Positions 1-64,000 of a stretch of DNA of 64,000 nucleotides are shown here, in pieces; positions within the stretch are counted from its first letter, which is position 1, and each line of letters begins with the position of its first letter. Origin of the DNA: Pannonibacter carbonis. Lineage in GTDB: Bacteria > Pseudomonadota > Alphaproteobacteria > Rhizobiales > Stappiaceae. The stretch is from contig NZ_PUDR01000004.1 of the NCBI RefSeq assembly GCF_003012935.1, positions 1 to 64,000 on the forward strand, read 5' to 3'. The notes under the pieces are model-generated. The model saw only the letters and a list, made by a program, of their open reading frames with translations, had not been told where the DNA came from and did no database searches. The position numbers and the translations under genes are program-made.

Positions 1-90
1 CGCCCGCATACTGCCCATGGCGGACAACCACCCGCCGTGGTCTACTTCAACGCAACCCAAACCGATCAGCAGGTGCAGGCAGTAGCTTAA
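1..90 (+). CDS. IS3-type transposase, C-terminal end (partial)
   Basis: Frame 1 is open from the window edge to a TAA at 88-90 and encodes 29 residues. It begins RPHTAHGGQPPAVVYF and ends with TDQQVQAVA. The RPH..GG.PPA.VY pattern followed by DQQ.Q.VA is the usual C-terminal tail of DDE transposases (OrfB) of the IS3 family. The catalytic DDE core lies outside the window, so activity cannot be judged. Family assignment rests on this short tail only. Confidence 0.7.
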   Translation, partial: RPHTAHGGQPPAVVYFNATQTDQQVQAVA

Positions 91-131
91 ATCATCCGGA
101 AATCTGTCCAAGAGTCGGGGAGTAGCTTAGA
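1..131 (+). mobile_element. Right end of an IS3-family insertion sequence (left part outside window)
   Basis: The transposase tail is followed within about 40 bases by CTGTCCAAGAGTCGGGGAG (103-121), which resembles the tgtccaa...gggga terminal repeats of IS3-group elements. The exact element boundary and any target duplication cannot be set because the left end is outside the window. From about 132 to 365 I see no recognisable gene. A 60-codon minus-strand frame there (173-355) has no domain I recognise, so this is probably junction or remnant DNA between the element and the catabolic operon. Confidence 0.55.
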
Positions 132-365
132 CAGCAAGAAACTGCTTCGCCATGCGTTCAGGCCAGGCAAACTCAGCCACCACCCAATGACACGAGGAAA
201 CGCTTGAACGCCTTGCCGGCGGTCAACGGAGTACCAGAGTACGCGGCCGCGGAGCCAAGCGTCTTTTCCGCCCCACCAACCAGCGCCAAGAAGGGCCAGA
301 GCCCGTTCCTCAGCATCGGGCTTGAAAAATGCCGATCAAACAGCAATTCCCGCATTCGGTTCCCG

Positions 366-1061
366 TCAGGTTCGCGCCTTCTCGAAAGCGCCCCATGCTG
401 CCTCGAAGGCAGTGAAGTCGAAACCTGCAGCCCTGGCCGGGTCCAGGATCAGACGCTCGGTCGCCTGAAGTCTTGCGATCGCATCGGCGAGGTGCGGGAC
501 TGTCTCAGGCGGAATAATCAGCGCGCCATGGCGGTCGGCATGGATCAGGTCCCCGGCTTTCACAGCCAGACCGAAAATGCGCACCGGTTCACCGACAGAG
601 CGCACATGCACGAAACCGTGGCTCGGGCCGACGCTGCCCGCGATGACCGGGAAGCCGGCCGGCAGATCCCCCAGGTCACGCACGACGCCATTGGTCAGGG
701 CACCGGACATCCCGAAACCCTTATGCACCGTGGTGTTGATCTCACCCCAATAGGCACCAATCGCATGCGGCCAGTCGAGATCCTCAATGACCGCGATGGA
801 CGGTTTGGGAGCATCATGCATGGCCCGGTAATAGGCCATGCGCCTGGCCCGAATGACATCGGCCGGCTCCGTCGGCGGAGCGACTGCGGCAATCTGCGCC
901 GTCATGGCATAGCCGACCACGGCCGTTCCGGGCTCGGTGCAGATCATGGTGCCACGCGTGAAGGCTGAAAAGCCGCGCCGCCCCTGCACCACTTCAATGG
1001 CGTTGCAGACTGTCGGTGTATCAACACGCCGCAACAGGGCGAGAAGGTCCTGGTTCATCAT
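366..1061 (-). CDS. RraA-like / 4-hydroxy-4-methyl-2-oxoglutarate aldolase family protein
   Basis: About 231 residues, the usual size for the RraA-like family (annotated as dimethylmenaquinone methyltransferase-like or HMG/CHA aldolase). The N-terminus has DTPTVCNAIE, close to the family's TxxxxDA/NA start. The middle has GEINTTVHKGFGMSGALTNG, then VVRDL, which matches the G-x-x-x-(D/G)xxxR(D) substrate/metal loop of the aldolases. Members either cleave 4-hydroxy-2-oxoacids to pyruvate or bind RNase E; the operon argues for a catabolic aldolase. The start overlaps the hydrolase stop by ATGA, with GGAGG just upstream, so I reject the GTG at 1076. It is the last gene of the leftward operon. The precise substrate is unknown. 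Confidence 0.75.
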   Translation of the reverse strand: MMNQDLLALLRRVDTPTVCNAIEVVQGRRGFSAFTRGTMICTEPGTAVVGYAMTAQIAAVAPPTEPADVIRARRMAYYRAMHDAPKPSIAVIEDLDWPHAIGAYWGEINTTVHKGFGMSGALTNGVVRDLGDLPAGFPVIAGSVGPSHGFVHVRSVGEPVRIFGLAVKAGDLIHADRHGALIIPPETVPHLADAIARLQATERLILDPARAAGFDFTAFEAAWGAFEKART

Positions 1062-1756
1062 TCCTCCAGCCAGCACCGCAGCGCTGCAATCGTGTCCTGC
1101 GGACGTTCCAGGGGAGGCAAGTGCCCTGCCCCATCGATAATCACCAGCCGCGACTGCGGCAGGAGAGCATGCATCAGGTCATGCCTGTCGCGCGGGCAGA
1201 GCCGATCCTCAGCGCCCATCAACACAAGAGCGGGTCCCTGAAACCTTGCCAGCACCTCCTGCCGGTCGGCGCGGTTGCGCAAAGCCAGCGACTGGCGGAT
1301 GAAGACCTCCGTTCCCAGTGACAGCCCCATCTCGAGGCAAAGCGCCTCGAAAGGGCCGGTATCCTGCCCGGAGGCAAAATAGTTCGGGATCATGTCCGCT
1401 CGCAGGACATCCTCAAGGCTGCCGGCCCGGGCGCGGGCCATCTGGGGCCCGCGCCGGGCCTGGACCTCCGGCACTTCAGCGCGTGGATTGGTGTCAAGCA
1501 AGGCGAGACGCTCGACCCGCTCGGGCGCCTGGGCCAGCATTTCCATGGCAAGGATGCCGCCCATCGACAGGCCCGCCAGGGCAAAGCGCGGTGGCGCCTG
1601 CCGGAGTGCTTCCGCCGCGAGCGCGGCCATGCTGTCCTCCCCCACCGGAGCCACGTGCCGAATGTCACGCGGCTGCAGGGCCTGCGGAACCGTCCCCCAC
1701 ATGCGGGCATCGCACATCATGCCGGGAACCAGCAGCAGTGGCAGATCAGGTGTCAT
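1058..1756 (-). CDS. Alpha/beta-fold hydrolase
   Basis: 232 residues. The nucleophile elbow GLSMGG lies near residue 62-67 (Ser in G-x-S-x-G), an acid candidate is in GAEDRLCP, and the catalytic His is in GAGHLPPLERP near the C-terminus, so the triad is complete. There is no signal peptide, so it is cytoplasmic. ATG is preceded by GGAG at good spacing. It sits 26 bases after the cupin gene and overlaps the RraA-like gene, so it belongs to the same transcript. Most likely an esterase, lactonase or C-C hydrolase acting late in the pathway. The family is too broad for a substrate call. Confidence 0.8.
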   Translation of the reverse strand: MTPDLPLLLVPGMMCDARMWGTVPQALQPRDIRHVAPVGEDSMAALAAEALRQAPPRFALAGLSMGGILAMEMLAQAPERVERLALLDTNPRAEVPEVQARRGPQMARARAGSLEDVLRADMIPNYFASGQDTGPFEALCLEMGLSLGTEVFIRQSLALRNRADRQEVLARFQGPALVLMGAEDRLCPRDRHDLMHALLPQSRLVIIDGAGHLPPLERPQDTIAALRCWLEE

Positions 1757-1782
1757 TGGCAGCTCCAGGTCATGTCGGATGC

Positions 1783-2751
1783 CTAGAGGAGACGGCCGGT
1801 TGCGCCTGCAGGATCGTCGGTGTTGAGGATACGGTAGAGGCTCGCCTCTCCGGTCATCGATGGGGTCAGGCTGTGTTCGAGCCCGGGAGGAATGGCCGCC
1901 GTGTCGCCGGGATTGAGCGCGGTCGAGCCACCGCTCCAGCTCAGCCGCCAGTGACCACGCACCGGCATCAGCACCTCATGCCGGTCCAGTGCATAGGCGG
2001 TTTCCGGCAACGAATTTCGCGACAGGAATTCGACGTCGAAGCCCGGCCTGTCCCGAAGCTTGCCCTGCGCTCCGATGACCTTGGCCGGTTGCCGGTCGGA
2101 CAGAGCCATCAGGTCCCAGTATCGTGCGATGCAATTGGGAATAACTTCAGCGGTTGTCGGCTCCGGGAACGCCTTCAGTTCTTCCTCGGTCAGAAGCGGC
2201 ATCGGACCGATGCCGTCAGGAAGGCGCTCGCCCTTCTTGCTGTCATAGAGCCTGCCATTGGCGCCCAGAACGAGCCCGTAGTCGCTGGCCTCCGAAATCA
2301 CCTGCGGTGCCCAGATGACGCCGCCGCCGGCGTCGTCACCGCCGAGAATGGCCATGATCATCCCGTAGTCGAGGCCGATGTTCTCGAAGCCGCGAAAGAT
2401 GCCGGTCGGAATGTTGAAGATATCTCCCTCTTGCAGCACCACCTCCCCTGCCGTTCCGTGGCGGCCCCAGAAGAACCGCCAACGGCCCTTGAGGACAAAG
2501 AACACCTCAGCGGTGCGATGCGAATGCAGCGAGTTGCGACACTTCGGCGGCTGACCGGCCGCACCGATGTTGAAGCCTGGCGTCTCCCGGATATGGACAT
2601 GCTGGTCCGGACTTTCCGACACGCCGCCACCGATGATGGTGAAGTTCTCCTTCTGGTTCGAACCGGGCGTATGGGCGTCGATGAAGGCGGTCTTGCAGGG
2701 ACGCAAGTCGCCATAGCGGACGATACGGGCTTCCATTTCTTGCGGGGTCAT
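1783..2751 (-). CDS. Two-cupin-domain protein
   Basis: About 322 residues with two cupin barrels. The first has NSLHSHRTAEVFFVLKGRWRF and GDIFNIPTG (residues about 70-130), giving HxH...E metal ligands. The second has HEVLMPVRGHWRLSW and GDTAAIPPGLEH (about 255-310) and a more degenerate ligand set. The layout recalls bicupin dioxygenases of the gentisate/homogentisate type, but other bicupins are isomerases or decarboxylases. The start was taken at 2751 because GAGG lies 9 bases upstream; ATG 2760 or 2787 would give 325 or 334 residues. It lies between a SnoaL-like gene and the hydrolase in the operon. Reaction unknown. Confidence 0.75.
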   Translation of the reverse strand: MTPQEMEARIVRYGDLRPCKTAFIDAHTPGSNQKENFTIIGGGVSESPDQHVHIRETPGFNIGAAGQPPKCRNSLHSHRTAEVFFVLKGRWRFFWGRHGTAGEVVLQEGDIFNIPTGIFRGFENIGLDYGMIMAILGGDDAGGGVIWAPQVISEASDYGLVLGANGRLYDSKKGERLPDGIGPMPLLTEEELKAFPEPTTAEVIPNCIARYWDLMALSDRQPAKVIGAQGKLRDRPGFDVEFLSRNSLPETAYALDRHEVLMPVRGHWRLSWSGGSTALNPGDTAAIPPGLEHSLTPSMTGEASLYRILNTDDPAGATGRLL

Positions 2752-2793
2752 GGGGGTCATCCTCAGGTCGTGTCCGGGGGCAGACATCAGGTG

Positions 2794-3768
2794 TCAGAGA
2801 TCACCGGTGTGGAGCAGGATCTGTCGCCAGATCGCGGTTTCATCGAACAGGGTGTATTCGCGGCGCAGACCCCAGGGGCCGAACTCGGCATGGGTGATGC
2901 CGAGCACATAGACCTCGGCACCGGACGGAGCGCCGAAGCGACCCCAGCCGGAGTGCTTGCCGCAGAGGCTCCAGCGAACCGCCGCCCGTGGGGGCATCTT
3001 GGGGTCGTCCCGACCGATGACGTGATCGATACGGAATTCCGCAGAAGGGAAGGCCGCGCGCAGTTCCATCCAGAACCTGTCCGCCGCCCCGGGTCCATGG
3101 TCCGTGACGCCGCCGGGGTACTCCAGCTGTGCGGCACGGTCATACTCGCGTCCGATGCGGGCAAAGTCCGCGTGCATGATGCCGCCGAGCAGATCGGCCA
3201 AAGCTTCGCCTGAAGCATCGTCATTTCCTCTGCCCTTATAGGGACCAGGGAGATCGGTGGCAGGCGTCAGCGGCCGCAGGCAGGTCTCCGGCCCGCCCTC
3301 GCGCGCGATCTGCTGGCGGGCATAGTCCTTCGGGTCAAGCCCGAGCTGGCGCACGATCGCGCCCTGATCCCGGATCAACCACTCGTCATCGATCATGTTG
3401 TTGCGGGCATGGCAGTCGGCCATGATGCGATAGACGAGGCGCTTGCCGGTGGCCGGACCATAGACGCCCGATCCAATGTGCGTCGCCGTCGACAAAATCC
3501 GGTGCGATGACAGCATCCCGGTTTCCGGCGTTCCGGACCAGATCACATCCTCGCCGAGCAACGTGCGGTCCGGGAATTCGGCGAGTGTCGCCATGGTCGC
3601 TGCGATCACCCCGGCGTTGCCCTGCGCGACCGAGGCTGGCGTTCGCACGATGATGTCGGGCGCGTAGTAGCGATGCAGGGTCGCAAGACCACGGTCTTCC
3701 CAGATTTCCTTGGTAATGCCGAGAATGTAATGCGGGAAATCCGTCCAGTGCGGGTCAAAGCCTTTCAT
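2794..3768 (-). CDS. Double SnoaL-like (NTF2-fold) protein, copy 2
   Basis: 324 residues forming two tandem NTF2/SnoaL-like units of about 150 residues each. The first has TLHRYYAPDIIVRTPASVAQG and FPDRTLLGEDVIWSG; the second has IGREYDRAAQLEYPGG and FPSAEFRIDHVIG, the F-P-D/S-hydrophobic signature of SnoaL-like polyketide cyclases. It shares the ending D-(E/N)-W-x-x-(R/V)-D-x-x-x-x-x-RQ-(L/I/M)-G with two other genes here (5551-6594, 12550-13632), but carries it in the first domain (DDEWLIRDQGAIVRQLG). ATGA overlap with the LacI gene indicates translational coupling. The fold serves isomerases, dehydratases, hydrolases and cyclases, so the chemistry is open. Confidence 0.75.
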   Translation of the reverse strand: MKGFDPHWTDFPHYILGITKEIWEDRGLATLHRYYAPDIIVRTPASVAQGNAGVIAATMATLAEFPDRTLLGEDVIWSGTPETGMLSSHRILSTATHIGSGVYGPATGKRLVYRIMADCHARNNMIDDEWLIRDQGAIVRQLGLDPKDYARQQIAREGGPETCLRPLTPATDLPGPYKGRGNDDASGEALADLLGGIMHADFARIGREYDRAAQLEYPGGVTDHGPGAADRFWMELRAAFPSAEFRIDHVIGRDDPKMPPRAAVRWSLCGKHSGWGRFGAPSGAEVYVLGITHAEFGPWGLRREYTLFDETAIWRQILLHTGDL

Positions 3769-4790
3769 GGCGTATATCCTTCGGGAATTCGCGAGGACTT
3801 GCGGACGACGAGCGGGCCATCGATCCGGATCTTTTGCGGCCCCGTGGTCTGGTCGATCTGGCCAAGGATCGCCTCAACCGTCGCAGACACCATGCGGTTG
3901 ACCGGCTGGCGGATCGTGGTCAGTGCGTAGGTTGGCCAGGCAGCCAGGGGCACATCGTCGTAGCCGACGATCGACACATCACCGGGTACGGACAAGCCGA
4001 GTCCGAAGCGAAGTTCGTCCATCACAGCAAAGGCCATGTAGTCGTTGCCGACAAAGATCGCATCCGGCCGTTCAGGTCCGGCGCAAAGTTCGCGCGCCAC
4101 GGCCGCCGCCCGCTCACGGGAATACATGCCATCAACCATCGCCACGATTGGCAACCCGGCCTCTTCCATCGCCGACTGGAAGCCGGCAGCCCGGTCACGG
4201 CCGGTCGAGGCGCCCTGCCAGCCCATGATATGGGCGATGCGTTCATGCCCCGCGGCGATCAGGAACTCCGCCGCCCGACGTCCGCCAGCAATGTTGTCCG
4301 AGGTCACATCCGTCAGGCGCGGATCGTTCTGGCCGCGGTTGAAATTGACCACCGGAATGCCGAATGAGGCCAGGCGGCCGGTGAGATCGTTCGACAAGGA
4401 AACCGATGCGGTGATGATGCCGTCGACCCGGTAGTCAATAAGCTCCTGCACCACTTCGGCCACCTTCTCGGTCGAGTTCTCGGCCATGAAAACGAGGATG
4501 TGATAGCCGCGCTCCTGCAGGGCACGTGACAACCGTTCCAGCGCGATCGGATAGAACTGGTTTTCCAGATAGGCGACCACGAGACCGATGATCCGGGTTC
4601 GCCCGGTAATCATGGCCCGAGCAAGCGGATCAGGCCGGTAGCCGAGAGTCTCGGCAGCGGCTCGGACCTTGTCGACGGTGGCTTTCGACGCCGAAGCGCC
4701 CGGCGTGAAGACGCGGCTGACTGCTGACTGGCTGACACCCGCCAGCCGCGCGACATCCTGTGCAGTGATCTTGGGGGAGGTCTCGTTCAT
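3765..4790 (-). CDS. LacI-family transcriptional regulator
   Basis: 341 residues. The N-terminal helix-turn-helix and hinge read TAQDVARLAGVSQSAVSRVF...LGYRPDPLARAM, typical LacI. The rest is a periplasmic-binding-like effector domain (RTRIIGLVVAYLENQFYP, VDGIITAS, GIPVVNFNRG, DVSIVGYDDVPLAAW). The start at 4790 uses the ATGA overlap with the SDR stop rather than the in-frame ATG at 4802. It is unusual that the regulator is embedded inside the operon, between the SDR and a SnoaL-like gene. Its likely targets are the twin operators at 12397-12438, giving autoregulation with the operon. The effector is probably a sugar-like pathway substrate or intermediate. Confidence 0.92.
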   Translation of the reverse strand: MNETSPKITAQDVARLAGVSQSAVSRVFTPGASASKATVDKVRAAAETLGYRPDPLARAMITGRTRIIGLVVAYLENQFYPIALERLSRALQERGYHILVFMAENSTEKVAEVVQELIDYRVDGIITASVSLSNDLTGRLASFGIPVVNFNRGQNDPRLTDVTSDNIAGGRRAAEFLIAAGHERIAHIMGWQGASTGRDRAAGFQSAMEEAGLPIVAMVDGMYSRERAAAVARELCAGPERPDAIFVGNDYMAFAVMDELRFGLGLSVPGDVSIVGYDDVPLAAWPTYALTTIRQPVNRMVSATVEAILGQIDQTTGPQKIRIDGPLVVRKSSRIPEGYTP

Positions 4791-5554
4791 TCGGCTGTCC
4801 ACCCGCCATCGACCAGAAGATGCGTGCCCGTCACGAGGGCCGATGCGTCACTGGCGAGAAAAACGATTGGCCCCATCAGGTCGGTGATCTCGCCGACACG
4901 CCCCAGCTTGATTTTCGACAGGATCCAGGCCCGCCGCTCCGGATTGGCCAGGGTCTGTTCCGCCAGCGGTGTGCGGATGAACGTCGGGCAAAGCGTGTTG
5001 ACCCGAATGCCATGGGCACCCCACTCCAGCGCCATGGCTTTGGTCATGCCCTCGAGTGCGTGTTTTGTGGCGCAATAGACGGCCCGGTCCGGCCCGCCGA
5101 CCAGACCCATCTGGCTGGAGACATTGATGAGACTGCCGGGACGCCCGGCGGCGATCAGCCCACGCGCGACTTCCCGGGTCAGGAAGTAAGCAGCTTTCAG
5201 GTTCAGCGCGAGTGCGGCGTCGAAATCGGTTTCCTCCGTCTCCAGCGCCGGCGAGTGCCGCGCAAGCCCGGCCGAATTGACCAGAATATCGAACGGCCCA
5301 AGACGGTTGACGCAGTCGGCCGCGGCAACGCGGTCGGTGATGTCGAGGCTGCAGGTCTCAGCCAGTCCGCCACTCGCGCGAATGGCCTCTGCCACGGCCA
5401 TGAGTTCCGTTTCACGGCGAGCGACCAGGGTGACATGGGCCCCGGCCTCAGCCAGCGCGGCAGCTGCACCTAGGCCGATACCGGAACTGGCACCTGTCAC
5501 TAGGGCACGACGGCCGTCAAGGCGGAAACTGGGAAGTTTTGGCAGGTCGATCAT
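4787..5554 (-). CDS. SDR-family NAD(P)-dependent oxidoreductase
   Basis: 255 residues, classical short-chain dehydrogenase length. The Rossmann motif TGASSGIGLG is near residue 20, NVSSQMG carries the catalytic Ser, and YCATK provides Tyr and Lys; NAG appears as NSAG. The C-terminus ends ASALVTGTHLLVDGGW, as in gluconate 5-dehydrogenase/3-oxoacyl reductase-like members. No signal peptide, so cytoplasmic. It overlaps both neighbours by ATGA (5551-5554 and 4787-4790). It probably oxidises or reduces a hydroxyl of the imported substrate. Coenzyme preference was not determined. Confidence 0.88.
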   Translation of the reverse strand: MIDLPKLPSFRLDGRRALVTGASSGIGLGAAAALAEAGAHVTLVARRETELMAVAEAIRASGGLAETCSLDITDRVAAADCVNRLGPFDILVNSAGLARHSPALETEETDFDAALALNLKAAYFLTREVARGLIAAGRPGSLINVSSQMGLVGGPDRAVYCATKHALEGMTKAMALEWGAHGIRVNTLCPTFIRTPLAEQTLANPERRAWILSKIKLGRVGEITDLMGPIVFLASDASALVTGTHLLVDGGWTAE

Positions 5555-6594
5555 GGGGTTAATCCATCTGGAACGGTGATTGGCCCAAGGTTCCTTGCCT
5601 TGTTGAAAGACGCAAGCCGGGCGAACACATCAACCCCAATCTGGCGATAAAGATCGAGCAGATCGACCAGTACCCAGTTCTCGCGGATCAGACCGTCTTC
5701 CAGGCGCCAGAAATCGAGACTGCGCAAAAGCACCTCACGGCCTGCTGGGGCAATGCCCATCCAGCCGTCACCACTGAGTGTCAGCCGCATGTTGGGCCAG
5801 CCGGTCTCGCAGACGTAGTTGCCCTCGCCGATCCAGTGCGACATGAGATCGCCCATCGCGTCGAGCTTGCGGTCGGGCATGGCACTCAGGAACGGGATCT
5901 GATGCCAGTTTCGGAAACCGGCGATGCTACGCCCAGTGCCGATCCCGGCCGGCCCGTACCAGTTGAAGCGCGGATGCCAGTAACGATCGAGCTGCATCAC
6001 CTGGGGGTCGAGGTCAGCCGGATGCCGGCACAGATCCGTGAGCATGGCAATCACATGCGCCAGCGCTGCCTGTCCGTCACCTGATACGGTCAGGCCATCG
6101 CCGCTCATCGGGGCTGGCGTACAGACAAAAGCGCCCATCTGCGGCGCCATCGGCCAGACGCCGGCCTGCATCATCAGTTCCGGCAGGTCCCAGATCGCCT
6201 GCATCTCGACGATCTGCCCCTCCTTGAGCCGGAAGAACTCGTGGTAACGCATGTGCACGAGATGACCGGTCGGGCGAATGCCGAGGAACGGGCGCAAGAA
6301 TGTGCCCATGTAGTTGCCCATGCAACCGACCCAGTCCTCGCCCTCAGGGCTGGAACCCGCCATGACGATCATGTCACGCCGCTCGAGATCCGGTATGGCT
6401 GTCAGCAACGGCCCGAGCGCCTGCAGCTCGAACTCCTCCGGTCCCGTCAGCGTGCCGAAGGGATGGCAAAGCGCGAGACGGGCATCGTCTGCAAAGGCTG
6501 CCGCAAGCACGGGAAGAAGGCGATCCGCTGACGGAGTTTCAAGCGCCTTCCGCAAGGGGCGCAGAGCGTCCTTCAGTTCGGCTGGCGTTGCCAT
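5551..6594 (-). CDS. Double SnoaL-like (NTF2-fold) protein, copy 1
   Basis: 347 residues with two SnoaL-like domains. The first (about 20-165) has IPDLERRDMIVMAGSS and ends IWDLPELMMQAGVWPMAPQMG. The second (about 195-345) has WHPRFNWYGPAGIGTGRSI and LIRENWVLVDLLDLYRQIGVDVF. The sequence is clearly paralogous to the divergent gene at 12550-13632 over its whole length. The start at 6594 lies just after the HisD-like stop at 6599; a longer frame back to 6783 merely overlaps the HisD-like gene. The fold lacks a universal catalytic residue, so function must come from context: an isomerase, dehydratase or hydrolase step between the dehydrogenases and the aldolase is plausible. Confidence 0.78.
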   Translation of the reverse strand: MATPAELKDALRPLRKALETPSADRLLPVLAAAFADDARLALCHPFGTLTGPEEFELQALGPLLTAIPDLERRDMIVMAGSSPEGEDWVGCMGNYMGTFLRPFLGIRPTGHLVHMRYHEFFRLKEGQIVEMQAIWDLPELMMQAGVWPMAPQMGAFVCTPAPMSGDGLTVSGDGQAALAHVIAMLTDLCRHPADLDPQVMQLDRYWHPRFNWYGPAGIGTGRSIAGFRNWHQIPFLSAMPDRKLDAMGDLMSHWIGEGNYVCETGWPNMRLTLSGDGWMGIAPAGREVLLRSLDFWRLEDGLIRENWVLVDLLDLYRQIGVDVFARLASFNKARNLGPITVPDGLTP

Positions 6595-6598
6595 GGAC

Positions 6599-7909
6599 TT
6601 ACTCCGCTGCGGTGCCATAGGCCACGTTGCGTCCGCCATAACGGCGAACACGCACGTTGCACTGTTCCGCATGGCCGACAAAACCTTCCAGCATGCACAG
6701 GCGCGAACCATAGGCACCGATGGTCGCTGCCGCTGCGTCGGTCGTGACCTTCTGGTAGGAGTGGGTCTTGAGGAACTTGCCAACCCAGAGACCGCCCGTG
6801 TAGCGACCGGCCTTGCGTGTCGGCAGCGTATGGTTCGTGCCGATCACCTTGTCGCCATTGGCTACATTGGTCCGCGCACCCAGGAACAGCGCGCCATAGG
6901 AATGCATCTTGTCCAGGAACCAGTCGTCCCGGTCGGTCATCACCTGCACGTGCTCGTAGGCCATGTCGTTGGCGACGCTCAGCATCTCGTCGTAGGTATC
7001 GCACAGGATGACATCGCCATAGTCGGCCCAGCTGACCGCAGCCGTCTCGGCCGTTGGCAGGATCTTCAGGAGGCGGTCGATCTCCTCCATTGTTGCCTCG
7101 GCAAGGCGGCGGGAATTGGTGATCAGGCAGGCCGGAGAATTGTAGCCATGCTCGGCCTGGCCAAGCAGATCCGTCGCACAGATCTCTGCGTCCACCGTAT
7201 CGTCGGCGATCACCATGGTCTCGGTCGGCCCAGCAAAGAGATCGATGCCAACGCGGCCGAACAGCTGGCGCTTGGCCTCGGCCACGAAGGCATTGCCTGG
7301 CCCCACCAGCATGTGGACCGGCTCGATGCTCTCGGTACCGATTGCCATGGCCCCCACCGCCTGGATACCGCCCAGCACATAAATCTCATGCGCGCCGCCC
7401 AGCTGCATTGCGGCGACAATGGCCGGATGCGGTTCGCCCTTCACCGGCGGAGCAGAGGCGATGATGCGAGGAACCCCGGCGACCGAGGCCGTCAGAACCG
7501 ACATATGCGCCGAGGCAACCATCGGAAACTTGCCGCCCGGCACGTAACAGCCGACCGACTGCACCGGAATGTTGCGATGGCCGAGAATGACGCCCGGAAG
7601 GGTCTCGACCTCGATATCGGTCATCGACGCCCGCTGGGCCTCGGCAAAGCGGCGGATCTGAACCTGGGCGAAGCGGATGTCCTCCATGTCGCGCGGACTG
7701 ACCTTCTGCATCGCCGCCTCGATCTCGGACGGGGTCAGGCGGAAGCGCGGTGCGTCATAGCCGTCAAACTTCCGGGCAAGCTCACGCACCGCCGTGTCGC
7801 CGCGCGTCTCGATGTCCTTCAGGATAGTCTCGACTGTGGTCCGGACCTTTGCATCGTCCTCGGCACGGGCTGCTTCGGGCTTGCCGGACTTCAGGTGCTG
7901 GATGGCCAT
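6599..7909 (-). CDS. Histidinol-dehydrogenase-like, zinc-dependent alcohol dehydrogenase (HpsN-type)
   Basis: 436 residues. HisD-superfamily active-site elements are all visible: LLGQAEHG (Gln and His zinc ligands), AYEHVQV (catalytic Glu-His), [13 protein letters not shown] (Asp ligand and substrate loop) and FVGHAEQ (His ligand). In canonical HisD these residues carry out an NAD-linked four-electron oxidation of an alcohol to a carboxylate. The stretch [14 protein letters not shown] resembles HpsN, the 2,3-dihydroxypropane-1-sulfonate dehydrogenase. The neighbourhood has no other his gene, so I infer a catabolic dehydrogenase oxidising a terminal CH2OH. It lies between the ABC ATPase and a SnoaL-like gene. 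The true substrate is unknown. Confidence 0.85.
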
Positions 7910-7948
7910 GAATGATCTCCCTGGAATTGCGCTCGGCGCTTGTTGTTG

Positions 7949-8995
7949 TCAGGCCGAGAGGCGCGCGCCGCTGCGCGCGTCGAACAAGTGGCAGATGCGG
8001 GCGGGCACATGGGCTGCAATCGGCTGACCGATGCTGCCTGCAAAGGCCTTGGGCGCCTTGATCGCAACCAGCGTGCCGCCAACCTGTACCGTTGCCATCG
8101 AACTGTCGCCGAGCAGTTCCATCGAATAGATCGGGGCAGTGATCTCGCCGCCGTCTGCAAGCGCAGCATCTTCGGCGCGAAAGCCGAGCGTGACCGGCCC
8201 ATCGGGGGCCTGCAACCCGGGAATGCGCACATGCGGCGCTTCAAAGATACCTGCGGTGACAACACCTTCGATCAGGTTCATCGCCGGGCTGCCGATAAAG
8301 CTCGCCACAAAGGTGTTAGCCGGGCGATCATATATCTCAAGCGGCGTGCCAACCTGCTGGACCTCGCCGCGCCGCATCACGACAACCCGATCGGCGAGCG
8401 TCATCGCCTCGATCTGGTCATGGGTGACGTAGATCGTCGTGGTCTTCAGTTCATGATGCAGGTTCTTGATCTGGGCTCTTGTCGACACGCGCAACTTCGC
8501 GTCCAGGTTCGACAACGGCTCGTCCATCAGAAACACCTTCGGCTTGCGGACGATGGCGCGGGCAAGCGCCACGCGCTGGCGCTGTCCCCCGGAGAGGGCT
8601 GCCGGCTTGCGCTGAAGAAACTCTGTCAGTTCCACGGTTTCGGCTGCGCGCATCACACGGTCATGATGCTCGGCCTCCGGGATCCGCCGCACCTTCAACG
8701 GAAAGCGGATGTTCTCGTAGACGCTCATGGTCGGGTAGAGACCGTAGGACTGGAACACCATCGCAATGTCGCGATCCTTTGGTTCCAGATCATTGACCCG
8801 GCGGCCACCGATCAGGATGTCACCGTCGGTGGCATCCTCGAGACCTGCGATCATCCGCATGGTCGTGGTCTTGCCGCAGCCCGAGGGGCCAAGCAGAACC
8901 AGGAACTCGCCATCTGATATCGTCAGGTCCAGTGTCTGGACGCCCGTGAAGCTGCCCCAGCGCTTGGACAGGTTGCGAAGTTCGATATTGGCCAT
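7949..8995 (-). CDS. Sugar ABC transporter ATP-binding protein (MalK/UgpC type)
   Basis: 348 residues. Walker [11 protein letters not shown]-loop FQSYGLYP, signature [14 protein letters not shown], Walker [14 protein letters not shown] and H-loop [13 protein letters not shown] occupy the first 230 residues. A C-terminal MOI/TOBE-like regulatory region follows ([12 protein letters not shown]), as in MalK/UgpC ATPases. It energises the two permeases encoded immediately upstream. The stop of the preceding permease is 4 bases away. Confident for function class; the sugar is unknown. Confidence 0.92.
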
Positions 8996-8999
8996 CGGC

Positions 9000-9884
9000 T
9001 TATCCTTTCACCGCGCCGGCGGTCAGGCCGCTGACGATCTGGCGCTGGAAGAACATCACCAGCACGAACAGCGGTGCCGTGACGGAGACAACGGAGGAAA
9101 CGGCAAACATCACATTTCCCTTGGTCTGCGTCGTGCCAAGGAACGAGGCGATCTTCGGGATCATGGTCTGGTTTTCCTTCGACAGCAGCATCGCGGTCAC
9201 CGCGAAGTCATTGTAGGCAAGCAGGAAAGAGAACAGGCCGGTGGTGATGACGCCGGGCCACATGACCGGAATGATCACATAGCGAAAGGCCTGGAACCGG
9301 GAACAGCCATCGACCATGGCGCTCTCGTCGAGGTCCTTTGGAATATTGCGGAAAAAGCTCGTCAGCATCCAAAGGGTGAAGGGCTGGTTGATCGCGACAA
9401 GGACAATGATCGCGGTCGGCAGGTGGCCCCACAGGTTCCACTCGAAGAAGGGCAGCAGATAGCCGGACACCAGCGTCACCGGCGGCATGGCGCGGAATAC
9501 CAGCGCCACGAGAAGCAGCCAGAAGGCATACCGGTAGGACGAACGGGCCAGGGCGTAACCGCCGAGCGTCCCGAAGGTCAGCGAGATACAAACCACACTG
9601 ACGACCACGATGGCGGAGTTCAGAGCAGCACGCCAGAACTCCTCCTGTACCCAGGCGCCGACATACCCGGTTGCGGTAAAGCTGCTGCCGGTCTCCGCTG
9701 TCGTCAGGGGACCGGTGATGGCATTCATCCAGTCGGCCTTGGAGAAGAAATCGCCTTCGACCTTGAAGCTGCCCCAGAACGTCCACAGGAACGGAAAGGC
9801 AGCAATCACAAGCCAGACGACCAGAAAGCCGTTGAGCGCAATCAGCAGCGCCGGTGGACGCCGGTCGGCGATACGGGTTGTCAT
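9000..9884 (-). CDS. Sugar ABC transporter permease (MalG type)
   Basis: 294 residues with about six hydrophobic helices. The EAA loop appears as [31 protein letters not shown], and a characteristic MalG ending (GLTAGAVKG) is present. The N-terminal helix follows [10 protein letters not shown]. It starts inside the upstream permease gene by a 4-bp overlap (9881-9884). With the MalF-type permease it forms the membrane channel of the importer. Confidence 0.92.
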
Positions 9885-10909
9885 GCTGCGCCCCTCCCAT
9901 AGGTTTTCCAGGTGCGGACGAGAACCGGTGACAACAACACGACCACACCCAGAATGGTCAGCACGGACGTAGCCGCCGCCGAAGACAGCAGGCGGGTTTC
10001 GCCGCCGAGGTCGGAGTAGATGAAGTAGCTGAGGCTCTGGGCGTGGGCCGATGCGTTGAAGCTGACGATCGGCTCGAAGACGCGGAAATTGTCCATGATC
10101 TTGATCAGCGCCATGAAGGTCGTCAGCGGGAGAAGGTGCGGGACGATCACATAGCGGATCCGCTCCCAGCGGCTCGCACCGTCAATCATCGCGGATTCAA
10201 GCGTGTCCTGCGGAACGGTTTGCAGGCCGGCATAATAGACGACGAAGGCAAAGGGCGCCGACGACCAGATGCCATAGACCATGAGCATTGCCCACATCAG
10301 CGGCGTCGAGGCCTTGACCGACAGGTTGGGATCACCGGCCAGAGACTGGATCAGAGCGCCCAACACGCCGCGGGCATCAACCATCCAGAACAGGATCAGG
10401 GCGCCCACAAGCGGTGTGATGATCATCGGCAGCAGCGAGACAAATATCATCGGTCCGCGCAGGAACCTCGGCACGGCATTGACTGCGAGGGCGACGACAA
10501 AGCCGAGCAGGATCGACAGCGGCGTCACGACCAGGGTGTAGGTCAGCGTGAACAGCAAGGCACCATAGAAGGGCAGGTTCAGCAGACCATCCAGGAAGGT
10601 GGATATTCCGTCAGCGGTCGACGCCAGCACTGCCACCTCGGAGAAGGCCAGATGGTTCCGGTCCGTGTAGATGCTCCCGCCGACAAAGCGGCCAAGCGGC
10701 TCGGCTTCCCGCAACGCTGCGGTTGCAGCGAGATCAACTGTCGTGGTCTTGGTGCAGCCAAACACCGAGCAATTTTCAACCTCCCGAACAACCTGCTGAT
10801 GCGGCGCAAAGACAGACTGCATCAGCACAGAAACGATCGGCAGGGCAATGAAGAGGAACATGGCTGCCGCAGAGGGCAGAAAAAACCAGAAAAAAGTGCG
10901 ATGCTTCAT
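9881..10909 (-). CDS. Sugar ABC transporter permease (MalF type)
   Basis: 342 residues. It begins MKHRTFFWFFLPSAAAMFLF, a first transmembrane helix, and continues with a long periplasmic insertion containing a Cys pair (NCSVFGCTKTT), then five or so helices and the EAA loop VPQDTLESAMIDGASRWERIRYVIVPHLLPL. The start at 10909 has AGAGG 8 bases upstream; the longer frame to 11041 is not hydrophobic and lacks a ribosome site. The Cys pair in the loop is unusual and may form a periplasmic disulfide. Confidence 0.9.
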   Translation of the reverse strand: MKHRTFFWFFLPSAAAMFLFIALPIVSVLMQSVFAPHQQVVREVENCSVFGCTKTTTVDLAATAALREAEPLGRFVGGSIYTDRNHLAFSEVAVLASTADGISTFLDGLLNLPFYGALLFTLTYTLVVTPLSILLGFVVALAVNAVPRFLRGPMIFVSLLPMIITPLVGALILFWMVDARGVLGALIQSLAGDPNLSVKASTPLMWAMLMVYGIWSSAPFAFVVYYAGLQTVPQDTLESAMIDGASRWERIRYVIVPHLLPLTTFMALIKIMDNFRVFEPIVSFNASAHAQSLSYFIYSDLGGETRLLSSAAATSVLTILGVVVLLSPVLVRTWKTYGRGAA

Positions 10910-11065
10910 TGAGGCCGCCTCTCGATCCGGACGGAAAAGGATCCCAGCTGCGCGTCCCGACCGTGCCAAAGGCAGCGGCCGGAACGCCCTCGCGTCTTCC
11001 GGAGGAGAGCAGATGGGTCGAACGGGCAGCGCCAGGGGCAAGTGACCTGGCCGGTACCCTGCCTG

Positions 11066-12322
11066 TTACTTCAGGAAGCCCTTTTCGCGGGCCGCAGCCG
11101 TATAGGCGGCTTCGATGTCGGCGAGGGTTGTCTTGGCGTCCTCCTTGCCGGTCAGGAAGTCGGCGATATTGTCCCCCAGCGCCGTGTGCAGCAGCCCCAT
11201 ATAGGGCAGCATCGGGTAAGGCTTGGCCCCCATGGTCATCGTCTGCATGACGCCTTCATTGATCGGAGCCGGCTTGTAGCCTTCAATCATCCAGACAGCT
11301 TCCCGCATCGTGGCATCATTGAGGATTTCAGGGCCCGAACCGCGCTTCATCGCAATGAAAGTTGCCTCGGCATCTGCGTCGGAGATGTTCTTGGCGACGG
11401 TCCAGCCGTCCCACCACAGCGTCGTCGCAGGAATTGCCCCTCCGCCGACGGTCATCGGCGCGCCGACCATGGTGTTCTCGTAAACTTCCGGCTTGGAGCC
11501 CTCGGTATCGACCAGCACGCCAGTGCGCGAGCCCCACATGTTCATCAGCGCGACGTTGCCGGCCTCCCATTCCGCCGACGTGGCGTTGGAATCGTGGGTG
11601 AGATAGTCCGGGTTCATGTAGCCGGTCAGCTTCTTCATCATTTCCAGCGCAGCCACGCCCTGGTCATTGTTCACCGCAACTTCCGCCGTTCCGGGTTTGA
11701 AGAATTCGCCGCCCATCCCGATGTACATGTTGACGAATTCCTGGCCCAGGTTCCAGCCGGCGGCATAGGCGCCACCCACCGGGTACTGCATGATTCCGGC
11801 CGCGCGGATCTTCTCGGCAGCCGCAAGCATCTCTTCGTAGGACTTCGGCGGCTGGACACCAACCTTCTCCAGCACGTCCTTGCGATAAACCTGATGCTGC
11901 GCGTTTGCCATGAAGGCGACGGCCATCACCTTGCCATCGATCGTGACAAGGCGGTTCTTCGGAATATCCTGACCATGGGCTGCAACCAGTTCATCGAGCG
12001 GGCGAATGACGCCTTCGTTCAACAAGGCCACGATGGAAGACGTCGCGATCACGGCGGACGTATACTCTGCGGGATTGCCGCTCATGCCGGCCAGGTTGAT
12101 CTTCTGATGGTCAGCGGTCAGGTTCGACTTCACTTCAACGGCCGAAGTGGCACAGGTCGCGGCGTTTGCCGCCACCGTCTTGATCGCCGGGAACTCGTTG
12201 CCAACAATTGAAACGCGGCCCGACTTGATACCGCAGTCAGCATTTGCAATCCCGACGGTGCAGGCGAGCGCCGTAGCACTCAACAGAACAGTCTGCGCAA
12301 GGCGCTGGATGGAAATGGTCAT
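11066..12322 (-). CDS. Sugar ABC transporter substrate-binding protein
   Basis: 418 residues with a Sec signal (MTISIQRLAQTVLLSATALACTVGIANA) and a mature cluster-1 solute-binding protein: NNDQGVAALEMMKKLTGYMNPDYLTHDSNATSAEWEAGNVALMNMWGS-type segments and a C-terminal lobe ending AYTAAAREKGFLK. GGAGG lies 6 bases before the ATG at 12322. It is the promoter-proximal gene of the 12-gene operon and sits about 75 bases downstream of the twin operator. It should capture the pathway substrate in the periplasm; ligand identity cannot be read from sequence. Confidence 0.9.
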   Translation of the reverse strand: MTISIQRLAQTVLLSATALACTVGIANADCGIKSGRVSIVGNEFPAIKTVAANAATCATSAVEVKSNLTADHQKINLAGMSGNPAEYTSAVIATSSIVALLNEGVIRPLDELVAAHGQDIPKNRLVTIDGKVMAVAFMANAQHQVYRKDVLEKVGVQPPKSYEEMLAAAEKIRAAGIMQYPVGGAYAAGWNLGQEFVNMYIGMGGEFFKPGTAEVAVNNDQGVAALEMMKKLTGYMNPDYLTHDSNATSAEWEAGNVALMNMWGSRTGVLVDTEGSKPEVYENTMVGAPMTVGGGAIPATTLWWDGWTVAKNISDADAEATFIAMKRGSGPEILNDATMREAVWMIEGYKPAPINEGVMQTMTMGAKPYPMLPYMGLLHTALGDNIADFLTGKEDAKTTLADIEAAYTAAAREKGFLK

Positions 12323-12396
12323 CGTTCTCCTCCGTGTTGCCCGCACTGCCCCAGTTTTCTGTTTTTCAGCGCGGCTGCCACTTCACGATTGCAAGC

Positions 12397-12438
12397 TTTG
12401 CAAACGTATGCAACATCAAAATTGCATACGTTTGCAAA
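12397..12438. promoter_or_regulatory. Twin LacI-type operator (perfect inverted repeat, 17-bp arms)
   Basis: TTTGCAAACGTATGCAA at 12397-12413 and TTGCATACGTTTGCAAA at 12422-12438 are exact reverse complements, separated by 8 bases. Each arm is itself a 16-bp near-palindrome built from half-site TTGCAWAC, the size and style of a LacI-family operator. The centres are 24 bp apart. It lies between the divergent substrate-binding-protein gene and the third SnoaL-like gene, so one regulator, probably that at 3765-4790, could control both directions. Confidence 0.8.
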
Positions 12439-12549
12439 ATTTGGTCAAGCAGGGCATTTTGACTGCGTGACCGGCGGAAACGCAGTGGCTGCATGGCCGC
12501 AACCATGCCCGCGAAATCAGCCGTGCTTGCAAGGGGGAGAGCTTGAAAG

Positions 12550-13632
12550 ATGCTGGAACTGACCGAAGGCTTTGACGCAAGCGCGACACCAGGGGCATCG
12601 ATGCGCCGAGCGCTCCATGCCGCTCTCCTGCGGATCGCGGAGAGCCCTGTCGACAGGCTTCAGACCGAGCTTGCGGCCCTTGCCGCGCCGGATTGCCAGT
12701 GGCGTGCCGCCCATCCGATGAACGAAGTCAGCAGCACTGCCGCCGCGCTTGCCCGGATCTGGCAGCCGTTGAAGCAGGCCTTCCCGGATCTGGAGCGACG
12801 CGACACGATCTTCCTTGCCGGAAGCTACCTGGGCAAGACGTTCTTCGCCGCAACGGGTGGCTACTGCGGCACGATGCGTGGCGACTGGCTCGGCATACCG
12901 GCGACCGGACGCACGATCTATCTTCGCTATGGCGAGGTCTGGCAGTTGGACGCCGATGGCCGCGTGGTCCAGGCCAATTTGTTGTGGGATGTGCTGGATG
13001 TCATGCGGCAGGCTGGCGTCTGGCCCCTGGGGCCATCGATGGGCGTTGAAGAAGCATGGCCGGGGCCAATCACGGCCGATGGTGTGCGTCTGTCACCGTC
13101 CGATCCCGCCCTTGGCCGGGCCAGCCTTGCCCAGACGCTCGCCATGCACAAGACATTGGCCGAGTTCGATGATCAAGGAATGCTGTCCCGCGAGGCCCTC
13201 ATTGCCATGCCGCAGAAGGATCACTGGCATCCGAAAATGATGTGGTACGGCCCGGCCGCAATCGGCACGACGCGCGGCCTCGACGGCTTCGTCACCGGTC
13301 ACCAGCTTCCTTTCCGCATCGCATTTGCCCGGCCGCAGGGTACATTCGAGGAGGTCACGGCCGAGCGCGCCCGCCATGGAGCCGGTCACTACATCCGCAT
13401 CGGCGACGGCCCTTATTCCGTGACCGGCGGCTGGCCTTCGGTCTATGCCCAGCATGTCGGCGGCGGCTTTTGCGGCATGCCACCGTCGGGCAAGCCGGTG
13501 TTCATGCGCGTGATGGATTTCTACTTGCACAACGAACAGCTTATCCGCGAAAACTGGGTGCCGCTCGACATGCTGGACCTCTTCCGGCAGATGGGTGTCG
13601 ACCTGCTGGAGCGCATGCGCCAGCAGATCTAG
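12550..13632 (+). CDS. Double SnoaL-like (NTF2-fold) protein, copy 3, divergent
   Basis: 360 residues, two SnoaL-like domains. The first contains FPDLERRDTIFLAGSYLGK, YLRYGEVWQLDADG and VMRQAGVWPLGPSMG; the second contains DHWHPKMMWYGPAAIGTTRGLDG-like and LIRENWVPLDMLDLFRQMGVDLL segments. It matches the product of 5551-6594 along its whole length, so the two are paralogues acting in the same pathway. A GGGGGAGAG tract about 10 bases before the ATG serves as ribosome site. It is transcribed away from the main operon from the shared operator region. No signal peptide. Confidence 0.78.
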   Translation: MLELTEGFDASATPGASMRRALHAALLRIAESPVDRLQTELAALAAPDCQWRAAHPMNEVSSTAAALARIWQPLKQAFPDLERRDTIFLAGSYLGKTFFAATGGYCGTMRGDWLGIPATGRTIYLRYGEVWQLDADGRVVQANLLWDVLDVMRQAGVWPLGPSMGVEEAWPGPITADGVRLSPSDPALGRASLAQTLAMHKTLAEFDDQGMLSREALIAMPQKDHWHPKMMWYGPAAIGTTRGLDGFVTGHQLPFRIAFARPQGTFEEVTAERARHGAGHYIRIGDGPYSVTGGWPSVYAQHVGGGFCGMPPSGKPVFMRVMDFYLHNEQLIRENWVPLDMLDLFRQMGVDLLERMRQQI

Positions 13633-14042
13633 GCAGCCTCTAGAACATACTGAAAAATTGTGTGCCTGTTGTGCAGCATGCGTCAGAACGTGGACAGCCA
13701 ATGATGAATGGTGTCCTCAAGACTGTTCAGGATGGGTCACTTGATATGAGAAGCTTCTTCTGTTCCAAGGTCCTGAGCTGCCCATAGACCCTGGCCGTCA
13801 CCAGTGCTTTTCTTTCGCGTGTCAGCCCCCGCAGGCTCCTGTCCAGTCGGGCGCCCGAAGACAACCAAGGCTTTCATACACTTTCCAGGGTATCAACTTA
13901 ACCTAAATTTACAAAAACTGAAAGCCTGCACCCAGATACCGAAATGTTGAAACAAGGCACGAAACGGAAAACCCGCTATAATTCGAAATAACCCTTATCT
14001 TGTGAAATCGGAGCCATGCGCGCGACCTCCGAATTGACAGCC

Positions 14043-14072
14043 TTGAATTATTAATACTTTGAAAAATATACT
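14043..14072 (+). promoter_or_regulatory. Candidate sigma70-type promoter of the 14233 operon
   Basis: TTGAAT (14043-14048), an 18-base spacer and TATACT (14067-14072, five of six consensus bases). It would give a transcript starting near 14079 with a leader of about 150 nt. Pattern match only. Confidence 0.4.
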
Positions 14073-14196
14073 TAATATGACTTACCCCTTAACGGCAAAG
14101 ACTCACAGTAAGCCACCTAAAATACATTTATCTTTCATATTTTAATCGCGAAAAATTCAACAAAAGGAATCTCGCACGTCATTCGAATGAGTGAAG

Positions 14197-14221
14197 TTCC
14201 CGGGACGAAATGTCTCGGGAA
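14197..14221 (+). promoter_or_regulatory. Leader hairpin abutting the ribosome site
   Basis: TTCCCGGGAC (14197-14206) pairs with GTCTCGGGAA (14212-14221): 10 base pairs with one G-U and a 5-nt loop. The AAGGA ribosome site begins at its 3' foot and the ATG of the binding-protein gene is at 14233. It may tune translation or stabilise the mRNA end. There is no U run, so it is not a terminator. Confidence 0.55.
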
Positions 14222-14232
14222 AGGATGCTCTC

Positions 14233-15810
14233 ATGCCCACAACACTACTGTTACAAACCGCCAGACTGCTGCGAGGCGCAATCATCGCGTCTCTGATCAG
14301 CCTGCCCGCCCTGGCCGATGATCGACCCAACCTGACTGTTGCTGTGAACACATTGCCGGCAAGCCTTGAGTCAATCGAGGAACAGGGCAATGTAGCCGTC
14401 CGCATCACCTACACACTGTTCGACAGCCTGATCCGCCGCGACTTTCTCTCCGATGGCAGCGGCACCTCTGCAGCTCTGGTCCCGGGCCTTGCGGAAAGCT
14501 GGGTTCGTGTCGACGACCGGACCATGGACTTCAAGCTTCGCGAAGGGGTGAAGTTCCACAACGGCGATGAAATGACGTCGGATGACGTCGCCTTCTCGCT
14601 GGTCCCGGGGCGCGGCCTTGGACAAAGCCCGTTGTTCGGCGAAGCCAAGACCTACATGAACTCCATCAGTCATGTGATCCCGCTCGACCGTTACAGCGTG
14701 CGCATCGTGTCGAAGAAGCCCGACATCCTGATGGAGCAGCGTATCGCAGGCTACTCGTTCTGGATCGTCAACGCCCGCGAATACCTGACCCGTGGCGCGG
14801 CCGACTATGCGCGCAAGCCTGTCGGCACCGGCCCCTACAAGGTCGAGGAATGGGTGGATGGCGAATTCCTCCGCCTCGTTGCCCATGACGACTACTTCGG
14901 CGGCAAGCCGACCGCTGCCTCGATCACCTACCGTGTGGTTCCTGAGGTATCGGCCCGCATCGCTGGGCTGGTCTCCGGCGAGTATGATATCGCTGTCAAC
15001 ATTCCGCCGGACCAGGTTCCAGTGATCCGCGGCTACGACGACCTGAAGGTCGAGCGTATCGTCCTCGACAACTCCCATGTCCTCCGGTTCTTCCCCTACG
15101 GCCCGCTCGCCGACAAGCGCGTCCGCCAGGCGCTGAGCCTTGGCATCGATCGCGCCTTGCTGCGCGAGGCCCTGTGGGAGAATGCCAACTACACGCCGAA
15201 CGGTCACCAGTTGCGCTCTTATGACATGTGGATCGAAGAGTTCCCGGACTTCGCCTACGACCCGGAACGCGCAAAGGCCCTTTTGGCCGAAGCAGGTTAC
15301 GCCGGCGAGGAAATCGTCTATCGCCTGCCGCTGAACTACTACCTTCTCAGCCTCGAAGCCGCGCAGGCCATGCAGCAGATGTGGGCCGCTATCGGGCTGA
15401 ACGTCTCACTGCAGCCGGTCGAGAACTTCACCCAGGCCGAGGAAAAGGGCGTCCACATCCTGCCCTGGTCCAACACGCACCGCTTCCCTGATCCGCTGGG
15501 CAGCTTCGTGCCGCAATGGGGCAAGAACTCGTCGATCCAGAAGAATGCCAAGGCACCGGAACGGTCCTGGGCTGCGCCGGCACGCTTCAACGAGTTGCAG
15601 GATGTGCTTGTGACCTCAATGGACTGGGCAGAGCGCAAGACGGCCTATCGGGAAGCGCTTGATATCTGGAATGACGAGGCTCCGGGCACGATCCTCTACA
15701 ACCCGCTGGAAAGCTACGCGATGAAGAAGTCCATCAACTGGAAGCCCTACGGCCTCTACTACATGGACTTCCGTCCCTACAACCTGACCTTCGGCAACGC
15801 ATCCAACTGA
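14233..15810 (+). CDS. Peptide/opine-type ABC transporter substrate-binding protein (family 5)
   Basis: 525 residues starting MPTTLLLQTARLLRGAIIA with a Sec signal cleaved near LPALA-DD. Family-5 features include LAESWVRVDDRTMDFKLREGVKFHNGDEMTSDDV-type text, the pattern VGTGPYKVEEW, and DKRVRQALSLGIDR. AAGGA lies 7 bases before ATG 14233; the frame back to 14191 lacks a ribosome site and would spoil the signal peptide. It is first in an eight-gene operon. Family-5 proteins bind peptides but also opines, nickel and oligosaccharides; the enzymes downstream do not suggest peptides. Confidence 0.9.
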   Translation: MPTTLLLQTARLLRGAIIASLISLPALADDRPNLTVAVNTLPASLESIEEQGNVAVRITYTLFDSLIRRDFLSDGSGTSAALVPGLAESWVRVDDRTMDFKLREGVKFHNGDEMTSDDVAFSLVPGRGLGQSPLFGEAKTYMNSISHVIPLDRYSVRIVSKKPDILMEQRIAGYSFWIVNAREYLTRGAADYARKPVGTGPYKVEEWVDGEFLRLVAHDDYFGGKPTAASITYRVVPEVSARIAGLVSGEYDIAVNIPPDQVPVIRGYDDLKVERIVLDNSHVLRFFPYGPLADKRVRQALSLGIDRALLREALWENANYTPNGHQLRSYDMWIEEFPDFAYDPERAKALLAEAGYAGEEIVYRLPLNYYLLSLEAAQAMQQMWAAIGLNVSLQPVENFTQAEEKGVHILPWSNTHRFPDPLGSFVPQWGKNSSIQKNAKAPERSWAAPARFNELQDVLVTSMDWAERKTAYREALDIWNDEAPGTILYNPLESYAMKKSINWKPYGLYYMDFRPYNLTFGNASN

Positions 15811-15873
15811 GCCAATCAAACAAGCGGGCGGCAACGAATGAGGCCGCCCGCCCTGCATTTGAGGAGGCCAACA

Positions 15874-16854
15874 ATGCCAATCATTGAACTCGACCAATTG
15901 CGCGTCAGCATCCTGGGCAGGGATGGAACCGAGGTTCAGCCAGTGCGCGAAGTTTCGCTGAGCCTGGACACCGGCCGGACCCTGGCCCTGGTGGGTGAAA
16001 GTGGATGCGGCAAGTCGATGACCTGTCTGGCGGTGGCCGGCCTGTTGCCGCACCGCACCCGTATCAGCGGCGGCAGCTTTCGCTTCGAGGGTACCGACGT
16101 CTTCAGCCTGTCGAGTGCGGCCGCCTTTGAATTGCGCCGCCGCAACATTGCAAGCGTGTTTCAGGATGCCACCGGAAGCCTGAACCCTGTCCGGACCATC
16201 GGCTGGCAAATCGCCGAGGCATTGCGTCTGCGCCGGGGCGTCACACAGGCCGAAGCCTGGACCGAAGCGGTGCGCCTTTTGGGCCGCGTCGGCATCCCCA
16301 GCCCGGAGGCCAGGGCCCGTGACTATCCCCACCGCTTTTCCGGCGGCATGAACCAGAGGGCGATGATCGCGCTGGCGATCGCGGGGCGTCCGCGGCTACT
16401 GATCGCCGACGAAGCGACGACCGCGCTGGACGTGACTATCCAGGCGCAGATCCTCGATCTGATCGCGGACCTGCAGGCCGAGATGGGCATGGCGGTCCTG
16501 CTGGTAACCCATGATCTGGGCGTCGTGGCCCGGGCGGCCGACGATGTCGCAGTGATGTACGCGGGACGTGTGGTCGAACGTGCGCCCGTGCGGCGGCTGT
16601 TTGCAGATCCGCGCCATCCCTACACCCAGGGACTGCTGGGTGCGCGTCCACGGATCGATCGCGACGCCGCGCGCCTCGTCACGATTGACGGCGTCGTCCC
16701 GCCGCTCAACGCCATTCCATCCGGTTGCGCCTTCGCGCCGCGTTGTCCGCATGCCGACGCGACTTGTGAACGCCAGGACCCACAGGTGGCGGGAGATGGG
16801 TCAGGTCGGTTCCTTGCCTGCCACAAGCCGGGCGCCGTGAGGATTGCGGCATGA
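15874..16854 (+). CDS. ABC transporter ATP-binding protein (DppD/OppD type)
   Basis: 326 residues. Walker A GESGCGKS, signature [16 protein letters not shown], Walker [15 protein letters not shown]-loop [13 protein letters not shown], and the OppD/DppD C-terminal Cys cluster ([14 protein letters not shown]) linked in this family to an iron-sulfur or dipeptide-transporter motif. GAGGAGG 6 bases upstream sets the ATG at 15874 rather than 15838. It overlaps the next gene by ATGA. Confidence 0.92.
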
Positions 16855-17864
16855 CCTCGCCTCTCCTGTCAGCCAAAGACGTGTCCCGCAGCTATGTTGC
16901 GGGTCGGGCGGGCTGGTTTCGCCGCGTTCCGAGGTTTCGCGCTGTCGACGGTGTGTCTCTGCATGTAAATCGCGGGGAAACTGTTGGAATCGTTGGTGAA
17001 AGTGGTTGCGGAAAATCCACTCTGGCCCGGTTGCTGCTGGCTCTGGCCCGCACCGAAACCGGAACTGTGACGTTTGACGACATCGATCTTTCAGGTCTGA
17101 GCACCGCAGAGTGGCGCGCCCTCAGGGCGAGAATGCAATGCGTCTTCCAGGATACCGGCGCCTCGCTTGACCCGCGCCTCACAATCCGGACCCAGGTGCG
17201 CGAACCGCTGGCGATACATCGCCGCCCCGACCCGGCCGCACGAACGCAGGCCGTGCTGGAGATGGTGCGCCTTGGCGCGCATCTTTGGGATCGTTACCCG
17301 CATGAACTGTCAGGCGGCCAGGTCCAACGCGTGATCCTGGCGCGGGCCCTGGCCCTGGGACCCGATCTGCTGGTACTGGACGAACCAGTCTCTGCGCTGG
17401 ACGTTTCCATCCAGGCGCAGATCGTAAATCTGCTGAAAGACCTGCAGGAAGAACTCGGACTTGCATACGTCTTCGTCAGTCATGACCTCGGTGTGGTGCG
17501 CCATATCGCCGACCGGGTTTATGTCATGTATCTGGGGCAGGTGGTCGAGCATGCCCCCAAGGCGGACTTTTTTGCCAATCCACGCCACCCCTACAGTGCC
17601 GCGCTTCTGGCAGCCATTCCAGCCGCTGATCCAGAAGCTTTACCCAAGCGCGCAGTTATCACAGGGGATCTGCCAAGCCCGCTGGCTCCGCCAACCGGGT
17701 GCCGGTTCCATCCGCGCTGTCCCCACGCCATCGCACGGTGCGCCGCAGAGCCGCCGGTGCTGCGCAGACTGGGAGAGCATGAAGTGGCCTGCCACAGGTC
17801 CGAAGACATCAACCCAGTCGCGCTTGTCCCCCGGCACATTGCGGCAAAGCGGGAGTTTGCCTGA
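16851..17864 (+). CDS. ABC transporter ATP-binding protein (DppF/OppF type)
   Basis: 337 residues. Walker [10 protein letters not shown], signature [15 protein letters not shown], Walker [15 protein letters not shown]-loop [13 protein letters not shown] and the C-terminal Cys cluster [14 protein letters not shown]. It overlaps both neighbours (ATGA with the first ATPase, one base with the permease). It is the second ATPase of the heterodimeric motor. Gene order SBP-D-F-B-C differs from the usual SBP-B-C-D-F. Confidence 0.92.
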
Positions 17865-18814
17865 TGCGCTTCGTTGCCGTGAAACTGCTGCGAGCCGCCC
17901 TCACCCTTTGGCTAGTCATCACCTTCGTCTTCGTGGTGTTGCGGATCTCGGGTGACCCGACGGACATTCTGCTGCCGGACGATGTCACGCAGGCGGTACG
18001 CGACTTTTACCGGGCCAAGTGGGGCTTGGACAAATCCCTCTGGCAACAATACCTGGCCTACTGGCAGTCGTTGTTGACAGGCGACTTCGGCATGTCCCTG
18101 CGCTCCGGCATGCCCGCATGGGACATGGTAATGGAACGGGCGCCGAAGACACTGCTCCTCGGGGTATGCGGTCTGGGGATGGCACTGTTCATCGGCATCC
18201 CGCTCGGCGTGATCGCCGCACGGTACAAAGGCACCGCCATCGACCGTGGCGTGATGAGCTTTGCCGTCTTCGGCTTCTCGATGCCCAACTTCTTCCTGGG
18301 GATCATCCTCATCCTCGCGTTTTCCTTGCATCTGCGCTGGCTCCCGTCCTCAGGGTCCGGCACATGGGCACAGCTGGTGATGCCGGCCTTCACCCTCGGC
18401 ACGGCATTTGCCGCGCAGATCGCGCGTTTCACCCGCTCGGCCATGATCGATGTCTCCAACCGCCCCTACATGCGCACCGCCCGCTCCAAAGGAGCCGGGC
18501 GACTGCGGCAGGTGGTTTCCCATGCCTTTCCCAATGCGGTCGCCCCGATCGTCACCATCGTCGGCCTGAAGATCGGCGAATTGATCGGCGGGGCGGTGGT
18601 AACGGAGACAGTCTTTGCCTGGCCGGGACTCGGTCGGCTCGTTACCGTCGCGGTGGCCAACCGCGATCTGGCAGTCGTACAGACAATTCTGATCCTTCTG
18701 GCCGCCACCATGATCGCGACGAACCTCGTTGTCGACCTTCTGTATGGCTGGCTCGACCCCAGGGCCCGCGACCAAAGACGAGCAAGCGACCCCCGTCAGG
18801 AGGCAAGAGCATGA
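17864..18814 (+). CDS. ABC transporter permease (DppB type)
   Basis: 316 residues with six predicted helices, starting [24 protein letters not shown]. Typical DppB text includes SGDPTDILLPDDVT, YRAKWGLDKSLWQQYLAYW, GDFGMSLRSG and the EAA-like loop MRTARSKGAGRLRQVVSHAFPNAVAPI. The start codon shares one base with the preceding stop. Inner-membrane half of the channel. Confidence 0.93.
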   Translation: MRFVAVKLLRAALTLWLVITFVFVVLRISGDPTDILLPDDVTQAVRDFYRAKWGLDKSLWQQYLAYWQSLLTGDFGMSLRSGMPAWDMVMERAPKTLLLGVCGLGMALFIGIPLGVIAARYKGTAIDRGVMSFAVFGFSMPNFFLGIILILAFSLHLRWLPSSGSGTWAQLVMPAFTLGTAFAAQIARFTRSAMIDVSNRPYMRTARSKGAGRLRQVVSHAFPNAVAPIVTIVGLKIGELIGGAVVTETVFAWPGLGRLVTVAVANRDLAVVQTILILLAATMIATNLVVDLLYGWLDPRARDQRRASDPRQEARA

Positions 18815-19686
18815 CCGTCCTTTCTGAAAAGGCGCGGATCCGAAGCATCCGCAAGCGTCCCAGCCTGCAAATTGGTGTCGCACTGGCATCCGGCTTCCTG
18901 ATGCTGATCCTCTTCATCACGCTCTTTGCCCAGGCAATCCAGCCCTATGCTTTCGAGCAAATAAGCCTGCTGGATCGAATGAAGCCGCCGTTTCCACTTG
19001 AAGGGTATTCGGCCGACCATTTGCTGGGCACCGACAGGTTGGGCCGGGATCTGCTGTCACGCCTTTTGGTCGCCACACAGACGTCCATCGCTCTGGCGCT
19101 CTTGGGAACGATCTTCGGGGCGGTGCTTGGAACGGGGCTGGGCTTCCTGGCCGCCCACTATGGCGGCTGGGTGGATGAGATAATCAGCGCGCTCGTCGAT
19201 TTCGGCGCGTCCATGCCCTATTTCATCATCGCGCTGGCCGTACTGGCATTTCTTGGCAATTCCATGCTCGTGTTCCTGTTCCTGATGGGGATTTACGGCT
19301 GGGAACGCTACGCCCGCATAACACGTGGCCTAGTCCTGTCCGCGCGCCAGGAGGGGTATGCGCTGGCTGTCCATGCCCTTGGCGGCAGCCCTGCCCGCAT
19401 CTACGCGCGCCATGTCCTGCCGAACATCATGGGACCGTTGATCATCCAGATCACGATCAACTTCCCCGAGACCATCCTGTTTGAAACCTCGCTGTCCTTC
19501 ATCGGGCTCGGCATCCGCCCGCCACTGACCTCGCTCGGACAATTGCTGGGCGACGGGCGCGACTACCTCATCAACGCCTGGTGGCTGGCCGTCATACCGG
19601 GGCTGGTGATCTTCTTCACCACCCTGTCGATCTCCATTCTGGGCGACCACCTGCGCGCCCGTCTCGATCCCACTTCGCAAGGATAG
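18811..19686 (+). CDS. ABC transporter permease (DppC type)
   Basis: 291 residues. DppC features: HLLGTDRLGRDLLSRLL, multiple helices, and the EAA loop REGYALAVHALGG-like segment followed by YARHVLPNIMGPL. It starts at ATG 18811 after AGGAGG, overlapping the DppB stop by ATGA; the much longer frame from 18019 is antisense-style readthrough of the DppB gene in another frame. It partners the DppB-type permease. Confidence 0.93.
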   Translation: MTVLSEKARIRSIRKRPSLQIGVALASGFLMLILFITLFAQAIQPYAFEQISLLDRMKPPFPLEGYSADHLLGTDRLGRDLLSRLLVATQTSIALALLGTIFGAVLGTGLGFLAAHYGGWVDEIISALVDFGASMPYFIIALAVLAFLGNSMLVFLFLMGIYGWERYARITRGLVLSARQEGYALAVHALGGSPARIYARHVLPNIMGPLIIQITINFPETILFETSLSFIGLGIRPPLTSLGQLLGDGRDYLINAWWLAVIPGLVIFFTTLSISILGDHLRARLDPTSQG

Positions 19687-19689
19687 GAC

Positions 19690-20637
19690 ATGACTTCTGA
19701 ACCCATCATCGACGGCGTGGGGTTGAACCTGACGGACATGGTTCCGGGCAACATCGACCAGCTTGCCGGCATCTTGAACTGGTACCGGGAGATCGGCTGC
19801 AGCCACGTGGAGTTGACTGCGCGCCGGCTGGACTTCGTTGTCGGCGGACGGCTGAACGTCCCCCGGACAGAGAAAGTTGCAGCCATCGTGGCAGAGGCCG
19901 GTCTTGTCCCCGTGCTGCATGCCAACCACGCAATCAACCTGATGCATCCGGTTGACGCGGATCTGCACGAGGCGGCGGCAGCGGCCTCGATCGCTGCCTG
20001 TGAACGGCTGGGAGCCGGCTCGATGGTGTTGCACCCGGGCGTATTGCCGCGCGATCTGCATATCGCAGAAGGTGAGGCCCGACGCACGCTGGAGCGGGAT
20101 CGCCTGCGGCGGCTCGGCGACCTGGCCGGCAAGGCCGGGGTCAGACTGGCGATGGAGAACCTGATCGGCGGGCCGGAAACGCCCTGGGTCGCCTATAGCG
20201 CCGATCCGGTGATGCTTGCGACCCAGCTCGACGCCGTCGCCCATGACCATGTCGGAGCCTGTCTTGATTTCGGGCATGGCTGGCTGTCGTCCCATGCAAT
20301 GGGCTTCGACTACCTCGCCGCCCTGGAAACCCTGTCCCCCTTCGTCTGGCATCTGCATCTGCACGACAACTTCGGTCGCCGCGGCAACACCGGCGATCCG
20401 GGTGACGATGCAACACTCGGCCTTGGAGACATGCACGCCCCGATGTTCATGGGGTCCATCCCCTGGGCGAAATTGCTGCCGAAAATGCGGTTTAGGCCGC
20501 AGACCTTTGGCGGAATTGAACTGAACGGACGCTTCCGGAGCGAAGCGGCAACAGTGGTTTCAACCGCCTACGCAATCGCAGCCCACGTCAATACCGGGGC
20601 AGAGCTCTTGAACCCCTACAGGGACGCTTTCAAATGA
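19690..20637 (+). CDS. TIM-barrel sugar-phosphate isomerase/epimerase-like protein A
   Basis: 315 residues, xylose-isomerase-like TIM barrel. Visible elements: CSHVELTARRLDFV (strand 2), LHANHAINLMHP, GAGSMVLHPGV, LAMENLIGG (Glu ligand), GACLDFGHGWLS (Asp and His ligands), WHLHLHDNFG (HxH) and FGGIELNG (last Glu). All expected metal ligands appear present. It lies 3 bases after the transporter and overlaps its paralogue by ATGA. Family members include endonuclease IV-like, isomerases, epimerases and dehydratases, so only the class is assigned. Confidence 0.82.
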   Translation: MTSEPIIDGVGLNLTDMVPGNIDQLAGILNWYREIGCSHVELTARRLDFVVGGRLNVPRTEKVAAIVAEAGLVPVLHANHAINLMHPVDADLHEAAAAASIAACERLGAGSMVLHPGVLPRDLHIAEGEARRTLERDRLRRLGDLAGKAGVRLAMENLIGGPETPWVAYSADPVMLATQLDAVAHDHVGACLDFGHGWLSSHAMGFDYLAALETLSPFVWHLHLHDNFGRRGNTGDPGDDATLGLGDMHAPMFMGSIPWAKLLPKMRFRPQTFGGIELNGRFRSEAATVVSTAYAIAAHVNTGAELLNPYRDAFK

Positions 20638-21590
20638 CAATCATCGCCACTGGTTTCAACACGGGCGACGCAGCGGGTTCTGTAGCCACGCTTGCAACCA
20701 AACTCGCTCATCTGGCCGAAATAGGCGCAACCGGTGCCGAAATCACGGCAACGGGTCTGGATGCCGTGGTGGCCTGCCGCCTGATCCCGTCGCAAGTCGC
20801 CGCCGTGCGCGCGGCCATGGCCTTGCACGATCTCGCGTATTCGATGCATGCCCCGATCGCCATCAACCTGATGGATGAAGCACACCGTGACCTGCAGCGC
20901 CGCGCCGCGCTGGTTTCAATGGAGCTTGCTGCGGAGATCGGCGCACGGGTGGTGGTCCTGCATCCGGGCCGCTGCACCCCGCTCGACTGGGTAAACCGGC
21001 GCGCGGAGCTTCTGGCCTTCGAGCGCGAGTTGCTGGCAGAAGTCGCCGACCGGGCGCAAGCCCTCGGCGTGCGCATCGCCTATGAGAATATTTCTCCCAA
21101 CGCCCGAGTGATCGACGGTCTGGAAACATCCTATTCGCTTGATCCCGCGCAACTGGCCGAGCAACTGGAAGCGCTGAACCATCCTGCTGTGGTGGCCTGC
21201 CTGGACATCAGTCATGCGCAGCAGGGGGCAACGCTCTGGGGCTTCGACATGATCGCAGCCTGCCTGCGGCTGGCGCCGCATATCGGCCACATCCACTATT
21301 CCGACAGCACTGGCTGGCCCGCAACCATCGCAAGCCGCCACATGGGCGAGGCGCATTTCTTCGGCCTGGGTGACATGCACGCGCCCCCCGGCTTCGGCCT
21401 TGTGGATTTTGCGGCGCTGGAGGCTCAACTGACCGTCCTGCCCGACACGCGCATCGTGATCGAGATCAAGTCAAACTTCAAAGTCCATAGCGAAGCCTCA
21501 ACCCTTGCCGCAGCGCAGGGGTTTGCCGCCGCCGTCAATGCCCGTCAGATGAAGGCAAATGCCACTATCAAGACCGGGGCAAGCGCATGA
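20634..21590 (+). CDS. TIM-barrel sugar-phosphate isomerase/epimerase-like protein B
   Basis: 318 residues, paralogue of the upstream gene. It shares AINLM, VVLHPG, IAYENISP (Glu), ACLDISHAQQG (Asp, His), IGHIHYSD (HxH) and LGDMHAPPGFG, where protein A has LGDMHAPMFMG. The conserved GDMHAP loop in both suggests recognition of related substrates. It overlaps its neighbours by ATGA on both sides, so A, B and the hydrolase form a tightly coupled set. It may act on the successive product or the other half of a cleaved substrate. Function beyond the fold is inferred. Confidence 0.82.
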   Translation: MTIIATGFNTGDAAGSVATLATKLAHLAEIGATGAEITATGLDAVVACRLIPSQVAAVRAAMALHDLAYSMHAPIAINLMDEAHRDLQRRAALVSMELAAEIGARVVVLHPGRCTPLDWVNRRAELLAFERELLAEVADRAQALGVRIAYENISPNARVIDGLETSYSLDPAQLAEQLEALNHPAVVACLDISHAQQGATLWGFDMIAACLRLAPHIGHIHYSDSTGWPATIASRHMGEAHFFGLGDMHAPPGFGLVDFAALEAQLTVLPDTRIVIEIKSNFKVHSEASTLAAAQGFAAAVNARQMKANATIKTGASA

Positions 21591-23035
21591 CAACCGGGAC
21601 CGCAGACCGCGTGGTGGTCGTCGTCTTCGACGGGCTCCGTCCCGACATGATCGCGGGAAGAATGCCTGTGCTGGAGGCGTTCGGACAATCGGGCGTGGTG
21701 TTCACGGGCGCAAGGTCTGTGTTTCCTTCGGTCACGCGCGTGGCGACAAGTTCGATCGGCTCCGGCCATTGGCCGCGCATGCATGGAATTGTCGGCAATT
21801 CGATGCATCAGCCACAGGTGATCCAGGGCCGGGCCCTGGACACATCCGGCTTCGAACATCTCACCCTTGCGCGGGAGGCCTGGGGACGGGTCGTCGCTCC
21901 GCAGACCCTTGGCGAAGCGTTGGCAGCGGCAGGCAGGAAGATGGCCGTTGTCCACTCAGGATCATCCGGATCTGCCTATCTCTGCAACCCGGAAGTCACG
22001 GCAAACAAAGGCCACTGGACCTTCTCGATCCACGGCACCGGCCACACGCAAACCCCCGATGCCGTTGACAAGGCACAGAACCTGCATGGTCCGCTGCCGA
22101 AAGGCGGCACCCCCAAACATGACCAGCTGGCCTATGCTGCCGAAGTTGCTTTGACCAGCCTGAATACCGCCGACAGTCCGGATGTCCTGGTGGTCTGGCT
22201 TTGCGAACCCGACAGCACCTGGCACAGTCACGGTCTGGGGTCAGATGAGGCCAACGCGGTGCTGGCGTCAGCTGATGCTGCCTTCTCCCGCATCCTTGAT
22301 GCGGCAACCCAAGGACCGCGCGGCACGGCTACGGCGGTGATGGCCGTGTCCGACCATGGCCAGATCACCACGACCGGCCTGTTCGAGATCGAGGCCTTGT
22401 TGCGCGAAGACGGCTTCGACGCGCGGGTACGTCCCGAGACCGACACCGCTGTTGCCCTCACACTTGGCAACAGCGGCGAACTGCGCTGCCTGCGGGAAGA
22501 GGCGACCATCGCGCCGGAACTGGCCAAATGGCTCATGCAGCGCCCGGAGATCGGCATGGTGTTTGCGCGCGACAATCTGCTGCCCATTGTTGCCGGCGCC
22601 TTTCCGCTCTCCCTGGTGAACCTTGATCATGCCCGGGCTCCTTCGCTGTTCTACGTGATGTCGTCGGATACAGGCCCGGATCGGTTCGGTCTGCCGGGGC
22701 GCGGTTTGATGACGGGCGGAGTTGCAGTGGGCGGTGGCATGCATGGCGGCCTCAATCGCCACGAGATGGCAACGGTCCTGAACCTGCGCCTGCCCGGAGG
22801 GCCTGCCGGGGTTCGCGACGATCAGCCATGTGCCTTGCCGGACATTGCGCCAACCATCCTTGACTTGCTGGGACTGCCGAAAGGAGCGATGTCCGGACAT
22901 CCTCTGACGCTCGATGGATCGCTGTCCGCGATCGAGGTTGACCGGCAGACAGCCGTAAGCGGCGACTTTGCGCAGGTACTGGAACGGCGGCGAACAGCTG
23001 GCGCCTGGGTGCTGGATCACGGCGGGCGCGCATAA
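21587..23035 (+). CDS. Alkaline-phosphatase-superfamily phosphodiesterase/hydrolase
   Basis: 482 residues, no signal peptide. Nucleotide-pyrophosphatase/phosphodiesterase-like metal site: VVVFDGLRPD (Asp), SVFPSVTRVAT (Thr nucleophile), CEPDSTWHSHG (Asp, His), VSDHGQ (Asp-His) and MHGGLNRHE (His). The Thr nucleophile and D-H/D-H set fit phosphodiesterases, phosphonoacetate hydrolase and phosphonate monoester hydrolase relatives. It ends the operon and overlaps the second TIM-barrel gene by ATGA. I infer that the imported compound is a phospho- or phosphonate ester cleaved in the cytoplasm, with the TIM-barrel proteins processing the products. Confidence 0.85.
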   Translation: MTTGTADRVVVVVFDGLRPDMIAGRMPVLEAFGQSGVVFTGARSVFPSVTRVATSSIGSGHWPRMHGIVGNSMHQPQVIQGRALDTSGFEHLTLAREAWGRVVAPQTLGEALAAAGRKMAVVHSGSSGSAYLCNPEVTANKGHWTFSIHGTGHTQTPDAVDKAQNLHGPLPKGGTPKHDQLAYAAEVALTSLNTADSPDVLVVWLCEPDSTWHSHGLGSDEANAVLASADAAFSRILDAATQGPRGTATAVMAVSDHGQITTTGLFEIEALLREDGFDARVRPETDTAVALTLGNSGELRCLREEATIAPELAKWLMQRPEIGMVFARDNLLPIVAGAFPLSLVNLDHARAPSLFYVMSSDTGPDRFGLPGRGLMTGGVAVGGGMHGGLNRHEMATVLNLRLPGGPAGVRDDQPCALPDIAPTILDLLGLPKGAMSGHPLTLDGSLSAIEVDRQTAVSGDFAQVLERRRTAGAWVLDHGGRA

Positions 23036-23128
23036 ACGGTTGCACACGTGTGGGGCCAGCTCAACGCCGTGACGTTTGCATGGAACCGGATGAACCTCTG
23101 GCACCTGCGCCTGCAGCAGCACCGCTCC

Positions 23129-24949
23129 CTATCGGGGCGGTGCCTCGGCCGAAACCCCGGAACAGGCTGCCAACAACCACGCGCGTGCGTCCTTGCTGAC
23201 CCGCGCTTCGAGGGTTGACCGGACCCTGGCATGATAGGTGTCGAGCCAGTCGATCTCTGTCCGGGTCAGGCTGGAGAGATCGAACATGTCGGTCTGGATC
23301 GGAGCAAGGGTCAGGGTCTGGAACTCGAGAAAGCCGTCCTCGGCCTCGCGGATCTCGAAGAGGTTCTCGATGCGGATGCCATATTCACCAGCCACGTAGT
23401 GCCCTGGCTCTATGGACAGGACCATGCCCGGCTGCAGGTCGACCGGATTGTAGGGCCGGCCGATGCGCTGCGGCTGTTCATGCACGGACAGGCGATGACC
23501 GATGCCATGGCCAGTGCCGTGGTCGTAGTCGAGACCGAGGTCCCAGAGCGGCCGGCGGCAGATCGCGTCGAGATGATGCCCCTGCGTGCCCCTGGGAAAT
23601 CGGGCCGTGGCGAGTGCATGAAACGCCTGGAACACGGCGGTATAGGCACGGCGGTACTGAGGCGAGACCGGGCCAAAGGCATAGCTGCGGGTAGCGTCAG
23701 TTGTTCCGGTCAGATACTGGCCGCCGCTATCAAGCAGGTACGTCCCCTCCGGCGCGATGCGTCCCTGAGTGGCCGGATCGGCGGAATAGTGGCACATGGC
23801 GGCATTGCTGCCTGCAGCGGAAATCGTGCGGAAGCTCTCGGAGAGAAATCCCGGCTGCTGCTGACGGAAGGCGAGGATGGCGTCTTCTGCCTCCAGTTCC
23901 GTGATCGGATGGCCGGCCTTTGCCCGCTCCGGCACCATCCTGGACAGCCAGGCGCCGAACTCGACCCAGGCCGCCCCATCGGCGACGTGACAATCGCGCA
24001 GGCCCTCCAGTTCGGTCCGGTTCTTGACGGCCTTTTCCAGGGTCATGGCGCTGGGCCGTGCGATCACGCTCGCGCCGGCCTCGTTGATCAGGAGCGAGAC
24101 GGCGACCGGCGAGAAGTCTGGGTCAATGGCAATCCGGTCTGCGGAGCTAAAGCGCTCGCGCAGGAGCGGCAGAAATGCCGGCATTGGATGCACATGGACC
24201 CAGTCCGGGAGACTGTCGGCAAGACCTTCCTCGAACTTCGTCCGGTCGACGAACCAGTTGGCCATGCCGTCCCGGCCAAGCGTCAGGAAGGACTGCGGCA
24301 TGGGATTGAAGCGGACGTCGTCACCGCGGACGTTGAGGAACCAGGCGATGTTGTCCGGCTGGGTCTCAACGTGATGACTGGCGCCGATCCGGGCCATTTC
24401 GCCCAGCAGCCAGTCGCGCTTTTCCAGGGTCGAGCGGCCGGCGAACTGCAGTGGAAAGCTCGAAATGCGGCCCTGCGGCGGTGCCGGCTGATGGGTCCAG
24501 ATCCTGTCAACGAGATTGCCCTCGGTCATGACCATCCGGACGGCGACGGGTATCAGCGCGGCGTCATAGCGGGCCAGCCAGGCGGGCGGCAGCAGCATGG
24601 CATCATAGCCGACACGCCAGCCGGGCAACGCGATCTCCGCCAGCCAGTGTTCCGGTGGCTGGGTGTGCAGATGCAGGCGTTCGATGCCGTGGCCGCCGCA
24701 TTGCCGCGCGGCCTGGACGGTGTAGCGGCCATCGACGAACAAGGCCGTCCGGTCATGCGTCAGGATGGCAACGCCGGCCGATCCGGTAAAGCCGGTCAGG
24801 TAGGCCAGCCGCTCGTCATGCGGGGCGATGTATTCGCCCTGGTGCGCATCGAAGCGGGGCACGATCAAGGCATCGAGCCCGCAATTGGTCATCTCCTGGC
24901 GCAGGGCGGCAAGGCGGGCGGCAATGGAGGGCAAGTCAAAGACGTTCAT
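23129..24949 (-). CDS. Aminopeptidase P family protein (Xaa-Pro aminopeptidase)
   Basis: 606 residues: two N-terminal creatinase-like domains and a C-terminal pita-bread metallopeptidase domain. Dinuclear metal ligands are visible as YLLDSGGQY and TTDATRSYAFG (two Asp), GTGHGIGH (His), IEPGHYVAG (Glu) and GIRIENLFEI (Glu). A post-catalytic C-terminal segment is as in long-form APP. The start at 24949 overlaps the ATPase gene by 14 bases; the frame to 25216 is only antisense. Cytoplasmic. Its place as last gene of a peptide importer operon suggests it degrades imported proline peptides. Confidence 0.9.
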   Translation of the reverse strand: MNVFDLPSIAARLAALRQEMTNCGLDALIVPRFDAHQGEYIAPHDERLAYLTGFTGSAGVAILTHDRTALFVDGRYTVQAARQCGGHGIERLHLHTQPPEHWLAEIALPGWRVGYDAMLLPPAWLARYDAALIPVAVRMVMTEGNLVDRIWTHQPAPPQGRISSFPLQFAGRSTLEKRDWLLGEMARIGASHHVETQPDNIAWFLNVRGDDVRFNPMPQSFLTLGRDGMANWFVDRTKFEEGLADSLPDWVHVHPMPAFLPLLRERFSSADRIAIDPDFSPVAVSLLINEAGASVIARPSAMTLEKAVKNRTELEGLRDCHVADGAAWVEFGAWLSRMVPERAKAGHPITELEAEDAILAFRQQQPGFLSESFRTISAAGSNAAMCHYSADPATQGRIAPEGTYLLDSGGQYLTGTTDATRSYAFGPVSPQYRRAYTAVFQAFHALATARFPRGTQGHHLDAICRRPLWDLGLDYDHGTGHGIGHRLSVHEQPQRIGRPYNPVDLQPGMVLSIEPGHYVAGEYGIRIENLFEIREAEDGFLEFQTLTLAPIQTDMFDLSSLTRTEIDWLDTYHARVRSTLEARVSKDARAWLLAACSGVSAEAPPR

Positions 24950-25937
24950 TTGCAATCTCTTCGATGTGATGACAGGCGGCCGCACCGCCGGCGGCAAGCG
25001 GTCGCAGCGCCGGCACTTCGGCGGAACACCGGGGCGAGCGGTGCGGGCAGCGGACGTGGAAGGCACAGCCGCCGGGCACGTCCAGCGGCGAAGGGAGCTC
25101 TCCTTCAAGCTGGGTGCGGTTGCCGCGCTCGGCGGGATCGAGCGACGGGGCCGCCGACAGCAGCGCGCGGGAATAGGGATGCACCGGATCCTTGAACAGC
25201 GTCTCGCTGTCACCAATCTCGACGATCCGGCCGAGATAGATCACCGCCACCCGGTGCGAGATATGGCGCACCAGACGCAGGTCATGCGCCACGAACAGGA
25301 TCGTCAGGTCGAGCCGCGCCTGCAGGTCCAGAAGCAGGTTGACGATCTGCGCCTGGACCGAGACATCCAGCGCCGAGACGAGTTCGTCGGCGATCAGGAT
25401 CTCGGGCTCGACGGCAAGGGCGCGGGCAATGGCGATCCGCTGGCGCTGGCCGCCAGAAAACGCATGCGGCAGCTTGTGGGCGGCATCCTGCGGCAGGCGG
25501 ACGAGATCGAGAAGCTCGGCCACACGGGCGGGGACATCGCCTGCCGGGCAGATCCGGTGCACCCGCAGCGCTTCGGCCAGGATCTCGCCGGTGGTCATGC
25601 GCGGGTTGAGGGACGAATACGGGTCCTGGAACATCATCTGGACACGGCGGTTGAAGCGCCGGTCATGACGCTGGTCCGGGGCAAAGATGTCCTGGCCGTG
25701 AAAATGGATCGAGCCGCCGGTCGGCGCGTTGAGCCGGACGATGCAGCGCCCCAGTGTCGACTTGCCACACCCGGATTCGCCCACGACGCCAAGCGTTTCC
25801 CCGCGCCGCAGGGTCAGCGTGACGCCGTTGAGGGCGTTGACCTGACGGACAGGCGCACGCCGGATGAGATCGACAAGGCTGCGCGCGACGGGAAACGACA
25901 GGCGCAGGTCGCGGATTTCAAGCACGGGATCACTCAT
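24936..25937 (-). CDS. Peptide ABC transporter ATP-binding protein (DppF/OppF type)
   Basis: 333 residues. Walker [10 protein letters not shown], signature FSGGQRQRIAIARAL, Walker B ILIADELVSALDV, H-loop AHDLRLVRHISHR, and C-terminal Cys cluster CAFHVRCPHRSPRC. It overlaps the partner ATPase gene by 4 bases (25934-25937). Note ADELVSALD, with Leu in place of the usual Pro after Glu. Confidence 0.92.
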   Translation of the reverse strand: MSDPVLEIRDLRLSFPVARSLVDLIRRAPVRQVNALNGVTLTLRRGETLGVVGESGCGKSTLGRCIVRLNAPTGGSIHFHGQDIFAPDQRHDRRFNRRVQMMFQDPYSSLNPRMTTGEILAEALRVHRICPAGDVPARVAELLDLVRLPQDAAHKLPHAFSGGQRQRIAIARALAVEPEILIADELVSALDVSVQAQIVNLLLDLQARLDLTILFVAHDLRLVRHISHRVAVIYLGRIVEIGDSETLFKDPVHPYSRALLSAAPSLDPAERGNRTQLEGELPSPLDVPGGCAFHVRCPHRSPRCSAEVPALRPLAAGGAAACHHIEEIANERL

Positions 25938-26941
25938 GCCGCAGTCGCTCCCTCGGCCGGACGGATTTCACAGCGGAAACAGGCAGCCCTGCGGCCATCG
26001 CCGAAGCTGGCAAGGTCCGGGCGGCTGGCGGCGCAGGACGCTTCGCGGACCGGGCAACGCGGCTCGAAGGCGCAGCCCGGCGGCAGGTGCAACAGGCCGG
26101 GCGGGGTTCCGGGGATCGTGTAAAGCCGGCTGCGTGGTGCAACGTCCTGCGGCACCGAGCGCATCAGGCCAATGGTGTAGGGATGGAGCGGCGCCCGCAG
26201 AACATCGCGCACGCTGCCCTCCTCCACCACCCGGCCGGCATACATGACCGCGACCCGGTCGCAGGTCTGCGCCACAACGCCAAGATCATGGGTGACCAGA
26301 ATGACGCCCATGTCGAAATCACGGGCAAGCGCCAGAATGAGGTCGAGGATCTGGGCCTGAATGGTCACGTCAAGCGCGGTCGTCGGCTCGTCGGCGAGCA
26401 GCAGGCGTGGACCTGCGGCAAGGGCAATCGCGATCATCACCCGCTGCCGCATGCCGCCGGAAAACTGATGCGGGTAGTTGTCGAGGCGGGATGCCGCCGC
26501 CGGGATGCCGACCATGTCCAGCATCTCGATCGCCCGCGCCTTGCGCTCGCTGCGCGACAGGGACGTGTGAGCCTTGAGGCTTTCCGTGATCTGCAGGCCG
26601 ACCGGCAGCAGCGGGTTGAGCGCGGTCATCGGTTCCTGGAAGATCATGGCGATCTCCCTGCCCCGCACGCGGCGCAAGGCAGGTTCATTCAACGCAAGAA
26701 GATCCAGTCCCTTCCAGCGGACCGACCCCTCGATCTGGCCATAGCGGCGGGTGAGACCCAGGATCGAGCGCAGCGTCACGCTCTTGCCGGAGCCGCTTTC
26801 GCCGACCAGACCGAGCACCTCGCCGGGGGCCAGGGAGAAGCTGACATCGCGCACGGCGGGCAGCGTGGCGGCCCCGACCGGGAACGTGACCGAGAGGTTG
26901 GAGACCTCAAGCCGGGGTGTTGCATCGTGTGTCATGGTCAT
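25934..26941 (-). CDS. Peptide ABC transporter ATP-binding protein (DppD/OppD type)
   Basis: 335 residues. Walker [10 protein letters not shown], signature [15 protein letters not shown], Walker [15 protein letters not shown]-loop [13 protein letters not shown] and C-terminal [17 protein letters not shown] 26941 overlaps the DppC stop by ATGA, with a second in-frame ATG two codons later. The frame reaching 27085 runs inside the DppC gene and is rejected. Confidence 0.92.
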
Positions 26942-27816
26942 CCCCGCGGCCGCAGAAGATCGGCAAGTCCATCGCCGATGAGGGAAAAGCCGAAGCCTGT
27001 CAGCACGATGGCAATGCCCGGCATCAGGCTGAGCCACCAGGCGGTGGTGACGAAGTTGCGCCCCTCGGCAATCAGCACGCCCCATTCGGCCTGTGGCGGC
27101 TGCGCGCCAAGACCGAGATAGCCGAGGGAGCTGCCAAGCAGGATGGCGAGCGCCATGTCGGTCATCCAGTAGACGATGACAGGGGTGATCGCGTTGGGAA
27201 GCAGGTGGCGGAAGATGATGCGCAGGTCGGAATAGCCCATGACGATGCCGGCTGCGGCGTAGTCGCTGGTCTTCTGCGAGATGATTTCGGCCCGCATCAG
27301 CCGGGCATAGTAGACCCAGCCGACCAGCGTGATGGCGATGTACATGTTGACGAGGCCAGGCCCCAGCACCGCGACCACGGCAATGACAAGGACGAGGAAC
27401 GGGAATGTGATGATCGCATCGACAAACCGGCCGAAGATGATGTCGGCCAGGCCGCGGTAATAGCCGACCAGCGCCCCGACCACGACGCCAATGACGAGCG
27501 CAAAGACGGTGGCGAGCACCGCCATCTGCATGTTGACCGAATAGGCCCAGATCACGCGCGAGAAGGCATCACGGCCGAGCATGTCGGTTCCGAAGGGATG
27601 CGCGAGGCTCGGCGGCTGGCGCATGGCCGCGACATTGATCGTGTTGGGATCATGCGGAGCAAAGAAGCCGGGGAACAGCGCCAACAGCGTCGACAGGGCA
27701 ATGATGCCCACGCCGACCATCAGCCCGGGTTTGGCGAGGGCAGCGCGCAGAAGTTCGCGGCTGCGGCTTGATCGTGTCGGCGGAACGGGAGCGGAAACAG
27801 GGGAAGCCGGTGTCAT
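26938..27816 (-). CDS. Peptide ABC transporter permease (DppC type)
   Basis: 292 residues. Elements: HPFGTDMLGRDAFSRVIWA, six helices, EAA-like loop TSDYAAAGIVMGYSDLRIIFRHLLPNAI, and conserved LGYLGLGAQPPQAEWG. Overlaps both neighbours by 4 bases. Forms the channel with the DppB partner. Confidence 0.93.
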   Translation of the reverse strand: MTPASPVSAPVPPTRSSRSRELLRAALAKPGLMVGVGIIALSTLLALFPGFFAPHDPNTINVAAMRQPPSLAHPFGTDMLGRDAFSRVIWAYSVNMQMAVLATVFALVIGVVVGALVGYYRGLADIIFGRFVDAIITFPFLVLVIAVVAVLGPGLVNMYIAITLVGWVYYARLMRAEIISQKTSDYAAAGIVMGYSDLRIIFRHLLPNAITPVIVYWMTDMALAILLGSSLGYLGLGAQPPQAEWGVLIAEGRNFVTTAWWLSLMPGIAIVLTGFGFSLIGDGLADLLRPRG

Positions 27817-28754
27817 GACAGGCGGAGTCTCGGATCAAGCCAGCTCTGGATCAGGTCGGTCATCAGGAAGACCAGCGTGACCAGCACGGCGAAGGTAAGG
27901 GTGAGGCCCTGGATCAAGGCATAGTCGCGGCCAAATATGGCATCGAGCATCAGCCGCCCGACGCCCGGGACGCCGAAGACAGTCTCCGTGACAAGCGTTC
28001 CGCTCATCAGGTTGCCGATGGAAAGGCCCAGCAGCGTGATCGTGGAGATGAGGGCGTTGCGCAGTACGTGACGCCCAAGGACAAGACGCAGCGGCAGGCC
28101 CTTGGCACGGGCGAATTGCACGTATTCCGCATCGAGCACCTCGATGATGGCGGCGCGCAGGTTCCGCATAAGGATCGCGGAGGTGTAGAGCGCCACGGTC
28201 ATGGCTGGCAGGAACAGGTGATAGAGGTTGTCGGCCAGCCCCTTGCCATAGCCGCCGACCGGAAAGAGCCGCAGCTGCGCGGCCAGAAACGTCAGCAGCA
28301 ACAGGCCGATGTAGAACACCGGCATCGACAGCCCGACCTGGAACACGGCGCGGATGACGGTGTCGGGCCAGCGGCCGCGATTGAGGGCGGCGACGAAGGC
28401 GAGCGGTCCGGCGATCAGCACGGCCAGCGACACGGAATAGACCGTGAGAAAGATCGTTGCCGGAAGGCGCGACAGGATCACGTCCCAGACCGGAGCCCGC
28501 AGCATCAGGGAGGTGCCGAGATTGCCGCTGAGGACCGAGCTGACGAACAACATGAACTGTGTGGCCAGCGGCGCGTTGAGGCCGAGCCGTTCCCGGAAAG
28601 CTGCCAGCTCGGCATCGGAGGCCTTATCGCCGAGCAAGGCAATCGCCGGATCGCCCGGCAAGAGCCGGACCAGCAGGAAAATGATGACCATGACCAGAAG
28701 AAAGGTCGGCACCAGCAGCAGAAGCCGGTTCAGGAGATATCGAAGGGGAGCCAT
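27813..28754 (-). CDS. Peptide ABC transporter permease (DppB type)
   Basis: 313 residues starting MAPLRYLLNRLLLLVPTFLLV. DppB features include RLLPGDPAIALLGDKASD, SGNLGTSLMLRAPV and the EAA-like loop VQFARAKGLPLRLVLGRHVLRNAL. Start at 28754 chosen at the first helix; the frame to 28826 adds Pro-rich non-membrane sequence. There is an 81-base gap from the binding-protein gene. Confidence 0.92.
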   Translation of the reverse strand: MAPLRYLLNRLLLLVPTFLLVMVIIFLLVRLLPGDPAIALLGDKASDAELAAFRERLGLNAPLATQFMLFVSSVLSGNLGTSLMLRAPVWDVILSRLPATIFLTVYSVSLAVLIAGPLAFVAALNRGRWPDTVIRAVFQVGLSMPVFYIGLLLLTFLAAQLRLFPVGGYGKGLADNLYHLFLPAMTVALYTSAILMRNLRAAIIEVLDAEYVQFARAKGLPLRLVLGRHVLRNALISTITLLGLSIGNLMSGTLVTETVFGVPGVGRLMLDAIFGRDYALIQGLTLTFAVLVTLVFLMTDLIQSWLDPRLRLS

Positions 28755-28835
28755 TGACGTTCCATGGATGGGGTCGGACGAGGGGCACCCGGCCGGGTCC
28801 GGCGGACCGGGACCGGCCGGGTGCAAGCCGGACCC

Positions 28836-30428
28836 TCAGCGCTGCAGGGATGCTTCCTCGAAGACATTGGCCCCGAGCGGCGTCTGCACGTAGCCGGTCA
28901 CTTTCGCCGACAGGGCGACGGCAAAGGGCGTCTCGTACATGAACAGGAGCGGTGCCTCTTCCGCGTAGATTTCCTGCATGCGACGGAAGTGCGCGGCGCG
29001 GCGTTCGGGATCCATCTCGGCGGCCGCCGTGTCATAGAGTTCGTTGAACTCCTTGTTTTCCCAGCCCGTGCCGACCGCCTTTGCCGTGGGCGTATGGCCA
29101 AGCCAGCCAACGACCTGGCTCGGGTCGGCAATGTCATCCACCCAGCCGTAGGTGTGGATGTCGAACTCGCCGGAGCGGTTCTTGGCGCCGCGCGTCGGGC
29201 TGTCGACCTGTTCGGCGACAAGCTCGACGCCAACGGCGGTCCACATCTGCTGCAGGGCGGCGAACACGGTGGCATCATCCGCCGAGCCGGCAAGCGTGGT
29301 GAGCTTGATCTTGGTGCCAGCGGCAAAGCCGGCCTCCTGCATCAGTTCCATCGCCTTGACCGGGTCATAGCCGTAGAGCGGGTCGGTCTTAACGGCCATG
29401 GGGGTTGAGGAGGACATCAGCGGCGACGTCATCGGCGCGCCCGCACCATGCAGGACGAGACTGACCAGCGCTTCCTTGTTGGTCGCGTAATTCAGCGCCT
29501 GCCGCACCCGCTTGTCGGCCAGCGGATTGGGCGTCCCGTCAGCCCGCGTGGCCCGGGTGTTGATCGGCGAATAGATGATGCGGGTGGAGGGGAACAGCTC
29601 CATCTTCAGGTTGGGATCGGTGCCAAGCTCGGCAATGCGGGCGAAGGGGATGAACTCCGCGATGTCCACTTCGCCGGCCTGAAGCTTGAGGATGCGGGTG
29701 GCGTCGTCCGGGATGATCTGGAACTCGACGCCTTCAAGATAGGGCAAAGGCTTCCCGTCCGCGCCGGACTTCCAGTAGTAGGGATTGGCCTTGAACGACA
29801 TCGAGGCGCCCTGCTCGAAGCCGCTGAGGTAGAACGGGCCTGATCCCGCCCCCGGACCACCGGCTGCAAACAGCGCCGCCGACTTCTCCTGATCGGTTGC
29901 GCCGGGGGCCTTTTCAAAGGCTGCGCGCGAGACGATGGCCGTGTTGAAGGTGGCCAGCATCGACAGGATTGTCGGGTCCGGCCGCGACAGGGTGATCGTC
30001 ACCTTGGCCCCCTCCCCGGTCACGCCGGAGATCGCGCCGAGCAGCCCGGCCCAGGGCGAAAGGTCTGGATTGCGGGCCCGATCCAGCGAGAACACCACAT
30101 CGGCAGCGGTGACCGGGCTTCCATCCGAAAAACGAATGCCATCGCGCAAGGTGATGTCGATCGTCTTGCCATCGCTGGACTGGCTGAAGCTTGTCGCCAG
30201 TGCACCCGTGAGGCCGGATCCGTCCCGCGCGCGCTCCAAGAGCGTGCTGTACAGGCTGCCGACCATCCAGATGTCCGGATTGCGTTCGGCATAAATCGGA
30301 TCGACCAGCTTTGAGCCGTCGTAACGCGCAAACTTCAGAGTGCCGCCACGCTCTTGCGCCGCCAGCGGTCCCGTCAGGGCGAGCGCGAGCGTTGCCGCAA
30401 CCGCAGCCGCAAACATAGTTTTCTTCAT
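28836..30428 (-). CDS. Peptide ABC transporter substrate-binding protein (family 5)
   Basis: 530 residues. The signal peptide MKKTMFAAAVAATLALALTG...LAAQ is followed by ERGGTLKFARYDGSK. Family-5 motifs include LATSFSQSSDGKTIDITLRDGIRFSDGSPVTA-type text, GSGPFYLSGFEQG, and DKRVRQALNYATNKEAL. The ATG at 30428 is preceded by GGAGG. First gene of a six-gene leftward operon ending in aminopeptidase P, hence a peptide ligand is likely. Confidence 0.9.
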   Translation of the reverse strand: MKKTMFAAAVAATLALALTGPLAAQERGGTLKFARYDGSKLVDPIYAERNPDIWMVGSLYSTLLERARDGSGLTGALATSFSQSSDGKTIDITLRDGIRFSDGSPVTAADVVFSLDRARNPDLSPWAGLLGAISGVTGEGAKVTITLSRPDPTILSMLATFNTAIVSRAAFEKAPGATDQEKSAALFAAGGPGAGSGPFYLSGFEQGASMSFKANPYYWKSGADGKPLPYLEGVEFQIIPDDATRILKLQAGEVDIAEFIPFARIAELGTDPNLKMELFPSTRIIYSPINTRATRADGTPNPLADKRVRQALNYATNKEALVSLVLHGAGAPMTSPLMSSSTPMAVKTDPLYGYDPVKAMELMQEAGFAAGTKIKLTTLAGSADDATVFAALQQMWTAVGVELVAEQVDSPTRGAKNRSGEFDIHTYGWVDDIADPSQVVGWLGHTPTAKAVGTGWENKEFNELYDTAAAEMDPERRAAHFRRMQEIYAEEAPLLFMYETPFAVALSAKVTGYVQTPLGANVFEEASLQR

Positions 30429-30704
30429 GTGTTCTCCTCCCAGAGTGTCTCGTCGAGACGAGGGGAACACTAGGTGAGTGCTGCCGAAAATTGAAGTGAA
30501 AATTATAGTCAGGCTTCAAATATATAAAATACCCCATCTCCACGCAGGACCGGCGCAAGACATAGGATTTATCTATATGTTTTTTATAATCTTTTCCCCG
30601 GGCCGCTCGATCGACAAGGCCTGAACAGCGTTTGCGGCAGCCAAACAATCGGCCTATACCGGAACCAGATCGAACAACCGGTACTTTCCAGTTCGAGAGG
30701 ACAA

Positions 30705-31376
30705 ATGACGTTGCCACCTCACCCTCCTGCCCCGCACCTAACTCAGCCAGGGACAGGGCCGGAGTTCGGGAAAACGATCCGTAAGCGTCGCAAGGCGCTT
30801 GGAAAGACACTGGAGGCTGTCGCGCAGGAAACGCAGCTGACCATCGGTTTCTTGTCGCAGGTCGAACGCGGGGTCAGCAGCCCCTCGCTCTCCTCCTTCA
30901 TGCGCATCGCGTCGGCGCTCCAGACGACGATGGAAGAGCTGCTGAGCATGCCCGAGCCCTTTTGCGAGTTCTCCCCGCGGGAAGGACGCTCAACCTATCG
31001 GCTGGGGGAGGCAGGAAAGCTCTACGAAAAACTCGGGCCCGGATTTGCGGGCGCGTTGAACTATCCCAGCATCATTCATCGTGTCCCCGGCCATGTCTCC
31101 GAAAAGATGTGCCATGACGGCGAGGCCTTCCTGTATCTTCTGGACGGACAGCTCGAGTACCACCTTGGCGACCAGGTCTACATCCTCGGGCCCGGCGACA
31201 GCATTCACCACGACACGCGCACGCTGCATTATTCACGCGTGCTCGGCGACACGGATTCCGTCGAGCTTTGGGTCAGTTCACGTCCCAATCGCCCGGCCCC
31301 GCCTTCACAGCCGCGCCGGGACCCCGCAAAAGATAGGCCCAGGACGCCCAGATCCCCCGACAAGAAGGGCCGATAA
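30705..31376 (+). CDS. XRE-family regulator with C-terminal cupin domain
   Basis: 223 residues. Helix-turn-helix from about residue 25 to 80: IRKRRKALGKTLEAVAQETQLTIGFLSQVERGVSSPSLSSFMRIASAL. Cupin barrel from about 115 to 195: FLYLLDGQLEYHLGDQVYILGPGDSIHHDTRTLHYSRVL. This is the PuuR/HigA-like XRE-cupin layout, in which the cupin senses a small molecule. It is divergent from the peptide importer across a 276-base AT-rich gap (30429-30704), so it probably regulates that operon. Pro-rich C-terminal tail. Confidence 0.9.
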   Translation: MTLPPHPPAPHLTQPGTGPEFGKTIRKRRKALGKTLEAVAQETQLTIGFLSQVERGVSSPSLSSFMRIASALQTTMEELLSMPEPFCEFSPREGRSTYRLGEAGKLYEKLGPGFAGALNYPSIIHRVPGHVSEKMCHDGEAFLYLLDGQLEYHLGDQVYILGPGDSIHHDTRTLHYSRVLGDTDSVELWVSSRPNRPAPPSQPRRDPAKDRPRTPRSPDKKGR

Positions 31377-31415
31377 GCCCCTATTGTGCCAGCCGCTTGA
31401 GCGGTCCGGCGCGCC

Positions 31416-32225
31416 TCAGGCCGGAACAGCGCTGAGGTCGATCATCCGCGGGCTGGTGATGACTGTCCCCGGCGCCGTGATGTGGTGAAGCCAGTAGACG
31501 TAAGGCTCAGCCGACAGCGGCGGCTCGCCGGTCCAGCCAAGGCCGGGAGCATACTGGAATGCCGGACTGCCGGCGACGGCGGCGAAATGTCCGGCGTGCG
31601 TCGTGATCAGGGGCCGATGCACATGGCCTGTGAGCAGGCGCAGATGTCCCTTGAACCCTGAAATCAGCCGCGTGAACTCCTGCCGCCCTGTCAGCAAGGT
31701 CATGGCATCCCAGGACGGGCTCGCCAGATCAAAAGGCGGGTGATGCAGCATCAGGAAGGTGACGGCACTGTCCGTCTGTGCCCGGGCAGTCTCGTCGGCC
31801 AGCCGATCGGCGAGCCAGTCGAGCCGGGCAGCACATAGTTCGCCCTCGACAGCACCAGGAATGATCGTATCGAGACCGATGACGCGGATGCCCTTGTGGA
31901 TCAGGTCGAAGTTGAGGAACGGGCCTTCAGCAAAGGGAATGCTATCCGCGAAGGCCGCCCGCATCGGCGCACGGCGATCATGATTGCCCGGGACGACAAG
32001 AACCGGAGCCGAGAACCGCGTCAGCATCTCTTTCGCTAGCGCATAGTCTTCCGCCGTGCCGCAGTCTGTCAGATCACCGGAAATCAGCACGAGATCCGGC
32101 TGCGGCGTCAGACGCGCAGCATCTGCCAGGACACGTTCCACGGCCGCAACGGTGTCTTGGCGTGGATGGGTGCTTTCCTTTTCGCCCGCGAAAAGATGAA
32201 AGTCGGAAAAGTGGAGGATGTACAT
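31416..32225 (-). CDS. Class III phosphodiesterase (GpdQ/CpdA-like calcineurin-fold metallophosphoesterase)
   Basis: 269 residues. It begins MYILHFSDFHLF (Asp-x-His), then LISGDLTDCG (GD), VPGNHDRR (GNHD), LMLHHPPFD (His) and LTGHVHRP (GHxH): a complete dinuclear metal site. The spacing and the DCGTAEDYALAK segment resemble GpdQ glycerophosphodiesterase and CpdA cAMP phosphodiesterase. No signal peptide; ATG 32225 chosen over the frame to 32270. It closes an ABC importer operon with a 19-base gap, so I favour cleavage of an imported phosphodiester over cAMP turnover. Confidence 0.85.
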   Translation of the reverse strand: MYILHFSDFHLFAGEKESTHPRQDTVAAVERVLADAARLTPQPDLVLISGDLTDCGTAEDYALAKEMLTRFSAPVLVVPGNHDRRAPMRAAFADSIPFAEGPFLNFDLIHKGIRVIGLDTIIPGAVEGELCAARLDWLADRLADETARAQTDSAVTFLMLHHPPFDLASPSWDAMTLLTGRQEFTRLISGFKGHLRLLTGHVHRPLITTHAGHFAAVAGSPAFQYAPGLGWTGEPPLSAEPYVYWLHHITAPGTVITSPRMIDLSAVPA

Positions 32226-32244
32226 ATGTGGGGGTATCTTCTTG

Positions 32245-33072
32245 TCAGCGGCCAATGCGGGAGAGGACATCGGCCTTCAAGAACCGCTCGATGACCAGCA
32301 TGAATCCGACTGAGGGGATCAGCAGGATCAGCGCGGTAATCGCCGCGATCTGGTAATTGCCGCCCATGCTGGCATTGAACATCAGGATCGGCAGGGTTGC
32401 GATGTCCGGCGCACCGACGAAATAGGTGCCGGTGAACTCGTCGATACTGTCGAGAAAGACGAAGATCGACGCGGCCATCAGCCCGGGAAACGCCTGCGGC
32501 AGCGTGATGTCGCGGAAGGTGCGCAAGGGGCCGGCACCCAGGTTGCGTGCGGCTTCCTCCATGCTGCGATCAACGGCCGAAAACGCCGCCGTCGCAATCC
32601 AGACCGCATAAACAAGGCCTGGCAGCGAGTGCACCAGCACGACACCGAACAGCGTGCCGTTGAGCCCGAAGTTGTAGAAAATGGCGGCAATGTTGACGAA
32701 AATCGGCAGCGACGGGAAGGCCTGGGGAAGCAGAAAGATCAGCATGATCAGACTGCGGGCCGGCAAGGCCAGCCGCGCCAGCGCATAGCCGGCAGGCACC
32801 GACAGCGCCATCGACAGGCCAACCGTCGCAACCGCGATCGAGACCGAGTTCCACAAGGACTCCCATGCCCCGGCGCGCGGCCGGAAAACCCGGCCCCAGA
32901 ACTCGAAGCCCCAGCGGGTCGGCCACTGGTTTGGATAGAACCATTGCTCGGCAAAGGCCCAGATGACGAGATTGGCCAGCGGTCCGAAGACAACAAAGGC
33001 GACAAGGCCCATTGCGATTGCAAGGCCCATGGCCGAGCCGGCGCTGCGTAGAGTTGCAGACAGGTTGCTCAT
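32245..33072 (-). CDS. ABC transporter permease (PotC/UgpE-like)
   Basis: 275 residues with six helices, starting MSNLSATLRSAGSAMGLAIA. EAA loop: MEEAARNLGAGPLRTFRDITLPQAFPGL. It overlaps the upstream permease gene by ATGA (33069-33072); the frame to 33339 is spurious. Second channel subunit of the importer. Confidence 0.9.
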   Translation of the reverse strand: MSNLSATLRSAGSAMGLAIAMGLVAFVVFGPLANLVIWAFAEQWFYPNQWPTRWGFEFWGRVFRPRAGAWESLWNSVSIAVATVGLSMALSVPAGYALARLALPARSLIMLIFLLPQAFPSLPIFVNIAAIFYNFGLNGTLFGVVLVHSLPGLVYAVWIATAAFSAVDRSMEEAARNLGAGPLRTFRDITLPQAFPGLMAASIFVFLDSIDEFTGTYFVGAPDIATLPILMFNASMGGNYQIAAITALILLIPSVGFMLVIERFLKADVLSRIGR

Positions 33073-33971
33073 GGGTTCGCCTTCTCTTTCAGGCTCATGC
33101 GAAGGTAAGCCCAGGCAGCCGCAGCGGTCAGCAAATAGGAGAACAATCCGAGCGCATTGGCGACGGCATAGTCTCCGTAATAGGTGACCCTGTGCGCCAT
33201 CATCGCGGTCATCATCGTCGGATTGCCTGAGATCAGCATCACAGGGACAGAGAGAACCGACAGAAGGGTCACCAGCGACAGGACCAGCGCCACGAACAAT
33301 TGCGGACGCACCTGCGGCAACACGATTTCGAACAGGCACCGCAGGCGGCTGGCACCCAGGTTTCGGGCAGCTTCAATGGTGGAACGATCAAGCGAGGCCA
33401 TCGCCCCGGCCAGCAGCAGGGTGACGAAGGGCACCTGCTTCCAGGCGAAGGTCAGCACCAGTCCGCGCCAGTCCAGCAGGCTTTGTGCAGCAGCAGCGTC
33501 GAGAACCCCCGCATCGGCCAGAAGCGTGTTCAGCATGCCGTTGCGGGCCAGGAACGAGCGCGCCGTCTGACCGGCAACGATAAAGGGAATGAACAACGGC
33601 CAGCGGTACATCCAGCGCAACAGCGGCACCGCCCATCGGCTCTGGCCGAGCGTCAGATAGCCGGCAATGGCAATGGAGGTCGCGGCGATCAGCGCCAGAG
33701 ATGCCAGCGTGACAAGGATCGAGAAGAGAATGTCAGCGCCGTAAAACTCCAGCGCCTTCTCCAGATTGGCGAAGGTAAAAGTGCCGTCTGCTCCGACGAA
33801 TGCCGTCACAAGCGACCGCACAAGCGGGGCGGCATAGAGTAGACCGATGGCCGTCAGCGCCGGCGCGACGAGCAGCAGCCCCGGGAGCATGCCCGAAAGG
33901 CGGCGACTGGCGGATCCCGGCACAGGATCCGGAGGGGTCTGCCGGGCATCGGCGGACGTCGTTGCAGTCAT
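33069..33971 (-). CDS. ABC transporter permease (PotB/UgpA-like)
   Basis: 300 residues. A Thr/Ala/Pro-rich cytoplasmic N-terminus of about 25 residues precedes LPGLLLVAPALTAIGLLYAAPL and five more helices. EAA loop: IEAARNLGASRLRCLFEIVLPQVRP. The start at 33971 is the ATG nearest the first helix. A gap of about 100 bases separates it from the binding-protein gene. Confidence 0.9.
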   Translation of the reverse strand: MTATTSADARQTPPDPVPGSASRRLSGMLPGLLLVAPALTAIGLLYAAPLVRSLVTAFVGADGTFTFANLEKALEFYGADILFSILVTLASLALIAATSIAIAGYLTLGQSRWAVPLLRWMYRWPLFIPFIVAGQTARSFLARNGMLNTLLADAGVLDAAAAQSLLDWRGLVLTFAWKQVPFVTLLLAGAMASLDRSTIEAARNLGASRLRCLFEIVLPQVRPQLFVALVLSLVTLLSVLSVPVMLISGNPTMMTAMMAHRVTYYGDYAVANALGLFSYLLTAAAAWAYLRMSLKEKANP

Positions 33972-34075
33972 GTCCGTATTGTCCTGTTTGCCGGCGCCTC
34001 CAAACCCTGGCGGCCGGCCTGTCATCGACAGCAAGAACCCAGTCCGGCAACTGGCCGGACCGGGTGGTTTACGCC

Positions 34076-35209
34076 TTACTTGGCGACGTTCTTTTCGTAG
34101 GCTTCGAGGATCGCTGCGAAATATTTCGCCTGCGGCATGGACCAGCCACGCTCGGCCAAGGTTTCCGGCGCGACGTCCGCGAACAGACGGTTCCACTCGG
34201 CGTCGGTAAGTTCCGACTTCACGTTCTGCGGGTCAATGCCCGGGAACCAGTTGAAGCGGCGGACAATGCCTTCGGCCTGCACAGCCGGGCTGGTTGCGAA
34301 GGCGATGAATTCCTTTGCAAGGTCAGCCTGTGCAGCCTTGGCCGGCACCGCATAGTACATCGGCTGGCCCGGCATGCCCGGTGACAGGATCATCAGCTTC
34401 AGGTTGGGGTTCAGGCGGCCGTCGGCAACCCAGGTGTAGAACATGTCCATCCACACCGGACCCATGGCGATTTCACCGCGGTTCATGGCATCCAGCGTGC
34501 CGGCATTGCCCGGGGTCATCACGACGCTCTGGTTGAAGTCGCGCAGCGACGCCAAAGCCGGCGTCCATTTATCGGCAGCGCCGTCCACCCACGGTCCATT
34601 GCGGATTTCGTCGGCCATATCGGAGAAGGCATACATCCAGCCGAACACGAAGCCAACGCCGGCCATGCCACCGGTGATGCCGTTGTAACCGAACTTGCCC
34701 GGGTTCTCTTTCACCCACTTGGCCAGTTCTTCATAGGACTGCGGCGGGGTTGCGATGACATCCGGATTGTAGGCGATCGCAATCTGGCTGTGGAACATCG
34801 GCATGACATAGCCGGACACGTTCACGCCGAGTGCGTTTTCCGCCGTCTCGCGGGTGACCAGCTTGGACGTGGCCAGTCCGTCACGGTAATTTGCCAGCAA
34901 ACCATCCTGAACCATCTGCCCGGCCATGCGCTGATGCACGACGGCAACATCCACGTCCCAGACCCCCTTGTCCTTCTGGGCGTTGATCTTTTCAAAGATA
35001 GCCTGGCTGCCGCCGTCGCCGGGGCCAGTGCCAACCGCACGGACGGTGACGCCAGGATGAGCTTCCTCGAACTTCGGACCGAGGTAGTCGTTGATATAGT
35101 CCACCATGTTGGTGTCGCCGGCGGTGACCACGTTCAGGGTCTGGGCAGAGACGCTGGTGGCAAGGGCCGAGGCTGCCAGCAGGCTGGCAAATGCTATCCT
35201 GATATTCAT
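34076..35209 (-). CDS. ABC transporter substrate-binding protein (family 1, PotD/AfuA-like)
   Basis: 377 residues, signal peptide MNIRIAFASLLAASALATSVSA-Q. The mature part has LNVVTAGDTNMVDYINDYLGPKFEE, VRAVGTGPGDGGSQAIFEKI, YEELAKWVKENPGKFGYNG and NRGEIAMGPVWMDM, typical of family-1 binding proteins for iron, polyamines, AEP phosphonate or glycerol-phosphate-like ligands. Neighbouring phosphodiesterase and LacI regulator favour a phosphate ester. It lies after the ATPase gene, so it is the second gene transcribed. Confidence 0.88.
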   Translation of the reverse strand: MNIRIAFASLLAASALATSVSAQTLNVVTAGDTNMVDYINDYLGPKFEEAHPGVTVRAVGTGPGDGGSQAIFEKINAQKDKGVWDVDVAVVHQRMAGQMVQDGLLANYRDGLATSKLVTRETAENALGVNVSGYVMPMFHSQIAIAYNPDVIATPPQSYEELAKWVKENPGKFGYNGITGGMAGVGFVFGWMYAFSDMADEIRNGPWVDGAADKWTPALASLRDFNQSVVMTPGNAGTLDAMNRGEIAMGPVWMDMFYTWVADGRLNPNLKLMILSPGMPGQPMYYAVPAKAAQADLAKEFIAFATSPAVQAEGIVRRFNWFPGIDPQNVKSELTDAEWNRLFADVAPETLAERGWSMPQAKYFAAILEAYEKNVAK

Positions 35210-35242
35210 GACTGTCTTCCCTTAGGTCCAAGTGCTGGAGAG

Positions 35243-36277
35243 TTAGTGCCTGATCCCCTGGAGCAGGCGGGTGTTGGCGTCGAAGCTCATCAGCATCGAC
35301 GCCGGAACGGAAAGAAGGGCATCGTCGCCAGGCGAAACGGGACGCGCCGAGCAGGCCGAGAGGCTTTCGCCTGCAACGTCGATGCCGACCTGATAGCCAC
35401 CGCCGGCGTAGGCACAGGTCGTGACCTTGCCCTTCCGGGCAAGTGCCGGAGCATCCGGATGCTCCATATCGTCAGTGAACACGCGTGCATCTTCGGTGCG
35501 GAACCCGACCAGGGTCGCCCCTTGGGCTGCCGGATCATCCGGCGCGACGGCCAGGACATTGTCGACCCCGAGAAACTGCGCTGCACCGAGGTCTGCCGGC
35601 GCGCTGTAAAGATCTTCCGGGCCGGCCACCTGAACAATCTGGCCATCTCGCATCAGGACGATACGGTCGGCCATGGCGAGCGCCTCGTCCTGGTCATGGG
35701 TCACCATGATGGTGGTGATGCCGACTTTCTGCTGCAGGCGACGCAGTTCGCCGCGCAGGCTGCGGCGGATCGAGGCATCGAGATTAGACAGCGGCTCATC
35801 CAGAAGCAGCAAAGGCGGATCGATGATCAGGGCGCGGCCAAGCGCCACGCGCTGGCGCTGCCCGCCCGACAGGCTGGTCACCGCACGCGGGCCATAACCC
35901 TCAAGCCCCAGAAGCGACAGGATGGCATTTGCGCGTTTCTCCCGTTCGGCCTTCGGGAGACCACGCAACTTGAGCGGATAGGTCAGGTTCCCCGCTACGC
36001 TCATATGTGGCCACAGGGCATAGGACTGGAACACCATCGCCGTTTGACGGGCCTCTGGCGCCAGCGTTGCGATCGAGTTCCCTCCCACCTTGATGTCGCC
36101 CGCCGCAAGCGGAGCGAACCCGGCAATCGAGCGCAGCAGGGTGGTCTTGCCACAGCCCGAGGGCCCGAGCAGACAGGTGAAGCTGCCGGCCGGCACCTCC
36201 AGCGAGATGCGGTCGAGTACAAGGGTCTTTCCAAGGCGAATGGACACCCCTTCCAGCGACAGCGCTTCCGTTCCCAT
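35243..36277 (-). CDS. ABC transporter ATP-binding protein (PotA/FbpC/UgpC-like)
   Basis: 344 residues. Walker [11 protein letters not shown]-loop FQSYALWPHM, signature [15 protein letters not shown], Walker [15 protein letters not shown]-loop THDQDEALAMADR, and a C-terminal TOBE region (GFRTEDARVF, GKVTTCAYAGGGYQ). Unusually the ATPase is the promoter-proximal gene. Its start is 13 bases from the LacI-type operator at 36290. Confidence 0.92.
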   Translation of the reverse strand: MGTEALSLEGVSIRLGKTLVLDRISLEVPAGSFTCLLGPSGCGKTTLLRSIAGFAPLAAGDIKVGGNSIATLAPEARQTAMVFQSYALWPHMSVAGNLTYPLKLRGLPKAEREKRANAILSLLGLEGYGPRAVTSLSGGQRQRVALGRALIIDPPLLLLDEPLSNLDASIRRSLRGELRRLQQKVGITTIMVTHDQDEALAMADRIVLMRDGQIVQVAGPEDLYSAPADLGAAQFLGVDNVLAVAPDDPAAQGATLVGFRTEDARVFTDDMEHPDAPALARKGKVTTCAYAGGGYQVGIDVAGESLSACSARPVSPGDDALLSVPASMLMSFDANTRLLQGIRH

Positions 36278-36289
36278 GACTTCCTCCGA

Positions 36290-36305
36290 TTGAACGCGCG
36301 TGCAA
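36290..36305. promoter_or_regulatory. LacI-type operator
   Basis: TTGAACGCGCGTGCAA is a 16-bp palindrome with one mismatched pair (half-sites TTGAACGC and TTGCACGC) and the CG centre typical of LacI-family operators. It lies in the divergent gap between the ATPase gene and the LacI regulator, so it probably serves both. Confidence 0.72.
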
Positions 36306-36408
36306 TCTATGTTCGATGGATGACAGTTTCATGTCAAAGACTTTTGCATTCAGCCGGTTTTTGTGCGATGCAGAAGCCGCACGCGATTTCAAACCTGGCG
36401 GAGAAATG

Positions 36409-37416
36409 ATGCGCGTCACAGCCGATGATGTTGCGGAAGCGGCGGGTGTCTCCCGCGCGATGGTGTCACGCGCCTTCACCGAAGGCGCCCCCATCGCCGC
36501 CCGCAAGCGCGCGCATGTACTGGCTGTCGCCGCGACACTGGGCTACAGGCCCAACCGCATCGCCCGTGGCCTCACCGGAAGCCAGACGGGTCTGATTGCC
36601 CTCGTCGTTGGCGCAGTCTCCCGCCCCTATGAAGCCTGGCTGCTGGAAACGCTGAGCCGCGAAATCCGGACGGCACGCTACTGGCCGCTGCTGCTGCAGG
36701 TTCAGCCGGGTGACGAACTAAACAACGCCCTCGAGGATGCTCTTGCCTATCAGGTGGATGGAGCCATTGTCGCGGCCGGGTCCGTCAGCCCGGCACTGGC
36801 CGAACGATGCCGCTCTTCCGGCGCCCCGATCGTCATGGTCGGCCGCGTGCTTCCTGGCGATGATACCGATGCAGTGTGCTGCGACAACCGGTTGGGCCTC
36901 GAACTTTTGGTCGATCATCTGACGCGGTCCGGCCGCAAACGGCTCGCCTGGATTGGCGGAACCCCGGACACTTTCTCCAACATCGAGCGGCAGAACGGTC
37001 TGATGGAGGCCCTTGATCGACGCGGGCTGAACCTGCTCGCGGCGCGGACCGGCGACTATTCTGTCGACAGCGGCCTTGCGCAAGCGCTTGCGCTGCTGAC
37101 TGCACCGGACAAGCCGGATGCGATCCTGTGTGGCAATGACGCAATGGCCCTCGGTGCCATCGCAGCCGCGCGGCGCCTTGGCCTGACCGTCCCAAGGGAT
37201 GTTGCCATTGCCGGTTTCGACGACATCCCGGCCGCCGCCTGGGAACCGTACCAGTTGACGACTATCCGCAATCCGGTCCTCGAAACGTCACGCGAAGCCC
37301 TGCGCCTGCTGACAAAACGCATTCAAAATGACGTGGCCTCATCGTCCGACGTCCCCGCCCGCACAGCAGAAATCGTCCGCCTCGCACCGGAACTGGTTAT
37401 TCGCCAGAGCGCGTGA
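36409..37416 (+). CDS. LacI-family transcriptional regulator
   Basis: 335 residues. Helix-turn-helix MRVTADDVAEAAGVSRAMVSRAF, hinge LGYRPNRIARGLTG, and effector domain with GLIALVVGAVSRPYEAW, VDGAIVAAG, APIVMVGR, DAILCGNDAMALGA and VAIAGFDDIPAAAWEPYQLTTI. GGAG lies 6 bases before ATG 36409; ATG 36406 is adjacent, and the frame to 36316 lacks a ribosome site. It is divergent from the importer with an operator between them, giving an obvious local circuit. The effector is likely the imported ligand or its hydrolysis product. Confidence 0.92.
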   Translation: MRVTADDVAEAAGVSRAMVSRAFTEGAPIAARKRAHVLAVAATLGYRPNRIARGLTGSQTGLIALVVGAVSRPYEAWLLETLSREIRTARYWPLLLQVQPGDELNNALEDALAYQVDGAIVAAGSVSPALAERCRSSGAPIVMVGRVLPGDDTDAVCCDNRLGLELLVDHLTRSGRKRLAWIGGTPDTFSNIERQNGLMEALDRRGLNLLAARTGDYSVDSGLAQALALLTAPDKPDAILCGNDAMALGAIAAARRLGLTVPRDVAIAGFDDIPAAAWEPYQLTTIRNPVLETSREALRLLTKRIQNDVASSSDVPARTAEIVRLAPELVIRQSA

Positions 37417-37489
37417 GCTTGTTCTCGGACGCCCGCGCCCCTTGCGTGACATGAACCGGCTCGCATCGCCTTCTCCGCGCGGTCGGTCC

Positions 37490-38878
37490 TCAGGCAGCAA
37501 CCGCCGCGTCGAGACGGGCAAGGCCCGACTTCAGCGCTGCGATGCAGGCAGGGTCGAAAGCAGATCCGGCCTCCCTGTCGAGGATCGCAAGCGCTTCGGC
37601 GATTGGCATCGGGCCGCGATAGGGCCGCGCTGCGGTCAGGGCATCGAACACATCCGCGACCGTCAGGATCCGGGCCTCGAGACAGACTTCGTCGCCCTTC
37701 AGGCCGCGCGGATAGCCCTTGCCATCGAGACGTTCGTGGTGTGCGCCAGCGACCGAGGCAATATCCGCAAAGGCGGACACGCGGGCCAGAATGGTCTCGC
37801 TTGCCTGCGGATGCGCACGCACGGCGCTCCATTCGGCATCGTCGAGCTTGCCGGGCTTGTCGAGCACCTGGTTGCTGACGCCGAGCTTGCCGAGATCATG
37901 CAGGAGCGCGGCGCGGCGCAGCCAGCGCCGGTGATCGGCCCCCAGCCCAAGCTCTTCGGCGATCAGATCGGTGTAGAGCGTGACGCGGTTGGAATGATCG
38001 GAGGTGTAGGGGCTCTTGGCGTCGACGACATCCGAAAAGGCTTCGGCGATTTCATCAAGGTAGTCGGCATCCACCGGCTGCGACCGGCGGGCCGGCTCCA
38101 TCGCAAACACCAGCTCCGGCAGGTCGGTCCGGTTGAGGTCTTGCCAGAATTGCGGGTCCTCACTGGCCTTGGCGAAAGCCGCGGCGATGGCAGGGGCAAA
38201 CCACGATCCCGACCGCGCCTCGATTTCCCGCAAGGCCGCATCACGGCCCTGCTCCAGCTGGAAGACATCGGCGACCTGCGCCAGAAGGGCAATGGCCGAG
38301 GCGACCGGCACCTGATCGCCCTTCAGGCCCAGCGGCTTGCCCGCCCCGTCATGATGCTCGTCGAGGCTGCGGATACCGTCCTGGACAGCGGCGGAGAAAC
38401 GCATCTTGGCAGCGATGTCAGCACCGCGATGGCACCGCGTCTCGATCAGATCGCGGACGATCTCGCCGCCATTCTGCAGGATATGGACGATGGCCCGGAT
38501 CCGCTCCGACAGGCCGGATTTCAATCCGGTCTTGCGGAACACAAAGCGCAGCGCAGAGCTGAGAGAGCCATCGATGATCTTGAAATCGCGCTTGAAGCTG
38601 ATGTCATCGGCCAGGTAGAGCTCGCAGATGCGCGCGGCATTGCTACTGCACCCGAGGTCTTTCAGGAGCAGCGTGTAATAGAGATCCGCCAGTGCGTCCT
38701 GCGACAGGCCGAGCTGGGCCCCCACCGCCATGCCGATGTAGCAGCAGCGGATGCAATGCCCCTCCGGCTGGCCTTCCGTCATGTCGAGGGCGTAGCTGAG
38801 CGATCCCAGCAGTTCGGCCAGGGCAAAGGTTTGCGGACGCGCCGCGTTGACCTGTTGCAGATAATGACTGTTGACCAT
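37490..38878 (-). CDS. Tandem HD domain protein with C-terminal HD-GYP phosphodiesterase
   Basis: 462 residues. The C-terminal half (about 280-455) is a canonical HD-GYP domain: SDHSNRV, LLHDLGKLGVSNQVLDKPGKL, GAHHERLDGKGYPRGLKGDE and ADVFDALTAARPYR, expected to hydrolyse cyclic di-GMP. The N-terminal half is a second HD-GYP-like copy (CIRCCYIGM, LLLKDLGCSSNAA, DEHHDGAGKPLGLKGDQ, VADVFQ) in which the HD pair reads KD and the GYP reads GKP. It is probably inactive and may be sensory. No membrane segment. ATG 38878 chosen over the GTG at 38887. Divergent from a sulfur transporter gene. Confidence 0.9.
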   Translation of the reverse strand: MVNSHYLQQVNAARPQTFALAELLGSLSYALDMTEGQPEGHCIRCCYIGMAVGAQLGLSQDALADLYYTLLLKDLGCSSNAARICELYLADDISFKRDFKIIDGSLSSALRFVFRKTGLKSGLSERIRAIVHILQNGGEIVRDLIETRCHRGADIAAKMRFSAAVQDGIRSLDEHHDGAGKPLGLKGDQVPVASAIALLAQVADVFQLEQGRDAALREIEARSGSWFAPAIAAAFAKASEDPQFWQDLNRTDLPELVFAMEPARRSQPVDADYLDEIAEAFSDVVDAKSPYTSDHSNRVTLYTDLIAEELGLGADHRRWLRRAALLHDLGKLGVSNQVLDKPGKLDDAEWSAVRAHPQASETILARVSAFADIASVAGAHHERLDGKGYPRGLKGDEVCLEARILTVADVFDALTAARPYRGPMPIAEALAILDREAGSAFDPACIAALKSGLARLDAAVAA

Positions 38879-38966
38879 GACACCCACCTTTTGTGGTTGC
38901 TTTTACCAATCGGCCTTTAAAGTCAGGTGAACTGGCAGCTGGGCATGGTGTTTCCTTGCGGCACGT

Positions 38967-38980
38967 CTGATACAAATCAA
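38967..38980. promoter_or_regulatory. FNR/CRP-like box
   Basis: CTGATACAAATCAA matches the FNR consensus TTGAT-N4-ATCAA at nine of ten fixed positions. It lies 46 bases before the YeeE/YedE start and about 90 bases before the divergent HD-GYP start. This suggests oxygen- or redox-linked control of one or both. Pattern match only. Confidence 0.5.
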
Positions 38981-39026
38981 GGCATCGCCTGCCGCAAGGA
39001 GATATTGGCAGCTGTGGAGGCCACCC

Positions 39027-40100
39027 ATGGACGTCACCCTGTTGCTCGAATACCTGGACGAGGGCCGGCTTGCAGCCCTGTTCGGACTTGTCACCGGACT
39101 GACCTTCGGCGTTGCTGCACAAAGGTCTTCATTTTGCCTGCGTGCCGCGACCGTCGAATTCGCCCGCGGGCAACTCGGACCACGCATGGCGGTCTGGCTC
39201 CTGACCTTTTCGGCAGCCCTGGTCCTGGTTCAGGGAGCCGAGATGCTGGGCCTGTTCGACAGCGGCGAGGCGCGCATGATGGCGGTGACCGGTTCCTGGT
39301 CCGGCGCGATCATTGGCGGGCTGTTGTTCGGTGCGGGCATGGTGCTGGCGCGCGGCTGTTCCGGACGCCTGCTGGTTCTGGCCGCAACGGGCAATCTTCG
39401 TTCGCTGGTGTCCGGTCTGGTTTTTGCCGTGGTCGCGCAAATGTCGCTGTTTGGACTGCTTGCCCCGCTGCGGCAATGGCTGGCCGGATTGTGGGTAACG
39501 CCCGGGGGGCAGAATGTCGATTTGCTGGCAAGCCTGTCCCTGCCCTCCTGGAGCGGACTGGCACTTGGCGGCGTCACGGCCATCATCGCCTTGCGCATTG
39601 CCCGACAGAACAGTCTCGGCTGGGCCAACCTCCTGTTTGCGCCCATCATCGGCTTTGCCATCGCGCTTGGCTGGGTGCTGACCTATTCGCTGGCACAGGT
39701 TTCATTCGAACCGCAAACCGTGACATCTGCGACATTCTCCGGTCCTTCGGCCAATACGCTGATGTTCTTCCTGGAGGATTCCTCTGTCTTGGGGTTCGAC
39801 GTCGGACTGGTGCCCGGCGTCTTCATCGGGGCCTTCCTGTCCTCGCTCGTCGGGCGGCAGTTCCAGTTCCAGGGCTTCGAGGGCGAGAGCCAGATGCGCC
39901 GCTCCCTGACCGGAGCAGCGCTGATGGGCTTTGGCGCGATGCTCGCAGGCGGTTGCGCCATCGGGGCAGGCGTGACGGGCGGCTCAATCTTCGTGGCCAC
40001 CGCCTGGCTGGCGCTGACCGCCATGTGGGTCGGTGCCGTGATCACCGATGCGCTGGTCGATCAACGTGCGATCCGGCAAGCTGGCGTCGCCGCGCAATAG
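39027..40100 (+). CDS. YeeE/YedE-family sulfur (thiosulfate) transporter
   Basis: 357 residues, highly hydrophobic with about ten helices in two related halves. The conserved Cys motifs known from TsuA-type thiosulfate importers are visible: RSSFCLRAA (N-terminal), LARGCSGRLL and LAGGCAIGAGVTGGS. It is convergent with the SoxH-like gene across 27 bases, placing it at the far end of the sox locus. Probably moves thiosulfate or another sulfur species across the inner membrane; direction and substrate are inferred. Confidence 0.88.
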   Translation: MDVTLLLEYLDEGRLAALFGLVTGLTFGVAAQRSSFCLRAATVEFARGQLGPRMAVWLLTFSAALVLVQGAEMLGLFDSGEARMMAVTGSWSGAIIGGLLFGAGMVLARGCSGRLLVLAATGNLRSLVSGLVFAVVAQMSLFGLLAPLRQWLAGLWVTPGGQNVDLLASLSLPSWSGLALGGVTAIIALRIARQNSLGWANLLFAPIIGFAIALGWVLTYSLAQVSFEPQTVTSATFSGPSANTLMFFLEDSSVLGFDVGLVPGVFIGAFLSSLVGRQFQFQGFEGESQMRRSLTGAALMGFGAMLAGGCAIGAGVTGGSIFVATAWLALTAMWVGAVITDALVDQRAIRQAGVAAQ

Positions 40101-40127
40101 GCTGGCGTTGCGGTTGACCGCCTGTGG

Positions 40128-41039
40128 TCAGGCCTGTGGTTCAAAGCGATAGGCAGCCCCGTCCCGGACGACGCGGCCAATCCCGCCCTCCGGAAGGTGG
40201 AAGCCGATGAGCCGGGTGTTCGCCGAGGCAAGCTGATCCATCAGAGCAAGGCGTGTTTTTGCCGCCAGCGCCGGATCCTGATCCGAGCCGGACAGGCTGC
40301 CGGGAAAAGCAAAGGCCATGTGATGGTTGCCGATGGCATCACCGACGACCAGCACCGGGCCCTCCGGCGTGTCGATCTCGAAGGCAAGGTGGCCGGGCGT
40401 GTGTCCTGGGGTGAGCCGGGCGGTCACGCCGTCGACCGGCTTGTCGTCGTTGCCAAGCAGCTTGATGCTGTCGGCGATGACGGCGAGGCGGCGCGCGGCA
40501 CCAACTGCGAACGTGCTGCGCTCTGCGCCGATGCTGTTCACCGTCTCGGGATTGGTCCAGTAGGCGAATTCCTGTTCGCCCATCAGGAAGTTGGCATTGG
40601 GGAACAGCGGTTCATCGAACTCATCGAGCAGCCCCCACAGATGATCGGGATGGCCATGCGTGAACACCACGTGGGTGACGTCCTCGACAGACAGGCCAAG
40701 CGTTCCGAGCGCTTCCGGCAGCTTGCCGGCCGTCGACTGGAAGTCCTGCCCGGCTCCGACATCGAACAGAACAGTGTTGGTTCCATCGCGCAGCAGGGTG
40801 ACGTTGCAGGGCGGTGCAAGCGTGTCGCCAGCGAGGTTGAACTCTTTCTTGAGCCTTTCAACGTCGGCGGCAGGCAGTTCTGAGAAGATGAAGCCCTGGG
40901 GGAGAACCAGATTTCCGTCAGAAACCGTGTCGAGCGTGATGTTGCCGGCCTTCAAGGTCGTGGTCGCCCAAGTTCTCCAGGCGGGCAGCGACAGGCAGGA
41001 CGCTGTGGCAGACAGGATGAAGTGGCGGCGAGTCAGCAT
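40128..41039 (-). CDS. Exported metallo-beta-lactamase-fold hydrolase (SoxH-like)
   Basis: 303 residues starting MLTRRHFILSATASCLSLPAW, a twin-arginine-type signal. The MBL core has THGHPDHLWG (HxHxDH), PGHTPGHLAF, VVGDAIGNHH (Asp) and GFHLPEGG (His), so a two-metal site is likely. It follows soxF in the same direction with a 62-base gap. SoxH in Paracoccus is a periplasmic zinc MBL protein at the end of the sox cluster with no settled function; this gene fits by position and fold. ATG 41039 chosen over 41051 because it begins the signal peptide. Confidence 0.75.
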   Translation of the reverse strand: MLTRRHFILSATASCLSLPAWRTWATTTLKAGNITLDTVSDGNLVLPQGFIFSELPAADVERLKKEFNLAGDTLAPPCNVTLLRDGTNTVLFDVGAGQDFQSTAGKLPEALGTLGLSVEDVTHVVFTHGHPDHLWGLLDEFDEPLFPNANFLMGEQEFAYWTNPETVNSIGAERSTFAVGAARRLAVIADSIKLLGNDDKPVDGVTARLTPGHTPGHLAFEIDTPEGPVLVVGDAIGNHHMAFAFPGSLSGSDQDPALAAKTRLALMDQLASANTRLIGFHLPEGGIGRVVRDGAAYRFEPQA

Positions 41040-41101
41040 CTGGAACTCCAAAAAAGAAACCGGGCACCTTTGCGAGGGTGCCCGGCAGTGGGGAGGAACG
41101 G

Positions 41102-42364
41102 TCAGCCGAACATGTCGGCGGTGATGCCCGCATACCAGCCAAGCGACTCCTCGTAGGTTGCCTTGCGCAGAGCGGCATCCTCGCCGGTCTGGCTGATGAA
41201 GCTCGTCACCGAGGCGATCTTTTCCGGCGTCGGTTCGTAGGAAGCACCAACCTTGACGCCATCGTCAGGCGCGATCAGCGACCAGCAGGTGTTGGAGTAT
41301 TTGGCCGGGAAGACCTTCGAGCCAGTCAGCTCGGCGCGGATGACCATCGATGCGACCTTGGCCTGCGAGTTGGCCGAGAAGCCGGACTTGGGCATGTCGC
41401 CCTGGGCCGTACTGTCGCCCAGCACCCAGATGTTCTTGTCCATTTTGGACTGCATCGTCGCGGGATCGACAGGCGCCCAGCCAGCGTCATTGGTGACGCC
41501 TGCCACCTTGGCGATGGCACCGGCCATCTGGGCGGGGATCACGTTGCAGACGTCGACCTTCTGGACTTCACCGTCAACGACGACCTCCATGGTCTTCGGC
41601 CGCACCTCGACCTTGTCGCCGCCGAACTCCGGTCCGATCCATTGGACCATGCCGTCATAGTGCTTTGCCCAGCCTTCCTCGAACAGGGCCTGCTTCGAGT
41701 ACTTGTCCTTGGGGTCGAAGATCAGGATCTTGGCGGTCGGGTTCTTCTGCGACAAGAGATGAGCCACCATGCTGATGCGCTCATAGGGGCCAGGAGGGCA
41801 ACGATACGGGTTCGGCGGGGCCACCATTGCGAAGGTGCCGCCGGCTGGCATTGCCTCGATCATCTTTTTCAGCAACTGCGTCTGCGGGCCGGCCTTGTAG
41901 GCATGCGGTATGACCTCGGCGTCGGCAACGCTCCAGCCAGGAACGGCACCTTCCTTGAAGTCGATCCCAGGCGACAGAACGAGCTTGTCATAGGAGAGCA
42001 CCGTGCCGCCGGCCAGGGTGACGGTGCGGGCGTCTCTGTCGACGGCCGTTGCACGGTCGTTGATGACAGTCACGCCGCCACCCGCCAGCTTGTCGTAGCC
42101 ATGCTGGAGGCTTTCGAAATCCCGGAACCCGCCGATGTAGAGGTTGGAAAAGAAGCAGGTTGTGTAGATCGGATTGGCTTCGACCAGCGTGACGTCGATG
42201 GCGCCCTTGCTGTCCTTCGCGAGATAGCGGGCGGCGGTTGCGCCTCCGGCACCACCGCCGATGATGACAACCTTCGGCTTTGCCTGACCGAACACCATGG
42301 GCGCATAGAGCACCCCGGCTGCGGCCACACTCGATGCAAGAAAGCTTCTGCGATTCAGTGTCAT
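41102..42364 (-). CDS. soxF: SoxF, flavocytochrome c sulfide dehydrogenase-like FAD subunit
   Basis: 420 residues with Tat signal TLNRRSFLASSVAAAG. The FAD-binding Rossmann motif is VVIIGGGAGGATAARYL. The Cys in NPIYTTCFFSNLYIGG aligns with the flavin-linked cysteine of flavocytochrome c. Further Cys residues in PNPYRCPPGPYE and VDVCNVIP match the redox disulfide region, and TCWSLI is in the C-terminal part. It should oxidise sulfide in the periplasm with the diheme partner SoxE encoded just upstream. The start at 42364 has GGAGG at good spacing. Confidence 0.92.
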   Translation of the reverse strand: MTLNRRSFLASSVAAAGVLYAPMVFGQAKPKVVIIGGGAGGATAARYLAKDSKGAIDVTLVEANPIYTTCFFSNLYIGGFRDFESLQHGYDKLAGGGVTVINDRATAVDRDARTVTLAGGTVLSYDKLVLSPGIDFKEGAVPGWSVADAEVIPHAYKAGPQTQLLKKMIEAMPAGGTFAMVAPPNPYRCPPGPYERISMVAHLLSQKNPTAKILIFDPKDKYSKQALFEEGWAKHYDGMVQWIGPEFGGDKVEVRPKTMEVVVDGEVQKVDVCNVIPAQMAGAIAKVAGVTNDAGWAPVDPATMQSKMDKNIWVLGDSTAQGDMPKSGFSANSQAKVASMVIRAELTGSKVFPAKYSNTCWSLIAPDDGVKVGASYEPTPEKIASVTSFISQTGEDAALRKATYEESLGWYAGITADMFG

Positions 42365-42426
42365 GGGCTGTTCCTCCGGGTTTTGTTCCATTCCGGGCGC
42401 GGTGCTCTCCGCGCCTCGCCTTGTGC

Positions 42427-43134
42427 TCAGTCCAGCGCCGCGAAATAGGCTGCCAGCGACGCGATTTCCTCGTCTGTTAGCCGGCTTGCCATCATCTGCA
42501 TGACCGGATGGGGCCTGAGTTTCTGTTTGTAGGCGTGCATCGCGGCCACGAAATCATCCTGTGGCCAGCGGGTGATGGCGGGAATGCCCTGATCCGAACC
42601 GTCGCGCTGATGGCAGGTGGTGCATTCCGAGGACAGGTATTCGCCATAGGCAGGATCGCCCTGGATCGCGAGGATCTTCGGGTCGAGTTCCGGGACCGTC
42701 GGCCGGGCCGTTGGCGATGCCTCCGGGATGTTCTGCGGCTTGTCCGACCAGGTCCGCAAATAAGCCATCAAGGCGGATCGGTCCTGCTGCTCCTTCATGC
42801 CGCGATAGCTCATGCGCGTGCCCGATACGAGGCTGCGCGGATTGGCCAGATAGGCGTCCAGGGTCTCGAGTGTCCAGGTCAGGCCATCCGCCCCCATCCG
42901 AGACATGCCTTTGGAGTAGGAGAAACTCGCCAGGGATCCTGCCCTTCGGTCGAACACGCCATTCAGTTGCGGCCCGACCCGGTTGACCGCGCCCTCCCCC
43001 AGTTGGTGACAGGCAGCGCAATCGCGCTTGAACAACTGCTCCCCACGAACCGGATCTCCGATTGTGTCCGCCTGGACGGTCCCGGCCGAAAAACCAAGAA
43101 CCGTCGCAAGCGTGAGGAGAAGGCGCGGCTTCAT
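42427..43134 (-). CDS. soxE: SoxE, diheme c-type cytochrome
   Basis: 235 residues, Sec signal MKPRLLLTLATVLGFSAGTVQA. Two heme c sites: CAACH near residue 40 and CTTCH near residue 175, with a downstream Met in each half as candidate axial ligand (MSYRGM, MQMMASR). This is the electron-accepting cytochrome subunit of the SoxEF complex. The start follows soxD by 3 bases, so they are co-transcribed. Confidence 0.9.
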   Translation of the reverse strand: MKPRLLLTLATVLGFSAGTVQADTIGDPVRGEQLFKRDCAACHQLGEGAVNRVGPQLNGVFDRRAGSLASFSYSKGMSRMGADGLTWTLETLDAYLANPRSLVSGTRMSYRGMKEQQDRSALMAYLRTWSDKPQNIPEASPTARPTVPELDPKILAIQGDPAYGEYLSSECTTCHQRDGSDQGIPAITRWPQDDFVAAMHAYKQKLRPHPVMQMMASRLTDEEIASLAAYFAALD

Positions 43135-43137
43135 CGC

Positions 43138-44289
43138 TTACTTTCCTACACTTGCCAGATAGGCAATCACCGCCGCACGCTCGTCTTCCTTCTTGATCCC
43201 GGCAAAGGCCATCTTGTTCTTGGGCAGGAAGCCCTTGGGATCGGTCAGGTAGGCATCCAGCGTTGAGGCATCCCAGACCATGCCACCCGCCCCGGCATCC
43301 AGAAGCACCTTGGAGTACTTGAAACCCTCGACAATGCCGGCCTTTGCCCCGACAACGCCGTTCAGCAGCGGTCCGGTACCATTCTTGGCTCCCTCGCCGA
43401 CCTTGTGACAGGCGGCGCATTTCTTGAAGACGGTCTTGCCTTTTTCGATCAGGGCCGGATCAGCCGTGGCGACGGCGGCCGGTGCAGACGGTGCGGCCGG
43501 GGCTTCTGCTGGCGCGGCGGCAGGAGCGGGTGAAGCCGCAGCAACCTGAGTTTCCGCGGGAGGGGGAACAACAGCTGGCGCTTGCGCCCTGTCAGGCTGC
43601 GCTCCGATGGGCGGCAGGCTGCCAGCCGGGCGTCCGTCCGGGTCTTGGGGGGTGACGTTCAGCTCGATGGCCCGCTTGGTGACTTTCACTGGAGCCACAC
43701 AGTTGGACATGCAGGGCTCTTTGGTGAACAGCGGATACTCGGTCTGTGGCCGGTCGTCGGGATAGAAACCGTCGGCATTCGGCAGCTTCACGTCGGTGAA
43801 GTTCTCATGCGACAGGACAAAATCATCTTCGACGAGCCCGTTCGAATAGAGCAGGAACGCGGTGATCGCGTAGGTTTCATCGATGGAGACCGTCTGCGCA
43901 GCACCAAAGGGCATCGACCGGTGGACGTAATCCCAGACAGTCGAGAGATAAGGCCAGTAGCTGCCGATGGTCTTGACCGGGCGGCGGTCTGTCAGACTGC
44001 CCTCACCGCCGGCCAGCACGGGCCAACTGTCGAGACCCTCGGCGAACTCGCCATGGCACGCGGCGCATTTTTCGGCGAATACCTCCTCACCGGTGGCGAC
44101 ATCGCCGGAACCGGGCCGAAGTCCCGTCCCGTCCGGCAGAACGGAGAGGTCCCAGGCCGCAATTTCCTCGGGCAAGGCCTCGCGGCCAAGGCCCAGCTTG
44201 CCGGCGATGGCCGGGGTGACAAGGCTGCCGAGCATGAGGCCCGAAGCAACCAGCGCTGCGGTCAGGCGGAACTCAGGCAACTTCGACAT
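43138..44289 (-). CDS. soxD: SoxD, diheme c-type cytochrome subunit of sulfane dehydrogenase
   Basis: 383 residues with signal peptide ending near AIAGKLG. The first heme site CAACHGEF is near residue 80. A Pro/Ala-rich linker (about 225-285, many PAPA repeats) leads to a second cytochrome domain with CAACHKVGEG and PLLNGVVG. This two-domain layout with an A/P linker is typical of SoxD. It overlaps soxC by 17 bases; ATG 44289 has GGGAGG upstream. Together with SoxC it removes sulfane sulfur from SoxY in the periplasm. Confidence 0.92.
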   Translation of the reverse strand: MSKLPEFRLTAALVASGLMLGSLVTPAIAGKLGLGREALPEEIAAWDLSVLPDGTGLRPGSGDVATGEEVFAEKCAACHGEFAEGLDSWPVLAGGEGSLTDRRPVKTIGSYWPYLSTVWDYVHRSMPFGAAQTVSIDETYAITAFLLYSNGLVEDDFVLSHENFTDVKLPNADGFYPDDRPQTEYPLFTKEPCMSNCVAPVKVTKRAIELNVTPQDPDGRPAGSLPPIGAQPDRAQAPAVVPPPAETQVAAASPAPAAAPAEAPAAPSAPAAVATADPALIEKGKTVFKKCAACHKVGEGAKNGTGPLLNGVVGAKAGIVEGFKYSKVLLDAGAGGMVWDASTLDAYLTDPKGFLPKNKMAFAGIKKEDERAAVIAYLASVGK

Positions 44290-45541
44290 TCTCGACCTCC
44301 CCATCAGCCTTGACCCACCAGGTCTGGATACCGTTGTTGTGATAGACGTTGTTCAGCCCCCGGATCTTGCGCAGCTCGTCCTTGGTCGGCTGGAGGTATC
44401 CGGTGTCATCCATGGCCCGAGACTGAAGCAGCATTTCCTCGCCGTTCCAGTCGATATCGAGGTGGAAACGGGTCAACGCCTTCGGCTTTGCATCGCCCGA
44501 TATGCGCGCCGGCTGCCAGTTCACCCCACCGTCCAGCGAGACATCCACGCGGGTAATGCGGCCGTTGCCGGACCAAGCGAGGCCGGTGATGACCAAAGGC
44601 CCCTTGCCATGACGGACTGGCACCTGCGGTGAGGGCGAGGTGATGACGGACTTTGCGTCCATGACCCAGGTCCACTTGCGGGCCCGGCCGTCTGGCATCA
44701 GGTCGGTGTATTTCGAGGTCTCCTCGCGGCTTTCGACAGCCTGGTCGTAGACCGCGATGCGGCGCAGCCACTTGACCCACATGTTGCCCTCCCAGCCGGG
44801 AACAACCAGACGGGCCGGATAGCCATGTTCCTTGCGCAGCGCCTCGCCGTTGGCGAAGAAGGCGACCATCACGTCATCCATGGCCTTTTCCAGCGGCATC
44901 GAACGGCCATTGGAGCTGGCGTCCGCGCCTTCGGCATAGACCCACTTGCCTTCCGGCTTGACGCCCGCTTCCTCGAGCAGAAGCCGGAGCGGGACGCCGG
45001 TGTATTCCATGTTGTGGATCATGCCCTGGGTGTACTGGCAGCCCTCCAGCTGTGCCCCACCCCACTCCATGCCGCCATTGGCAGCGCATTCGCAGAAGGC
45101 GGTGGTCACGCTGCGAGGGAAGCGCAGCAGATCCTCGAAGGTGAAGACGAGCGGCTTTTCGACCAGCCCGTTGATCATCAGCCGGAAGTCCTGCTTGCTC
45201 AGTTCGATCGCGCCGGAGTGATGCCGTTCAAAGGCACAGCCCTGTGGTGTGATCGTGCCTTCCAGCGCATGGATGGGCGTGAAGTTGATCGACGAGACCG
45301 GGCTTTCCGTCAGCCATTCGACGTTGCGGCGGACGACGTGTGATTCAAACCGGATCGGCGAACCATACGGCGCGGCATCAACAGCATCGCCAAAGCTTGA
45401 TGCCCAGTCCTGGACTTCCGTGATCTTGGGATCCGGCCCTGCGGCACGGGCGGACGCGGCCCCGGCGACAAGTCCTGCGCCGGCGAGAGCCGTTGAACGC
45501 AGAAAGCCGCGGCGCGATTGGCTGACAGGTTCGTCGGTCAT
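44273..45541 (-). CDS. soxC: SoxC, molybdenum subunit of sulfane dehydrogenase
   Basis: 422 residues. Tat signal SQSRRGFLRSTALAGAG, then a sulfite-oxidase-type molybdopterin domain with the Cys region TTAFCECAANGG, CQYTQGMIHNMEYTGVPL, YAEGADASSNG and PARLVVPGWEGNMWVKWLRRI, followed by a Mo-co dimerisation domain (ITRVDVSLDGGVNWQPA). No heme motif, as expected since SoxD carries the hemes. ATG 45541 after AGGAGAG. Presence of SoxCD means thiosulfate can be oxidised fully to sulfate without stored sulfur. Confidence 0.94.
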   Translation of the reverse strand: MTDEPVSQSRRGFLRSTALAGAGLVAGAASARAAGPDPKITEVQDWASSFGDAVDAAPYGSPIRFESHVVRRNVEWLTESPVSSINFTPIHALEGTITPQGCAFERHHSGAIELSKQDFRLMINGLVEKPLVFTFEDLLRFPRSVTTAFCECAANGGMEWGGAQLEGCQYTQGMIHNMEYTGVPLRLLLEEAGVKPEGKWVYAEGADASSNGRSMPLEKAMDDVMVAFFANGEALRKEHGYPARLVVPGWEGNMWVKWLRRIAVYDQAVESREETSKYTDLMPDGRARKWTWVMDAKSVITSPSPQVPVRHGKGPLVITGLAWSGNGRITRVDVSLDGGVNWQPARISGDAKPKALTRFHLDIDWNGEEMLLQSRAMDDTGYLQPTKDELRKIRGLNNVYHNNGIQTWWVKADGEVENVEVA

Positions 45542-45563
45542 GGCGAACTCTCCTTGGGTCATC

Positions 45564-47255
45564 TCAGATGCCGGTCACGGTGACCGATGTATTGGGTTTC
45601 AGCTGCACGGTGCCGATCTTGCGCACGTGGGTTTCGATCACGTCCCAGATCTGCGGCCCTTCCGTGCCTTCGTTGACACTCGCCCAGCCGGCCACCGTGT
45701 AGGTCTTGCCCGCTTCGATGGCCTCGCCGCTGTCCGCAAGAGCAATGCTGGAGATGCGTTCGCCAATCGGCTTCGACACGTCGACCGCATAGGCAAGCCC
45801 GCCCACTCGAACCATGTCGCCGCCCTGCTGGTAATAGGGATCCGGATTGAAGATGTTGTCGGCGACATCCTCCAGGATCGTCTTGATCGTCTCGCCAGAC
45901 ATCTCTGTGCGGTAGCAGGCGCCATAGGTCATCGAGGTGACGTTGTGGATGTCCTCACGCGTGATGGCGTCGCCCGGCAGCAGCGTTGTGCCCCAGCGTA
46001 CGCCAGGCGACATGGCGATCTGCGCGTCCCGCTCGGAGCGGATGGCATCGCAGATCAGGTCGTCCCAGGTGCCGTTGAAGTTGCCGCGCCGGTACAGAAG
46101 GCTGTCTGTGGTGCCGATTTTCTCTTCCAGCTGCGCCTTGAAGGGCTCGCGCTCCTTGTCGATCAGGGCCGCCATGTCGGCATCCGGCTTGATGACATCG
46201 GAGAAGATCGGGATGAGCTTGTGGCGGTATCCCATCATGCGGCCGTCGCGCACGTCGAGGTCGATGCGGGAGACGAACTTGCCGTTCGATCCCGAGGCGA
46301 TCAGGATTGTTTCACCGATCAGGACCGGCTCCGGCACCGCGTCGTGGGTGTGGCCTGTCAGGACGACATCGATACCCTTGACGCGGCTCGCCATCTTGCG
46401 GTCGACATCGAACCCGTTGTGCGACAAACAGACGACCAGGTCGGCGCCAGCAGCCCGGACCTCGTTGACCACTTCCTGCATGCGCTCCTCGCGGATGCCG
46501 AAGGAGTATTCCGGGAACATCCATCTCGGATTGGCAATCGGCATGTATGGGAAAGCTTGCCCGATGACGGCCACCGTCACCCCGCCGCGTTCAAAGATCT
46601 TGTAGGGCTCGAACGCCGGTTCATCCCACTCGACATCAAAGATGTTCGCGCCGAGGAACGGGAACGGCAGCGTTTCGACGATTTCCTTCACCCGGTCGGT
46701 GCCGTAGGTCCATTCCCAGTGGCTGGTCATGGCCTCAACGCCCAGCGCGTTCATGACATTGACCATGTCCTGGCCCTTGGTCAGGAAGCTGGTCATGGAC
46801 CCGTGCCAGGTATCGCCGCCGTCCAGCAGCAGGGAGTCCGGACGCGCGGCGCGGATGGATTTCACGACCGTCGCAACCCGGTCCATGCCGCCCATGCGCC
46901 CATAGCTGCGGGCCAGGGCGACATAGTCGTCATAGGTCAGCGCGTAGGCATCGGCTGACCCTTTTGAGATGCCGAACTTCGACAGGAAGTCCGTTCCAGT
47001 CAGATGCGGCACGACGCCCTTTGCCTCACCGACACCGATGTTGATCTCCGGTTCGCGGAACCAGATCGGCTTGAGCTGGGCATGGATGTCGGTGACGTGG
47101 ATCAGAGTCACATTGCCGAAGTCATCGAAACGCAGGAGATCGTCCTGTGTCAGCGTCTGTTGCGCAGCAAGACGCGACCAGGAACCAAAGGCGTCGGTTC
47201 CCGTGATCGCAGCGAGGGCCATGGAGGCCTGCAGGAATTCTCGGCGGGTGATCAT
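45564..47255 (-). CDS. soxB: SoxB, thiosulfohydrolase
   Basis: 563 residues, Tat signal MITRREFLQASMALAA. Metallophosphatase-type domain: HVTDIHAQLKP (D, H), LLDGGDTWHGS (GGD), SHWEWTYG (SoxB-type replacement of GNHE), CLSHNGFDVD and LTGHTHD. A 5'-nucleotidase C-terminal domain follows (GDAITREDIHNVTSM). SoxB is dimanganese-dependent and hydrolyses the terminal sulfonate from SoxY-bound S-thiosulfonate to release sulfate. ATG 47255 has GGAG upstream. A 120-base gap with a hairpin separates it from soxA. Confidence 0.95.
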   Translation of the reverse strand: MITRREFLQASMALAAITGTDAFGSWSRLAAQQTLTQDDLLRFDDFGNVTLIHVTDIHAQLKPIWFREPEINIGVGEAKGVVPHLTGTDFLSKFGISKGSADAYALTYDDYVALARSYGRMGGMDRVATVVKSIRAARPDSLLLDGGDTWHGSMTSFLTKGQDMVNVMNALGVEAMTSHWEWTYGTDRVKEIVETLPFPFLGANIFDVEWDEPAFEPYKIFERGGVTVAVIGQAFPYMPIANPRWMFPEYSFGIREERMQEVVNEVRAAGADLVVCLSHNGFDVDRKMASRVKGIDVVLTGHTHDAVPEPVLIGETILIASGSNGKFVSRIDLDVRDGRMMGYRHKLIPIFSDVIKPDADMAALIDKEREPFKAQLEEKIGTTDSLLYRRGNFNGTWDDLICDAIRSERDAQIAMSPGVRWGTTLLPGDAITREDIHNVTSMTYGACYRTEMSGETIKTILEDVADNIFNPDPYYQQGGDMVRVGGLAYAVDVSKPIGERISSIALADSGEAIEAGKTYTVAGWASVNEGTEGPQIWDVIETHVRKIGTVQLKPNTSVTVTGI

Positions 47256-47344
47256 CCCGATCTCCAGGTTTGCGGGCAAGGCGATACCATCGCGCCGCAG
47301 CGCGTGAGCAGGCTCCCGCATTAATCAGTGTGGTATGGTTGCGA

Positions 47345-47368
47345 TGGCTGCCGCTAACATGGCAGCCA
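47345..47368 (-). other. Intercistronic hairpin between soxA and soxB
   Basis: TGGCTGCC (47345-47352) and GGCAGCCA (47361-47368) form an 8-bp perfect stem with an 8-nt loop, 8 bases after the soxA stop on the minus strand. No T-run follows in the direction of transcription, so it is more likely an mRNA processing or stability element than a strong terminator. Confidence 0.5.
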
Positions 47369-47375
47369 CGCTGTC

Positions 47376-48245
47376 TTAGTGGCGGACCGAAACGCCTTCG
47401 ACCGAGAGCCCGTTGCCGCGCGAGGCGACATAGAGCTCGAGAGCCTTGAACTCGTCAGACCCAGCCTTGAAGGTCTCGGCCCTTGTATCCCTGACGCAAC
47501 CGACAAAGCGCTGCTGGGCACTCAGCATGCCAGCATCCTTCAGACGATAGGTCGGAAACCCGTTGACCTGCCCCTGAGACAAGTGGTCGGCGCGGATCAT
47601 CCGTCCATAGTTGTCTTCGTGGCAGTTCGCACAGGACATCTCAAGCTGACCATAGCGGGTGTAGTAGATTTCCTTGCCCTTTTCCCAGAACGACTGGGCC
47701 AGCCCATCGATCGCAATGTTGACGACATGGCCTCGGGACTGCATCGAGATGAGGCTGAGCATGTCCTTCATCTTGTCCGACGTCATGCCCCAGGCTTCAA
47801 GGCCCATGCGCTCTGTCACGCAGCCATTGATGTAGTCCTCGACCAGCATCAGCTTCCCGGACTTCTCGTCAACCCGCGGCGTCACGGCGCGCAGACCTGC
47901 CATGGACTCCGGCCCCTGGTGACAGCCAGCACAAGACTCGCCGTTCTTGCCCATGGCCTGGTTCCAGGCATCCGTCCCACGGTCGACGAAGACCATGGCC
48001 GGGTTGTCGAAATCGTCCTTCTGGAGATCGCGGGTTTCGGTTTCGCGGAAAAGCCACCCGGAATAGATAGTATCCACCGAACCCTTGAGATGCTCAGGGG
48101 CTGGAGCCGTCGTAACGAACTCCATGACGCCCTCCTCCGTCTCGACGGTCAGTTTGTCATCGACAGGATCTGCCAGCGCGGTGCCGAGGACTGTAAGCCC
48201 AAGGACGGCCGTCGCGGCCAGTACAGTGATCTTGCGCGGCTGCAT
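47376..48245 (-). CDS. soxA: SoxA, diheme c-type cytochrome of the SoxAX complex
   Basis: 289 residues with signal peptide MQPRKITVLAATAVLGLTVLG. Two heme sites, CAGCHQGPE (near 105) and CANCHEDNYG (near 210), make this the diheme form. The active-site Cys lies in RFVGCVRDTRAE, the position that carries the ligating cysteine persulfide in SoxAX. With SoxX it conjugates thiosulfate to the SoxY carrier cysteine in the periplasm. Starts 35 bases after soxZ. Confidence 0.94.
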   Translation of the reverse strand: MQPRKITVLAATAVLGLTVLGTALADPVDDKLTVETEEGVMEFVTTAPAPEHLKGSVDTIYSGWLFRETETRDLQKDDFDNPAMVFVDRGTDAWNQAMGKNGESCAGCHQGPESMAGLRAVTPRVDEKSGKLMLVEDYINGCVTERMGLEAWGMTSDKMKDMLSLISMQSRGHVVNIAIDGLAQSFWEKGKEIYYTRYGQLEMSCANCHEDNYGRMIRADHLSQGQVNGFPTYRLKDAGMLSAQQRFVGCVRDTRAETFKAGSDEFKALELYVASRGNGLSVEGVSVRH

Positions 48246-48280
48246 AAGCTCTCCTCCCAGAGTTCTGTGGCGCGTCGCGA

Positions 48281-48610
48281 TCAGGCGATGGCGATCGGCT
48301 TCACGTCCTCGTAGACCGCACCGTCATCATCATACCAGGTGAACTTGAACTCACCGGCTGCCGCAACCTTGGCGTCAAACTCGAAATAGGGGTTGGTCGA
48401 TACTGCCGGCTCGATTGTCACATCGACGATGTTCTCGCCGTTCAGATCGCAAGTAAACCGGTTGATGATGGACCGCGGGATGAGCTTGCCATCCTTGTCC
48501 TTGCGCTGGCCGGATTCCATGGTGTGACTGATCAGTGCCTTGATCGTGACCACTTCGCCAGCGTTGGCCGACTTCGGAACCTTCACGCGGGGCTTTGCAT
48601 CTTTTGCCAT
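48281..48610 (-). CDS. soxZ: SoxZ, sulfur carrier scaffold
   Basis: 109 residues, no signal peptide (exported with SoxY). Immunoglobulin-like beta fold: KPRVKVPKSANAGEVVTIKALISHTMESG, FTCDLNGENIVDVTIEPAVSTNPYFEF and FTWYDDDGAVYE are characteristic SoxZ segments. Start at 48610 (MAKDAKPRVKV) rather than 48637, which would overlap soxY by more. Forms the SoxYZ heterodimer. Confidence 0.95.
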   Translation of the reverse strand: MAKDAKPRVKVPKSANAGEVVTIKALISHTMESGQRKDKDGKLIPRSIINRFTCDLNGENIVDVTIEPAVSTNPYFEFDAKVAAAGEFKFTWYDDDGAVYEDVKPIAIA

Positions 48611-48626
48611 CTTGCTTCTCCTTGCG

Positions 48627-49046
48627 TCAGCCGCCACAGCCGCCGATGGTGACCTTTACCGTTGCCTGTGCCTGCCGGACCGAGCCATCCGCCATCTTGG
48701 CCAGAGCGATGACATCCTGCGTCTTTGCCAGCCGGATGCGCGTGGCGGCCCGATGCGAACCGGCGGCGGGGCCAAACTTGAAGGTTGCAACTGAAGGCTC
48801 GGGGTTCCCGGCAGCCAGGAGCATCACGGCAACAGCACCCGGGGCGTCGAACTCGATCGGCACGGTGTTGCCGTTTTCCGCAATCTCGGGTGCCGTCAGC
48901 GTAATGCCGCCGGTCTGTGGAGCGACGCCACCGGCGAAAGCTGCCGCTAGTTCCTCAGCGTTGGCTGCCAGAGCTGCGCCGGGCAGCGCAATTACCACCA
49001 GCCCACCGAGCCCGAACAAGAGTGCGTCACGTCTTGAGAGTTCCAT
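48627..49046 (-). CDS. soxY: SoxY, sulfur carrier protein
   Basis: 139 residues. Tat signal ELSRRDALLFGLGGLVV, then the SoxY domain ending in VKVTIGGCGG, the flexible GGCGG tail whose cysteine carries the sulfur intermediates. Three in-frame ATGs are close together (49058, 49052, 49046); GGAG spacing favours 49046. Passed between SoxAX, SoxB and SoxCD in the periplasm. Confidence 0.95.
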   Translation of the reverse strand: MELSRRDALLFGLGGLVVIALPGAALAANAEELAAAFAGGVAPQTGGITLTAPEIAENGNTVPIEFDAPGAVAVMLLAAGNPEPSVATFKFGPAAGSHRAATRIRLAKTQDVIALAKMADGSVRQAQATVKVTIGGCGG

Positions 49047-49074
49047 CTTCATCTCCATGCGACCAGGCAGAGCC

Positions 49075-49548
49075 TCAGTCCTTCAGAGTCATCAGGTAGG
49101 CGACGACATCTTCGATTTGTTGCGCCGTCAGGACTGGCGGCAACTCGCCACTAGCGGCCTTGCCAGAATAGCCGTCACCCGGGCGAATGAAGCCGTCGGT
49201 CTTGTAGAAGGCAGGCATGAAGCTGCCCTCGAAGGTCATTTTGGCGTTGGCGACGATCCCGCGCAGTTCCGGCTCGGAGTAGCGGTCCGCAACGCCGTCC
49301 AGCGGGGGAGCAATTGTGCCTGGAAACTGCACATCGGGCAGGGCCTCGATCATGTGGCAGGCGACACAATTTCCAAGCGCGTTGGTCGTCATGACCTTCA
49401 CGCCGTTCTTTGGATCCCCGGGAACACCCGACAAGGATGTCGCGATCGCGCCCCCGTCGAAGACAAGGTCCTTGGGCGCTGTTTCTGACATGGCAGGCAT
49501 CACCGTGACCATAGTCACCGCTGCCGCCAGCAATAGCCGACGTGTCAT
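49075..49548 (-). CDS. soxX: SoxX, monoheme c-type cytochrome
   Basis: 157 residues, signal peptide MTRRLLLAAAVTMVTVMPAMS. One heme site CVACH in NALGNCVACHMIEALP, and a Met candidate ligand in SFMPAFYKTDGF. The SoxX core ends with LTAQQIEDVVAYLMTLKD. First gene of the structural soxXYZABCDEF run, and its 128-base upstream gap holds a candidate regulator site. Confidence 0.94.
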   Translation of the reverse strand: MTRRLLLAAAVTMVTVMPAMSETAPKDLVFDGGAIATSLSGVPGDPKNGVKVMTTNALGNCVACHMIEALPDVQFPGTIAPPLDGVADRYSEPELRGIVANAKMTFEGSFMPAFYKTDGFIRPGDGYSGKAASGELPPVLTAQQIEDVVAYLMTLKD

Positions 49549-49605
49549 GCTCTCCTCCCAGAGTGCTTCCTCATCGCAACGATAGACCCAATTTCATCCT
49601 TCATG

Positions 49606-49622
49606 CAATATAAGAATATGTA
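49606..49622. promoter_or_regulatory. Candidate SoxR-type operator upstream of soxX
   Basis: In an AT-rich gap between soxW and soxX. Read on the minus strand the site contains ATATTCTTATAT, which shares the core ATATTCYTATRT with the soxV-soxS gap (51029-51050). Two copies of one motif at exactly the two sox intergenic regions known to be SoxR targets in other alphaproteobacteria support a regulatory role. Sequence similarity only. Confidence 0.45.
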
Positions 49623-49676
49623 TTTTTGAATATTTTAATTTATGAGTACAATCAGAGACTTATCATCCCGTCGCCG

Positions 49677-50237
49677 TTAGGGCTGGCTGTTGACCCGGCT
49701 GGCGAGAAACTTCTGGAAGTGTTCGCCATTCTCGTAGCCATGGTCTCTGACCCAGGTCAGCAGTGCTTCGGTCGTGCCCTTTCCGAAAGCACCGGGCATC
49801 TGGGCAACTGCAGCCTTGCTAACGGAGATACCGGGCTCGACCTGTTCCGGCAGGAAGACCAATGTCGGCGTGAACATCACGCCCCAGCGGGTGACCATGG
49901 CCTTTTCCGGCAACACCGTTCCATCCAGATCAGTGACTTCGACATCACCGAAGAGATTGATCTGAACGACGAAATAATGGTCCCGGATCAACCGGTCGAT
50001 GGTCGGGTCAACCAGCACCTCCTCATGCATCTTGGTGCAATAAATGCAGCCCCGCTGCTCAATCATGATCAGCAGGCGCTTGGATTGCGCGGTGGCTTCC
50101 GCAAGGTCTTCGCGCAGATCCTTGAAGGTCTCGCGCAGCCAGTCCGGCTTATGCAGGCCGTCATCCCCCAATTGTGCCGCGGCACTTGAAAGGCCACTGA
50201 ACAGGATGGCTGCAATCACGATCAGAATGCGTCTCAT
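49677..50237 (-). CDS. soxW: SoxW, periplasmic thioredoxin
   Basis: 186 residues, signal peptide MRRILIVIAAILFSGLSSAAAQ. The redox motif GCIYC appears near residue 65 in a thioredoxin-like fold (RLLIMIEQ, FTPTLVFLPE with the cis-Pro). Partner of the membrane electron conduit SoxV encoded 15 bases upstream; proposed to keep SoxY reduced. Confidence 0.88.
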   Translation of the reverse strand: MRRILIVIAAILFSGLSSAAAQLGDDGLHKPDWLRETFKDLREDLAEATAQSKRLLIMIEQRGCIYCTKMHEEVLVDPTIDRLIRDHYFVVQINLFGDVEVTDLDGTVLPEKAMVTRWGVMFTPTLVFLPEQVEPGISVSKAAVAQMPGAFGKGTTEALLTWVRDHGYENGEHFQKFLASRVNSQP

Positions 50238-50252
50238 GATGTCTCCCCTTGG

Positions 50253-50990
50253 TCAAAGAACGGTCGCGGACCAATCAAAATTCTGGATCATCCATTCAGC
50301 AATGAGGTTGACCGAATTGGTTGCAATCAGGAGGCCGAAGATGATCAGCATCACACCCATGACCTTCTCGATATGGCGCATGGCCTGCCGGTGACGGCTG
50401 AAGAAGCCCAGGAACGGTCCGGCGAACATGGCCGCGATCACGAAGGGAAACGTCATGGCAATGCCATAGACCAGAAGCAGGGCGCCGCCACGCCAGACTT
50501 CGCCCATGCCGCTTGCGACAAACAGGATTGCCGCGAGAGCCGGGCCGACACAGGGCGTCCAGCCAAAACCGAAGGCGAGCCCCAGCACATAGGAACCGGC
50601 CAGGGACGTCGCCGCCGCGTTACTTTGCACCCTGGCCTCGCGGTACAGCAATCCGATCCGCAGCACGCCGAGAAAGTGCAGGCCAAACAGGACGAGCACA
50701 GCCCCGGCAACCCAGCTCAGAACCTCTTTCCACTGCAGAAAAAGCCCGCCCAGGGCCGTCGCCCCCATGCCGAGCAGGACAAAGATCGTGGTGACACCGA
50801 AGGCAAACGCAATCGCCTGGACGACAAGCCGGTGGCGCGCGCCCCTTCTCACTTCCCCATCGCCTGCAATCTCGTTGATCGACTGCCCGGCCATGTAGGA
50901 CAGGTAGAAAGGCACCATCGGCAGGACACAGGGAGACAGGAACGACAGGAGGCCAGCCAGCGCCGCGCCTCCAAAGCTGACTTCAAGCAT
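50253..50990 (-). CDS. soxV: SoxV, CcdA/DsbD-type thiol electron transporter
   Basis: 245 residues with six helices. The two functional cysteines are in FLSPCVLPMVP near residue 20 and GWTPCVGPAL near residue 145, the CcdA signature. Carries reducing equivalents from cytoplasmic thioredoxin to periplasmic SoxW. First gene of the leftward sox operon, divergent from soxS with a palindrome in between. Confidence 0.92.
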   Translation of the reverse strand: MLEVSFGGAALAGLLSFLSPCVLPMVPFYLSYMAGQSINEIAGDGEVRRGARHRLVVQAIAFAFGVTTIFVLLGMGATALGGLFLQWKEVLSWVAGAVLVLFGLHFLGVLRIGLLYREARVQSNAAATSLAGSYVLGLAFGFGWTPCVGPALAAILFVASGMGEVWRGGALLLVYGIAMTFPFVIAAMFAGPFLGFFSRHRQAMRHIEKVMGVMLIIFGLLIATNSVNLIAEWMIQNFDWSATVL

Positions 50991-51028
50991 CCGCTCCTCC
51001 CTGAGCTCGCTTGCGCCTTTTATTTTAA

Positions 51029-51050
51029 TACATTAGGATATTCCTATGTA
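51029..51050. promoter_or_regulatory. Candidate SoxR-type operator in the soxV-soxS gap
   Basis: An imperfect palindrome: outer arms TACAT and ATGTA flank the exact repeat AGGA-N3-TCCT. It contains ATATTCCTATGT, matching the soxX upstream site. It lies 39 bases before soxV and 18 bases before soxS, inside an AT-rich divergent promoter region. ArsR-type repressors bind such AT-rich palindromes. Confidence 0.5.
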
Positions 51051-51067
51051 AATATAGGCCTGTCAAC

Positions 51068-51424
51068 ATGATCCGCCTGCTTCTCAGTCTCCTCCTCCTT
51101 GTCGGCCTTCTGCGCCCTGCGCTGGCCAATGGCCTGGAACTGCTGATGTTTGAGCAGCCAGGCTGCGTTTACTGCCTGCGCTGGCACGAGGAGATCGGAC
51201 CGAAATTCGCACTCACCGACGAGGGCAAGGCGGCGCCGCTGCGCCTCCTGCAACTGCGGTCTCCCCTGCCTGAGGATATTCACCTCGTCTCGCGAGCAGC
51301 CTTTACCCCGACCTTTGTTCTCCTCCGCAACGGGCGGGAGATGGGACGGATCGAAGGATACCCTGGCGAAGATTTCTTTTGGCCGATGCTGGCAGAACTG
51401 ATCGAAAAGGCGAAGGTGCCCTAA
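51068..51424 (+). CDS. soxS: SoxS, periplasmic thioredoxin-like protein
   Basis: 118 residues, hydrophobic signal MIRLLLSLLLLVGLLRPALA. Redox motif GCVYC near residue 33, then FTPTFVLLRNGREMGRIEGYPGEDFFW. SoxS in Paracoccus reactivates the SoxYZ carrier by thiol-disulfide exchange. Here it is on the opposite strand from soxV and precedes soxR. Confidence 0.88.
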   Translation: MIRLLLSLLLLVGLLRPALANGLELLMFEQPGCVYCLRWHEEIGPKFALTDEGKAAPLRLLQLRSPLPEDIHLVSRAAFTPTFVLLRNGREMGRIEGYPGEDFFWPMLAELIEKAKVP

Positions 51425-51538
51425 CGCGAGTGGCCGGAAAGCCCTGCAAAACAAACTTCAACAGGGAAACTGCGGGGTTTGCGTTGCAGGTGCGAAGCTG
51501 ACGTTTTATCTAGGGCGCTCAAGCATCGGGGTCGCCAC

Positions 51539-51880
51539 GTGTCCGCAATCGAGGAAAACATTGATGGCCGGTCACCATCATCCGAACTTTCCGGACTGGT
51601 CGAGCAGTCGAACGAGGCTGCTGCCTTTCTAAAGGCGATGGGTCACGATGGGCGCCTGACCATACTCGCCCATCTTTCCAGTGGCCCCAAGAGTGTCACC
51701 GAGCTTGAAAACCTGCTCTCATCGCGTCAGGCTGTCGTCAGCCAGCAACTCGCACGCCTCAGGCTCGAGGGAATGGTGAGCGCACGGCGCGATGGACAAA
51801 CGATCTACTATTCGCTGCTGGACCCTCGAGTCAGCCCGATGATCGAAGTCCTTGCGAGACTGTTCGGCAGGCAGGCCTGA
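51539..51880 (+). CDS. soxR: SoxR, ArsR-family repressor lacking sensor cysteines
   Basis: 113 residues from the GTG at 51539; a TTG at 51479 would add 20 residues beginning MRCRCE. Winged helix: AAAFLKAMGHDGRLTILAHL, KSVTELENLLSSRQAVVSQQLARLRLEGMVSARRDGQTIYYSLLD in pieces match SoxR/SqrR/BigR relatives. Sensors of this group use two cysteines, one in the RLxILC helix and one in the last helix; here the first is Ala (TILAHL) and the end reads LARLFGRQA, so the core has no Cys at all. Position between soxS and soxT supports the SoxR call. Confidence 0.85.
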   Translation: MSAIEENIDGRSPSSELSGLVEQSNEAAAFLKAMGHDGRLTILAHLSSGPKSVTELENLLSSRQAVVSQQLARLRLEGMVSARRDGQTIYYSLLDPRVSPMIEVLARLFGRQA

Positions 51881-51941
51881 GATCTGCCGCGGAACTGGTC
51901 GCCGACTGGGCCGATGCGCGACTAGACGGGAGGAGAACACT

Positions 51942-52988
51942 ATGGATGCCATGCCCTATGGCCTCCTCGCAGCTTTGATTGGCCTTGCCGGTGGAACCGT
52001 GCTGGGACTGGCCGGGCGGCTCGGAAATTTTTGTACGGTTTCTGCACTCGAGATGGCCGTCTACGGCAAGGACGCGCGCAAGCTTCGGCTGTGGGGCATC
52101 GTGCTGGCGGTGGCCGTTCTGGCGACGCAATTCGGCGCGCTGGCCGGCTATGTCCATCTCGATATGACATTCTACCACGAACTGGCCTGGAACCCGGTGG
52201 CATCGATCGTTGGTGGCCTGATGTTCGGTTATGGCATGGCGATGTCCGGCAACTGCGGATTTGGCGCGCTGACCCGCATGGGCGGCGGCGACATCCGCGC
52301 GTTGGTGATCGTGGTGGTTATCGCCATTGCCGCCTATGTGACCCTGTCCGGCCCGCTTGCGCCCCTTCGCATAGCCCTGTTTCCGCAAGAGGACGCCAGC
52401 GGCCCGCAGGGCATCCTGCACGACCTGCAAACCTACGCCGGACTGCCGCCCGCGCTGGTCATTTCCGTCATTGCCTGTGGCCTCGGCTTCTGGGGCCTGT
52501 CCTACAGCCCGCTGCGCCGCGAACCGCACATGCTGTTCTGGGGCGTCGCTGCCGGGCTTGCGGTTGCCGGATGCCTTGCCGGAACGTCCTGGCTTTCTGA
52601 CACCAGTCTTGGCGCAATCGACGTCGAAGGTCCGTCCTTTACCGCACCGGTTGGCAGGGCGCTGTTGTTTCTCATGACATCGACAGCAGGCGGAATTTCC
52701 TTCTCGGTCGGTATCGTTGTTGGTGTGATCCTCGGCGGTTTTATTGGCTCGATGGTGCGGGGCCTGTTCCAGTGGGAGGCGTGTGAAGATCCCCGCGAAC
52801 TGGGCCGCGCCATTGTCGGAGCCATGTTGATGGGCGTCGGCGGTGTTGTCGCCATGGGCTGTTCCGTCGGACAGGGCGTCACGGCCTTTGCCACCCTGTC
52901 CTGGTCCGGGCCTGTCACGCTCTTGGCCATCAGCGCCGGCTGCCTTCTTGGGCTGCGGCAACTGATTGGCGGCTATCAGGTCGAGTGA
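51942..52988 (+). CDS. soxT: SoxT, YeeE/YedE-family sulfur transporter
   Basis: 348 residues with about nine helices. Conserved Cys motifs: RLGNFCTVSALE, MSGNCGFGALTRMGGG and AMGCSVGQGVTA, in two related halves. GGAGG lies 9 bases before the ATG at 51942. It follows soxR with a 61-base gap, probably in the same transcript as soxS and soxR. A second, divergent paralogue sits at 39027-40100 at the other end of the locus. SoxT proteins are proposed to move sulfur species related to Sox regulation or sulfite disposal. Confidence 0.88.
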   Translation: MDAMPYGLLAALIGLAGGTVLGLAGRLGNFCTVSALEMAVYGKDARKLRLWGIVLAVAVLATQFGALAGYVHLDMTFYHELAWNPVASIVGGLMFGYGMAMSGNCGFGALTRMGGGDIRALVIVVVIAIAAYVTLSGPLAPLRIALFPQEDASGPQGILHDLQTYAGLPPALVISVIACGLGFWGLSYSPLRREPHMLFWGVAAGLAVAGCLAGTSWLSDTSLGAIDVEGPSFTAPVGRALLFLMTSTAGGISFSVGIVVGVILGGFIGSMVRGLFQWEACEDPRELGRAIVGAMLMGVGGVVAMGCSVGQGVTAFATLSWSGPVTLLAISAGCLLGLRQLIGGYQVE

Positions 52989-53004
52989 GCCGCTGAAGCA
53001 CCAA

Positions 53005-53030
53005 CCTATCGTTCCGGCCTATCGTTCCGG
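53005..53030. repeat. Tandem 13-bp duplication at the quiC 3' end
   Basis: CCTATCGTTCCGG occurs twice back to back (53005-53017 and 53018-53030). The inner copy contains the quiC stop codon (TAG on the minus strand), so the duplication left the protein unchanged. It fills the short convergent gap to soxT. Confidence 0.9.
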
Positions 53031-54899
53031 CATTCCACTCGGACGGCTCAGGCGTTTCTGTGCGGCAATGCGGAAGGGCGCGTTCGGTGCGCCATAACCC
53101 CGGTAGGACGCGCTCCGCTGGATGATCTCGAAGAACAGACCTTCCGACCGGGTCCGCGAATAGAGCTGGAAGAAGGCACCGCCCGCGTCTTCGTCATAGA
53201 GGATGTTCAGGCTGCGCATCCTTGCCACCAGATCCTCAGGCAGGCCAAAACGGGCCTCCACGTCGTCATAGTAGTTCGTACCGATCTTCAAGACCGGAAA
53301 ATCTCTCGCCGCAAGCCGATCAGCGGTGAGGAATATGTCGTCCGTCGCAAAGGCGATGTGCTGGACCGACGAGCCGAAATTCGCCTCGACGAAGCGCCCG
53401 GCCAAAGTGCGTCGCGCCTGCGATCCGTTCAGTGTGACGCGCAATGCACCTGCCTCGATCGCCTGGCTCTGGACCAGCCCGTCCGGATCCGCCACGTCGA
53501 CCATCGGCGCTTTCCGGGCGTCAAACAGCGCATGATAGAACAGGGACCAGCTCAGCATCTCGTCATAGGCCATCGTCTGCGCGATATGATCGATCCGCGT
53601 CAGCCCAACTCCCTCGTTCGGAACTGCCTCGCCGGTAAAATCGATGCTCCAAAGGCGGCCGAGATCTGTCCTTGCATCAAGGAAGCGCAAGAGACTGCCA
53701 CCGACACCCCGGATGGCGGGAATGGCCAGTTCTCCGGGGCCAGGACTTTCGGCAAAACCCGAGACGCCGATCCCCTTTGCGCGTGCGGCCGCCGCCTTTG
53801 CATCGTCAAGCATCAACGCAATTTCGGAAACGGATGTTCCCTTCGCCGAATAGACGCTATGCGCAAAGCCCTTCAGCTCTGTGTTGACCAAAATGTTGAT
53901 CGAGCCTTGCGCCCAGCGCGTAACCTGCTTGCTGACATGATGTTGAACGGGCGCAAAGCCGGCGGATGACAGGAACATTTCAAGTTCCGGTGCCTCGGAC
54001 GGTGACGAGACGATCTCGACAAACTCGACCCCTTCCACTTCTGACGGTGCAGGGAAATCCGGCAGTGGGCTGGGCAAGCACGGCTCAGTGCGCCGAACCC
54101 GGTCCATCAGATCGATGAGGCTGCGATAGCCGTCCTGCGCCACGAGGCGCGGAAGCCCGGAGCGGAAGTGATCGTTGAAGATCTCCAGCGACAAGGGACC
54201 ATCATAGCCTGTTGCCACAACCGCGCGCATGAAGCCAACCACATCGAGATCCCCTTCCCCCGGCATGTTTCGGAAGTGACGCGACCAATAGAGAGGATCC
54301 ATCGGAATGGCCGGCGCATCAGCGAGCTGGATGAAGAAAATGCGGTCACCGGGTATGGAGCGGATCGTATCGGGCGCAATGCCGCGCCCAAGCGTATGGA
54401 AGCTGTCGAGAGTTAGCCCGATCCGCGCATGATCCGCGCGGCGCACCACTTCCCATGCGTCCCGGTGGTCATTGACATGCCGGCCCCAGGCAAGCGCCTC
54501 GAAGCCGACGCGGACGCCGTATTCCGCAGCCACATCGCCGAGGGCATGAAAGTCGGTAGCCATGCGGTCGATGCCACCGAGACAGGCGGGATGAACAGAG
54601 GAACAAACCAGAACGAGATCGGTTCCAAGCTGGTTCATGAGCTGGAACTTCCGCCGAGCTCTGGCAAAAGCCCTGGCCCGGAGCGGTTCCGGAAGGCCCT
54701 CGAAATCGCGGAAAGGCTGGAAAAGCGTGATCTCCAGTCCATGGTCGCGGACCATCTGGCCGACATCTCGAGGCGGAATATCGGTGGCGAGAAAATCCTG
54801 TTCAAATATCTCGATCCCGCTGAAGCCGGCAGCTGCAATGGCCGCCAGCTTTTCCGGCAGCGTTCCGGAGATCGAGACAGTGGCAATCGATGTCTTCAT
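53019..54899 (-). CDS. quiC: 3-dehydroshikimate dehydratase, two-domain (QuiC1 type)
   Basis: 626 residues. The N-terminal TIM barrel (1-275) has FSGIEIFEQDFLA, VGFEALAWGRHVNDH (Glu), GLTLDSFHTL (Asp, His), IFFIQLADAP and LSLEIFNDHFR (Glu). The C-terminal half (about 290-610) is a vicinal-oxygen-chelate domain like 4-hydroxyphenylpyruvate dioxygenase (GLTRIDHIAQTM, VQHIAFATDDIF, LFFEIIQR). This fused form converts 3-dehydroshikimate to protocatechuate in quinate catabolism. ATG 54899, 26 bases after the aldolase gene. Confidence 0.9.
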   Translation of the reverse strand: MKTSIATVSISGTLPEKLAAIAAAGFSGIEIFEQDFLATDIPPRDVGQMVRDHGLEITLFQPFRDFEGLPEPLRARAFARARRKFQLMNQLGTDLVLVCSSVHPACLGGIDRMATDFHALGDVAAEYGVRVGFEALAWGRHVNDHRDAWEVVRRADHARIGLTLDSFHTLGRGIAPDTIRSIPGDRIFFIQLADAPAIPMDPLYWSRHFRNMPGEGDLDVVGFMRAVVATGYDGPLSLEIFNDHFRSGLPRLVAQDGYRSLIDLMDRVRRTEPCLPSPLPDFPAPSEVEGVEFVEIVSSPSEAPELEMFLSSAGFAPVQHHVSKQVTRWAQGSINILVNTELKGFAHSVYSAKGTSVSEIALMLDDAKAAAARAKGIGVSGFAESPGPGELAIPAIRGVGGSLLRFLDARTDLGRLWSIDFTGEAVPNEGVGLTRIDHIAQTMAYDEMLSWSLFYHALFDARKAPMVDVADPDGLVQSQAIEAGALRVTLNGSQARRTLAGRFVEANFGSSVQHIAFATDDIFLTADRLAARDFPVLKIGTNYYDDVEARFGLPEDLVARMRSLNILYDEDAGGAFFQLYSRTRSEGLFFEIIQRSASYRGYGAPNAPFRIAAQKRLSRPSGMPER

Positions 54900-54925
54900 C
54901 AGGACCTCCTGGCCGGCTGGGTGTT

Positions 54926-55690
54926 TCAGCCTTTCCAGTCGCGGGCGAGCGCACGGGCCTCGCGGTAGAGAATGGCCGTGTCCACATCGACGGCGGTAAA
55001 CAGGCTGCCTGCGGCAACCGCGTCCTTGAGGAAGGCCTTGTCGAGCGAGAGAAGCCCTGCAGGCAGTCCAGCCGCGCGGATGCGGCGCAGGCCATCAAGT
55101 ACGGCGGCCCGCACGTCCGGATGGCCAGGATTGCCCGGATGCCCCATGCTGGCGGCCAGATCGGCCGGACCGATGAAGACGCCGTCGACGCCATCGACCG
55201 CCGCAATTGCCTCGATTTGCGTCAAAGCCTCGGCAGTCTCGACCTGCACCAGAAGGCAGATCTCGTCATTGGCCCGGGCGATGTAGTCCGGCACCAGTCC
55301 ATAGCGGCTGGCCCGGGTGATTCCGGCCACGCCCCGACGTCCTTTCGGCGGATAGAGCACCGCTTCAACCGCCTTTTTTGCCTCTGCCGCCGACTGCACA
55401 TAGGGCACCAGAATGCTCTGCGCCCCCGCATCCAGGATGCGCTTGATCTCGACGGCATCGTTCCAGCCAGGCCGGACGATGGCATGGGTCGGATAGGGTT
55501 CGGCTGCCTGCAGCATCGATTGCACCGTGCCCAGGCTGACCGTCGAATGCTCGCTGTCGATCAGCATCCAGTCGAAGCCGCAGCCAGCCAGCGCTTCGGC
55601 ATGACCGGGTTCGGGGATCGAACACCAGATCCCGATCTGCTGGCGGCCCTCTTTCAAAGCAGCCTTGAACGGATTGCGCGGCAGTTCCAT
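54926..55690 (-). CDS. HpcH/HpaI-family aldolase
   Basis: 254 residues starting MELPRNPFKAALKEGRQQIG. Class II pyruvate aldolase features: DWMLIDSEHS (general base region), AIVRPGWNDAVEIKRILDAGAQSILVPYV in pieces, LLVQVETAEALTQIEAIAAVDGVDGVFIGPADLAAS with Glu and Asp metal ligands. Such enzymes cleave 4-hydroxy-2-oxoacids or 2-dehydro-3-deoxy acids to pyruvate. No obvious step for it in the known quinate-to-protocatechuate route, so the cluster may handle an additional substrate. Start 55690; the frame beyond is antisense-type. Confidence 0.87.
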   Translation of the reverse strand: MELPRNPFKAALKEGRQQIGIWCSIPEPGHAEALAGCGFDWMLIDSEHSTVSLGTVQSMLQAAEPYPTHAIVRPGWNDAVEIKRILDAGAQSILVPYVQSAAEAKKAVEAVLYPPKGRRGVAGITRASRYGLVPDYIARANDEICLLVQVETAEALTQIEAIAAVDGVDGVFIGPADLAASMGHPGNPGHPDVRAAVLDGLRRIRAAGLPAGLLSLDKAFLKDAVAAGSLFTAVDVDTAILYREARALARDWKG

Positions 55691-55700
55691 TTCAGTCTCC

Positions 55701-56741
55701 TCAATGAATGGCGACAGACACCCGCCGGTTTTCCAGCGCTGCCTGCCGAATGGCTTCGGTGACTGCGAGCGTGTTGAGCCCCTCGCGCCCGGAGACCAAC
55801 GGCGCTTCCTCGCCCCGGATGACGCGGGCGAACTGCTCGACCTGCAAGACCAGTGGATCGCCCTGTGGGCGTGGCGGCACGGTCGCCGACAAGGGCGACC
55901 ACCAGCTGCGCTTGCCCTCATGCCGCCAAAGGCGGAGCGACGGCAGTTCCAGAGATGCTTCCGTGCCACCGATCATGTAACAGGCTGCTCCCGCTGGCGG
56001 ATAAGCGGGGTTTTCACCTGATGCGAACTCCCAGCTCCAGGGAGCCGGAACACAATCGGCTGCGCTCATGGTCGCGAGCAGCCCGGAGGCGAATTCCATG
56101 ACAACAGAACAGGCATCCTCGACCGCGTGACCGCGAACGGCATTGGTCAGGACGGCCTGGACCGAGACAACGTCTCCAAGCAGGAAACGCATCAGGTCGA
56201 TGTCATGGATCAGATTGGTCAGGATGGGGCCAGCCCCGGGCTCGCGGCGCCAGGGCACGTCGAAATAATCGTCCGGCTTGGCGAGCCAGAACATCCCGTG
56301 CGCCGACACGGGACGGCCGAGAGCACCTTCTTGAATGAGGCGCTTCGCGGCAACGATGAGCGGGTTATGGCGGCGATGATGGCCGGTGAGCAAAGGCACG
56401 CCGGCGCTGTCGGCAGCCTTCACGAGGGCAAGCCCCTCCGTGACACTGACCGCAAAGGGTTTTTCGACGAGAACAGGCAGTCGTCGGGCGACACAGGCCA
56501 GACCGCCCTCGACATGCACGGCATTGGGTGTTGCCAGCAGGACCCCGTGGCACTGCCCGTCGGGCATTTCGGATAGATCAGGGAACCAGGCAACGCCCTC
56601 TGAGGCCGCCACGTTCCGCGCGCCATCGGTCGGGTCCACCACGGCCGCCAATTCGGCTCCCTCGGACTGGCGGATCGCGGCGATATGGCGCCGGCCGATC
56701 AGTCCGGCACCGGCAACGGCGAGGCGGACCAGCGCGGTCAT
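55701..56741 (-). CDS. Gfo/Idh/MocA-family oxidoreductase
   Basis: 346 residues. Rossmann motif [15 protein letters not shown], then [19 protein letters not shown] (the conserved EKP Lys), [11 protein letters not shown], and [12 protein letters not shown] with the catalytic His/Asp region, followed by the C-terminal beta sheet domain. NAD(P)-linked sugar or cyclitol dehydrogenase. In this context it could oxidise a quinate/shikimate-like or inositol-like ring hydroxyl. It overlaps the dehydroquinase gene by 4 bases. Confidence 0.88.
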
Positions 56742-57172
56742 GACAGCAGCGACGCCAGCCTGCGGACGGCAAGCTGATACCCTTCGACGCCCAGCCCCGC
56801 AATCACGCCATCTGCCCGAAGCGAGACATAGGAATGATGCCGAAAACTCTCACGCTTGTGGATGTTGGAGATGTGAACCTCGATCACCGGCCCGTCAAAC
56901 GTGTTCAGGGCATCATGGATCGCAATCGATGTGTGCGTGAACGCGCCCGGGTTGATGATGATCCCGGCTGCGGAATGCCGTGCTGCATGGATCTGGTCGA
57001 TGATGACGCCTTCATGGTTGGACTGAAACAGTTCCACTTTCAGCCCCAGCAACTGGCCAAGCTGTTCGCAGGCGATGCGCACGTCCTCAAGCGTGTCGCG
57101 ACCATAGATTTCCGGCTGCCGCATCCCCAGAAGATTGAGATTGGGGCCATTTACAATGTGCACCGTCTTCAT
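56738..57172 (-). CDS. aroQ: Type II 3-dehydroquinate dehydratase
   Basis: 144 residues, usual length. Signature [21 protein letters not shown] at the start contains the active-site Asn and the Arg/Tyr lid residues; [19 protein letters not shown] and [25 protein letters not shown] complete the family (His and Glu of the active site). Interconverts 3-dehydroquinate and 3-dehydroshikimate, forming a dodecamer in the cytoplasm. ATG 57172 starts the first strand; the frame to 57223 is rejected. The neighbours quiC and aroE make this a catabolic copy (QuiB role). Confidence 0.94.
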
Positions 57173-57294
57173 ATGCCTGCTCCGCCTTCCTGCTCCGACC
57201 AGTCTGTCCAGCACCGGCCGCACCGTCGGTCCTCGCCCATGCGGCCCATCAGTCCAGCCAGCTTAGACGAGGCCATCTGACAACGGAAGAAAAA

Positions 57295-57340
57295 ATCGAT
57301 TATGCATTGCAACATAAGTTTTTACAGTTGCATCGATTAT
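57295..57340. promoter_or_regulatory. Candidate operator region of the divergent quinate/TRAP promoters
   Basis: In the 277-base gap between aroQ and dctP. ATCGATTAT occurs twice as a direct repeat (57295-57303 and 57332-57340), and TGCAAC (57308-57313) with GTTGCA (57327-57332) forms an inverted repeat with a 13-base spacer. The DNA is AT-rich here. A plausible site for one of the two GntR regulators encoded nearby; no direct evidence. Confidence 0.4.
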
Positions 57341-57449
57341 TTTATCTAACGTAAGATATTGGATGGACGAGCAGGGAATTTCCTGCCAGTCTGACCTGGT
57401 CACCTCGGGGAGGAGGTGCCTGACAAGGTGAAAAAAGGGAGGAGATCCG

Positions 57450-58448
57450 ATGTCCGCTTCAATGACGCGCCGCGCGCTTTTGTCCGCTGCGGCTGCCACT
57501 GCCATGATGATCAGCTGCGGCGTTGCCTTCGCCGCTGACAAGATTCAGCTTCGCATGTCCACCGTGGCCACCGAGACCGATCAACGCACCAAGGCACTTG
57601 CCGAAGTCTTCGGCCCGGCCGTCTCTGAGTTTGCGAGCTATGAGCCGCATTACAATGGCACGCTGTTCAAGCAGGCGACCGAACTCGAAGCCATCGCACG
57701 CGGCAACCTCGAAATGGCCATCACCTCGGCGCAGGAACTGGCCCAGTTCGTTCCGGAGTTCTCCGTTTTCTCCGCCGGCTACCTGCACCGGGATGCGGCC
57801 CATCAGGTCGCGGTCTTCAATGCACCGCTGATGGAGCCCTTCAAGCAGAGGGTGGAGGATACGCTGGGCGTCAAGCTGCTCACCGTTATGTATCTCGGCC
57901 GCCGCCAGCTCAACCTGCGCACTGACCAGGAAATCAAGACCCCGGCCGACCTTGCCAACGTGAAGCTGCGCATGCCCGGCACCGATGCTTGGCAGTTCCT
58001 TGGTCGCGCGCTCGGAGCAAATCCGGTTCCGGTCGCCTTCGGTGAGATCTACACCGCGCTTCAGACCGGTGCGATCGACGGCCAGGACAATCCGCTGCCG
58101 ACGGTACGCGATTCCAAGTTCTATGAGGTGACCAAGCAGATCGTGCTGACGTCGCACCTTGTCGACCTCAACTATCTCGCGATCTCCAAGGCCGTCTGGG
58201 ACAAGATGACACCAGAACAGCAGGCAGCGACCCAAGCCGCAGCCGATGCCGCCGCCGAGACTGCGCGTGGCCGTCAGCTGACGCTCGAAGACGAGTTGGT
58301 CTCCTTCATGAAGGAGAAGGGGCTCAAGGTCTACGAGCCGGACGTCGCCGCATTCCGCGCCAAGGTTCAGGCTGACTACCTTGCCTCGGACTACGCCAAA
58401 GCCTGGCCCGCCGGCATTGTCGACGAGATCAACGCGCAGGCGAAGTAA
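57450..58448 (+). CDS. TRAP transporter substrate-binding protein (DctP family)
   Basis: 332 residues with signal MSASMTRRALLSAAAATAMM...AFAAD. DctP family features: LRMSTVATETDQ, LKLRMPGTDAWQFLGRALGANPVPVAFGEIYTALQTGAIDGQDNPLP in pieces, containing the conserved Arg (KLRMPG) that binds a carboxylate and the Q-G-DGQ motif. Strong GGAGGAG ribosome site. Ligand is a carboxylate; given neighbours, quinate or shikimate is likely. Confidence 0.93.
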   Translation: MSASMTRRALLSAAAATAMMISCGVAFAADKIQLRMSTVATETDQRTKALAEVFGPAVSEFASYEPHYNGTLFKQATELEAIARGNLEMAITSAQELAQFVPEFSVFSAGYLHRDAAHQVAVFNAPLMEPFKQRVEDTLGVKLLTVMYLGRRQLNLRTDQEIKTPADLANVKLRMPGTDAWQFLGRALGANPVPVAFGEIYTALQTGAIDGQDNPLPTVRDSKFYEVTKQIVLTSHLVDLNYLAISKAVWDKMTPEQQAATQAAADAAAETARGRQLTLEDELVSFMKEKGLKVYEPDVAAFRAKVQADYLASDYAKAWPAGIVDEINAQAK

Positions 58449-58459
58449 GGCCGACGCCC

Positions 58460-58951
58460 ATGCAGCGCCTTGTCAAAGCGCTGCGCAATGGGGCCGACTA
58501 CGTGGCGGCGGCGATGCTCGCCGCCATGTTCGCCGTCTTCATTGCGCAGATCACCGCACGCTATCTGCTCAACCTGCCCATGGGCTGGTCGGTTGAAGTC
58601 TGTCTCACGCTCTGGCTTTGGCTCGTCCTGTGGGGCTCCGCCTTCTGCCTGTCCGACAACGAGCACGTGAAGTTTGACCTGCTCTACCAATCGGTCTCGA
58701 ACCGGACGCGGCGGATTTTTTCCGCATTGTCGGCGCTTGCCATCACCGTCGGTCTGATTGTGCAACTGCCGGCGGCCTGGGACTACGTCGACTTCTACAA
58801 GATCAAGCGCAGTGCCACGCTTCTCATCCCGCTGAAGTGGGTCTTCATCATCTTCATCGCGTTCTCGGTCGGCCTCATCCTGCGCTACGCATTCGGCCTC
58901 ATCGCGATCCTGCGCGACCGCCCCCGTGCCGACAGGAGCCCCACGCCATGA
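58460..58951 (+). CDS. TRAP transporter small permease (DctQ family)
   Basis: 163 residues, four predicted helices: AAMLAAMFAVFIAQITARYL, VEVCLTLWLWLVLWGSAFCL, ALAITVGLIVQLPAAW and LKWVFIIFIAFSVGLIL. The E-x-x-x-x-L-W-L-x-x-x-G-A pattern is typical of DctQ. Begins 11 bases after dctP and overlaps dctM by ATGA. Confidence 0.92.
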   Translation: MQRLVKALRNGADYVAAAMLAAMFAVFIAQITARYLLNLPMGWSVEVCLTLWLWLVLWGSAFCLSDNEHVKFDLLYQSVSNRTRRIFSALSALAITVGLIVQLPAAWDYVDFYKIKRSATLLIPLKWVFIIFIAFSVGLILRYAFGLIAILRDRPRADRSPTP

Positions 58952-60243
58952 GCCTTGCGTTCCTGCTCTGCCTGCTTGCCGTCTTTGCCCTTGCGGCCAT
59001 CGGCACGCCCATCGGCTATTCGCTTCTTCTGGGCGGGATCACCTATCTCGCCATCCAGGGCGCCGACCTCAGCCTTGCTGCCGAACAGCTCATCCAGTCG
59101 CTCTACGACAGTTTCGTGCTGCTCGCCGTGCCGTTGTTCATCGTCGCTGCCAACATCATGAATGCCGGGACCGTCAGCACCAAGTTGCTCGACTTCTGCG
59201 TCGCAATTGTCGGACGGTTCCGTGGCGGCCTCGGCCAGGTCAACATCGTCTCCTCGCTGATCTTCGCCGGGATGTCGGGCTCGGCCGTCGCCGATGCGGC
59301 CGGTATCGGCAAGATCATCATTTCCATGATGACAAAGGATGGCCGCTACCCGCCCGGCTATGCCGCCGCTATCACCGCAGCGTCCGCGACCATAGGACCG
59401 ATCATCCCGCCATCGATCCCGATGGTCATGTATGCGCTCATTTCGGACCAGTCTGTCGGCTACCTGTTCCTTGCAGGCGTCATACCGGGTTTGTTTATGG
59501 GCCTCATGCTGATGGTCTTCAACTATGCCATGGCCATACGCCTCAACGTGCCGATGGAGGAGCCGGTCCCGGCCCGGCAGATCCCGCGCATCACCTTCCG
59601 CGCCATTCCTGTGTTGCTGATGCCGGCAATCCTGCTGGGCGGCATCTACGGCGGCGCGGCAACACCCACAGAGGCCGCTGCTCTTGCCGCGCTCTACGCC
59701 CTGTTCTTGTCCGTATTCATTTACCGCAGCCTCAGCTTCCGGGAATTCGTCACGCAGATGCGGGAAAGCGCAAGGCAGGCGGCAACAGTCGGCATCGTCA
59801 TCGGCTGCGCGCTGATCTTCAACTATATCGTTGCTTCGGAACGCATCCCGGAAGCACTTCAGCACTGGCTGGCCGGCATGGACCTCAGCCCGCTGGCGTT
59901 TCTTCTTATGATCAACCTGCTGCTTCTGCTGCTGGGTTGCCTTCTGGATGCAACCACGATCATCCTAGTGATCCTTCCGCTGTTCATTCCTGCCTGCAAG
60001 GCGCTCGGCATCGACCTCCTGCATTTCGGCGTCGTCGCCATCGTCAACTGCATGATCGGGCTGATCACCCCGCCTTATGGCATCCTGCTCTTCGTCATCA
60101 ATGCGCTCACCGGAATTTCACTCCGCGACATCATCACCAACATCCTGCCCTTCGTCGCCGCACTGCTGCTGGCCCTCGCGCTGCTGATCTTCTTCCCCGG
60201 CCTGTCGCTCTGGCTGCCGCGGCAATTCGGATATGTGGGATGA
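58948..60243 (+). CDS. TRAP transporter large permease (DctM family)
   Basis: 431 residues, about 12 helices. DctM text: GTPIGYSLLLGG, LAVPLFIVAANIMNAG, GGLGQVNIVSSLIFAGMSGSAVADAAGIGKI in pieces, ASATIGPIIPPSIPMVMYAL (the conserved P-x-x-P loop) and LITPPYGILLFV. The start at 58948 is the ATGA overlap; an in-frame extension to 58837 lies inside dctQ. Sodium-driven import subunit. Confidence 0.94.
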   Translation: MSLAFLLCLLAVFALAAIGTPIGYSLLLGGITYLAIQGADLSLAAEQLIQSLYDSFVLLAVPLFIVAANIMNAGTVSTKLLDFCVAIVGRFRGGLGQVNIVSSLIFAGMSGSAVADAAGIGKIIISMMTKDGRYPPGYAAAITAASATIGPIIPPSIPMVMYALISDQSVGYLFLAGVIPGLFMGLMLMVFNYAMAIRLNVPMEEPVPARQIPRITFRAIPVLLMPAILLGGIYGGAATPTEAAALAALYALFLSVFIYRSLSFREFVTQMRESARQAATVGIVIGCALIFNYIVASERIPEALQHWLAGMDLSPLAFLLMINLLLLLLGCLLDATTIILVILPLFIPACKALGIDLLHFGVVAIVNCMIGLITPPYGILLFVINALTGISLRDIITNILPFVAALLLALALLIFFPGLSLWLPRQFGYVG

Positions 60244-61082
60244 CCAAGACCACTTGGCGCCTTGGCCTGATCGGCGGCAACATCAGGCAATCCCGCTCAC
60301 CGGCCCTGCATATAGCCTGCGCCCTGTCCCTGGGCGGCAATGCCAGCTACGACCTGCTGATCCCGGACGAATGGGACCATGACTTTATCCGCATGCTGTC
60401 GCACTGCCGGGACTGCGGCTTCGACGGTGTCAATGTCACCTATCCGTTCAAGGAGCTGGCCGCGGCCATGGTTCCCGCCGGCGATCCGGTCGTCACCGCG
60501 ATGGGCTCGAGCAACACAATCCACTTCAGCCCGGAAGGCCCACGCGCCTACAACACCGACTACAGCGGTTTCGTTTCCGCTTTCCGCAGCCTCTGGCCGG
60601 GGCGCAGGCCGGGCCGTGTCCTGATGATCGGAGCGGGCGGGGTCGGCCGGGCGATCGGGTTCGGTCTTGCTGAACTGGGCGCCGAGATGGTGGCTCTCAT
60701 CGACAGCGATCCAGCGAAAAGCGCGAGCCTCGCCGAAGCCCTTTCTGCCCAGGGCAAGACCAATGCCTTCAGTATCGATGGTTCTGCCCTGGCGGATCTC
60801 GGCGGCTACGATGGCGTCGTCAATTGCACGCCCCTCGGCATGGCCGGCAAGCCTGGCTCCCCCTTGCCGGAGGGGGTCAAAGGTGAGCCGAGCTGGGCCT
60901 TCGATGCGGTCTACACGCCGGACCACACGACTTTCCGGGCGCAACTCGAAGGGCTCGGCGCGGACTTCCTTTCAGGCTATGAGCTGTATTTCCACCAAGG
61001 CATTCAAGCCTTTGAGATCTTCACCGGCCAGCCTGTGCGGCGCACGGACTGGCTGCGCGACGTGCTCAACCAGAAGGGATAG
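60240..61082 (+). CDS. Shikimate/quinate dehydrogenase (AroE-like, catabolic context)
   Basis: 280 residues. Substrate site QSRSPALH (two Ser), GVNVTYPFKE (with catalytic Lys) and NTDYSGF (catalytic Asp); nucleotide loop MIGAGGVGRAIGFGLAE; then NCTPLGM and YELYFHQGIQAFEIFTG. All AroE active-site residues look intact. ALIDSD after the Rossmann fold suggests an acidic residue that favours NAD over NADP, as in catabolic quinate/shikimate dehydrogenases. Overlaps dctM by ATGA, so import and first oxidation are coupled. Whether quinate, shikimate or both are used is unknown. Confidence 0.9.
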   Translation: MTKTTWRLGLIGGNIRQSRSPALHIACALSLGGNASYDLLIPDEWDHDFIRMLSHCRDCGFDGVNVTYPFKELAAAMVPAGDPVVTAMGSSNTIHFSPEGPRAYNTDYSGFVSAFRSLWPGRRPGRVLMIGAGGVGRAIGFGLAELGAEMVALIDSDPAKSASLAEALSAQGKTNAFSIDGSALADLGGYDGVVNCTPLGMAGKPGSPLPEGVKGEPSWAFDAVYTPDHTTFRAQLEGLGADFLSGYELYFHQGIQAFEIFTGQPVRRTDWLRDVLNQKG

Positions 61083-61731
61083 AGGACCGCTGCGCCGCCA
61101 GCGCATGCTCCACACCGCCGTCGATATGATGCAGCAGCACGGACTGCGCCTTCTCAATATCGCGGGCAAGCGCTGCCTCAAGCAGATCCTGATGCTCCTT
61201 CGCCGCAACATCGCCGCGGAAGGTCAGGAAGATCATCTGATAGCGCAGGTACTTGTCAAAGATGCCCTTGTGCACCGACATAAGTTCCGCCGACTGGCAC
61301 CGGCAGATCAGAGTCTGGTGGAAGCCGAAATCGTAGCGCTTCCATTCGGTGCGGTCACAGGCCTCGCCCGAGATCATCCTGGCCTCGATGCGGCTGAGCT
61401 TGTGATGGGCAGCAACCACCTCGCTCTCCCACACGACATCTCCATTGCGGAACGACTGCTCCAGCGCATGGACCTCGATCAGCTTGCGAAGAGCCGCAAG
61501 TTCAAGGAGGTTTCCGGCCGATATCGGCGCAACGGCAAAGCCGCGCTCGTTCTCGGTCACGACCAGCCCTTCGGAGGCCAGCCGGTTCAGCACCTCGCGC
61601 AAGGTCGGAACCGAAGCGCCATAGCCTTCCTTCAGTTCCTCAAGGCGCAGGCGCTGCCCGGGGAGCAACTGGCCGAAGACAATGTCGGAGCGCACTCGCA
61701 AATATGTTGCCTGAAACAGGGAAACTGTCAC
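61066..61731 (-). CDS. GntR-family regulator (FadR/VanR type), copy 1
   Basis: 221 residues from the GTG at 61731, which has GGAAGGAA upstream; a TTG at 61755 is the alternative. Winged helix: YLRVRSDIVFGQLLPGQRLRLEELKEGYGASVPTLREVLNRLASEGLVV in pieces. All-helical FCD effector domain from about 90 with candidate metal ligands (DFGFHQTLI, LEAALARDIEKAQ, HHIDGG). Convergent with aroE, overlapping it by 17 bases. Divergent from a second GntR gene. Confidence 0.88.
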   Translation of the reverse strand: MTVSLFQATYLRVRSDIVFGQLLPGQRLRLEELKEGYGASVPTLREVLNRLASEGLVVTENERGFAVAPISAGNLLELAALRKLIEVHALEQSFRNGDVVWESEVVAAHHKLSRIEARMISGEACDRTEWKRYDFGFHQTLICRCQSAELMSVHKGIFDKYLRYQMIFLTFRGDVAAKEHQDLLEAALARDIEKAQSVLLHHIDGGVEHALAAQRSSIPSG

Positions 61732-61804
61732 GGCCGTTCCTTCCCTCGCCCGCAATCCTCAATGATCGGCAGGCTCGTAAATTTGCGACAAACCGGTTCA
61801 CATA

Positions 61805-61818
61805 ATCCAAATTTGGAT
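61805..61818. promoter_or_regulatory. Palindromic operator candidate between the two GntR genes
   Basis: ATCCAAATTTGGAT is a perfect 14-bp palindrome in the 145-base divergent gap. It lies 74 bases before the left regulator start and 59 bases before the right one. Size and symmetry fit a GntR-family dimer site. Confidence 0.55.
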
Positions 61819-61843
61819 CAGCAAACGCAAAAACCGGAATCAT

Positions 61844-61867
61844 CGTTTATACTGATCAATATAAACG
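61844..61867. promoter_or_regulatory. 24-bp near-perfect palindrome at the GntR copy 2 promoter
   Basis: CGTTTATA and TATAAACG are exact inverted arms around a central TGATCA; 22 of 24 positions are symmetric. It contains TATACT (61848-61853), a good -10 hexamer, and ends 9 bases before the ATG, so binding would block transcription or initiation. This indicates autorepression. Confidence 0.6.
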
Positions 61868-61876
61868 GAGCCACGC

Positions 61877-62542
61877 ATGACCGATACTCCCCGAAAGGAA
61901 ACGATTTCCAGCCGCATTTCCGGTCAGCTCCGGAGCGCAATCCTGCGCGGCGAACTGGAACCGGGAAGCAAGATCAATCTCGACCGACTGAAAGAACAGC
62001 ACGACACCTCGATCAGCCCCCTGCGGGAAGCCATGGCGCGTCTGGTCGCCGATGGCCTCGTCCTGTTCGAGGACCAGAAGGGATACCGGGTTGCACCGGT
62101 TTCGCGCGGAAACCTGGAAGAGGTCACGCGGCTCAGGGCGGAGTTCGAGACCATGGCCCTTGAGGCCAGCATTGTTCGCGGCGACCTTGATTGGGAGAGC
62201 GACGTGCTGCGTGCGTTGCACCAACTGCGGCACACGCCGCGCAAGGGCAATCAGAACCCGGTATCGCCCCCTTGGGACGAGGTCCATTCCGCCTTCCATT
62301 ACGCCCTGATCCAGAGCTGCGGCATGCCGGTGCTGCTCGGCTTTTGCCGTATCACCGCAAATATGCAGGACCGATATGCCAACCTCTATATGTTGGGGGG
62401 CGAAGACGAGAGGGACGTCGCCTCCGAACATGACGAGATCGCCCGCGCCGCAACTGAGCGCAATGCGGCCAAGGCCACGGCCGCGTTGAAACGTCATATC
62501 CTGCGGACAGGCGAGGCCCTGGCGCTGCGTTTTCCGGATTGA
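61877..62542 (+). CDS. GntR-family regulator (FadR/VanR type), copy 2
   Basis: 221 residues. Winged helix: SSRISGQLRSAILRGELEPGSKINLDRLKEQHDTSISPLREAMARLVADGLV in pieces. FCD domain from about 85 with HSAFHYALIQSCG and SEHDEIARAATERNAAKATAALKRHI, which includes His ligands typical of metal-assisted FCD sensors. Similar length and organisation to the divergent copy 1 but distinct in sequence, so the pair probably senses different pathway compounds. Confidence 0.9.
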   Translation: MTDTPRKETISSRISGQLRSAILRGELEPGSKINLDRLKEQHDTSISPLREAMARLVADGLVLFEDQKGYRVAPVSRGNLEEVTRLRAEFETMALEASIVRGDLDWESDVLRALHQLRHTPRKGNQNPVSPPWDEVHSAFHYALIQSCGMPVLLGFCRITANMQDRYANLYMLGGEDERDVASEHDEIARAATERNAAKATAALKRHILRTGEALALRFPD

Positions 62543-62579
62543 CTCACGATGGTTTGCCGCCCGTCAGCATCCCCACTCA

Positions 62580-62607
62580 TTGACAATCTCCTGATCTGAA
62601 CTACTAT
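62580..62607 (+). promoter_or_regulatory. Candidate sigma70-type promoter of the nrd operon
   Basis: A perfect TTGACA (62580-62585), 16-base spacer and TACTAT (62602-62607, four of six). Transcription would begin near 62614, immediately before the conserved core of the riboswitch, which supports both calls. Confidence 0.55.
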
Positions 62608-62612
62608 ATCTT

Positions 62613-62803
62613 GTGTTCAAGGTTCCTTCGATTCGATAGAAACGAAGGCTAAGATGGGAAGCCGGTGCGGATGGCAAATGCCAGACAAAGCCGGGGCTGC
62701 CCCCGCAACTGTGAGCGGTGAACGCGGGCCATGAAAGCCACTGGAAGCAATTCCGGGAAGGCGAGGCCTGTACGTGATGATCCGCGAGCCAGGAGACCTG
62801 CCT
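62613..62803 (+). ncRNA. Cobalamin riboswitch
   Basis: Conserved blocks occur in order: GGTTCC near 62621, GGGAAGCCGGTG (62656-62667), GCCGGGGCTGCCCCCGCAAC (the B12-box-like four-way core, 62689-62708), GCCACTG (62737-62743), GGGAAGGCG (62755-62763) and the classic GAGCCAGGAGACCTGCC B12 box (62786-62802). It binds adenosylcobalamin and normally turns expression off when B12 is present. Located on the nrd leader, so it controls nrdH-nrdI-nrdE. I place limits by eye; the outer P1 stem may extend a few bases. Confidence 0.95.
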
Positions 62804-63081
62804 CGAACAGCAACGTCCGCCGGCGGGGTGACCGGAGGGGCGCGGTCAGATCTTGTCCCGCTTGCCGGGCTGGCCGTTCCCTCGATCCCCGTCACTACCA
62901 GCTTCGGGGTGAAGTCATGTTGATCAGAACCAGTTTCGAGTTCCCGCCCGGCTAGACGCCAGGAGCGCACTCTTCCCTTCCCTGCCTGACGGTCTTCCGG
63001 CCCAAAGGTGTATTTGTCCCGCTTCACGACGGACACGTCATCGTGTCCAAGCCCTTTTTCGTGTTCGAAAGACCGCAAATC
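62804..63081 (+). other. Riboswitch expression-platform leader, no gene
   Basis: About 280 bases between the B12 box and nrdH. No convincing coding frame. It contains the terminator-like hairpin listed separately and probably the alternative pairing partners that switch the leader. Confidence 0.6.
63031..63059 (+). terminator. Terminator-like hairpin of the riboswitch leader
   Basis: GGACACG (63031-63037) pairs with CGTGTCC (63042-63048) over a 4-nt loop, followed after six bases by TTTTT (63055-63059). The hairpin is short and the U run is offset, so it may be a weak attenuator of the riboswitch rather than a full terminator. It ends 22 bases before the nrdH start. Confidence 0.5.
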
Positions 63082-63303
63082 ATGACTGTCACCGTCTACA
63101 GCAAGCCTGCCTGCGTCCAGTGCAACGCCACCACCCGTGCGCTCGAGCGCCAGGGCATCACCTACACCCTGGTCGACATCTCCGAAGATGCAGAGGCCTA
63201 TGACCTCGTCACCGGCCTCGGCTACCGCCAGGTTCCGGTGGTGATCGCCGGCGAGCAGCACTGGGCCGGGTTCCGTCCCGACCTGATCGGCGGACTTGCC
63301 TGA
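63082..63303 (+). CDS. nrdH: NrdH, glutaredoxin-like electron donor
   Basis: 73 residues, typical length. It begins MTVTVYSKPACVQCNATTRAL with the redox CVQC near residue 11, then GYRQVPVVIAGEQHWAGFRPD (cis-Pro and the NrdH W-x-G-F-R-P-D motif for thioredoxin-reductase docking). ATG 63082 chosen over an in-frame GTG at 63043, which lies inside the hairpin. Supplies electrons to the class Ib reductase. Confidence 0.94.
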   Translation: MTVTVYSKPACVQCNATTRALERQGITYTLVDISEDAEAYDLVTGLGYRQVPVVIAGEQHWAGFRPDLIGGLA

Positions 63304-63312
63304 GGCAAGGCG

Positions 63313-63711
63313 ATGAGCGGGCTCGTCTATTTCTCCAGCACCTCGGAAAATACGCGCCGCTTTGTCGAAAAGCTCGGCCAGGACGCGCTGCGCCTGCCGG
63401 TGGATGCCGCCGCACCGGCTCCGCTTGCAACACGGCCCTTCGTGCTGGTCACGCCCACATATGGGGGCGGAACGCCGAAAGGCGCGGTGCCCAAACCTGT
63501 GATCCGCTTTCTCAATGATGAGCGGAACCGCGCATTGATCCGCGGCGTCATCGCCGCGGGAAACACCAATTTCGGCGCGGCCTACGGGCTCGCCGGCGAC
63601 ATCATCGCGGCCAAATGCCAGGTGCCGTTCCTCTACCGCTTCGAGCTGCTCGGCACGGCGGAGGATGTCGCGAATGTCAGCCAGGGACTGGAACGGTTTT
63701 GGACATGCTAG
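63313..63711 (+). CDS. nrdI: NrdI, flavodoxin-like RNR accessory protein
   Basis: 132 residues. FMN-binding loop [16 protein letters not shown], then [23 protein letters not shown] and [19 protein letters not shown], all characteristic of NrdI. It supplies oxidant for assembling the dimanganese-tyrosyl cofactor of NrdF. Lies 9 bases after nrdH and overlaps nrdE by 7 bases. Confidence 0.94.
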
Positions 63712-64000
63712 ACACGCCCTCACTCTTGGACGCGGATGACACGGCCGCGCAGCCCCTCACGGCCGACCGCAAGGGCCGGCCCGTCGAGGAGCTGGATTAT
63801 CACGCGCTCAACGCGATGCTGAACCTTTATGACGCGAACGGCCGGATCCAGCTCGACAAGGACCGGGAAGCGGCGCGGCAGTATTTCCTGACCCATGTGA
63901 ACCAGAACACCGTTTTCTTCCACAATCTCAAGGAGAAGCTCGATTATCTGGTGACCGAAGGCTACTACGAGCCCGAGGTGCTGGCGCAGTATTCCTTCGC
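63705..64000 (+). CDS. nrdE: NrdE, class Ib ribonucleotide reductase large subunit (partial, N-terminus)
   Basis: ATG at 63705, open to the window edge, about 98 residues. The text [38 protein letters not shown] and [20 protein letters not shown] is the N-terminal NrdE region, which lacks the ATP-cone of class Ia NrdA. Reduces ribonucleoside diphosphates with NrdF. The catalytic cysteines and nrdF are outside the window. Confidence 0.93.

Follow-up and report, generated by a model that had tools for sequence, protein, structure and literature searches.

A thirteen-gene island of Pannonibacter carbonis with tandem SnoaL proteins and an HpsN-related dehydrogenase, probably serving the import and breakdown of a sugar-like nutrient

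The closest solved relatives of the HisD-family dehydrogenase considered here are the DHPS dehydrogenases, among them HpsN (PDB 8v35, 8wwe; DHPS 3-dehydrogenase). In PMC11382572, the HpsN motif is given as G-R-Y-A/S-H, its His126 as the sulfonate-binding residue that distinguishes DHPS dehydrogenases, and the motif of HisD-type (biosynthetic) enzymes as GSAPL. NTF2 domains are known from SnoaL-type cyclases and, arranged in tandem, from the epoxide hydrolases Lsd19 and MonBI/MonBII. A hydrolase, a cupin hydratase, and then a retro-aldolase releasing pyruvate (LumW, LumY, and LumX) have been described for the lower pathway of lumichrome (PMC12746152), a precedent, from another organism and substrate, for enzymes of these types in this locus. 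That lyases of catabolism can work without a cofactor is exemplified by the gamma-formaldehyde lyases LdpA/PcfL (PMC11323797); they act on lignin dimers, and the likeness drawn here is one of chemistry. In agreement with the first-pass annotation of this DNA, no described pathway with the gene set of the island was found in open-access full text, in which no paper combined "histidinol dehydrogenase" with "SnoaL" or with "ester cyclase".

The window analyzed is a stretch of 64 kb whose first base is also the first base of its contig. All thirteen reading frames of the proposed island were present at their annotated positions, and the family calls proved right for the ten proteins covered by a Pfam scan, each of which had its best family above the cut-off (RraA-like, alpha/beta hydrolase, Cupin_2, SnoaL, LacI with Peripla_BP_3, SDR, Histidinol_dh, and SBP_bac_1); the ABC ATPase and the two permeases were named from annotated relatives. 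The thirteen genes form a unit under predicted shared control, probably dedicated to the import and breakdown of a sugar-like nutrient, and bacteria from the sea, fresh water, and soil have the same unusual enzyme mix. Intergenic gaps are at most 39 b throughout, with a single exception of 156 b between the solute-binding protein and permease genes. The earlier description of mostly ATGA-type overlaps holds for about half of the junctions at best, as 4-base overlaps occur at three of 11 junctions with the listed starts and at five of 11 if in-frame ATGs are used for RraA (1061) and LacI (4790). Given its span (5551..6594, minus strand), the middle SnoaL gene, SnoB, is separated from hisD by a 4-base gap and does not form an ATGA overlap there. 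Because the window opens the contig and its first bases encode what is left of the C-terminus of an IS3-family transposase (1..90, plus strand; translated sequence and protein match), the left border of the island was placed at a contig end lying on a mobile element. Of the 29 residues in this remnant, 1-17 agree without a mismatch with a Paracoccus yeei protein labelled IS3 family transposase.

Two perfect copies of a predicted LacI-type operator, TTGCAWACGTWTGCAA, were located inside the divergent promoter between the solute-binding protein and SnoC genes, namely TTGCAAACGTATGCAA (12398..12413) and TTGCATACGTTTGCAA (12422..12437), both with 0 mismatches and given without strand. Against 0.02 sites expected in the window, these two were observed, and they are the only sites with up to one mismatch in the 4.78-Mb genome, on which grounds we treat the island as one unit. 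The LacI-family regulator (3765..4802, minus strand, 345 aa, ATG alternative at 4790; PF00356 and PF13377) has the recognition region SQSAVSRVFTPG, variants of which occur in relatives. Of the 80 related loci, 51 contain the palindrome with up to two mismatches, usually 5' of the same genes, and predicted sites also precede the SnoC, SnoA, SnoD, SnoE, and SnoF genes. Of 40 HisD loci, 20 encode a LacI relative at 45% identity or more, and 19 of these have the operator; none of the other 20 has it. These predicted sites showed that a single operator family marks the operons, a conserved palindrome at operon heads as in LacI-regulated sugar operons; the string TTGCAT is absent from the main text of PMC4052901, which deals with LacI regulons. 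As far as sequence can tell, a shared predicted operator and a conserved gene set agree with the co-regulation and co-conservation by which the first-pass annotation proposed that the island be judged. Its view of the genes as a self-contained unit for catabolism, combining an importer of the sugar class, oxidation by a HisD-family enzyme, and an aldolase, is supported as well.

Recurrence of the gene set was followed in three samples. A survey of relatives kept the best 80 of 555; a HisD search at E <= 1e-150 covered 71 of 347 genomes among the matches listed, from which 40 stretches were taken roughly by rank with some skipped, a sample that therefore leans to the closest relatives; and a bicupin-based tally, with identity cut-offs chosen by the author, kept 41 of 54 HisD loci for which at least 17 kb was available. 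The 41 HisD-plus-bicupin loci encode the SDR in 38 cases, LacI in 40, the hydrolase in 36, RraA in 21, and HpcH, a member of the HpaI/GarL family that stands in for RraA, in eight. The two aldolases never occurred together in the 29 aldolase-bearing loci, and neither was found within the stretch available in 12 of the 41. By these sequence comparisons, the recurring core was shown to comprise HisD, SDR, bicupin, alpha/beta-hydrolase, LacI, and one aldolase (RraA or HpcH), with SnoaL, MetE-like, amidase, and second HisD genes as variable members. The MetE-like protein, present in 27 of the 41 loci, has an HxC motif in 45 of 45 sequences, matched no solved structure at E <= 0.01, and gave no hit in the genome that contains the island, in a search run without a positive control. 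When 851 unlabelled ORFs from locus L039 upward were clustered in search of a further conserved neighbor that might name the substrate, no group, as delimited by a crude ORF caller, extended to more than seven loci. Among the best 80 of 555 relatives, those with the set belong to Rhodobacterales, Hyphomicrobiales, and a small number of further alphaproteobacterial groups; plasmids of Klebsiella, Pantoea, Vibrio, and haloarchaea carry partial or rearranged versions. This patchy distribution, together with the bicupin tree and the IS3 remnant, suggests that the island is mobile and has moved by horizontal transfer; no contrast in base composition was seen between the island and its surroundings.

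The three proteins previously called as tandem SnoaL/NTF2 proteins all passed the SnoaL gathering cut-off (PF07366), with two matching stretches in each: SnoA (2794..3768, minus strand, 324 aa), SnoB (347 aa), and the divergent SnoC (12550..13632, plus strand, 360 aa). The NTF2 fold is read from the SnoB model only (pLDDT 85.2, pTM 0.87), which Foldseek matched to NTF2 folds. At 50% identity, the orthologue groups of SnoA and SnoC have 48 and seven members, respectively, the window protein being counted in the latter. The island proteins resemble Lsd19, MonBI/MonBII, and the SnoaL-type cyclases in having two NTF2 domains and in fold at the domain level, but they share 13-15% identity and a whole-chain TM of about 0.3 with Lsd19 and MonBI/MonBII, which, unlike them, are biosynthetic polyether enzymes; no polyketide synthase family, the context of SnoaL cyclases, was detected among the ten island proteins scanned with Pfam. 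The importer, all on the minus strand, consists of a UgpC/MalK-type ABC ATPase (7949..8995; reading frame, with matching relatives annotated UgpC), a carbohydrate-type permease (9000..9884) and a sugar-type permease (9881..10909, ATG at 10909), both identified by reading frame and annotated relatives, and a periplasmic solute-binding protein (11066..12322; PF01547, 68.5 bits) whose nearest solved chains, in weak matches, are mostly sugar-binding proteins. A constant set of three SnoaL proteins that goes with HisD, as originally envisaged, was not sustained, since the number of SnoaL proteins ranges from 0 to 5 among the 41 HisD loci. In the HisD-based sample of 40 loci, SnoaL occurred in 14 of 14 with a CUT1-type importer and in none of the 26 without. 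In the bicupin-based sample, this importer accompanies SnoaL in 25 of 31 SnoaL loci and is missing from the available stretch, at our thresholds, in the other six, and SnoaL is likewise missing from the available stretch in six of 31 importer loci. At the TRAP loci L071, L075, L157, and L163, the core is complete but SnoaL is absent. As their count varies and their presence largely tracks the CUT1-type importer, the SnoaL proteins seem to be adapters that belong with the importer and not a step coupled to HisD.

Among the core enzymes, the RraA-like aldolase/decarboxylase (366..1076, minus strand, 236 aa, ATG alternative at 1061) scored 62.1 bits against PF03737 (cut-off 24.5) and retains at 95% or more of 27 aligned sequences an Arg-Asp motif, which we take to be that of RraA-like class II pyruvate aldolases. 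By profile score and motif, it is a candidate class II pyruvate aldolase; the LigK/CHA aldolase was rejected (TIGR02798, 28 bits against a cut-off of 304.5). The PcaD/esterase-like alpha/beta hydrolase (1058..1756, minus strand, 232 aa; PF00561) retains its GLSMGG serine motif and the later Asp/His in 40 aligned sequences, and the KduD/gluconate 5-DH-like short-chain dehydrogenase (4787..5554, minus strand, 255 aa; PF13561, 194.6 bits) is conserved across 42. The bicupin (1783..2787, minus strand, 334 aa; Cupin_2, 43.7 bits), a core member, had no match to a solved structure at E <= 0.001, and its predicted structure (pLDDT 46.5) was discarded. Its first barrel keeps H88-x-H90-x3-E94 in 20 aligned sequences, with Arg132 at the position expected for the last cupin His.

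The HisD-family dehydrogenase (6599..7909, minus strand, 436 aa; PF00815, 446.7 bits) has its best PDB matches in DHPS dehydrogenases, which raises a C3-sulfonate pathway, on DHPS or another compound, with this enzyme acting as HpsN. The fold is shared, the zinc site is intact as first proposed (Q251, H254, D353, and H413 align with the HpsN ligands; residue roles as given in PMC11382572), the catalytic pair E319/H320 aligns with HpsN Glu318/His319, and the Lys of the sulfonate pocket, adjoining the zinc Asp, is retained (K354). Against this stands the motif GKFPM in place of GRYAH: the position of the sulfonate-binding His126 is Met130 in the alignment, which leaves the DHPS or sulfonate substrate suggested by the first-pass annotation unsupported. 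GKFPM, GKYPL, or GKYPM was found in 59 of 60 HisD proteins in a survey of ORFs longer than 350 aa, one being unparsed, so that Met or Leu occupies this position in 59 of 60, and we consider a sulfonate pathway very improbable. The surrounding genes also differ from those of HpsN. Even less credible is that the enzyme is the cell's own histidinol dehydrogenase in a partly biosynthetic operon. It does score above the TIGR00069 hisD cut-off, but it carries GKFPM and the genome encodes a separate HisD at C12:207618 (38% identity), whose GDY and PGGLASYP stretches we take to be typical of biosynthetic histidinol dehydrogenase.

That the island is a loose neighborhood with the SnoaL proteins outside the pathway is favored by their range of 0 to 5 copies and by the 26 of 40 HisD loci with none in the stretch available; the SnoA and SnoB genes nevertheless lie inside the operon, operator sites precede several SnoaL genes, and SnoaL follows the importer across loci, which makes this reading rather improbable. 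A somewhat better, though still unlikely, alternative is that the genes encode the lower part of a pathway for an alcohol, aromatic or heteroaromatic, in which HisD and SDR would oxidize a side chain and the bicupin would open the ring. Pyruvate would then be reached through the PcaD-like hydrolase and the aldolase, and SnoaL and GST-like enzymes would handle side chains. The hydrolase is closest to PcaD and esterases, the bicupin weakly matched the profiles of dioxygenases acting on quercetin and 3-hydroxyanthranilate (best E 0.0038), HisD and SDR lie near aromatic-type genes on Novosphingobium aromaticivorans pNL2, and a GST weakly resembling maleylacetoacetate isomerase (35.7 bits, cut-off 171) adjoins HisD in four genomes of one genus. 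This GST, however, is present in one of the 41 loci, most loci have LacI control and a sugar-type importer, and crude clustering recognized no aromatic hydroxylase among the recurring neighbors. Compared with the complete metal site of ring-cleaving bicupin dioxygenases, moreover, HxHxxxE is present but Arg132 replaces the usual last His ligand.

We favor, with a probability of about 45%, a catabolic island that has moved horizontally, is repressed by LacI, consists of the core plus adapters, and acts on a sugar-like compound. The ABC importer would take up a neutral sugar-like compound, and the SnoaL enzymes would convert it to a sugar-acid-like core compound by cofactor-free chemistry of the NTF2 type, e.g., elimination, hydration, or retro-aldol cleavage; LdpA has an NTF2 fold as well. 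HisD could then turn a terminal CH2OH that neighbors a CHOH into a carboxylate by a four-electron oxidation, the SDR could oxidize a secondary alcohol, the hydrolase open a lactone or ester, the bicupin isomerize or hydrate, and the aldolase split a 4-hydroxy-2-oxo acid into pyruvate and a small aldehyde acid. If the core has five carbons, HisD would act on 2-keto-3-deoxypentonate, i.e., DHPS with an alpha-keto acid replacing the sulfonate, and form 4-hydroxy-2-oxoglutarate, which the aldolase would split into pyruvate and glyoxylate. More tentatively, these genes may represent a widespread undescribed pathway in which tandem SnoaL/NTF2 proteins break a sugar-like compound without cofactor after import, HisD acts on a 2-keto-3-deoxy sugar acid and not on DHPS, and the bicupin and aldolase lead to pyruvate. 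If true, this would give SnoaL proteins a part in catabolism and their fold a new role, define a third HisD specificity class (GKFPM), and correct the labels "histidinol dehydrogenase" and "ester cyclase". Since the gene set recurs across Alphaproteobacteria and plasmids, its nutrient is likely common, and the operator opens a direct way to the compound, which could be sought with the help of the LacI protein and of the binding protein.

Some HisD loci point to sugar acids, through an L-arabinonate dehydratase neighbor, ribose-type importers, and the aldolases. At L214, and alike at L215 of the same genus, genes for TRAP import, the L-arabinonate dehydratase (PRK13016, 1046.9 bits, cut-off 882 at L214), RraA, HisD, and SDR stand in a row, and HisD lies beside ribose-type importers at L183, L186, L188, and L201. 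The L214/L215 proteins resemble those of the island (HisD 70-71%, SDR 56-58%, RraA 41-44%), but these loci belong to one genus and no LacI relative was found there; like the ribose-type loci, they showed no bicupin, SnoaL, or operator. The dehydratase neighbor is limited to two of the 40 HisD loci, the L214 dehydratase as a tblastn query matched only L214 and L215 among loci from L039 upward, and the bicupin is present in 13 of the 40. HisD and SDR are also found together where bicupin, SnoaL, and importer are all absent; the pair thus takes part in several pathways, and L214 may be no guide to the substrate of the island. Mycosporine, pantothenate, 2-C-methylerythritol, and kojate were dropped as candidate substrates, having nothing in their favor. 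In a separate set of 30 genomes, different from the 40 HisD loci, IlvD/Edd genes were present in all 30 and lay near HisD only in G695 and G764.

The island at 366-13632 reads as a LacI-controlled sugar-type operon, itself of a familiar kind, with an uncommon enzyme set, lying in the window that forms the first 64000 bases of contig C28 in a genome of 4.78 Mb. All thirteen reading frames proposed by the first-pass annotation were present, Pfam returned the same protein families for the ten proteins scanned, and each of the three double-SnoaL proteins indeed contained two SnoaL stretches. The overlap of most genes by ATGA was only partly borne out, being found at 3 of 11 junctions with the listed starts and at 5 of 11 with alternative ATG starts; the middle SnoaL gene (SnoB, 5551-6594) ends at 6594. 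No paper describing the gene set was found in searches of open-access full text.

A near-palindrome occurs in two mismatch-free copies (TTGCAAACGTATGCAA and TTGCATACGTTTGCAA; 0.02 expected), at 12398-12413 and 12422-12437, in the gap between the divergent genes for the importer's binding protein (SBP, 11066-12322, minus strand) and the third SnoaL protein (SnoC, 12550-13632, plus strand). These two were the only sites in the genome with up to one mismatch, and a single two-mismatch site was located on another contig (C12:27995). When up to one mismatch was allowed, 23 of 121 genomes, counting this one, had the consensus TTGCATACGTATGCAA, and its reversed control turned up in 2 of the 121. Among the best 80 of 555 relatives from the bicupin scan, 51 loci carried 72 sites with up to two mismatches (200 shuffled palindromes gave a mean of 0.135 sites and a maximum of 6). 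Sixty-six of the 72 sites lay upstream of a cluster gene at a distance of no more than about 400 bases, and 11 of these precede a bicupin gene, including those of L096, L108, L123, and L126, four loci in which other cluster genes were not found beside the bicupin. When loci were instead chosen by HisD (40 loci drawn from a search of 347 genomes), 20 had a LacI relative at 45% identity or above, and 19 of these carried the operator, L195 being the single miss; none of the 20 loci without such a relative carried it. The LacI recognition region read SQSAVSRVFTPG in 32 of 62 proteins counted and a close variant in 15, with the remaining 15 not parsed. The operator loci of both samples are related by descent, so that these counts do not represent independent events. 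One-mismatch operators also occur in L156 (8865) and L162 (8972), from genomes G025 and G046, close to an open reading frame some 2,356 aa long whose neighbors we take to be pyrC- and pyrE-like.

Recurring and variable genes were counted in the 41 loci of at least 17 kb out of 54 HisD-bearing loci. LacI (40/41), SDR (38/41), and hydrolase (36/41) genes were found there alongside SnoaL (31/41, with zero to five genes per locus), MetE-like (27/41), amidase (12/41), and second HisD genes (11/41); the aldolase was RraA in 21 and HpcH in 8, never both, and neither was found in 12. The 31 loci with a sugar-type importer comprised 25 with SnoaL and 6 with an amidase and no SnoaL. In those six an upstream SnoaL gene may lie beyond the 10 kb flanks, since L182, an amidase-type locus covered over a greater length, has one upstream of the SBP gene. 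Six SnoaL loci without a sugar importer by the thresholds used count against the linkage. In the HisD-based sample, SnoaL and importer occurred together in 14 of 40 loci and were both missing from the other 26; bicupin was present in 13 of the 40 and SDR in 31. In four TRAP loci lacking a sugar-type ABC importer (L071, L075, L157, and L163), HisD, SDR, LacI, bicupin, hydrolase, and RraA are all present and SnoaL is absent, and in L044, which has both importers, an annotated ester cyclase adjoins the ABC genes. Because SnoaL tracks the ABC importer and is absent from TRAP-only core loci, we read the SnoaL proteins as putative adapters for the compound or compounds that this importer would bring in.

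Several relatives differ in layout. On a Halobellus limi plasmid (L041, 12800-19193), an ABC importer lies upstream of five tandem ester cyclase (SnoaL-type) genes, after which comes a MetE-like gene. A Vibrio pelagius plasmid (L040, 3382-13020) has a sugar ABC importer with SnoaL-type genes on both sides, four in all, adjoined by sarcosine oxidase and purU. Plasmids of Klebsiella michiganensis (L047) and Pantoea dispersa (L167) carry the core together with an MFS transporter, and HpcH takes the place of RraA; the Pantoea plasmid also has a second HisD and two divergent SnoaL-type genes. A GST-family gene is part of the operon in four Roseibium genomes (loci L012, L014, L017, L018, L128, and L164); in L164 it stands between HisD and SnoB. 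Locus L095 (10864-15650) combines bicupin, RraA, LacI, and a different ABC importer, has no HisD, and continues with a dehydrogenase-like frame, presumably of the Ldh type, and two SDRs.

The best solved relatives of the island HisD are DHPS dehydrogenases. The CpHpsN study (PMC11382572) singles out His126 of the GRYAH motif as the residue that tells DHPS dehydrogenases apart from histidinol dehydrogenases; compared with that account, the island HisD has GKFPM, with Met130 in place of the His, but keeps the residues that bind zinc, the Glu/His catalytic pair, and the Lys adjacent to the zinc-binding Asp, which upholds the intact zinc site claimed earlier. Across 60 HisD proteins, window included, the motif was GKFPM in 56, GKYPL in 2, and GKYPM in 1, with one further protein not parsed, while QAEH was kept in 59 and GDK in all 60. 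Thirteen second-copy HisD proteins showed GRFPL (11) or GRYPL (2), and the genome to which the window belongs has a separate HisD gene on C12.

Clues to the substrate come from other loci. L214 encodes, in order, a TRAP importer, an L-arabinonate dehydratase (above the curated cut-off), RraA, HisD, and SDR, and the same dehydratase is present in L215, from the same genus. In L183, L186, L188, and L201, HisD accompanies a ribose-type importer and 3-hydroxyacyl-CoA dehydrogenase-family and metallo-beta-lactamase-fold proteins, L188 adding a DHDPS-family protein and an aldehyde dehydrogenase. HpcH belongs to the HpaI/GarL family, with scores below the equivalog cut-offs. From the dehydratase, the ribose-type importer loci, and the HpcH family we infer that the core compound would be a sugar acid; carrying this over to the present cluster is uncertain, since the clue loci are without bicupin, SnoaLs, and operator. 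DHPS (HOCH2-CHOH-CH2-SO3-) would have a parallel in 2-keto-3-deoxypentonate (HOCH2-CHOH-CH2-CO-COO-) as HisD substrate, which appears compatible with loss of the sulfonate His and retention of the Lys.

The first bicupin barrel keeps HxHxxxE and has Arg132 where the last ligand is expected, all invariant in 20 aligned sequences. Solved structures gave no match at E <= 0.001, and profile matches to quercetin and 3-hydroxyanthranilate dioxygenases were weak (best E 0.0038). Lumichrome breakdown (PMC12746152) includes a cupin hydratase whose step follows that of a hydrolase and precedes that of a retro-aldolase yielding pyruvate, a likeness to the island that is a functional parallel only. In the class search, some genomes (G221, G327, G417, G494, and others) gave as many as five partial matches to the bicupin, in short frames and spanning roughly its first 175 positions, as if the first barrel also existed as a separate small protein. 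The SnoB model (pLDDT 85.2, pTM 0.87) predicts two NTF2 domains, and its nearest solved chains are Lsd19 and MonBI/MonBII, which are tandem epoxide hydrolases of polyether biosynthesis, together with SnoaL-type cyclases of a single domain; the most conserved residues are in the C-terminal domain.

SnoB had no match in the four congeners searched and matched in 11 of 100 other genomes, one of them weakly. At a threshold of E <= 1e-100, the class search recovered the bicupin from 21 of 385 genomes, this genome being one of them. In the bicupin tree, the window sequence falls in a 22-row group (support 99/85) whose other members are 16 Rhodobacterales, an assembled genome labelled Hyphomicrobiales (L051), and four rows with no label finer than bacterium, Proteobacteria, or Alphaproteobacteria; the seven rows from Stappiaceae (Roseibium) make up a different group. 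This tree is midpoint-rooted with several deep forks open, and the direction of the putative horizontal transfer is not readable from it. Base composition did not set the island (0.59-0.64) apart from the remainder of the window, and the contig begins with the end of an IS3 transposase best matched in Paracoccus. Outside the island, judging by their first residues, further reading frames at 53019-57223 and 57450-60243 may be genes for quinate/shikimate breakdown, along with a TRAP importer, and frames at 42427-49548, which show Tat-type signals and a cytochrome motif, CxxCH, may belong to a sulfur-oxidation cluster.
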